Below are positions 1-32,421 of a DNA stretch of 32,421 nt, piece by piece. The stretch's first letter is position 1. Each line of letters begins with the position of its first letter. The position numbers and the translations under genes are program-made. The stretch spans positions 9,086 through 41,506 of the forward strand of contig SJPJ01000003.1 of NCBI GenBank assembly GCA_007859835.1, read 5' to 3'. The notes beneath the pieces are model-generated. The model was not told where the DNA came from and searched no databases. It saw only the letters and a list, made by a program, of their open reading frames with translations. The DNA is from Novipirellula herctigrandis. Its GTDB lineage: Bacteria; Planctomycetota; Planctomycetia; Pirellulales; Pirellulaceae.

Positions 1-736
1 ACGAGACATCGAGACCGCCAAGAAACCCTTGGTACTTGCCCGCCGACCTGATGGATCGACACACGGTCCGACCGCATCGTTCTTTTCGTCAATCTCGATC
101 GGACTCATCCAACCGCTCTTCCGCCGACGTCGACTCCGCTCCCAATCATGAGTACTCGGCGGAGTCCGATCCTGACGCTGGCCAAGTCATCGATTCGATC
201 TGCACGACCCCACGACCGACGGTGGTGGCTGACTGGGTGAAGTCATGTCGTTCGGTCTCGATCCGTTCTTCCCTAGGATCGCGTTGACAGCAGGCAGATT
301 TCCCCAGGTCGTCACAGAACTCAAACAGACCCTCTCCGGACGATTGAGATGTCGCCAGCGCAATCAAGCAGGAAGCCAATCGGGAACATGGCCAAGTTCG
401 AATTCGTGTCGATTTCATCCGTAATCTCGCAGGGCAAATGGATCAGACGTGCGGGTCCTTAGTTCCAATGATTCGGCCAGCATTGCACATTCATCCAGTA
501 CACACCAACTGATCGTCACCGTCGATACATTCGTCCCAAATAGTGTTTTCAAATCATTTCGTAAAAAAAGAATCCCGCCCGCTCGGCCGAAAGAAAGGCC
601 CTTCCGTGGTCACTTTCATTCAATCAATCTGCCATCGGCTGTTACTTGAGCGGCGCGGTTAACGAACAACAACCGGGGCAGTAAGTTTCGACCCCGAAAG
701 GCAAATTCTACCGAATGAGGAAGAATATGTTGCTTA
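1..736. other. Left-edge region without a supported gene
   Basis: I see no convincing coding region here. Several open stretches of 60-90 codons exist on both strands, but they overlap each other, have serine- and arginine-rich composition typical of antisense or random frames, and match no family I recognise. A frame open from base 2 to about 150 could be the tail of a gene starting to the left, but nothing in it is recognisable. A weak stem (CGGGG at 674-678 with CCCCG at 692-696) lies just downstream of the minus-strand SDR gene and could help end its transcription, but there is no T-run typical of an intrinsic terminator. Confidence 0.5.
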
Positions 737-2206
737 TCAATTGGTCATGCAATCTCGGTGACACTTTTCCGCTGCCTCAGCAATGCGGCGGAGCATGCCT
801 CGGAAGACCATGGCGTGCAGCGGGTAGATTCCATACCAATAGGCAAGCCCGAGCACACCCACAGGATCGAAGATTGCTGTTTGGCGAATGGTGGAACCTG
901 CTTCGCACGGTTGTACGTCAAATTCGAGCCAGGCTCGCCCCGGAACTTTCATCTCCGCCGTTAACCTCAATCGCCGATCTGGCTGGTAATCCTCGACACG
1001 CCACCAGTCCAAAACTTCACCTACCTGCACGTTTTCCGGGTCACGTCTGGCTCGGCGTCTCCCGACACCGCCACAGACCAGATCTATCCAGCCGCGGATC
1101 GTCCACAAAAAGTCAGCGTAGTACCAGCCTTGCTTTCCGCCGATTCGACGAATGGGTTGAAAGGCATTCTCGGGGGTGGCCGACACCGTGACCGAGCGTG
1201 AGTCGACAATCCGGTTTCCAAACCGGGTTCCGCCCCAAGTCATGACGCCTCTCGATGAGGAGAGAGCATCCGACCAGCGTGTATCAGCAAAGTCGCTGTC
1301 TTCGTTCGCCATGGCTCGCTTGATCGCCTCAGCTAAGTTCCGAGGCCGCACGGTGAACTCATCGGACGCCGATGTATTTTTGACGACGGTCGGGTTGCGA
1401 AGACTGTCGACTAGCTTTCGCCCGACGCGTGCATAGACGGGGGTAACCAATCCAAGCCAAAGACTCGACAGTCGCGGCGTCAACACGGGAACTGAAATGA
1501 ACCATCGACGCAAGTTGCGTTGTTTCGCATACTCACCCATGATCTCGCCGTAGCTGACCTGGTCGGGGCCACCGATTTCAAAGATGCGGCTTTGGGTACC
1601 GTCCCAATCGAGTACCTCAACTAGGTACTGCAACAAGTCTTCGATCGCAATCGGCTGCGTTTGGACGCTCACCCACTTTGGGCAGATCATCACGGGAAGC
1701 CGTTGAACCAACGCTCGCACAAGTTCAAATGAAAGGCTTCCCGAGCCAATCACGATTGACGCCCGAAACTCAATCACTTGGCAACCGGAGTCCCGGAGTA
1801 ACTCGCCTACTTCATGACGACTCCTCAGATGCGTTGACAGGTTTTCGTCGTCGTCACCCAGTCCGCCAAGGTAAATGATCCGTTTCACTCCAGCGTTGCG
1901 TGCGGCTTGGGCAAAGTTTTTCGCAGCATCGCGATCTTGTTGCTCGAACGCCCCCGGCGCCCCCATGGAATGAATGAGATAGTACGCTGTGTCAACATTC
2001 TCCAGAGCAGACGCTAACGAACCAGCGTCAAGCACGTCACCGCGGACGATCTCCGTGCCCTCTGCGACGCGAGGGGCGATATTCTCCGGACATCGTGCCA
2101 TGCATCGCACGCGGAGAGATTGACGTCTCTCCAATAGTGGCAGCAAGCGACCACCCACATACCCGGTTGCGCCCGTCAACAGCACCAATGAGTTTTGTTC
2201 GTTCAT
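737..2206 (-). CDS. NAD(P)H-binding SDR-family protein with C-terminal DUF2867 domain
   Basis: A 489-residue cytoplasmic protein. The N-terminus has a Rossmann fold with the glycine-rich nucleotide motif TGATGYVG at residues 11-18, followed by the YLIHSMG segment and the YLGGLG strand typical of NmrA-like and complex-I-subunit-like atypical SDRs. Roughly residues 320-485 match the DUF2867 type seen in E. coli YbjT-like proteins, including a WYYADFLWTIRGWIDL stretch. The ATG at 2206 gives a protein beginning MNEQNSLVLLTGATG. An upstream TTG at 2233 would only add a non-conserved nine-residue leader. No signal peptide. Substrate unknown; a redox or NAD(P)-sensing role is inferred from the family. 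It is transcribed away from the polysaccharide cluster and probably unrelated to it. Confidence 0.85.
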   Translation of the reverse strand: MNEQNSLVLLTGATGYVGGRLLPLLERRQSLRVRCMARCPENIAPRVAEGTEIVRGDVLDAGSLASALENVDTAYYLIHSMGAPGAFEQQDRDAAKNFAQAARNAGVKRIIYLGGLGDDDENLSTHLRSRHEVGELLRDSGCQVIEFRASIVIGSGSLSFELVRALVQRLPVMICPKWVSVQTQPIAIEDLLQYLVEVLDWDGTQSRIFEIGGPDQVSYGEIMGEYAKQRNLRRWFISVPVLTPRLSSLWLGLVTPVYARVGRKLVDSLRNPTVVKNTSASDEFTVRPRNLAEAIKRAMANEDSDFADTRWSDALSSSRGVMTWGGTRFGNRIVDSRSVTVSATPENAFQPIRRIGGKQGWYYADFLWTIRGWIDLVCGGVGRRRARRDPENVQVGEVLDWWRVEDYQPDRRLRLTAEMKVPGRAWLEFDVQPCEAGSTIRQTAIFDPVGVLGLAYWYGIYPLHAMVFRGMLRRIAEAAEKCHRDCMTN

Positions 2207-2720
2207 ACGTCGTGAACCTGTATATTTGACCAAAGGTTGTAACGGTCGGCTAATTTATCGAAGGCTTGATCCGTTGATATCAAGAGAGTGTCCGATACCA
2301 ATTGACTAGCAAAAACCGCCGCAGCAGCAGCGGATCATAAACCAAAATCATCGGATTTTCGCCGCGACGAGCAGCAAAAGCGTCCAATCGGCAAATTGAA
2401 GGGCTTTCATCGAGGCCCCGTTCAATAGTTCCCTACCACAATCGCGAAGGCCACCCTGTGGACAGACGGCGATGGTCCTCCCGGACCGATTCCCAAATGG
2501 CAAGAACCGCCAAGCAGTCTCGATAGCAACAAGTTGGGGCCATTTTTGCGTAAGGCCATGCCAACAAAAAAATTGCCTACAATACGAAGCTATCTGAAGG
2601 AAAGGAAACTCCGAACATCGACCAGCGCCACGGCCTGCTCGATGAGACGCCATGAACCAACAACGATGCTTCGATTATCAATTCGACAAACAACTCACCA
2701 TTCACTCAGCGGAAGAGCAA
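2207..2720. other. Divergent intergenic region between the SDR gene and the first sulfatase
   Basis: This 514-bp stretch separates two divergent genes and must hold promoters for both. On the minus strand a TTGATA-like box near 2278 precedes an A/T-rich stretch (2253-2258), a weak promoter candidate for the SDR gene; it overlaps the palindrome TTGATATCAA at 2274-2283. On the plus strand a TACAAT at 2578-2583 could be a -10 box, but no matching -35 is visible. A roughly 100-codon open frame on the minus strand (2348-2653) has no family resemblance and overlaps the putative sulfatase promoter, so I do not call it. Confidence 0.4.
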
Positions 2721-4382
2721 ATGCAACCACGCATTCAAATGTTTTTGACACCGAGTTTGATCGTGGCCGCTTGGGTTGCCATGATTTCGACCGCCATGAT
2801 TTCAACCGCCATGATTTCGATCAGTCATGCGGCGACTCCGCCACCGAATGTTCTTGTCATCATCGCGGATGACCTAGGTTACTCGGATGTGGGTTGCTAT
2901 GGAGGCGAGATCGCGACGCCGAACCTGGACGGTCTGGCCGCTGGCGGATTGAGATTTACACAGTTCTATAACACCGCACGGTGCTGGCCCACGCGTTCGG
3001 CGCTGCTGACCGGTTACTACCCGCAGCAAATCCGCAGGGACGCAATGCCCGGTGCTACCAAAGGGTTTGGGGGTCGCGGAATACGTCCAACCTGGGCTCG
3101 AACGATAGCGGAATATTTGCGCCCGGCGGGTTACCGCAACTACCACTCTGGAAAATGGCACGTGGACGGCAAACCGACGGCGAATGGATTTGATCGCTCC
3201 GACGATGCCACGCTTGGCCCCGGATTCTTTGATTCGATCAAGCGAAAGAACCGTAATCCGGATTTCTACCGTACGACGGCGACCGCTGACCACGCGATTG
3301 AATGCTTGAAAGATCACGCAGCGAATTATTCAAAGAAACCGTTCTTTCAATATGTCGCCTTTCATGCTCCTCATTTCCCGCTACATGCGTTGCCCGAAGA
3401 CATCAACCGTTATCGTGATCGCTACCTTCAAGGCTGGGATGTCCTGAGGGCAGAGCGACACGAGCGTCAGCGGAGGCTGGGAATCACCTCTGCGAAACTG
3501 TCTCCGTTGGAACCGAATGTTGGGCCACCGTACGCATTCCCGGATCAGATTGCGTTGCTCGGAACGGGCGAACTCAACCGGCCTTTGCCGTGGAAGGAGT
3601 TGACGGAAGAACAACAGCGTTTTCAGGCAACCAAGATGGCGATCCACGCGGCGATGATCGATAGGATGGACCGCGAAATCGGTCGGATTCTTAGCCAACT
3701 GCGTTCGATGGAAGCGATGGAGGACACACTGATCTTGTTCCTCTCCGACAATGGGGCGAGTGCCGAGATCATGGTGCGAGGCGAGGGGCATGACCCGTTG
3801 GCTGCACCGGGGTCTGCCGCGACCTATTTGTGCTTGGGACCGGGGTTTTCCAGCGCCGCGAATACTCCGTTTCGACGACATAAGACCTGGGTTCATGAAG
3901 GCGGAATCTCTACCCCATTCATCGTTCACTGGCCAAAAGGCATCGCGGCCAGAAACGAGTTTCGATCCACATTGGCCCACGTCATCGACATAGCACCAAC
4001 GGTCTTGGATCTCGCCGGAGTTGAACGCCGAAACATCCACGGGCCTCCGATCAGTGGCAAGAACTTGAAGCACGCATTTTTGAGCGACAAAGTGGCATTG
4101 CACGAAGAACTTTGGTTCTACCACGAAGGCAACCGCGCCCTGCGGAAAGGCGATTGGAAGATTGTCCATTCCAATGCTTCTCGCGAGTTTCCATGGGCAC
4201 AGTCCAAGGCAGCTGCCAACGAGACGGACGATGTGATTTGGTCTCTATACAACCTTGCCGACGACCGCGCCGAACAAAACGACCTCGCGTCAGCCCAACC
4301 CGAACGCGTGAAGGCCATGGAGTCTCGTTGGACCAAAATGCGAGACCAGTTCCTTCGCGATGTGACGCGTGAAGAGGACTAA
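2721..4382 (+). CDS. Secreted type I (formylglycine) sulfatase, arylsulfatase A-like
   Basis: Hydrolyses a sulfate ester, probably on an algal polysaccharide, outside the cytoplasm. The start at 2721 is preferred over the in-frame ATG at 2652 because GGAAGAG lies just upstream and it places a hydrophobic signal peptide at the N-terminus, giving 553 residues. The formylglycine motif is CWPTR (C88-R92), a Thr variant of the usual CxPSR. Metal-binding aspartates are seen in IIADDLGYSD (D50, D51) and the later LFLSDNGAS motif. The sequence around the motif resembles subfamily S1_4, though that is from memory. The signal peptide contains three tandem copies of a 15-bp unit (MISTA/MISTA/MISIS). Separated from the main run by 657 bp, so it may be its own transcript. 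Activation requires a formylglycine-generating enzyme not present in this window. Confidence 0.92.
   Translation: MQPRIQMFLTPSLIVAAWVAMISTAMISTAMISISHAATPPPNVLVIIADDLGYSDVGCYGGEIATPNLDGLAAGGLRFTQFYNTARCWPTRSALLTGYYPQQIRRDAMPGATKGFGGRGIRPTWARTIAEYLRPAGYRNYHSGKWHVDGKPTANGFDRSDDATLGPGFFDSIKRKNRNPDFYRTTATADHAIECLKDHAANYSKKPFFQYVAFHAPHFPLHALPEDINRYRDRYLQGWDVLRAERHERQRRLGITSAKLSPLEPNVGPPYAFPDQIALLGTGELNRPLPWKELTEEQQRFQATKMAIHAAMIDRMDREIGRILSQLRSMEAMEDTLILFLSDNGASAEIMVRGEGHDPLAAPGSAATYLCLGPGFSSAANTPFRRHKTWVHEGGISTPFIVHWPKGIAARNEFRSTLAHVIDIAPTVLDLAGVERRNIHGPPISGKNLKHAFLSDKVALHEELWFYHEGNRALRKGDWKIVHSNASREFPWAQSKAAANETDDVIWSLYNLADDRAEQNDLASAQPERVKAMESRWTKMRDQFLRDVTREED
2781..2825 (+). repeat. Three-copy 15-bp tandem repeat inside sulfatase signal peptide
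   Basis: Three adjacent 15-bp units (2781-2795, 2796-2810, 2811-2825), each starting ATGATTTC. The first two differ at one base; the third diverges at its end. The unit is a multiple of three, so the frame is kept and each copy encodes Met-Ile-Ser plus two residues in the hydrophobic core of the export signal. Confidence 0.9.
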
Positions 4383-5039
4383 AAACATTGGTCCATAGGA
4401 ACAGGTCACAGAGTTATCGATAGTCACGATGCTGGGAACAGACAATTTGGCGATTCTCACATTCCCGGAAAGCTTCATGACGGCCAAGTTCGCCGCGGCG
4501 GCAGAGCGTCCCAGCATCGTCATGATCATGAGGGACAACATGAGGCTTTCCAGCATCGGATGTAAGCGTTCTTGATTGCAGACAAGCCAAGCGAAACAAT
4601 CTGGCAGCTCATTTCGCTGAGTTCAATCGAAATCGCGGAACCGCCTCCTCCGGTCTCGGACCAATCATTTCTGCGATGCGTTTCGGCAAACTTGACGATC
4701 ACCGAATCAACCTGTTTCGGTGTGTACCCGCCCTGTCAAACGGACACCGTTCCCAATATCGATGCCTATCTGTCCGCACTGATTTCCCCAAATTTGTCAA
4801 GTTTCCAACACTCGGTATGCTGATCCACTGAAGCATCTTATTGTGTTATAATCATAACTTATTAAAAGGCGGTCCCCCGGTCGAGCCGACTCCTTCAAAA
4901 CAGTGGACATCGCAAAGTCACACGAATAATAGCACTCTGATCGTTCGTGGCTTGGCGTCTTCACGGTTGAAGCGTTCGTTGACTGCCTCATTGTTCATAT
5001 CCCCCCGCCAAACGTCCCACCCATCCTAGAATCAATGCG
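4383..5039. other. 657-bp intergenic region upstream of the main cluster
   Basis: No gene is supported: open frames on both strands are short, overlap, and lack family features. It contains an 11-bp inverted repeat (CGATGCTGGGA at 4427-4437 with its complement at 4509-4519, about 70 bp apart), with a further copy of part of the right arm (CCAGCATCG) near 4550. Further right is the best promoter-like element in the window (4844-4852). The distance from that element to the GH127 start implies a leader of about 180 nt. Confidence 0.5.
4844..4852 (+). promoter_or_regulatory. Candidate extended -10 promoter for the cluster
   Basis: TGTTATAAT, a perfect TATAAT hexamer with the TGn extension of extended -10 promoters, lies about 190 bp before the first GH127 gene. 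No good -35 hexamer sits at 16-18 bp spacing, consistent with extended -10 dependence. It lies in an A/T-rich part of an otherwise G+C-balanced gap. It may drive the long co-oriented gene run that begins at 5040. This is sequence matching only. Confidence 0.45.
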
Positions 5040-7115
5040 ATGAAAACTCTTTTTGCAGGCCTAGCTTTTCTGATAGCCGGGCAGTGCTTCGCCGATACGA
5101 GTTTGATTCGCATTGATGGCAGCCCCCACGCGAAAATGCAAAATGTGGGACTGAATGAAGTCACTATCACGGGCGGATTCTGGAGGGATCGACAAGAGGT
5201 CAACCGCAAGGTTTCTTTGCAAGTGCTTTGGGAGAGAGCAACGAATGAAAAAGACGGTTACGCCCTGAAAAACTTTCAGATCGCCGCGGGATTGAAGCAA
5301 GGCAAACACCAAGGCGTGGCGTGGGAGGATGCGTGGGTCTACAAGTGGATTGAAGCTGCCTGCTATGTGTACGCCTCGACGGGTGACCAGACGCTCTTGC
5401 GTCGGATGGATTCTATCGTTCCGATCATTGCTGGGGCACAAGAGGATGACGGCTACCTCGCAACTCAGGTGACTGCGGGTAGGTTCACGCAGCGCTGGAT
5501 CCAACCGGACAACCATGAACTCTATAACATGGGTCACCTTTTCGCTGCCGCCGCAGTCCATCACCGCTTTACGGGAAAAACCGAACTTGTCGACGTTGCC
5601 AATCGGGCCGCGTCTTTCTGCCTGCAACAATTCAAGGAACACGCCGATGTGATGTGGGAATACCCGCTCAATCCATCGATCATCATGGGGGCTGTGGAAC
5701 TCTATCGTGCCACTGGAAATCAGGATGCCCTCGACTTGGCACGTCACATCGTCAACTTGCGAGGTTCAACTTACAAAGGGAACGCGAATTTTCCCAACTG
5801 GGGTCGGCCACCGTGGGGACCGATCGATAACTATCAGGGCGGTCGAGATCTGTACCAGAATTTCATTCCGCTACGGCGTGAAAAAGAAGTCGTCGGACAC
5901 GCGGTTTTCTTCACCTATCTGTATGCCGGCGCGACCGACGTGTATATGGAAACAGGTGACAAGTCACTACTGGTTGCACTAGAGCGGCTATGGGCTGACC
6001 TGACGGAGAAGAAGATGTACATCACCGGCGGCGTGAGCCCTGTTCACAAAGGATCGGTCACACGCAGTTTCGTCGAAGGCGAGCGGCAGGTTTGTCGCTG
6101 GGAACCTATTCACGAAGGAATCACCACGCCGTACGATTTGCCCAATCACAATGCCTACAACGAAACCTGTGGGATGGTCGGTAACATGATGTGGAATTGG
6201 CGCATGCTACAGGCTACCGGCGATGCACGCTACGCTGAGATCATGGAGCTGAGTTGGTACAACTCGATTCTTTCCGGCGTCGAGCTTGACGGCGCACAAT
6301 GGTCGTACACCAATCCGTTGCGCTGGCATGGCAAGGAACATGAACTCTGGAGCCATGACTACCACGAACGTCATGTGCCGGGATTAAGGCATATTTGCTG
6401 CCCGACCAATGTCTTGCGTCACGTCGCAGCCTATCAGGGCTATCTCTTCTCGACCTCCGAAGACACGCTTTGGCTGCATCATTACGCGGATTGTGATGCT
6501 AGTCTGAAAACGTTGGGGCTGAAGCTCAAAGAGACCACAAACTATCCATGGGACGGCAAGATCCAGCTGACGATTCAAGATGCTCCTGATCGTGCGCTCG
6601 CTTTGAAGTTGCGGATTCCAGCCTGGGCGAACAAGGCATCCATCCAGGTCAATGGCAAGTCGATGTCGCTTGCAACGAAGCCTGGCAGCTATGCCAAGGT
6701 TGCGAGAGAGTGGAAAGCGGGCGATACAATCGAGCTCAACCTGGAAATGAAGACGCGTCTGTTGGCGGGCCATCCACGTACCGAACAGTTCCGCAATCAG
6801 GTTGCCGTCAAACGAGGCCCGGTTGTCTACTGCCTTGAGTCGAACGATGTCAAAGGCGATGTCGCTTTCGAACAGATTGCGATGGATGCGGGCGCAATGT
6901 TTGAACCGGAGTTCCGATCGGACCTGCTTGGTGGAGTGACGGTGCTAAAGACAACTGCCAAAGCGATGCCGGATCCAGAAAAAGCAATTGTCGGCCAATA
7001 CGTTGACATCACAGACCAGCGGATGGAGTCCGTGAACGTGGAATTGATTCCATACTACAGCTGGAATAACCGTGAAGAGCCGAAGATGAGCGTCTGGCTG
7101 CCGTTGGCACGATAA
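5040..7115 (+). CDS. Secreted GH127-type beta-L-arabinofuranosidase (DUF1680 family)
   Basis: A 691-residue protein with an N-terminal signal peptide (about residues 1-18, ending QCFA), then an (alpha/alpha)6-barrel of the DUF1680 type and C-terminal beta domains. The HypBA1 active-site pattern is intact: Glu359 and Glu375 are 16 residues apart as Glu322 and Glu338 are in HypBA1, followed by Cys377 (NETC) and the Cys453-Cys454 pair (HICCPTN), matching the zinc-binding cysteines and the Cys nucleophile. It therefore probably removes a terminal beta-L-arabinofuranose or a similar furanose; related families GH146 and other DUF1680 enzymes have different linkage preferences. No clear Shine-Dalgarno precedes the ATG. 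The next gene, a paralogue, starts 30 bp downstream. First gene of the long co-oriented run. Confidence 0.9.
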   Translation: MKTLFAGLAFLIAGQCFADTSLIRIDGSPHAKMQNVGLNEVTITGGFWRDRQEVNRKVSLQVLWERATNEKDGYALKNFQIAAGLKQGKHQGVAWEDAWVYKWIEAACYVYASTGDQTLLRRMDSIVPIIAGAQEDDGYLATQVTAGRFTQRWIQPDNHELYNMGHLFAAAAVHHRFTGKTELVDVANRAASFCLQQFKEHADVMWEYPLNPSIIMGAVELYRATGNQDALDLARHIVNLRGSTYKGNANFPNWGRPPWGPIDNYQGGRDLYQNFIPLRREKEVVGHAVFFTYLYAGATDVYMETGDKSLLVALERLWADLTEKKMYITGGVSPVHKGSVTRSFVEGERQVCRWEPIHEGITTPYDLPNHNAYNETCGMVGNMMWNWRMLQATGDARYAEIMELSWYNSILSGVELDGAQWSYTNPLRWHGKEHELWSHDYHERHVPGLRHICCPTNVLRHVAAYQGYLFSTSEDTLWLHHYADCDASLKTLGLKLKETTNYPWDGKIQLTIQDAPDRALALKLRIPAWANKASIQVNGKSMSLATKPGSYAKVAREWKAGDTIELNLEMKTRLLAGHPRTEQFRNQVAVKRGPVVYCLESNDVKGDVAFEQIAMDAGAMFEPEFRSDLLGGVTVLKTTAKAMPDPEKAIVGQYVDITDQRMESVNVELIPYYSWNNREEPKMSVWLPLAR

Positions 7116-7145
7116 CGAAATCCGTAAAAAACAACCCAAATATCG

Positions 7146-9185
7146 ATGAGAAAATGCATGTACAAAATATTGTTGTGCGTTGGAATGATTGCGATGACAG
7201 GATCGGCCAGTGCAGAGGACGCCTACCTAGTCGACATGCACGCTAGCCCGCACGCGAAGATGCGTCCGATTGCTTTTGAGTCCGTCAACTGGACCGATGG
7301 CTTCTGGGCGGATCGCTACGATCAAACATGCAGCATCACTCTGCGCCGGCTTTGGCAACTGGCGGCTGATCCGGATGCAGGTCACGTGCTGGACAATTTT
7401 CGCGCCGCTGCTGGCGGGCAGGGCGAGCACGCGGGCACGGATTGGCAGGATGCGTGGCTCTATAAATGGATTGAGTCTGCTGCGAGTGTCTACGCGAAGA
7501 ATCCTGATCCGTGGATCATGGAGCGGATGGATGAAGCAATCGAGTTGATCGCCGCAGCCCAGCAAGAAGACGGCTACATCGCCACACAGATTACGGCGAA
7601 GAAAAAAGAGCGTTTCACCAATCCTCGCGAGCATGAAGTTTACTCGATGGGGCATTTGCTGACCGCGGCGTGTATGCATCAACGCATTACGCGGAAAGAT
7701 TCGCTGATGAAGATCGCTATCCGCAACGCTGATTTCTTGTGCGAAAACTTAGGCGAAAAAGTATGGCCTTCGTACGCGCACAATCCTTCGGCGATCATGG
7801 GATTGGTGGAGATGTATCGGCAGACTGGTCAGAAGAAATATCTCGACTGCGCGAAGCTGATCGTGGACAGCCGCGGAACGCGGCCAAAGCAAGGTGGGAT
7901 CTTCAGCAAAGGTCCGGGGATCATCGGGACAGACTTGATTCAGGACCGCGTGCCGCTGCGAAGGTCGACGCAGGTCGTGGGGCACAACGTGTTCTTCACT
8001 TATCTTTTCGCCGGTGCAACGGATGTCTACATGGAAACCGGTGACAAGACTTTGCGGGAACCGCTGGATCGACTATGGCATGACCTGACACGGACAAAGA
8101 TGTGTATCAACGGTGGCGTCAGTCCGGTGGGGCGTGGGTTGTCGCTTGGCAAGGACCCCGTGGTCGAAGCCGTGGGCGCTTCCTACGACCTACCGGCAGC
8201 CGACTCGTATAACGAAACCTGCGGCCAAATCGGTAACTTCATGTGGAATTTCCGCATGCTGGCGATTTCCGGTGATGCCAAGTACGCGGACCTAATGGAA
8301 CTGGAACTCTACAATGGTTTTCTGGCTGGGATCGGGCTTGATGGTGAAAGCTGGTTCTATCGCAATTCGCTGCGTCTTGATCAGGACTATTCCGATCTGG
8401 TCGGTGGCCATAATTTCCTACCCCAGCGCGTACTGCCGGGACGCAAACGCATCTGCTGTCCGACGAATTTACTGCGAACGCTCGCGCAATTGCATACTTA
8501 CCTTTACAGCATTGATGACCAGGGACTTTGGGTGCATCACTATGGCGGAAACACCTTTGAAGGAAAGCTGGCTGACGGCAGTGTGGTGAAGCTCACACAG
8601 GAAACGGCTTTTCCATGGAGTGGGAAAGTGGTTCTCAAGATAAAGTCAGTCGCATCATCCGATCCGTTTGCGATCCGTGTCCGAATTCCAGGTTGGGCGA
8701 GCGATGCGGCTGTGACGGTCAATGGAGAACCGGCAGCCAATACTCCAACGGCTGGCAGTTACCTCTATTTGAAACGCAAGTGGAATACCGGCGACCGCAT
8801 CGAGCTAGATCTACCGATGGAGACGCGTTTGATGACCGCGCATCCAAAAGCAGAACAGCTGCGTAACCAGGTCGCGATCATGCATGGACCGCTGCTCTAT
8901 TGCGTGGAATCAAAAGATGTGCCGAAGGACAAGGACATAAACAATGTTCGTATTCCAGCGGATATTGAATTAAAATCGGCTCCGGCTTCGGATTTACCCT
9001 TTGGTATTCAAGTCCTGGAAGGCAACGCGCTCTATCTTGATGAGCGTCCGTGGGATAACGAGTTGTACCGTCCGTTGAGTTCGACTTCCTTGACCGAGTT
9101 TCCAATCCGCATGATTCCGTACTTTGCGTGGGCCAACCGTGGCCCAGGCGGTATGACTGCCTGGCTTCCTTTGGAAGTGCAATAG
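7146..9185 (+). CDS. Second secreted GH127-type beta-L-arabinofuranosidase, tandem paralogue
   Basis: A 679-residue paralogue of the preceding protein, with a signal peptide ending near SASA at residues 20-23. The catalytic set is again complete: Glu341, Glu357, Cys359 (NETC) and Cys437-Cys438 (RICCPTN). Long blocks align with the upstream gene, such as SPHAKM near the N-terminus, FFTYLFAGATDVYMETGDK, and the C-terminal RNQVA and PYFAW segments, but the proteins are clearly diverged, so this is an old duplication or parallel recruitment. Two enzymes side by side suggest different linkages or positions of the same sugar. The 30-bp gap implies co-transcription. GH146-like activity is an alternative. 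Confidence 0.9.
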   Translation: MRKCMYKILLCVGMIAMTGSASAEDAYLVDMHASPHAKMRPIAFESVNWTDGFWADRYDQTCSITLRRLWQLAADPDAGHVLDNFRAAAGGQGEHAGTDWQDAWLYKWIESAASVYAKNPDPWIMERMDEAIELIAAAQQEDGYIATQITAKKKERFTNPREHEVYSMGHLLTAACMHQRITRKDSLMKIAIRNADFLCENLGEKVWPSYAHNPSAIMGLVEMYRQTGQKKYLDCAKLIVDSRGTRPKQGGIFSKGPGIIGTDLIQDRVPLRRSTQVVGHNVFFTYLFAGATDVYMETGDKTLREPLDRLWHDLTRTKMCINGGVSPVGRGLSLGKDPVVEAVGASYDLPAADSYNETCGQIGNFMWNFRMLAISGDAKYADLMELELYNGFLAGIGLDGESWFYRNSLRLDQDYSDLVGGHNFLPQRVLPGRKRICCPTNLLRTLAQLHTYLYSIDDQGLWVHHYGGNTFEGKLADGSVVKLTQETAFPWSGKVVLKIKSVASSDPFAIRVRIPGWASDAAVTVNGEPAANTPTAGSYLYLKRKWNTGDRIELDLPMETRLMTAHPKAEQLRNQVAIMHGPLLYCVESKDVPKDKDINNVRIPADIELKSAPASDLPFGIQVLEGNALYLDERPWDNELYRPLSSTSLTEFPIRMIPYFAWANRGPGGMTAWLPLEVQ

Positions 9186-9267
9186 TTTGATGCGATCTCG
9201 CCTGATCATTGTGGTTCGTTTTTCAATACTGATCGAGACAAAAGCTGAATACTGTGAGAGTTCTACC

Positions 9268-10737
9268 ATGAGAAGACCTGCTTTCATCGTCATACAACTG
9301 TTGCTGTCTATTTTCGCGACAGGGATGGTTCAGGCGGAATCACAAAAGCCTAACGTGCTCTTTGTTGCGATCGACGACCTGAACGACTGGGTTGGCTGCT
9401 TTGGTGGCAATCCGCAAGTGAAGACGCCAAACCTCGATAAGCTTGCTGCCGAGGGCGGGTTGGTGATGACCAATGCGTACGCGCCGGCCACGGTCTGCTG
9501 TCCATCGCGATCGGCGTTGTTGACGGGAGTGCATGCTCACAAGACTGGTGTTTACGGCAACAAGAACAATTTGAAGAACGCCCCCAAGGCAAAGGACTTG
9601 GTGACCTTGCCCGAGTATTTCAGTCAGCACGGTTACCACGCGCTGTCGATGGGGAAGATCTTTCACAAACATCCGCTTCCCGGCGACACAGGGAACAAGA
9701 AGTCAGACGCGGGCCAGTGGGCTTTCGACGAGTATCACAAAACTCTTGGCGGCATCGGTCCGGCGAGTAAGAAAAGGCCCGTCAATGGTTTGCCCAATTT
9801 GCCCGGTGAGAAGGTTTCGTACCACTACCACGCGTTCGACTGGGGGCCAACGGCCGAGAACGATGAAACCAAAATGTTGGACTACAGGACTGCAAGTTGG
9901 GCCGCGGAACAATTGAAGACGCGCGACTTCGACGGCAAACCGTTCTTCATGGCGATCGGAATCAGCAAGCCGCACCTGACTTGGTACGTCCCGCAAAAAT
10001 ACTTCGACATGTATCCCTTGGATGAGATCGTGTTGCCAAAGACGTTAGCGACGGATTTGGATGATATCCTCGACCGCAATGGGAAACGAATCTATTCCCC
10101 AAGTGCGTCATGGCTGCGGGCCGAGAAATACGGCAAACACAAGGAAGCCGTGCAAGCGTACTTGGCCACGATCACTTTCGTGGATGACTGCATCGGCGTC
10201 TTGCTGGATGGACTTGCGGGCAGCAAACATGCCGACAACACCATCGTAATGCTGTGGGGCGATCATGGCTGGTTTCTGAGCGAGAAGCAGCGATACGGGA
10301 AGACTCAGCTGTGGCAAGAATCGTGCCGAGTTCCCCTGATGGTCAAGGTTCCCGGTGTTACACCAAAGAACAAACAGTGCATGGGCCTGGTGAACTTAAT
10401 CGACATGTATCCGACGCTGGTTGAGCTTTGCGGTTTACCAGAAAACTCTGTGAACGACGGCCACAGTTTCGCTCCGCTGCTTCGCGATCCCAACATGCAG
10501 TGGAACCATCCGACACTAACCAATGGTTGTTTGCCCGGTTTCTACCGCGTCTACGACGGACGCTATAGCTATATCAGCAATCGTCAACGAGGCGCCGAGG
10601 AACTTTACGACCACCGTGATGACCCCATGGAGTGGACCAACCTGATCGGCAACTCGGAACACGACGGGATCAAGTCGCGTCTGAAGGCATTTGTCCCGAA
10701 AACCGACGAGCCAAAATCACCAGAAAACCCTGATTGA
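9268..10737 (+). CDS. Secreted type I sulfatase, iduronate-2-sulfatase-like
   Basis: A 489-residue exported sulfatase. I take ATG 9268 because it gives a clean signal peptide (LLLSIFATGMVQA) and follows a GAGAG stretch; the frame extends upstream to 9187 but would put 27 extra residues before the signal. The formylglycine motif is CCPSR (C77-R81), metal-binding aspartates are D36-D37 in FVAIDDLND, and the later LWGDHGWFLSEK segment holds further metal ligands. The arrangement resembles iduronate-2-sulfatase and subfamily S1_7, hinting at a 2-O-sulfate, but the true substrate in this fucose-rich setting may be a sulfated fucose. It lies 82 bp after the GH127 gene and 63 bp before the next start. 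Confidence 0.92.
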   Translation: MRRPAFIVIQLLLSIFATGMVQAESQKPNVLFVAIDDLNDWVGCFGGNPQVKTPNLDKLAAEGGLVMTNAYAPATVCCPSRSALLTGVHAHKTGVYGNKNNLKNAPKAKDLVTLPEYFSQHGYHALSMGKIFHKHPLPGDTGNKKSDAGQWAFDEYHKTLGGIGPASKKRPVNGLPNLPGEKVSYHYHAFDWGPTAENDETKMLDYRTASWAAEQLKTRDFDGKPFFMAIGISKPHLTWYVPQKYFDMYPLDEIVLPKTLATDLDDILDRNGKRIYSPSASWLRAEKYGKHKEAVQAYLATITFVDDCIGVLLDGLAGSKHADNTIVMLWGDHGWFLSEKQRYGKTQLWQESCRVPLMVKVPGVTPKNKQCMGLVNLIDMYPTLVELCGLPENSVNDGHSFAPLLRDPNMQWNHPTLTNGCLPGFYRVYDGRYSYISNRQRGAEELYDHRDDPMEWTNLIGNSEHDGIKSRLKAFVPKTDEPKSPENPD

Positions 10738-10800
10738 AAGCGAGCCTGCGTCCCTGCGTTGGGGCAGCGTTTTTTTTCAACAGGTTTAGGAGTATTCAAC

Positions 10801-12816
10801 ATGAGAAACGTGCTGCTGTGTATCGGGATTGCATTGGCGATGGCAACTGATGCGATGACAACCGATGTGATGACAACCGATGTGATGGGAGACGACGACT
10901 GGGTAACGGTCAAGCCGAACGAGTTTGAGGGAGCCATCAACAATCCACTCAAAGGATTCCGTGGCTATCACAGCGACGGGTACGGGCTGCTGCATCGTCA
11001 ATACATCGGTTGGAACAGCATTGAACTCAGTGCCGATGACACCGTGGATCGCATCATCGCTCGCACCAACGAAATCACTCGGCACGGAAACAAGAGTTTT
11101 GGTGAACTGAATATCAAACTGGTTCCACGCGTGTACCTGGACTGGGACGGTACGCTGGGCACGGCGAAGCGTCCCAAGCAGCACTGGCCTGCTGACATGG
11201 CGGAATTCGATTACGACAGCCCCGAGTTCCAACAGCGTCTAAAGCGTCTGATCGCAAAGCTCGGAGAGGCATGGGACAACGATCCGCGCATCTTCGCGAT
11301 CCAGATGGGATTGATCGGCTATTGGGGCGAACATCACACACCGGCGCCGACTAAATCACAGCGACGCCTAATGGTGGACGCGTTCAAAAAGGCGTTCAAG
11401 AACAAGCCGATTCTGGTCAGGCACACCGATGCGGAATTTATGGATACTGGGTTCGGGATCTACTATGACACTTTTGCCAATGTGAGCCGCGAGCCACCAC
11501 ACGGGGACAAACATCAGCTCCCCTGGCAGGCAACGCACGTGTATCCCGACATCTGGAAGCACGCGCCGATCGAGGGCGAAGTCGAATACAACTGGCAAAA
11601 AGAACGCAAAGACGCTGACCCTGAAGGGACCTTTGGGCGGACGCCCGATGAGACGATGACGGTGCCCGCCTATCGCCGATACATGATCGATAAGATCCGT
11701 CGCTATCACGCGACCTATCTCGGTTGGATCTCCAGCTACACGTCCGCCGATGCGACTGTGCTCAAAGGCGCTGGCGAAGTACAAAAGGCATTCGGTTATC
11801 GATTCGTGATCGACTCGCTGAATTACCCTGCGAAGTGCTTTCCCGGTGCGGATCTGTCTCTCAGGATGTCTGTTCGGAATACCGGCAGTGCGCCGTTCTA
11901 CTTGAACTGGCCCGTGGCTGTTGCCCTTCTCGATCCGGTGACAAGAAAACCGGTATGGTCGGCGCCGCTTGACGGAATTGATGTTCGCAAGTGGCTTCCC
12001 GGTGAAGACTGGGACAGCGAAGCCGATGCCTATCGAACTACGGCAAAGCAGCACGATGCGCGGGGACGTACTGCGCTTCCTGTGGAACTGACGCCGGGTG
12101 AGTACATCCTCGCCATCGGGATCTTGGACCGTGAAGGCGGCATGGTACCGAGCGTTCGTTTTGCGATTCAGAACTACATCGCCGGGGGCTGGCATCCGTT
12201 CGGGGTCATCGGTGTCGGCGCGACACCGCGGGACACGGCGTTAAAGAATGTTGCCTTCGATAGCCCCGCTTTCGACCGCACGCTTACTTACCAAGTCCCA
12301 GCGGAACTTCTGGCCGTTCAGCCGCCGCCTGTGCCAAAGGTCACGCCCATGCCTCGTTGGCAGCCCGATCCAAAAGTGGAATTGATCAATCCGCGGCGTT
12401 ATTGGGAACTGGTCAGGCGGTCTGACACCATCGAAAAACGAGTCAGCGAGGACGGCTCGCTCGACGGCCCTGATGCACGAAAAGTGCTCAGCGTGATAGG
12501 CGACTACGGCAGGGGAAGCAATCTCAACTACAGGTTCTTTAACCACGGCAAGCTCGATCCCGGCCATTATTGGTTTTCGTGTCGCGTCAAAGGCACGAAG
12601 GGGCAAACCGTGCGGTTCGATGTCGCCGATGGTTGGCGCGGTGTCATGAAAGGAGTCAACGTCCCCCTGTCATCGGAATGGCGCGAGCATGGGATTGAGT
12701 TTGACGTCAAGGAAGCGTTTGAGAACGAGACACGTCTGCGGTTTAGTCTTCCGACCGATTCGAGCGGCGAGTTCCACCTGACCGAACCTCACCTCAAAAG
12801 AATGGATGGAAAGTGA
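10801..12816 (+). CDS. Secreted DUF4832-family putative glycoside hydrolase with C-terminal carbohydrate-binding-like domain
   Basis: A 671-residue protein. The ATG at 10801 follows TAGGAG at good spacing. Residues 1 to about 18 form a signal peptide, immediately followed by a 15-bp tandem repeat coding for an acidic MTTD linker. Residues about 30-330 look like a TIM barrel: KLVPRVYLDWDG and IGYWGEHHTP, with Glu177 in YWGEHH a plausible catalytic acid. Residues about 330-465 match the beta-sandwich DUF4832 (FVIDSLNYP, RNTGSAPFYLNWPV). The last 130 residues (YWFSCRVKGTKGQ, WREHGIEF) resemble a CBM4/9-type jelly roll. Enzymatic activity has not been established to my knowledge for this family; context points to polysaccharide degradation. 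The downstream small ORF begins 11 bp after the stop. Confidence 0.75.
   Translation: MRNVLLCIGIALAMATDAMTTDVMTTDVMGDDDWVTVKPNEFEGAINNPLKGFRGYHSDGYGLLHRQYIGWNSIELSADDTVDRIIARTNEITRHGNKSFGELNIKLVPRVYLDWDGTLGTAKRPKQHWPADMAEFDYDSPEFQQRLKRLIAKLGEAWDNDPRIFAIQMGLIGYWGEHHTPAPTKSQRRLMVDAFKKAFKNKPILVRHTDAEFMDTGFGIYYDTFANVSREPPHGDKHQLPWQATHVYPDIWKHAPIEGEVEYNWQKERKDADPEGTFGRTPDETMTVPAYRRYMIDKIRRYHATYLGWISSYTSADATVLKGAGEVQKAFGYRFVIDSLNYPAKCFPGADLSLRMSVRNTGSAPFYLNWPVAVALLDPVTRKPVWSAPLDGIDVRKWLPGEDWDSEADAYRTTAKQHDARGRTALPVELTPGEYILAIGILDREGGMVPSVRFAIQNYIAGGWHPFGVIGVGATPRDTALKNVAFDSPAFDRTLTYQVPAELLAVQPPPVPKVTPMPRWQPDPKVELINPRRYWELVRRSDTIEKRVSEDGSLDGPDARKVLSVIGDYGRGSNLNYRFFNHGKLDPGHYWFSCRVKGTKGQTVRFDVADGWRGVMKGVNVPLSSEWREHGIEFDVKEAFENETRLRFSLPTDSSGEFHLTEPHLKRMDGK
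10837..10893 (+). repeat. 15-bp tandem repeat at the signal-peptide junction of the DUF4832 gene
   Basis: Units at 10837-10851, 10852-10866 and 10867-10881, with a partial fourth to 10893. Each encodes Ala/Val-Met-x-Thr-Asp. The repeat lies right after the hydrophobic core of the signal peptide and remains in frame. Confidence 0.88.
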
Positions 12817-12827
12817 GAAGAGATACC

Positions 12828-13112
12828 ATGACGAAGCTTGTGTTACGACTCGCATTGTCGGGGCTATGCCTTACTTCGACACAAGCTCTGGCAGCCAACA
12901 TGGCAGAGGAAACGTTGGGTTCGGTTCGTGGCGATCCGAAAACCCGTACCAAGGAGAAAGGCTTCGCGACGACTCGATTCCATATGGGTGCTCGCGTAGT
13001 TGACGCAACCGCCTTCAGCAATCCAAGCAACCCAGTCCGGCCCCGTGGCGTCCCAATCACTTCGTCGTTCCCGCCTGGTGTTGTTACGGAAACGCCCATC
13101 GTTTTCGAGTGA
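12828..13112 (+). CDS. Small secreted protein of unknown function
   Basis: A 94-residue frame starting at ATG 12828, preceded by GAGAAGAGA and only 11 bp after the DUF4832 stop, which suggests translational coupling. The first 23 residues form a textbook signal peptide (LVLRLALSGLCLTSTQALAA), so export is likely. The mature part is polar, with basic KTRTKEK and proline-rich NPSNPVRPRGVP segments, and has no domain I recognise. It may be a true small secreted protein, or the surviving N-terminus of a degraded enzyme gene whose remainder was lost between 13112 and 13241. I favour a translated gene because of its ribosome site and signal peptide, but with moderate certainty. Confidence 0.5.
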   Translation: MTKLVLRLALSGLCLTSTQALAANMAEETLGSVRGDPKTRTKEKGFATTRFHMGARVVDATAFSNPSNPVRPRGVPITSSFPPGVVTETPIVFE

Positions 13113-13240
13113 AAGCGGAGCAGATTTTTGGACGCGTGTTCGCCATGCACCCTCGGTTTGCATCAACAGGTTGCTCAGCAAAATTGTGTTCCATTACAAG
13201 TACACCCTACTCAACCCCACGGGGAATAGGAACTTATGCG

Positions 13241-14611
13241 ATGAGAGGTTTTCTTTATTTGATGGTCGGACTGTTCTTAGGAGACGTGGCACTGGCTGCG
13301 ACCGGCGTTTTTGATGGAACGGACGCACGTACGGATGCGCTGATGCAACAGGCAGAGCAGTCGATTGACGAGATCCGCAAAGGGCAGTTGTCGTTGGAAC
13401 TGATCGATGCGGAGGGAAAGCCAGTCGACGAATCCGTGCAAATCGAGCTTGTTGCCCATGATTTCGATTTTGGTACAGACCTGTTTGGTTTTCATAAACT
13501 CAGCGACGACAACCCTGCAAAGCTCACCGCGTTGAAAGCCATCGACGCGGTATTCAATACCGTCATCGTCTGTGACTATTGGCGTACAAACCAGTGGCAG
13601 TTTCAGGGAACACTCGACTGGGAATCTCCGGATGCTGGATTTGCGATTGCGGATCGGTTGGGCAAGCGCAGCCGCTACCACGCATTGCTGTTTGGATTTC
13701 CGCGTTGGTTACACCATTTTGAAACCGAAGAAGACCAGTGGCGAGCCATCGAGACCCGCATCCGGCATGTGGCTGAGCGATACGGCGACCGAATCCAAGA
13801 AGTGGATGTCATCAATGAGTTCATCAACTACCAGTACTGGCATCAGAATCCGCATGCCAAATACTTGAGGACAACCAAGTATCCGGATATGGCAAAGCCG
13901 GAAAACGGAGCCCGTGTGTTGGCTTTGGCCCGAAAGCACTTTCCGACGGCAAAGCTGGTCGTTTTGGAAGCCAACCTTTGGAGTGTTTCCAATCCCGTAT
14001 TCCAAGAGATCTTTGAGTATCACAAGGAATTGATTCGCCTTGGCGCTCCCTATGATTACATCGGTTACCAAGCACACTACTATGCCGTTGGCGGAATGCC
14101 ATTCGAACAAGGCACACCGAAGTTTGGGCCGCGAACCTTCATGATGGATGAGATCAATCGCGGCATCGAACAGATGGCTTCGCTTGGAAAACCGCTCGTC
14201 ATCACGGAATTCAATCCGCCGTCTCGAAACAACAAGGTAAACAAACCCAATCAGCCTCGCATCAGCGACGAAGAGATTGCCGCCTGGGAATCCAACTTCT
14301 ACACGCTGATGTTTTCAAAAGCCTACATGAAGGGACTTTCCCGTTGGTTCACGATCGACAATCTTGGCGGACGGGGATTGGATGCGGGAGTGGTCACCGA
14401 AGACGGCAAGCTAAAGCCGAATTACACTGCCCTGAGGCATTTGATCAAGGAGAAGTGGCACACACAATGGAAAGGAAACCTAGTCTCTGGGAAAGCCGCA
14501 TTCGAGGGTTTCTACGGGACGTATCGTGTCCAGGTGGACGGATTCCAGGCAGCTACCGTTGATCTGACAGTCGACAGCCCGAACCAACGCATTCGCTTGA
14601 TGCCTGAATGA
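13241..14611 (+). CDS. Secreted GH10-like endo-beta-1,4-xylanase-family hydrolase
   Basis: A 456-residue exported protein. ATG 13241 follows GGGGAATAGGA and gives a signal peptide (MVGLFLGDVALAA); the upstream in-frame extension to 13109 overlaps the preceding small ORF and is not used. After a roughly 70-residue N-terminal beta-rich segment the GH10 barrel contains both retaining-mechanism glutamates: Glu193 in DVINEF (acid/base) and Glu323 in VITEFN (nucleophile). YHALLFGFPRW and YIGYQAHYY correspond to conserved barrel strands. A short C-terminal beta extension follows (FYGTYRVQV). GH10 enzymes cut beta-1,4-xylan or related chains; here the backbone could be different. Neighbours are fucosidases and sulfatases, so the true substrate is uncertain. 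Confidence 0.85.
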   Translation: MRGFLYLMVGLFLGDVALAATGVFDGTDARTDALMQQAEQSIDEIRKGQLSLELIDAEGKPVDESVQIELVAHDFDFGTDLFGFHKLSDDNPAKLTALKAIDAVFNTVIVCDYWRTNQWQFQGTLDWESPDAGFAIADRLGKRSRYHALLFGFPRWLHHFETEEDQWRAIETRIRHVAERYGDRIQEVDVINEFINYQYWHQNPHAKYLRTTKYPDMAKPENGARVLALARKHFPTAKLVVLEANLWSVSNPVFQEIFEYHKELIRLGAPYDYIGYQAHYYAVGGMPFEQGTPKFGPRTFMMDEINRGIEQMASLGKPLVITEFNPPSRNNKVNKPNQPRISDEEIAAWESNFYTLMFSKAYMKGLSRWFTIDNLGGRGLDAGVVTEDGKLKPNYTALRHLIKEKWHTQWKGNLVSGKAAFEGFYGTYRVQVDGFQAATVDLTVDSPNQRIRLMPE

Positions 14612-14665
14612 ACGAAAAATATCAACCAATCAGAAATTTTAAGAACAGATAAAAAGGTGTGATAC

Positions 14666-16180
14666 ATGCGTGGAAGCATTTGTTTTTTATTACTCATGAG
14701 TGTTGGTTTAACAGCCGAATGTGCCGATACTACGCAGCAACCCTTTCAAGCAAATTGGGAATCGTTAGACAAGTACGAAATTCCCGCATGGATGGCGGAC
14801 AGCAAGTTCGGCATCTTCATACACTGGGGACCTTCCTGTGTTCCCGGGCATCATACGGACTGGTATCCGCGTTGGATGTATCAAGACAAGGTGCAACGAC
14901 ATCACAAAACGGGCGAAGTTTTAACAAACAAGGCTCATCCGTCTTACCTTTTTCACGTTAAGACTTTCGGTAACCCTGCCGACTTTGGATACAAGGATTT
15001 GTTCCCGCTGTTCAAGGCCGAACAATTCGACTCCAAGGCTTGGGTGGATCTGTTTGCTAAATCAGGAGCCAAGTACGTTATCCCTGTTGCGGAACATCAT
15101 GACGGTTACGCCATGTACGATTCGTCCGTCACGCGTTGGAATTCTGTTCAAACTGGCCCGAAACGTGATCTGCTGGGCGAACTACGTGACGAGATCAAAA
15201 AGCAAGGACTCATCTTCGGCGTCTCATCCCATTATGCGTTCAACTGGCACTACTACCCGCAGCAGCCTCAATACGATACCGGCGATCCGGCCTATGCTGA
15301 TCTGTACGCTCCGCAACATGAACCACTGAGTCCTGCCAGTGACAAATTCTTGGCGACTTGGTGGCTGCGGACCAAAGAAGTCATCGATCGGTATGAACCA
15401 GACATCCTTTGGTTCGATTTTGGTTTGGACTATGCCGAGTTTGCCCCCTACCACGCAAAGTTAGCCGCCTATTACTACAACCACGGCCGAAACCGCGGAG
15501 TGACAACGGTCCTGCAAAGCAAGAACCTCCAGTACCCTTCGTATCCCAAGGGTACGCACATGCTTGACTTGGAGCGAAGCAAGTCGGATGAAATGCTGGA
15601 CGAACTCTGGCAAACAGATACTTCGGTCGGCAGTAATTCCTGGTTCTACTGTCGCGAATGGATTTCCAAGTCGTCCAACCTGCTGATCGACGATCTCGTT
15701 GACATCGTCAGTAAGAACGGTTGCCTGCTGCTAAACATTGGTCCCGACGCTGATGGTCGTATCCCTAAAGACCAAGCCAAAGTGCTGCTAGAAATTGGCC
15801 AGTGGCTTGATGTCAATGGCGAAGCGATCTACGGCACGCGTCCCTGGAAGGTGTACGGTGAGGGCCCTACCAAGGTCGCCACCGGTCATTTGAGTGAAGA
15901 CAAAAACGAAAAGTTCACTTGCGACGACATTCGCTTTACAAAAAAAGGTGATACGATCTATGCCACCATCTTGCAGGCACCTGAAGGCAAGACACTTATT
16001 GGTTCGCTAAGTGCGTCCACTCACAGTGAGCTAGAAGGCATCCAATTCGTTTCCCTTCTCGGCTCCGATCAAATAATCGATTGGACCATGACGGACCATG
16101 GCCTGCAGATCGGCAATATCCTTGATCCACCGCTGCAGAGCGCAGTGGTGCTGAAGATCGAACTTGCGAAATCCAAGTAG
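14666..16180 (+). CDS. Secreted GH29 alpha-L-fucosidase (copy 1)
   Basis: A 504-residue exported enzyme with a signal peptide ending near TAECA (residues 16-20). All main GH29 markers are present: the FIHWGP motif (His53), EHHDGY (His144-His145), and the nucleophile Asp251 in ILWFDFG. The C-terminal [19 protein letters not shown] block and RPWKVYGEGP are typical of the family, as is the following beta-sandwich. It should release alpha-linked L-fucose from non-reducing ends, outside the cytoplasm. AAAGGTG precedes the ATG at good spacing. It lies 54 bp after the GH10 gene and 42 bp before a sulfatase, which fits alternate desulfation and defucosylation of the same glycan. Most similar here to copy 4. 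Confidence 0.93.
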   Translation: MRGSICFLLLMSVGLTAECADTTQQPFQANWESLDKYEIPAWMADSKFGIFIHWGPSCVPGHHTDWYPRWMYQDKVQRHHKTGEVLTNKAHPSYLFHVKTFGNPADFGYKDLFPLFKAEQFDSKAWVDLFAKSGAKYVIPVAEHHDGYAMYDSSVTRWNSVQTGPKRDLLGELRDEIKKQGLIFGVSSHYAFNWHYYPQQPQYDTGDPAYADLYAPQHEPLSPASDKFLATWWLRTKEVIDRYEPDILWFDFGLDYAEFAPYHAKLAAYYYNHGRNRGVTTVLQSKNLQYPSYPKGTHMLDLERSKSDEMLDELWQTDTSVGSNSWFYCREWISKSSNLLIDDLVDIVSKNGCLLLNIGPDADGRIPKDQAKVLLEIGQWLDVNGEAIYGTRPWKVYGEGPTKVATGHLSEDKNEKFTCDDIRFTKKGDTIYATILQAPEGKTLIGSLSASTHSELEGIQFVSLLGSDQIIDWTMTDHGLQIGNILDPPLQSAVVLKIELAKSK

Positions 16181-16222
16181 GGAAATCCTACGCAATCCTA
16201 TCCGACGAACAGAATAGAAATC

Positions 16223-17791
16223 ATGAGAATTCTTTCAGCGATACTAGCCGTCACCATTTGCTTCAACGCTTGGGCAAAGGAAAAACAACCGAACATTATT
16301 TTCATCATGTCTGATGATCACGCCGCCCACGCGATTGGAGCCTATGGCGGCAGGTTCGCGGATTTGGATTTAACGCCCAATCTTGATCGATTAGCGGCAC
16401 AGGGCATTCGTTTTGAAAACGCTTTCTGTAACAACTCCATTTGCACACCCAGCCGCGCCTCAATCATCACGGGCCAATACCCACAAACCAATGGCGTTCT
16501 CGATTTAGACATCCAGCTTGATCCCCAGAAACAATACCTGCCAAACGAACTACGACGACTTGGGTACAGCACGGCTGTGATTGGAAAATGGCACCTGCAC
16601 ATCGAACCAACAGCCTTTGATTACTACAAGGTGCTTCCGGGACAAGGAAAGTATTTCAATCCTGCCTTCCACGATAAGGGCAAAGGCCAATGGCCAAACA
16701 ACAAAGTGCAAACCCAAGGGCACTCCACGGATGTGATTACGGATCTTTCCATTGAATACATCAAGGGATTGGACAAATCAAAGCCTTTCTTTTTGATGCA
16801 TCACTATAAAGCCCCGCATGACATGTTTGAGTACGCTCCGCGCTATGAGGATTTTTTAGCAAAAACGGAAATCCCCGAACCGGCCAGTTTGTACTATCAA
16901 CCAAATTGGGGATCGGCAGGTACGCGTGGTGAGGATGGGGCGCAAGAGCACTACATCGGCACATCAATCTCCGATCGGCATACCCATCGCAATTACAACG
17001 AGATGCTGCTCGACGGCAAGTTCGAAGGCCCCGAATCAGCGCACCAGGGATATCAAAAGTACCTGAAAGCCTACTTGCGTTGCGTCAAAGGAGTGGATGA
17101 CAACCTAGGACGATTCTTTGATTTCCTCAAATCGGAAGGGCTCTGGGAGAACACGGTCATCCTTTATACCGGCGACCAGGGAATGATGCTGGGCGAGCAC
17201 GACTTGCAAGACAAACGCTGGATGTACGAAGAATCGATGCGAATGCCTTTCATCGTGCACTATCCCAAAATGGTTAAACCGGGAATGGTCACGGATCTTC
17301 TTGTCAACAATACCGACTATGCACCCACGATGATTGAATTGGCTGGCGGCGATACGCCTGAGTACATGCAAGGAAGCAGCTTCATCAAAACACTTCAGGG
17401 AAAAGAAGAAACCGATTGGCGAATAGCCACATATTACCGCTACTGGATGCATATCATCCATCACTACGTTCCAGCGCATTTTGGCATCCGCACCAAGAAT
17501 TACAAATTGCTGTTCTACTACGGCAAGCATTACCTGCCTGAGTCAGAGTTTGAAAAGTATTACTGGGCCAGCCAATATTATGGCATTGAAAAAGAGACGC
17601 CCCATACATGGGAGTTCTACGATCTAAAAAACGATCCACAAGAATTGCACAATCGATACAACGACCCCGCTTACAAAGAGACCATCGCTGAACTCAAGAT
17701 AGAACTGAGAAAGCAGCGCAGCGAGCTTAACGAAACCGATGCCGACTATCCGGCCATCCAAGCCATCGTGGAAAAACACTGGGACGAATAA
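16223..17791 (+). CDS. Secreted type I sulfatase, N-acetylglucosamine-6-sulfatase-like
   Basis: A 522-residue exported sulfatase with a short signal peptide (about residues 1-18). The formylglycine motif is CTPSR (C74-R78), the metal aspartates are D31-D32 in IMSDDHAAHA, and YTGDQGMMLGEH supplies the later metal-binding residues. The RWMYEESMRMPFIVHYP region is of the kind seen in GlcNAc-6-sulfatase-like S1_11 enzymes, so a 6-O-sulfate is possible, but a sulfated fucose or galactose is equally compatible with the neighbouring fucosidases. It follows the first GH29 gene by 42 bp. The next gene starts 238 bp later, the largest gap in the run, where a second promoter could lie. Confidence 0.93.
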   Translation: MRILSAILAVTICFNAWAKEKQPNIIFIMSDDHAAHAIGAYGGRFADLDLTPNLDRLAAQGIRFENAFCNNSICTPSRASIITGQYPQTNGVLDLDIQLDPQKQYLPNELRRLGYSTAVIGKWHLHIEPTAFDYYKVLPGQGKYFNPAFHDKGKGQWPNNKVQTQGHSTDVITDLSIEYIKGLDKSKPFFLMHHYKAPHDMFEYAPRYEDFLAKTEIPEPASLYYQPNWGSAGTRGEDGAQEHYIGTSISDRHTHRNYNEMLLDGKFEGPESAHQGYQKYLKAYLRCVKGVDDNLGRFFDFLKSEGLWENTVILYTGDQGMMLGEHDLQDKRWMYEESMRMPFIVHYPKMVKPGMVTDLLVNNTDYAPTMIELAGGDTPEYMQGSSFIKTLQGKEETDWRIATYYRYWMHIIHHYVPAHFGIRTKNYKLLFYYGKHYLPESEFEKYYWASQYYGIEKETPHTWEFYDLKNDPQELHNRYNDPAYKETIAELKIELRKQRSELNETDADYPAIQAIVEKHWDE

Positions 17792-18029
17792 TGCTCATTG
17801 GAGGCATGAAGCTGCACCATAACCAGCATCCATTGCTCCCAACGAATGAGCAACCGCGGTTTGGGCAAAAGGAGGATGGGTTATCGGTGCATGTGCTGTA
17901 GACGAACCTTCCGATTTCGCGCACGGCATACGGATCTAAAGCAGAGAGACGAGACTACGGTATCGCACCTCAAAACGGAACTGAACTTAACTTCAATTTT
18001 TGAATAAGACACCAAGAGCATTTAGGAAC

Positions 18030-21000
18030 ATGAAGATCCATTCAAGGTTTGGACAGAATTTATTCGCTTGCAGCATGGTAGTAATCTTGCTTGCACAGGG
18101 ACACGCAATCGGTGCGGAACCTGGTCGTTGGACAATGTTGTCAGAGAATCCGGCAAACCACTGGCGAGATGCCTTTGTGACGGGAAACGGTCGGCACGGA
18201 ACGATGGTGATGGGGCATCCTGGGAAGGAAACCGTCATCTGTGTCCACGAAGAACTGTTCGTCTCGGCCTGGGACCGGGATGTCGAGTCCGTGGCCGATA
18301 TTGCCCACTTGCTTCCGGAGGTGCGAAAGCTGATTCGCGATGGAAAACCAGCCGATGCAGCAGAGTTGGCGGTTGAAGCCGTGCGGAAGCAAAATGAACC
18401 CCGAGGCGTTACGAATGACGGATGGCCAGTGGTCCCTCATCCCGCTTTCGATCTGGATATCCAATTCGAAAGTTCTGGCCCGGCGACGGATTACCAACGG
18501 CAACTCAACCTGGAAACCGGAGAGGCCTTTTCGCAGTGGGCGGATACGGCCAAGGGAGTCGAACAAAGAGTGTTTTCATCGCAAACACACAATCTCAACG
18601 TCGTGGAACTGCGTGCCACGGGAGATCAGAAACTAAATTTGGCACTTCGCTTGGCCGAAAGGCCGGGCCGCATCGACAAGAACAAACCGAAGCACCGGAA
18701 CGTTGAGATGAATGGGGCCTTCAACTCCATTACCACGGACGCCGCCCCCGGATGGCTTTTCTACCACGCGGATTATGCGTTGGATCGCGGTGGCTACGAG
18801 GGTGTCGCTCGAGTCACCACCGTTGGGGGAACCACGGTGCAAGACGATGAGACTTTGCAGATCCAAGACGCGGATCGTGTCTTGATCCTGATCCGAATCC
18901 AACCACTGGAAGACGGCAAGGTCTCACAAAAGAAAATGATCCAACAGGAACTCAAAGCGTTGCCCAATGACTATGAGTCACTCCTGAAGCCGCATGCTGA
19001 TAAACACGGAGAGATGTTCCGACGCGTGACGCTGGACCTTGGTTGCGAAAAGCAATGGCGCGAGGAATCGACCGAAAAGCTCCTCGCAGACATCCACACC
19101 AATGGCGTGACGCCTCGTTTCCTGGAAGCCATCCATGCGATGGGCCGCTACCTGCTGATTTCCACCAGCGGAAAGTACCCGGCTCCGCTGCAAGGTATTT
19201 GGGGAGCCGATTGGCGGGCCTCTTGGGGAGGAAGCTTTACGACCAATTCGAATGTGAACTTGGCGATCTCTTCGTTCGGAATGGGAAACCTTCCCGAGAT
19301 CGCCGAGGGTTACTATGGTTACATCGAACGTCAACTGCCGGGTTGGCGTGCGAACGCGAAAAAATACCTAGGGTGTCGCGGCATACTCGCTTCTCTAAAC
19401 ATGGACCCTGAAACGGGTTATGAGACACATTTTCATGCCCAACACCCCGTTCTCTATTGGGTTGGAGGAACGGGGTGGAACATTCGGCCGCTTTATGACT
19501 TTGCTCTGCTTAGCGGCGATGATGCCTTCATGAAGGAAAAGGTCCTACCGCTCTATCTTGAACTCGGGCTCTTCTACGAAGATTACTTGGTCAAGGGAGA
19601 GGACGGGATCTACGACGTCATTCCCAGTCAATCACCAGAGAATGATCCGGGTGGAAAACGTGGCGAGCGGTTAACAGAAAACAGCACCTTCAGTGTGGCA
19701 GTGGCCCGTGAAACCTTTTCGATTCTTTTGGAGCTGGGCAAACAATTTGATCTTCCCGCGGATGACATTGCCAAGTGGAAAGAGATTCACGACCATCTGC
19801 CTGCCTACCGCATCAATCAAGATGGAGCCTTAGCCGAATGGATTCCCGAGCAATACAAGGATAACTATTCGCACCGTCACAACTCCCATCTGTATCCTGT
19901 TTATCCCGGGATGGAATTAGTGGAACCGACAGCGAATCCGGCACTGGATAAGGCCGTGCGAGTAGCCCTGGAAAAGCGATGTAACTTTGATACGACCTCA
20001 GCCCATGGGTTGATGCATGCTGCCTTGATGGCTTCTCGGCTTCGAGATGTGGAAAAGGTCCGCACGAACCTCGACCGGTTTTCCCGGCGTCAGTATCTCT
20101 CAGACAGTTTCGTCACTTCCCACAACCCCAACCACGGCGTCTATAACCTGGATGCGGCCCTAAGTCTGCCGCGTCTTCTGATGGAGATGCTGGTGTTTTC
20201 ACGCCCCAGTTATATTCGATTGATGCCGGGCTGGCCGGAGGAATATGCCGATGGGACGATGACCGGCATATTGGTCCGTGGCGGACACAAGATCGATGTC
20301 ACTTGGGCCGATGGGAAACTGAAATCGGCGGTTCTCTACGCGGGAAAGGATGGTCCCTGCGAGATCCATTATCGCGATGCCAGCCAGACGCTGGAGCTAA
20401 AGGCAGGAGAGATCTATCACATGGATGGATCGCTAGCGACATCGACCGCTTCGGCTCAGAACAACGTGGATGAAACACAGAAAAGCACCGCCGACACATT
20501 GGATCAAGATGCCGAACTTCGTGGCGACATCATTTACTCCACGGGTTTCGATACTGACGACTGGCTCGAGGACTGGGACCATGCAGGTCATCGCGATTCA
20601 ATGAACATCGTTGACCCGAACGAGATCAATGGAATTCCGCCGCTCAAGCTGCACGGCAAATCAACTGGTAACGTGCTGCAGGTGACGATAGCCAAAGATG
20701 GGCATTATGGTTGTGGACCGCAATTCATGTTTGATCGACATTTAGGTTACCGGCCCAAAGAAATGTACGCCCGGTTCGATTGCTGCTTTGCCGAAGACTT
20801 CGTCGGCTATGGTGGCAAGGCGCCCGGTTGGGGCGGGACGGAAAAGTCAGGCTGGGGCGGCAAACCGTCGGACGGCTTTAATGGCTGGTCCGCGCGCGGC
20901 GGAATCCATACGAACCGCGACGGCACACTGGCCATGAGCTACTACACCTATCATGCACTGATGCCAGGCAAGTACGGCGACTCGTTTCGCTGGAGCGGTG

Positions 21001-21296
21001 ATGCTGCGAAAATCGTACCGGGCCGTTGGTACTGTATTGAGCAGTACTGCAAGATCAACTCGCCCGGTGAAAGCGACGGTGTGCTACGTGCGTGGGTCGA
21101 CGGGCGATTGGTGTTGGACAAGACCGACGTGCAGATGCGAAAGACAGATAAATTGGGGCTAAAGTTCTATTGGCTGAACTACTACTTCGGCGGCAAAGGG
21201 GTCTCATCGCAAGCACGGCACGTCTATCTCGATAACATGGCATTCGCCACCGACAACCGTCTGAATGCATTGGGGCAAAGCAAGACGGACAAGTAG
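18030..21296 (+). CDS. Secreted GH95 alpha-L-fucosidase fused to a PL14-like C-terminal domain
   Basis: A 1088-residue protein, much longer than the roughly 750-800 residues of a plain GH95 enzyme. ATG 18030 gives a signal peptide (MVVILLAQGHAIGA). Residues about 35-800 are GH95: a beta domain, then an (alpha/alpha)6 barrel with Asn408 and Asn410 (NVN), Glu537 in a SPEN motif and Asp708, candidates for the Asn/Asn, Glu and Asp residues of Bifidobacterium AfcA. HRHNSHLYPVYPG is also characteristic. After a polar linker (about 800-828), residues about 830-1070 form a beta-rich domain with GKAPGWGG, GWSARGGI and YYTYHA, resembling PL14 / alginate-lyase-like jelly rolls; it may bind or cleave uronate-containing glycan. 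GH95 inverts alpha-1,2-fucosides or alpha-L-galactosides. The whole ORF is uninterrupted. Confidence 0.9.
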   Translation: MKIHSRFGQNLFACSMVVILLAQGHAIGAEPGRWTMLSENPANHWRDAFVTGNGRHGTMVMGHPGKETVICVHEELFVSAWDRDVESVADIAHLLPEVRKLIRDGKPADAAELAVEAVRKQNEPRGVTNDGWPVVPHPAFDLDIQFESSGPATDYQRQLNLETGEAFSQWADTAKGVEQRVFSSQTHNLNVVELRATGDQKLNLALRLAERPGRIDKNKPKHRNVEMNGAFNSITTDAAPGWLFYHADYALDRGGYEGVARVTTVGGTTVQDDETLQIQDADRVLILIRIQPLEDGKVSQKKMIQQELKALPNDYESLLKPHADKHGEMFRRVTLDLGCEKQWREESTEKLLADIHTNGVTPRFLEAIHAMGRYLLISTSGKYPAPLQGIWGADWRASWGGSFTTNSNVNLAISSFGMGNLPEIAEGYYGYIERQLPGWRANAKKYLGCRGILASLNMDPETGYETHFHAQHPVLYWVGGTGWNIRPLYDFALLSGDDAFMKEKVLPLYLELGLFYEDYLVKGEDGIYDVIPSQSPENDPGGKRGERLTENSTFSVAVARETFSILLELGKQFDLPADDIAKWKEIHDHLPAYRINQDGALAEWIPEQYKDNYSHRHNSHLYPVYPGMELVEPTANPALDKAVRVALEKRCNFDTTSAHGLMHAALMASRLRDVEKVRTNLDRFSRRQYLSDSFVTSHNPNHGVYNLDAALSLPRLLMEMLVFSRPSYIRLMPGWPEEYADGTMTGILVRGGHKIDVTWADGKLKSAVLYAGKDGPCEIHYRDASQTLELKAGEIYHMDGSLATSTASAQNNVDETQKSTADTLDQDAELRGDIIYSTGFDTDDWLEDWDHAGHRDSMNIVDPNEINGIPPLKLHGKSTGNVLQVTIAKDGHYGCGPQFMFDRHLGYRPKEMYARFDCCFAEDFVGYGGKAPGWGGTEKSGWGGKPSDGFNGWSARGGIHTNRDGTLAMSYYTYHALMPGKYGDSFRWSGDAAKIVPGRWYCIEQYCKINSPGESDGVLRAWVDGRLVLDKTDVQMRKTDKLGLKFYWLNYYFGGKGVSSQARHVYLDNMAFATDNRLNALGQSKTDK

Positions 21297-21436
21297 CCAT
21301 TCACCTTCGCACCGGCCAATCTTTCACTGACAAAAAACTGTTAAACTCGTCCAACATGAAACCTCGTGTGGCGGACAATTGATCGAGTCGAAACGATCCT
21401 CCATCCGGCATTTCTGAAACTGACAGGAGCCCTATC

Positions 21437-23158
21437 ATGCGAAACCAACTTGCTGTCCTTCTGATCCTCGCAACCAATGCAATTGCCGTGCAGGTTGCTG
21501 ATGGCCAAGTTGCATCCGATCGAATCGAGTCGATTGGACTATTCAAGAATGGGCTTGCCTACGTTACACGGGAAATTGAAATTGATCGGCGTGGCGAGTC
21601 AATCTTGGCCAAAGTTCCTCGCCCAGCCCACGGGTCGTTTTGGGTCGAATCGCCCGCCGGAATCCAGATCGATGTACGTGTAACCCAGTGTGAGATTCCG
21701 CCCGCGGAAGAAACCGTGCGTCTCGCAAACACCCTCGAAGGGTCCGAAGTCACAGCCTACTTCAAGGCTGAGGAACTGCCGGCCGTCTCAGGAACAATCA
21801 CCCTGGTCGAGTCCGAGAACAAAACAGACGCCTCTCGTTTTAGCAGCAACTACGAAGCGGCTACTCAGCGATTCGGTTGGTATTCCTACCAACACAATCG
21901 AAACTTCAACCAACCTTTGGCGAGTCAGCCAACTCCGTTTCGTTGCCTTACGGTCAAGACCGAGGAGGGCCCCATCCTGCTCGAACCGGCCCTCATCTCG
22001 CACGTCGTCGCAAGGGGCAAGGACGGCTCAAGTGCGATCCTGTCCGGCAGCACATTGGCGACTCTCATCACAACTCCACAGAAGACACGTTGCCCGGCCA
22101 TGGTCTTTGACGTGAAGGATCCCGGCTCCGCGAAAAAAATCACGCTCCACGTCTCGTATCTAACGAAGGGGATCGCCTGGGCACCGAGTTACAGGATTGA
22201 CCTGAATGATAAAAAGAAGCTGACGCTTGTGCAAAAATCGATCATCAAAAACGAACTGGGGGATATCCGTGACGCCGAGTTTTTCCTGATCACCGGCTTC
22301 CCGTCGCTTGAGTTTAGCAGTGTCGTCTCGCCTCTCTCTTTGGAGACAACCTGGATCCAGTTCTTCGAACAACTTCGTGCAGCCAGCAATCCCAACAACG
22401 GTTCGCCGCATGTCATGACCCAGCAGGCCGTCATGCACAATTCTTATCAACCAACGGTGGCCTCACCAACCTTGCCGACCAATCCTTCTGGTGAAGGCCC
22501 TGACCTACACTACCACTCGATCGGTCGACGCTCGCTTGCATTGGGCGATTCGCTGACTGTCACACTCCCCGAAGTCGAAACCGACTACAGCCGGATCGTC
22601 CAATGGATCGTGCCCGACAACCGTGACCATCGCGGCCACATCCAGATCAATCGCAATGACGAGAACACAGAGAAGTGGCACGGCGTGGCGTGGGATTCGA
22701 TTCAGTTCAAGAACCCGCTGGACCGTCCGATGACAACCGGACCTGCAATGGTCGTCACCGATGGCAAGGTTCTCGGTCAACGCACCAGCTACTTTGTCAG
22801 CCCAGGCGAACCGACCGTGCAACACATCACAAAGGCCTTGAGCATTCGCACCCTCACGAGCGAGCAGGAAGAGCCCGATACTCGCAAGGTCGTCTACATT
22901 GGCGGAAACGACTACCACGACGCTCATGTCAAAGGGTTGCTGACCGTACGCAACCAGCGCGCCGAAGAGATCGAACTCGTCATCCGCCGCCGCTTCTCCG
23001 GCAAAGTGCTCGAAGCAGACGAAGATCCAAAGTGCCACTTGCTAGCCGAAGGCGTCTATAGCATCAATCAACGGAACGAACTGATCTGGACTCTCAAACT
23101 CAAGCCGGGCGAAGAAAAGCTGTTCAACTACAAGTACAGCGTGCTGATTGATCGGTAA
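21437..23158 (+). CDS. Secreted DUF4139-family protein
   Basis: A 573-residue exported protein with a signal peptide (residues 1-24, ending VADGQ). The first part (GLFKNGLAYVTREIEI) corresponds to the N-terminal region of DUF4139 proteins, and SYLTKGIAWAPSYRIDL plus the C-terminal KPGEEKLFNYKYSVLI are characteristic of DUF4139 itself. These proteins are sometimes named mucoidy inhibitor MuiA-like, but no biochemical activity is established. No catalytic motif is obvious. A central insert of about 50 residues is rich in Gln, Asn, Ser and Pro. It lies between GH95 (140 bp upstream) and a GH29 gene (118 bp downstream), on the same strand, so it probably belongs to the same response. It could be an envelope or adhesion component. 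Confidence 0.75.
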   Translation: MRNQLAVLLILATNAIAVQVADGQVASDRIESIGLFKNGLAYVTREIEIDRRGESILAKVPRPAHGSFWVESPAGIQIDVRVTQCEIPPAEETVRLANTLEGSEVTAYFKAEELPAVSGTITLVESENKTDASRFSSNYEAATQRFGWYSYQHNRNFNQPLASQPTPFRCLTVKTEEGPILLEPALISHVVARGKDGSSAILSGSTLATLITTPQKTRCPAMVFDVKDPGSAKKITLHVSYLTKGIAWAPSYRIDLNDKKKLTLVQKSIIKNELGDIRDAEFFLITGFPSLEFSSVVSPLSLETTWIQFFEQLRAASNPNNGSPHVMTQQAVMHNSYQPTVASPTLPTNPSGEGPDLHYHSIGRRSLALGDSLTVTLPEVETDYSRIVQWIVPDNRDHRGHIQINRNDENTEKWHGVAWDSIQFKNPLDRPMTTGPAMVVTDGKVLGQRTSYFVSPGEPTVQHITKALSIRTLTSEQEEPDTRKVVYIGGNDYHDAHVKGLLTVRNQRAEEIELVIRRRFSGKVLEADEDPKCHLLAEGVYSINQRNELIWTLKLKPGEEKLFNYKYSVLIDR

Positions 23159-23276
23159 GCTAGACACGTACCCATACATTCAAAAAACTCAGCCGAGCAT
23201 CGGAACTTGGTTAAGGCTAATCGAACCGATCGAAACATGCTTTCGATGCTAAACATTATTACTACAACACATACTG

Positions 23277-24755
23277 ATGAAAAAACGAATCTCACTGTTG
23301 CTTTTCAGTCTCTTCGTCGCGACGACGATTCCCACATTAGCCCAGGAAGCGGATGAGACGCCGGATGCGTTCCAACCGAACTGGAAATCGCTGGAAGCTT
23401 ATCAATGCCCCGAGTGGTTCCAGGACGCCAAATTCGGCATTTACGCCCACTGGGGACCCTATGTCGTTCCGGCCCATAAATCGGAGTGGTACTCGCACTA
23501 CATGTACTTCAACTACCGCAAACGCCAAGAAGAAGTGTACGGCCCGTTGAAAGATTTTGGGTACAAAGACTTCATCCCCGATTTTACCGGTGAAAAATTT
23601 GACGCGCAAGAATGGGCCAAGCTCTACAAAAGAGCTGGTGCCAAATTTGCTGGCCCGGTCGCCGAACATGCTGATGGATTCACCATGTGGGACAGCGAAC
23701 TGACCGAATGGGACTCGATGCAAATGGGGCCGAAACGCGACGTGGTCGGCGAATTGGAAAAGGCTGTCCGCGAACAGGGAATGAAGTTCGTCACGACGTT
23801 TCATCACCAATGGCTCTGGGGGTGGTATCCGACCTACGACGAAACGACTGACGCTTCGGATCCGAAATATTCGGGGCTCTACGGACCGAAAGTCGAAAAA
23901 GGCCAATTCACCAATACGGCCGTTCGCGATAAACCCTTCTGCCAACTTTGGCAAGAGAAAGTCGATGAGGTCGTTGAAAAATATCACCCCGACATGATCT
24001 GGTTCGATACCCGAACGAACTTGATCCAAGAGCCATATCGTTTGAAAATGGCAGCCAATTTTTATAACAGCGGGCTGGAAGATAATCGCGATGTCATTTT
24101 GACCTACAAGAACCAGGACATGATGCCGGGCACAGGCACGTTCAATATGGAACGAAGTCGAATGCGCGAGATCAATCCCGACCCTTGGCAAACCGACACG
24201 TCGATCGCCAGTAATTCTTGGGGATACGTCGAAGGGCTAAAATACTATAGCACTCAACGTTTGCTTCAGGATCTGGTCGACATCGTTTCGAAAAACGGCT
24301 GCGTCCTATTAAACATCGCGCCGCGAGCCGACGGCACGATCCCACAAGAGCAGGTCCGTCGACTACATGCGATGGGCGATTGGCTCAACATCAACGGTGA
24401 AGCGATCTACGCGACCCGGCCTTGGAAATCGTTCGGCGAAGGTCCAGCGATCATCCCGGAAGGACACCTGGCTGACTTGCACTTTGAAGGATTCAGTGCC
24501 GAAGACATTCGCTTCACACAATCGAAAGACGGCAAGTCGCTATATGTGATCTGTCTTGACATGCCCGAATCGGGCAAACTGATCGTCAAGTCGCTCGGTT
24601 CCGATGCCGGTCTGCTTGATAAGACGCCGCAAGCGGTTTCGCTGCTTGGCTCCGATGCTGAAATTGAATGGGAAAGCGACGGAGAAGCGATGACCTTCGT
24701 CTTCCCAGAACCATTGCCCTGCGATCATCTTTACGCCTTTAAGATTAAGCTGTAA
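23277..24755 (+). CDS. Secreted GH29 alpha-L-fucosidase (copy 2, altered His-His motif)
   Basis: A 492-residue exported GH29 protein with a signal peptide (residues 1-22, [16 protein letters not shown]). The YAHWGPY motif (His58) and the nucleophile Asp244 in MIWFDTR are conserved, as are the [15 protein letters not shown] block and [10 protein letters not shown]. However the His-His-Asp-Gly motif that contacts fucose in this family reads EHADGF (His131, Ala132), and residues after the nucleophile (TRTN) differ from the FGLD/YGFD of its neighbours. It is therefore probably a catalytically competent hydrolase with changed sugar recognition, perhaps for a sulfated or differently linked fucose. 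Copy 3 starts 88 bp downstream. Confidence 0.9.
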
Positions 24756-24843
24756 TCGTTCCCGATTACGACGCGCCGACATCGGCCATTGCTCTTTTCA
24801 TCGGAAACGCCTCCAACACGATGCAAGAAGATTGGAACGACAC

Positions 24844-26310
24844 GTGAAGACAACACAATCTCATTTTGTCGCTACGGGCATATGCATACTCTTCGTCGGA
24901 TTGATCGGCGGGGCACTTGCCCAAGAACCCCATGCGGCCCAAGGAGAGTCATTCCAGCTTGAACAATTGCAACGGCGGTTCGTTGACGACCGCTTCGGCA
25001 TGTTTATCTGTTACAACATCATGTCCTATGGGGCGAAGTGGGGAGAGGATGGTTATGACTGCTCTGGCTTCAATCCACAAAAGCTTGACTGCAACCAATG
25101 GGCCGATGCAGCAGCGTCCGCCGGCATGCGTTTCGGCCTGCTGACGACCAAGCATCACGAAGGCTTTTGTCTGTGGGATAGCGAATTCACTGACTATGAC
25201 GTCGCAGGATCTCCTTACAACAAAGACATCGTCAGGCAATACGTCGATGCCTTTCGTGCCAAAGCGCTTCGTATCGGTTTTTATTATTCGGTATGGGATA
25301 GCACGCACGGTATCAGCAAAGGCACGATCGGTCCCAAAGAGATCGCCTTTATTAAAGGACAGATCCGCGAGTTGCTTACCAACTATGGCGAGATCGACTA
25401 TTTTGTGATCGACGGTTGGTTCTGGAAAATGGGGCATCACGAAGTTCCATTCACGGAAATTCGTGAGTTCATACGCGAGTTACAACCGGAGTGTCTCGTC
25501 ACCGACCATACGCACCTTCAGGCAGTCTATCACGTCGACATCCCGTACTTCGAAGGACCGTTTGGTGCCTTTCCCGCTGCAGGAAACGCAATGCCCTCTG
25601 CCTTGGGGCACTGCAGCGTCAAGGGGAACGGCTGGTTTTGGGGCCCAGAAACTCCTCAAGGTCTTAAGCCTGGCGAGAACGCTCAGTCGATTGTCACCAA
25701 GCTGAAAACATTAGAGAGTCGTTACTGCAACTTCATGCTCAACTGCATGCCCAATCGCGATGGATTGCTGGACCCACTCTACATTGATTTACTCGCAGAG
25801 ATCGGCACGCTTTGGAAACCCGATCTCGATCGTCCACCACTTCCCGCTCAAAATCCACTGCCGGTATATTCGATTCCAATTGAAAACGTCGCGGCGAGCA
25901 GTGGGGATCCGGAGGCCTTAATCGATGCCTGCCAACATGGCACGGAGCACGTTCATTGGATTTCCGATGGGAACATGCCACAGACGATTACGCTGGATCT
26001 AGGCACTGTCTATAAAGGCGTGGATGCCGTTACCATTGTCCCGAATCACCGATGTAAACCTAGTCCAGAGTCCGCCTTGGAAGAAGGCAATGTCACGAAG
26101 CTCAATGTGTTTGCCGGTGTAGATAAAGCAGCCATGACACTCGTTGCGGCGAGGAGTTACACGCCGGACGCTAAACCCCGGCATGTCACGTTTGTTGCTC
26201 AGCCGACTCGCTACATAAAACTCGAGATTCTGGAGTCTCACGGTTCAAATACGATCATTGCGGAATTAGCGGTCGGAGGATCCAAGCAAAAGCCGCTCGC
26301 ATCACGCTAG
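24844..26310 (+). CDS. Secreted divergent GH29-like protein with C-terminal discoidin-like domain (copy 3)
   Basis: A 488-residue exported protein from a different GH29 branch. The GTG at 24844 is chosen because GGA lies upstream and the product starts directly with a signal peptide ([14 protein letters not shown]); a TTG at 24832 is an alternative. The barrel has KHHEGF (His104-His105) and a candidate nucleophile Asp190 in YFVIDGW. Where related enzymes have His in a FGLFIHFG motif, this one reads FGMFICYN (Cys56). The [19 protein letters not shown] block corresponds to the GH29 barrel end. Residues about 360-480 ([28 protein letters not shown]) look like an F5/8-type-C/discoidin sandwich that could bind sugar. 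Likely an exo-fucosidase-like enzyme with changed specificity or weakened activity. Confidence 0.8.
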
Positions 26311-26369
26311 AAATCTGACGAATCCCACTACCGAAATCGGACACCATTTTTCCGAACGATATTAATGCC

Positions 26370-27860
26370 ATGAGAAGAGTTAGACCTTTATCGATCGTTG
26401 TATGCATTGCAGCCCTTAGCTTATCAAGTCTGAGTGGTTGGGCAGAAGAATTCCGCTATGAACCGAAGTGGGAGTCCATTCGCAGCAAATATGAAGTGCC
26501 CGAATGGTTCATGGACGCCAAGTTCGGCATCTTTTTGCATTGGGGCCCTTATGCCGTACCGGCTTATATGTCGGAAAAGTATGCCCCGGGAATGTACGAT
26601 CCCAAATGGAACAAGGGCGGCATGAATGCATTCAGCCATCACCAAGAGAACTATGGCGATCCTTCGAAATTCGGGTACAAGGACTTTGTCCCTAGGTTCA
26701 AGGCAGAGAAGTTTGATGCCAAACAATGGGCGACGTTATTCAATCAAGCCGGGGCTAGGTACGTGGTACCGGTTGCTGAACACCACGACGGTTTTGCCAT
26801 GTACGCCTCCAAACACACGCGTTGGAATGTGGCCGACATGGGGCCCAAGAAAGACGTGATGCGTCTGCTGGCTGACGCTTGCCGCGCGGAAGGCATGAAG
26901 TTTGGGGCCTCCACCCACTTCGCCCTGAACCGCAGCTACTACAGGACGACCGATCCTAATTGGGACACCTGCGATCCTCAATACGCCGATCTCTACTGGT
27001 TTAATGTTCCCAAAGATTCTAAACCGAGTCCTCTATTCCTGGATCTTTGGTGGAAACGAACAACCGATATCATCGATCAATATCATCCCGATGTACTGTG
27101 GTTCGACTACGGTTTTGATAAACCCGGATGGGAGTCCGTGCACAAGGAAATTTTGGCCTATTACTACAACAAGGGCTTGGAGTGGAACAAGGGCGTGGTC
27201 TTTCAGGATAAAAACATGAAGCACCACAATTTTCCTGAGGACCTCATTGTCTTGGATATCGAGCGAGGACGCATGTCGGATATTTCCAAAAACCCTTGGC
27301 AAACCGATACCTCCGTGGGTGAGATCTCGTGGGGATATATCAAGGACGAGAAATACAAATCATCGGATTATCTTTTGGATGAGTTAATCGACATTGTCAG
27401 TAAGAACGGTTGCTTGTTGCTCAACATTGGACCAAAGGCTGATGGAACGATCCCCGTCGAAGCTGAAGCCATTCTGGTCGACATGGGTGCTTGGCTGAAA
27501 GTGAACGGCGAGGCGATCTACGATACGCGGCCCTGGAAAATCTATGGTGAAGGACCGACCAAAGTCAGTAAGGGACATCACTCGGAAAAGAACAACAAAG
27601 ACTCCGGGCCCAAGGATATTCGTTTTACGACCAAAGGCGACGTGCTATTTGCAACTGCATTGGGATGGCCAAACGATGGCGTGTTCACCATTGAGACATT
27701 GGCAAGCGACAATCCTCACGAAAGTCGTGCAGTGAAATCTGTAGCATTGATCAGTGGCTCGAATCCCATCACTTGGGAACAAACACAGCAGGGACTGACC
27801 ATCAAGGTCCAGGGACAAAAACCTTGTGAGGCAGCCTATGCTTTCCGGATCACTTTTTAA
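26370..27860 (+). CDS. Secreted GH29 alpha-L-fucosidase (copy 4)
   Basis: A 496-residue exported GH29 enzyme with a signal peptide (residues about 1-25, VCIAALSLSSLSGWA). The FLHWGPY motif (His57), EHHDGF (His138-His139) and the nucleophile Asp246 in VLWFDYG are all intact, as are [19 protein letters not shown] and RPWKIYGEGP. It is closest in this window to copy 1, sharing SKFGIF/AKFGIF, FGYKD, FKAEKFD and the C-terminal beta domain. It should remove terminal alpha-L-fucose. Last gene of the co-oriented run; a hairpin 22 bp after its stop may end the transcript. It lies 59 bp after copy 3. Confidence 0.93.
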   Translation: MRRVRPLSIVVCIAALSLSSLSGWAEEFRYEPKWESIRSKYEVPEWFMDAKFGIFLHWGPYAVPAYMSEKYAPGMYDPKWNKGGMNAFSHHQENYGDPSKFGYKDFVPRFKAEKFDAKQWATLFNQAGARYVVPVAEHHDGFAMYASKHTRWNVADMGPKKDVMRLLADACRAEGMKFGASTHFALNRSYYRTTDPNWDTCDPQYADLYWFNVPKDSKPSPLFLDLWWKRTTDIIDQYHPDVLWFDYGFDKPGWESVHKEILAYYYNKGLEWNKGVVFQDKNMKHHNFPEDLIVLDIERGRMSDISKNPWQTDTSVGEISWGYIKDEKYKSSDYLLDELIDIVSKNGCLLLNIGPKADGTIPVEAEAILVDMGAWLKVNGEAIYDTRPWKIYGEGPTKVSKGHHSEKNNKDSGPKDIRFTTKGDVLFATALGWPNDGVFTIETLASDNPHESRAVKSVALISGSNPITWEQTQQGLTIKVQGQKPCEAAYAFRITF

Positions 27861-27881
27861 ATGTTGAACGCAGAATTCTTA

Positions 27882-27913
27882 ACAGGGAGGGATTCCGCTA
27901 CGGTCCCACCTGT
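27882..27913. terminator. Candidate bidirectional terminator between convergent GH29 and GH2 genes
   Basis: ACAGG plus GGGA on the left arm (27882-27892) pair with TCCC plus CCTGT on the right arm (27904-27913), with an 11-nt loop and a small internal bulge. It lies 22 bp after the GH29 stop, in a 143-bp gap between two genes that run toward each other. The tail TTTCGGTT is only partly T-rich, so efficiency is uncertain. Confidence 0.45.
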
Positions 27914-28003
27914 TTCGGTTCCATCTGAATCTAGCGCAGGCCGGATCGATGGTTGCAAACCAATGTCGTGAATATCCCGAGCTAGCGGGCCACTCGAGCG
28001 AGA

Positions 28004-30529
28004 CTATCGGAAATCCTCGATCAGTTTGGTCGGGACGTACCGCTCTCCCTGCAGTTCTTCGAAGTAACGAATCGTCCCACCGCCGTTCTCGGTTCGGCGA
28101 CGAGCCTCCTGGCCCATCGCTTTGAGCATGTCGGCGGCTTGTTGTTGGTCGTCGACTAGGAAGAAGTATTCGTTCTCGGAGACGACCTTTCCACGGTCGT
28201 CAAGAAGTTGCATTTCGACATAGAATTTTTCACCTCGTTTTCCCGGTACCTTGACCGAAACTTGCGAGAACTCCGTCGCACTGTCAGCGCTCACGTCTCC
28301 GATTTTTTGCGTTTCCTCGTGAAAGAGGCGTTTCTGATCGTCTAGGAAACGAATTGCCACGGTGCAGTTAGGGAACTCCTTGAACAGATCGTTGACGACC
28401 CAAATCTGGCCGCCAAACGTCTCGCCGGGATTCCACCGGCGTTTGTCGTGCTGAAGCGAAACTAGCAACGGTTGGAAAGTGCGGCGGACATACTCAAACG
28501 ACTTTTTCGGCTGCAGATAAAAGTCGACGATGGCCCATTTCATGTCCGGAGTGTGGAGCATCAGATGGCAGAAGGAGACGCCGCTGTTCTTGGGTTTCAT
28601 TCTGCGGAAGTGCTCGCCGGAATACTGAAAGTAAACTCCCTGGGCAATCTGAGTCGCGTCGACGAATCGCTCTAGCCCGTCAATGCGTTGCTCGCCGAAG
28701 ACTTCGTAGTTGTGAATTCGGAGGATGTCGAGATCGGCCCAGTGATACCCCCAACCAGGTCCCGGCGGCCACACTTCGTCCTCTGGGATGAACTTCCTGA
28801 TGCTTTCCACGCTAGGGCAAGAAGTGATGGCTAGTTCTGGAACAAACGCGTACTCCAAACTGCTGTAGTAGTCTTCGAGCATCCTCGACCCAGCGCCGTA
28901 GTGCGGTGCGTGCGCATGAATCGACTCCCGAGGTTTGAATGCTTTCTGCACGTTCGGCCAGCTCAAGGGACACGTCGGCACCCACTGGATCGCATGATAC
29001 GGCGCAACAGCTCTCTCTAACTCCGTGATCAGTTGCAAGAAGAAGTCGGAGTCGTCGTCCGACTGAGTGTATAGGATCTCCTCTCCACCGCTTAGAAAAA
29101 TCACCGAGGGATTATTGCGGATCTGTTTAACGACTTCGATGCTTTCATCAAAGATCTTCTCGATGGTCTCGCGGTCCCTGGGATAGAGGTAATGGCTGAG
29201 GCTGAAATCTTGCCAAACGGTGATGCCCGCTTCATCGCAAAGTCGATAGAACAGCGGAATCTCGGGCGGATGCCAGCAGAAGATCCGGAGGTTGTTGATG
29301 TTGGCTTCTTTAGCCAACCGAATGTACTCGCGGTACATCGCTTCGGTGGCGCGGCCGGTGAACATGTCCGGCGGTCCGCCCCAACAGGCACTCCGCATGT
29401 AATGCCGCTGTCCATTAAGCATCACCGTCCAGGGATACTCCACCTCCTCGGGTGACCAGCCGGGATTCATGGCCATTTCCAGCTTTCGAATCGCAAACGA
29501 CTGCCGCTCTTGGTCTTGGAAGCCGGAGTCGTCATGCACGGACACTTCGACTCGATACAGATTTTGATCCCCCAAATCCCACGTCGTCCATAGCTTAGGG
29601 TCCTCGACGCTCAGCGGAATCGTGCAGACACTCTCGCCAGGCTCCGAGCGATGGTTAGCGGAAACCATGACGGGCGGCGACGAGAAATTGTCGCCTTGCA
29701 CGACCACGTCGAGCGTCAAATCGCGTTTCGCGTAGGAGTTGTTCCGCAGCGTGATCTGCACGCTCAATTCTGCCGAGCGATTCTGTTGAAGCTCCGATTG
29801 AACGTAGATATCCTCGATGCTCACCGGGCCAGTTGCCTCTAGACGCACCGGACGCCAGATACCAAACGGAGTAACGTTGCTTCCATAATCGCCGTGCCAG
29901 CGGTATTTGCGACCACAAACAAACGCAAAGGTTCGCGGTGGCGGGGCCAATCGAATCGCCAGCAGATTGTTCTCGGTCCGATCTCGCTTCGTGCTGAACT
30001 TCACCAAGTCGGTCACGTCGTAGTCGAAGCGAGAGTAGGCACCCTGGTGTGACCCGAGCGACTCGCCGTTGAGCCATGCGTCGCACTCGTAGTCCACACC
30101 CTCGAACATCAAACGGATCTGTTTACCGTTCATCTCCGCAGGGACTTTGAATGACTTAAAGTACCACCATTCGTAGTCCATCACCCACTTGGCACGCTGG
30201 CCGTTTCTACCGACGTGCGGATCATCGATTCGTCCAACCCGCCACAGGTCCGAATAGACGTCACCCGGCACGTGTGCCGGCCCGCAGTCCGGATGCACCT
30301 TGTGAAAAAGCTTCTTCACGCCTTCGCCGGGGAGGACGCCTTCCATCTCCCATGCGCCCGACAGATCGAGGACGACCTTGTCGCCTGGCGGATTATCGGC
30401 TGGCCCGTCTGCCAGCGTGACTCCGCTCGCAAAAAGAAATGCCAAAGCAATCATCAGTCCATAAAAAGTTGTCAGGCCATAAAGAGGCGTCGGGCCATAT
30501 AGAGTTGTGCAATAGCGATTGTCGTTCAT
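28004..30529 (-). CDS. Secreted GH2 beta-mannosidase-like glycoside hydrolase
   Basis: An 841-residue protein on the minus strand. The start at 30529 is preferred over 30556 because AAGGTGA lies just upstream. The N-terminus has three tandem 18-bp repeats before a hydrophobic signal (MIALAFLFASGVTLA). Domain order is standard GH2: a sugar-binding jelly roll (WWYFKSFKVPAEMNGK, DAWLNGESLG), an Ig-like sandwich, and a TIM barrel (NLRIFCWHPPEIPLFYRLCDEAG), then C-terminal beta domains. The nucleophile is Glu565 in FVPELAITSCPS, which matches the SEFG.QSFPS motif of beta-mannosidases. The acid/base site reads SGGEE (Glu484), so the usual Asn before the catalytic Glu is replaced by Glu483. A related specificity (beta-mannosidase, exo-glucosaminidase or other) cannot be decided from sequence. 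It converges on the cluster. Confidence 0.88.
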   Translation of the reverse strand: MNDNRYCTTLYGPTPLYGLTTFYGLMIALAFLFASGVTLADGPADNPPGDKVVLDLSGAWEMEGVLPGEGVKKLFHKVHPDCGPAHVPGDVYSDLWRVGRIDDPHVGRNGQRAKWVMDYEWWYFKSFKVPAEMNGKQIRLMFEGVDYECDAWLNGESLGSHQGAYSRFDYDVTDLVKFSTKRDRTENNLLAIRLAPPPRTFAFVCGRKYRWHGDYGSNVTPFGIWRPVRLEATGPVSIEDIYVQSELQQNRSAELSVQITLRNNSYAKRDLTLDVVVQGDNFSSPPVMVSANHRSEPGESVCTIPLSVEDPKLWTTWDLGDQNLYRVEVSVHDDSGFQDQERQSFAIRKLEMAMNPGWSPEEVEYPWTVMLNGQRHYMRSACWGGPPDMFTGRATEAMYREYIRLAKEANINNLRIFCWHPPEIPLFYRLCDEAGITVWQDFSLSHYLYPRDRETIEKIFDESIEVVKQIRNNPSVIFLSGGEEILYTQSDDDSDFFLQLITELERAVAPYHAIQWVPTCPLSWPNVQKAFKPRESIHAHAPHYGAGSRMLEDYYSSLEYAFVPELAITSCPSVESIRKFIPEDEVWPPGPGWGYHWADLDILRIHNYEVFGEQRIDGLERFVDATQIAQGVYFQYSGEHFRRMKPKNSGVSFCHLMLHTPDMKWAIVDFYLQPKKSFEYVRRTFQPLLVSLQHDKRRWNPGETFGGQIWVVNDLFKEFPNCTVAIRFLDDQKRLFHEETQKIGDVSADSATEFSQVSVKVPGKRGEKFYVEMQLLDDRGKVVSENEYFFLVDDQQQAADMLKAMGQEARRRTENGGGTIRYFEELQGERYVPTKLIEDFR
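30455..30508 (-). repeat. Three-copy 18-bp tandem repeat at the N-terminus of the GH2 gene
   Basis: Three imperfect 18-bp units on the minus strand (30508-30491, 30490-30473, 30472-30455) encode TTLYGP, TPLYGL and TTFYGL. They lie between the start codon and the hydrophobic core of the signal peptide and keep the reading frame. Confidence 0.9.
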
Positions 30530-30876
30530 CGGATTCACCTTGCGTTGATTGAACATAATGATTGAAAACGATTTGAGTTGGTGGCCAACGCAAAACAGCA
30601 GCCCACGCGAGCATCACTATTCGTTTGGCTTGAGCAAAAAGTAGCGAAAAGGCATCTGTATCGAAAACGAGATTTCTGGAAGGATTTGAGAATTTTCACG
30701 CGAGATCTCTCGCTGTTGAGTTTACCGGTTGTACGGCCTGATGCGACAGGACGCACAATCGCTGATGCCGATACCACCGGATTAACGATAATAATCCGAG
30801 GAAAAACCAGCTGGAACAAGGATACCACCATCGAACAAACTGCCGTCCCAAAACGGGCGCCAAGAGAGATTTCTTT
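30530..30876. other. Divergent intergenic region upstream of the GH2 gene
   Basis: No gene is supported; open frames on both strands overlap and have no recognisable features. The region must carry the GH2 promoter on the minus strand, but I see no strong -35/-10 pair. It contains a 7-bp inverted repeat with 7-nt spacer at 30778-30798 that could be an operator or a small hairpin. Confidence 0.4.
30778..30798. promoter_or_regulatory. Inverted repeat, possible operator
   Basis: CGGATTA (30778-30784) and TAATCCG (30792-30798) form a perfect 7-bp inverted repeat around an A/T-rich 7-nt centre. The spacing of two half-sites is compatible with a dimeric regulator, and it lies between two divergently read frames. 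A fortuitous hairpin is equally possible. Confidence 0.25.
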
Positions 30877-31146
30877 GTGCGAATCACAATTCGAGAGCAA
30901 CGCTGGAGTCTCGTGCTCCTCACGATGACAATCCACCTTTTCGGGGGTTGCTCGCAGACACAGCACCGACGGAGTGCTGACCCAGAGGCCTATTGTACGA
31001 TTGCGGAACGGAACAACGACCCTCGCTGGGCAGCTTCCGCAAATCACGTCACGGACTCCGTAAACAACTTCACCTTTTCGACGACCGGCTCAGCGAGCCC
31101 CAATCGTCGACGCCCAGCCCAAGCCGCCGTAGCGTCTCGCACTTGA
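30877..31146 (+). pseudogene. Truncated N-terminus of a TolC-like planctomycete outer-membrane lipoprotein
   Basis: An 89-residue frame starting with GTG at 30877, with GAGAG about eight bases upstream. The leader (VLLTMTIHLFGGC) ends in a lipobox, so the product would be lipidated at Cys25. The following QHRRSADPEAYCTIAERNNDPRW resembles the N-terminus of planctomycete TolC-family outer-membrane efflux proteins as I remember them. The mature part then loses that resemblance, becomes low-complexity (Arg/Ala/Ser) and stops; the full-length family runs to several hundred residues. I therefore read it as a decayed gene remnant. A short functional lipoprotein is the alternative. Confidence 0.45.
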
Positions 31147-31202
31147 GTTGAAATCTGCACCACATGCGACATACGCATGTCTCCCAAGAGAGGAAAAGAG
31201 AG

Positions 31203-31230
31203 GTGACGGTGGCTACACCACCTCCGTCAC
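31203..31230. other. Stem-loop downstream of the lipoprotein remnant
   Basis: GTGAC+GGTGG (31203-31212) pairs with CCACC (31218-31222) and, after a 3-nt bulge, GTCAC (31226-31230), enclosing a 5-nt loop CTACA. It lies 57 bp after the remnant stop. No T-run follows, so a factor-independent terminator is doubtful; it may be a leftover terminator or an mRNA-stabilising hairpin. Confidence 0.35.
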
Positions 31231-31652
31231 ATCTATGTAACGCAAAAGTGGGCAGAATTTAGCTCTTCGGCTTCGACGTCTCTCGGGTCGCATTCATGCT
31301 CGTGTTGCCGGTCACCAATGTGATTTCTGGGTGGCTGTGCATCCGAGTCGAAGACGTCACGCAGGACAAGCAACGAAAGCTCTTCGCCAAACTCATCGAT
31401 CAAAACGATCGCGCGGGTTCCGGGCTACCGCCAACAACCCCTGTCCACTTCTCCCCGATTTCACTCGCCCAAATTACCACGCTGATTTTTTGCATGCCGT
31501 TCCACTTCTTTCTAGGAATCCATTCGTTCTTTCTCTAGATAGTCTTCTCGGTTGTTTCTTGTTGCATTCCCAACGACAGTGCCATAGAATCAAATGCTTG
31601 AGAACTTCGCCAGTCGCAAAGAACTCGATTCAACTCATCGGGATAAACACAT

Positions 31653-31715
31653 CACTGTGCTGTCACCCCAGGGCACTGTGCTGTCACCCAAGGGCACTGT
31701 GCTGTCACCCAAGGG
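31653..31715. repeat. Three-copy 21-bp tandem repeat
   Basis: Three contiguous 21-bp units (31653-31673, 31674-31694, 31695-31715), each starting CACTGTGCTGTCACCC; units two and three are identical, unit one differs by one base. A partial fourth copy (CAC) follows. Each unit contains GTGC and GCAC about 12 bp apart with inner CCC and GGG, so single-stranded copies could fold. The unit is a multiple of three, but no supported gene covers it. Confidence 0.92.
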
Positions 31716-32381
31716 CACGAAGTGCAGACAGATGTTGCTCTTTTTGCGAACTGATTGCGACTCTTGATCGTCAGTGCTTCAGCTCGCAAACTCCAATCGA
31801 TCGACAGGACGGGGCAAGGCCAATCTCTCGTTCCCGATAACGTTCCAATCGATCGCCCCGAAATCATTGATGAAACGATAGACCCAACTCACATACGCTC
31901 GCTCACTCGACAAAGGTGTCTTATTCAATCGAAAATGGACACGAAATCTCTAGATTACTTCTCGTTTATTTTTGTCGATCACGCCCGCTAAGTCTTCACC
32001 GAGGACCACCGAAATGGCTCCATCGCCATCCGTTTGATCTCTCGATCGCTCCGCAAGCGTACCAAGACACCAAACTCGATTCGGTTAGCCGATGTCGCTC
32101 CCTCTCCCAATTGAAATGGTGCAAACAACATCATCCTGCGTGGAACCAAAGCCAAACGTTTCCCAAGATATGCCGATGTCAGGCGTATTCAAACTGATGA
32201 AAGACATACAGCTTTCCCCGGCAGCTAATCGCCAATACAATGAGCGAAGAAATCAATAACGCCACAAATGTGAACAAACGGTCAGTCCGGGAGTCGAGAC
32301 GGGCCCCATTGCGGCGTCAAGCGTGACTCATGGGAACATTTTCGCCCGCTAGTGTTGCCAGCTACCCGTTTAAGCAAACGA

Positions 32382-32410
32382 GTTATCACACGGCTCAGTC
32401 GTGTGATAAC
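32382..32410. other. Perfect 11-bp inverted repeat near the right edge
   Basis: GTTATCACACG (32382-32392) and its exact complement (32400-32410) flank a 7-nt loop GCTCAGT. This is the strongest palindrome in the window. No T-run follows in either direction. It might terminate a gene beyond the right edge, be an operator, or mark the end of a small mobile element. Confidence 0.5.
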
Positions 32411-32421
32411 AAGACATATCA

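What the first reader, a model, noticed from the sequence alone, without database searches (positions are those of the whole stretch)
18030..21296. GH95 fucosidase fused to a PL14-like C-terminal domain
Seen: an uninterrupted 1088-residue frame in which a complete GH95 part (to about residue 800) is followed by a polar linker and a roughly 240-residue beta-rich domain with GKAPGWGG, GWSARGG and YYTYHA segments. These resemble PL14 / alginate-lyase-like jelly rolls as I recall them. If catalytic, one protein would defucosylate and cut uronic-acid linkages; if not, it is a novel binding module for a fucosidase. I know no characterised enzyme with this architecture.
Basis: partly seen in the sequence, partly recalled or inferred. 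Interest (0 to 1): 0.72.

Follow-up and report, generated by a model that had tools for sequence, protein, structure and literature searches.

The report
Fucosidase fused to uronic-acid lyase domain
A bacterium has joined, in one probably secreted protein, an enzyme that should clip fucose off a polysaccharide and a second domain that looks able to cut the acidic sugar chain underneath; the pairing turned up in no other genome searched, but relatives of the lyase are joined to other enzymes that strip decorations.

Summary
Confirmed. ORF 18030-21296 (+) is one 1088-aa frame: GH95 (to residue ~802), a 28-residue polar linker, and a PL14-superfamily domain (831-1079). Pfam PL14 scores 43.6 bits (cut-off 27). 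A model (pLDDT 89.8) matches Aly36B (PL36), AkAly30 and vAL-1 (PL14) and glucuronan lyase, ahead of everything else. Columns K930, S954, R956, Y972, Y974 line up with the known lyases (S is Thr in Aly36B); S/R/Y/Y occur in 97 of 97 rows (window included) and K in 94. The closest GH95 found (55%) ends within four residues of the fusion point, and the nearest lyase relatives (68-69%) are free-standing genes: two enzymes were probably joined. Only this genome has the fusion at the thresholds used, but a congener joins the same lyase clade to a GH29 fucosidase, and more distant ones are joined to a sulfatase or glucuronoyl esterase. Best reading: a bifunctional fucosidase/uronate lyase on a fucosylated, probably sulfated, uronic-acid polysaccharide. 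Fold and active-site columns are computed; activity and substrate are inferred. It is a new architecture of known CAZyme modules (PL14+GH9 and others are published). A binding module is the less likely alternative.

The parts
18030..21296 (+). 1088-aa fusion gene: GH95 + linker + PL14-superfamily lyase-type domain
18030..18116 (+). probable signal peptide (residues 1-29)
   Evidence: by eye from the translation; no signal-peptide predictor was run
18141..20390 (+). GH95: PF14498 N-domain (38-290), PF22124 catalytic (315-721), PF21307 C-domain (724-787)
   Evidence: solved GH95 relatives 8zbv, 2rdy, 7kmq, 4ufc
19638..19640 (+). E537, aligned with the Glu of SPEN/SPEQ in solved GH95s (general acid; role recalled)
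20151..20153 (+). D708, aligned with the Asp of QIDG in solved GH95s (role recalled)
20436..20519 (+). linker ATSTASAQNNVDETQKSTADTLDQDAEL (803-830), begins about where the G047 GH95 ends
20520..21266 (+). PL14-superfamily beta-jelly-roll domain (831-1079)
20817..20819 (+). K930 (K106 of the domain), column of Aly36B K143
20889..20897 (+). S954 and R956 (S-x-R motif; T-x-R in Aly36B)
20943..20954 (+). Y972, Y974, H975 (Y-x-Y-H motif); Y972 is the column of Aly36B Y185
16223..17791 (+). sulfatase immediately upstream
14666..16180 (+). GH29 alpha-L-fucosidase
23277..27860 (+). three GH29-type genes (23277-24755, 24832-26310, 26370-27860)
2652..14611 (+). sulfatases (2652-4382, 9187-10737), two GH127 (5040-7115, 7146-9185), DUF4832 protein (10759-12816), GH10-like protein (13109-14611)

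Best explanation
The gene encodes a probably secreted two-enzyme protein. The GH95 half removes terminal alpha-L-fucose (or alpha-L-galactose) from a branched polysaccharide; the C-terminal PL14-superfamily half then cuts the exposed uronic-acid chain by beta-elimination, with K930 and Y972/Y974 as base and acid and S954/R956/H975 helping to hold or neutralise the carboxylate. The tether puts the decoration remover next to the chain cutter. Shown by computation: one frame, two full-length modules, lyase fold, conserved active-site columns. Inferred: that two free-standing proteins were joined (the simplest reading of the relatives), lyase activity, the roles of single residues, and the substrate, most likely a fucosylated and sulfated uronate polysaccharide such as a fucoglucuronomannan-type fucoidan.
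For: PF21294 over cut-off. Model pLDDT 89.8; the Foldseek top 8 are Aly36B (3.3e-17), AkAly30 5gmt, vAL-1 3gne/3a0n and glucuronan lyase 2zzj (2.0e-11), then a gap to 3.7e-7. Profile matches 6kcw 5.9e-26, 5gmt 5.1e-25, 3a0n 8.9e-10: K, R, Y and Y agree in all three, S in 5gmt and 3a0n (Thr in 6kcw). Conservation: S, R, Y, Y in 97 of 97 rows, K in 94 of 97; four of these five sit among the 26 of 264 invariant columns. Related domains are joined to decoration removers: GH29 in a congener, a CE15-type esterase in 11 of 96 rows, a sulfatase in a more distant PL14 protein. GH95 E537 and D708 kept. Cluster with four GH29-type genes and three sulfatases. All four members of the window's lyase clade have a sulfatase gene nearby.
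Against: No assay. Identity to characterised lyases is 16-22% in the fold alignments. The fused architecture was seen in one genome. The own genome has a GH88 match but no KduI match, so the fate of an unsaturated product is only partly visible. Fusions to a FAD oxidoreductase, a beta-lactamase-like protein and a DUF5060 protein do not fit the decoration-remover pattern. Two relatives have T or M in place of K (L073, L090), and a PL14 protein well over the Pfam cut-off (L203) has N-x-R and no Y-x-Y, so some members may be inactive or work differently. M171 of Aly36B is not kept (Gly here).
Confidence: 0.62

Rival explanations
1. The C-terminal domain is an active lyase, but for ordinary alginate or glucuronan. 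The tether only keeps a fucosidase and an alginate/glucuronan lyase together on a mixed brown-algal wall, as in published GH5+PL31 or PL14+GH9 enzymes; the two halves do not act on one molecule.
For: The characterised lyases among the eight best fold matches cut alginate or glucuronan. PL14+GH9 and other GH+PL enzymes have separate activities on wall components. In the wider domain family 33 of 96 rows carry an N-terminal Disaggr_repeat/CBM96-like domain (similarity to two examples; Pfam on some; that CBM96 binds alginate is recalled).
Against: The window domain lies in a separate four-member clade (SH-aLRT 99) whose neighbours include sulfatases, and in two of the four cases fucosidases. PF21294 marks only this gene in the own genome; one further weak relative of the domain there lacks the motifs. 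Other alginate lyase families were not searched.
Confidence: 0.22
2. The domain is a non-catalytic binding module descended from a lyase; it anchors the GH95 to an acidic polysaccharide.
For: The family is fused to several unrelated enzymes, as binding modules are. Another GH95 (L167) carries a C-terminal Laminin_G_3 domain instead. Eight more distant relatives lack at least one of the GGK/S-x-R/Y-x-Y motifs.
Against: All five active-site residues are kept here and in nearly all of the 97 rows; the nearest relatives (G013, G102) and 37 of 96 rows stand alone, which suits an enzyme better than a binding module.
Confidence: 0.13
3. The fusion is an assembly or frameshift artefact.
For: It was seen in only one genome.
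Against: Single open frame with a polar linker, similar G+C in both halves (0.54 and 0.55), inside a contig of 73,770 bases.
Confidence: 0.03

Closest known systems
PL36 alginate lyase Aly36B (PDB 6kcw, 6kcv, 6kzk)
   Same: Best sequence and fold match; K143 and Y185 columns kept as K930 and Y972
   Different: About 22% identity; S is Thr and M171 is Gly here; the solved chains are about 241-244 residues long with no fucosidase part
PL14 lyases AkAly30 (5gmt) and chlorovirus vAL-1 (3a0n, 3gne)
   Same: Jelly roll, GGK, S-x-R and Y-x-Y columns; Pfam PL14 model over cut-off
   Different: 17-18% identity in the fold alignments; found by sequence only with a profile, not with the single sequence
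PL14+GH9, GH5+PL31, PL7+GH16(+PL6) multimodular enzymes (PMC13235733, passages and section 20 read)
   Same: A GH and an alginate-lyase-type PL in one protein; representatives assayed and active on alginate and glucans
   Different: GH partners there act on glucans; that survey of 13 PL families lists no GH95 or GH29 partner
PL14-like + GH29 fusion in a congener (L023:6761-9121, genome G002)
   Same: Same lyase clade (SH-aLRT 99), also joined to an alpha-L-fucosidase-type domain, beside another GH29 and a sulfatase
   Different: Lyase is N-terminal and the partner is GH29, so probably a separate joining; H975 is Glu there
Fucoidan lyase FdlA of Flavobacterium sp. SA-0082 (PMC9410043, passages read)
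   Same: Shows that a lyase can cut Man-GlcA in sulfated fucoglucuronomannan
   Different: Beta-helix fold, not a jelly roll

Membership tests
GH95 | N-terminal, catalytic and C-terminal GH95 modules | tested here: met
   PF14498, PF22124, PF21307 all over cut-off
GH95 | Conserved catalytic Glu and Asp | tested here: met
   E537 and D708 align with 8zbv, 2rdy and 7kmq; roles recalled. Of an N-x-N pair (N406, N408 here) the first is Asp in the G047 relative
GH95 | alpha-L-fucosidase/galactosidase activity | not testable with these tools
   needs assay
PL14 | Curated PL14 sequence model | tested here: met
   PF21294 43.6 bits, cut-off 27
PL14 | Jelly-roll fold shared with PL14 structures | tested here: met
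   5gmt ranks 4-5 and vAL-1 ranks 6-7, behind the PL36 entries
PL14 | Active-site K, S-x-R, Y-x-Y (residue roles in vAL-1 recalled) | tested here: met
PL14 | CAZy assignment by similarity to a characterised PL14 | tested here: inconclusive
   single-sequence search finds only PL36 chains; CAZy itself was not available
PL14 | beta-elimination activity | not testable with these tools
   needs assay
PL36 | Similarity to Aly36B with K143 and Y185 kept | tested here: met
   6kzk 1.4e-8, Foldseek rank 1; only about 22% identity, so family membership stays open
PL20 | Glucuronan lyase as the closest fold (family number recalled) | tested here: not met
   2zzj only rank 8
PL7 / PL13 | Fold match | tested here: not met
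   none among the 50 rows shown

The most novel reading that the evidence does not exclude
A bifunctional alpha-L-fucosidase/uronate lyase whose two active sites work in turn on the same sulfated fucose-containing uronan. It would give a jelly-roll lyase subfamily for fucoidan-type glycans, and one case of a wider rule in which lyases of this superfamily are repeatedly fused to enzymes that strip decorations (GH95, GH29, sulfatase, glucuronoyl esterase).
Probability: 0.33. Interest if true: 0.7.

Novelty: new variant of a known kind. Interest (0 to 1): 0.52.

Why it matters
Fucoidans are slowly degraded and the enzymes that do it are poorly understood (abstract of PMC12786026 as listed). A lyase-type domain physically tied to a fucosidase, with relatives tied to another fucosidase family, a sulfatase and a glucuronoyl esterase, points to substrates of a large family for which I saw no characterised member, and gives constructs that can be tested directly.

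Tried and rejected
Single-sequence AlphaFold of the domain failed (pLDDT 32.7) and was replaced by a 91-sequence alignment. NCBIfam gave nothing for the fusion protein or the isolated domain. A second structural aligner was not available. PL7 and PL13 were not supported as fold matches. The idea that the lyase domain moved between two orthologous fucosidases was rejected: the GH29 part in the congener is only 35% identical to the nearest window GH29. The alignment to 5gmt misplaces S-x-R; a wider profile lines it up. Gene labels in the neighbourhood counts rest on similarity to window proteins, with Pfam run on ten genes of two loci only. The labels CE15 and DNRLRE rest on similarity to a few examples; Pfam was run on two CE15-type proteins and seven of the other kind, of which one scored under the Disaggr_repeat cut-off (L120).

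Limits of the conservation count: 117 stretches scored at least 150 bits; 20 identical repeats and 1 with unknown residues were dropped, leaving 96 plus the window. One of the two scan patterns contains GWS[AC]R, so S and R are partly selected; K and the two Y are in neither pattern. Rows under 150 bits were dropped: 14 distinct, of which 5 keep all three motifs, 8 lack at least one (by text pattern anywhere in the protein) and 1 is a 113-aa fragment. The tree is a quick one with SH-aLRT only, 96 rows, one fragment left out. The sulfatase comparison (4 of 4 against 19 of 73) is not matched for distance or contig length, and two of the four are near-copies.

Full report
Observation. The frame 18030-21296 on the + strand gives 1088 residues without a stop. 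Pfam places the three GH95 modules within residues 38-787 and Polysacc_lyase_14 (PF21294) at 882-1058, 43.6 bits against a cut-off of 27; a second lyase model, PF14099, scores under its cut-off. The gene lies among co-directed genes for three sulfatases, two GH127, four GH29-type proteins, a GH10-like, a DUF4832 and a DUF4139 protein; a GH2 gene follows on the other strand. It is the only PF21294 match in its own 9.5-Mb genome.

Two enzymes joined. The closest GH95 found, in G047 of another family of the same order, is 55% identical over residues 26-807. It ends KAGETYVLDGQLQLQK, four residues past the point where the window protein reads KAGEIYHMDGSLATST and runs on into the linker. The nearest lyase relatives (68-69%), in G013 and G102, are free-standing genes; that of G013 begins with what looks by eye like a signal peptide, while the start of the G102 frame is uncertain. 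The simplest reading is a full-length GH95, a 28-residue linker and a full-length lyase-type protein. The linker begins ATSTASAQ, which looks like the tail of a signal peptide; that is inference.

Fold. A model from 91 aligned sequences has pLDDT 89.8 and pTM 0.89. The first eight PDB rows are Aly36B (three entries; PL36), AkAly30 (two chains; PL14), vAL-1 (two entries; PL14) and Trichoderma glucuronan lyase (PL20, recalled), E from 3.3e-17 to 2.0e-11; the next row is a sialidase binding domain at 3.7e-7 (PL36 and PL14 labels). By sequence alone the single domain finds only Aly36B chains; a 20-row profile finds Aly36B 5.9e-26, AkAly30 5.1e-25 and vAL-1 8.9e-10.

Active site. The wild-type chain and the mutants K143A and Y185A of Aly36B (named) show which columns are K143 and Y185; they align with K930 and Y972 of the window protein. 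The title of the Aly36B paper, seen in a reference list only, names lysine as catalytic base and acid. In vAL-1 I recall K197, S219, R221, Y233 and Y235 as important; that paper is not held, but the GGK, S-x-R and Y-x-Y columns of 3a0n and 5gmt align here; Aly36B has T-x-R. Across 97 domain sequences (the window and 96 relatives of at least 150 bits) S, R, Y and Y are present in 97 and K in 94; the three others are T, M and a fragment's gap. Four of the five belong to the 26 invariant columns of 264. All five are kept in the 20 rows of A3, which include four more distant PL14 proteins. Of 14 distinct relatives under 150 bits, 5 keep all three motifs and 8 do not, so the wider group also holds motif-less members, and the window domain is not one of them. 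H975 is His in 96 of 97; the exception, Glu, is the GH29 fusion.

How rare. With the domain as query 28 of 241 family genomes match at 1e-20 and 10 of 392 phylum genomes. With the whole protein 10 of 396 order genomes match at 1e-120, and only the own genome covers both halves. With PF21294, 66 of 240 family genomes match, 51 over the cut-off, and the window's frame is the longest among over-cut-off matches. These sets overlap and are samples. A scan of genome contigs with two patterns found 169 relatives, of which the best 80 were kept. None of the 96 proteins kept from all sources is joined to GH95, though some frames are cut by contig ends.

What the lyase is joined to. Of those 96, 37 stand alone, 33 have an N-terminal Disaggr_repeat/CBM96-like domain, 11 a CE15-type glucuronoyl esterase, 3 a FAD oxidoreductase, 2 a beta-lactamase-like protein, 1 GH29, 1 DUF5060 and 8 something else (Pfam on examples). 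The 11 and the 33 each form one side of a branch. In searches with PF21294 a more distant PL14 protein of G237 has an N-terminal sulfatase and keeps GK, S-x-R and Y-x-Y. Three others have a C-terminal beta-helix; the one I read, L203, has N-x-R and no Y-x-Y. Fucosidase, sulfatase and glucuronoyl esterase all strip decorations. The FAD, beta-lactamase-like and DUF5060 partners do not fit this.

The clade. The window domain, the two free-standing genes and the GH29 fusion of a congener form one clade (SH-aLRT 99). Since the lyase is C-terminal on GH95 and N-terminal on GH29, two separate joinings to fucosidases are the simplest reading. All four loci have sulfatase genes close by; in the wider family 19 of 73 loci of at least 5 kb do, and 2 of 73 have a GH29. 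The two free-standing loci are near-copies without a fucosidase hit in the stretches read, so this is about three independent cases.

Mechanism. The GH95 part keeps the Glu and Asp that align across solved GH95s. The most likely action is removal of fucose followed by beta-elimination of the exposed uronate chain. A precedent for the second step on a fucosylated uronan is FdlA, which cuts between mannose and glucuronic acid of sulfated fucoglucuronomannan with a different fold (PMC9410043, passages). A GH88 match in the own genome could take up unsaturated products; KduI was not found. Substrate and activity are inferred.

Known or new. A CAZy survey of 13 lyase families with added GH domains lists GH5+PL31, PL14+GH9, PL7+GH16+PL6 and PL7+GH16 only (PMC13235733, passages and section 20 read). 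My search for GH95 with PL14 listed 10 papers, of which I read passages of one (PMC4807772). Searches for fucosidase with lyase fusion or lyase domain and on neighbouring terms showed no GH95+PL14 enzyme in what I saw, which was mostly listings; passages were also read in PMC8618178, PMC8145301 and PMC11131199. Subscription papers are mostly not held. The modules are known kinds; the combination is new as far as seen here.

Noticed in passing
L049:8552-10762, L078:7016-9022 and nine more loci (L042, L043, L046, L050, L054, L058, L060, L064, L067): A group of Planctomycetota proteins joins a CE15-type glucuronoyl esterase to the same PL14-like lyase domain; a paper search for the pair gave two papers, seen as listings only.
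   Followed up: partly
L208:1-2028 (genome G237): A sulfatase joined to a PL14 domain that keeps the K, S-x-R and Y-x-Y residues.
   Followed up: partly
L198, L202, L203: PL14 domains joined to a C-terminal beta-helix domain; L203 has N-x-R and no Y-x-Y.
   Followed up: partly
L038 (contig downstream of the window), and window 32382-32410: Small ORFs separated by repeats of 36-300 bases, many ending in CGTTATC-like sequence, resembling an integron cassette array; the window's last bases hold an inverted repeat GTTATCACACG...CGTGTGATAAC.
   Followed up: no
window 31653-31715: About three tandem copies of a 21-base unit beginning CACTGTGCTGTCACCC.
   Followed up: no
L167:526-3918 (genome G026): A GH95 with a C-terminal Laminin_G_3 domain.
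   Followed up: yes
G000:C1:2088893-2107047: A GH95-like match and the genome's only GH88 match lie about 15 kb apart, the latter in a 1219-aa frame.
   Followed up: no
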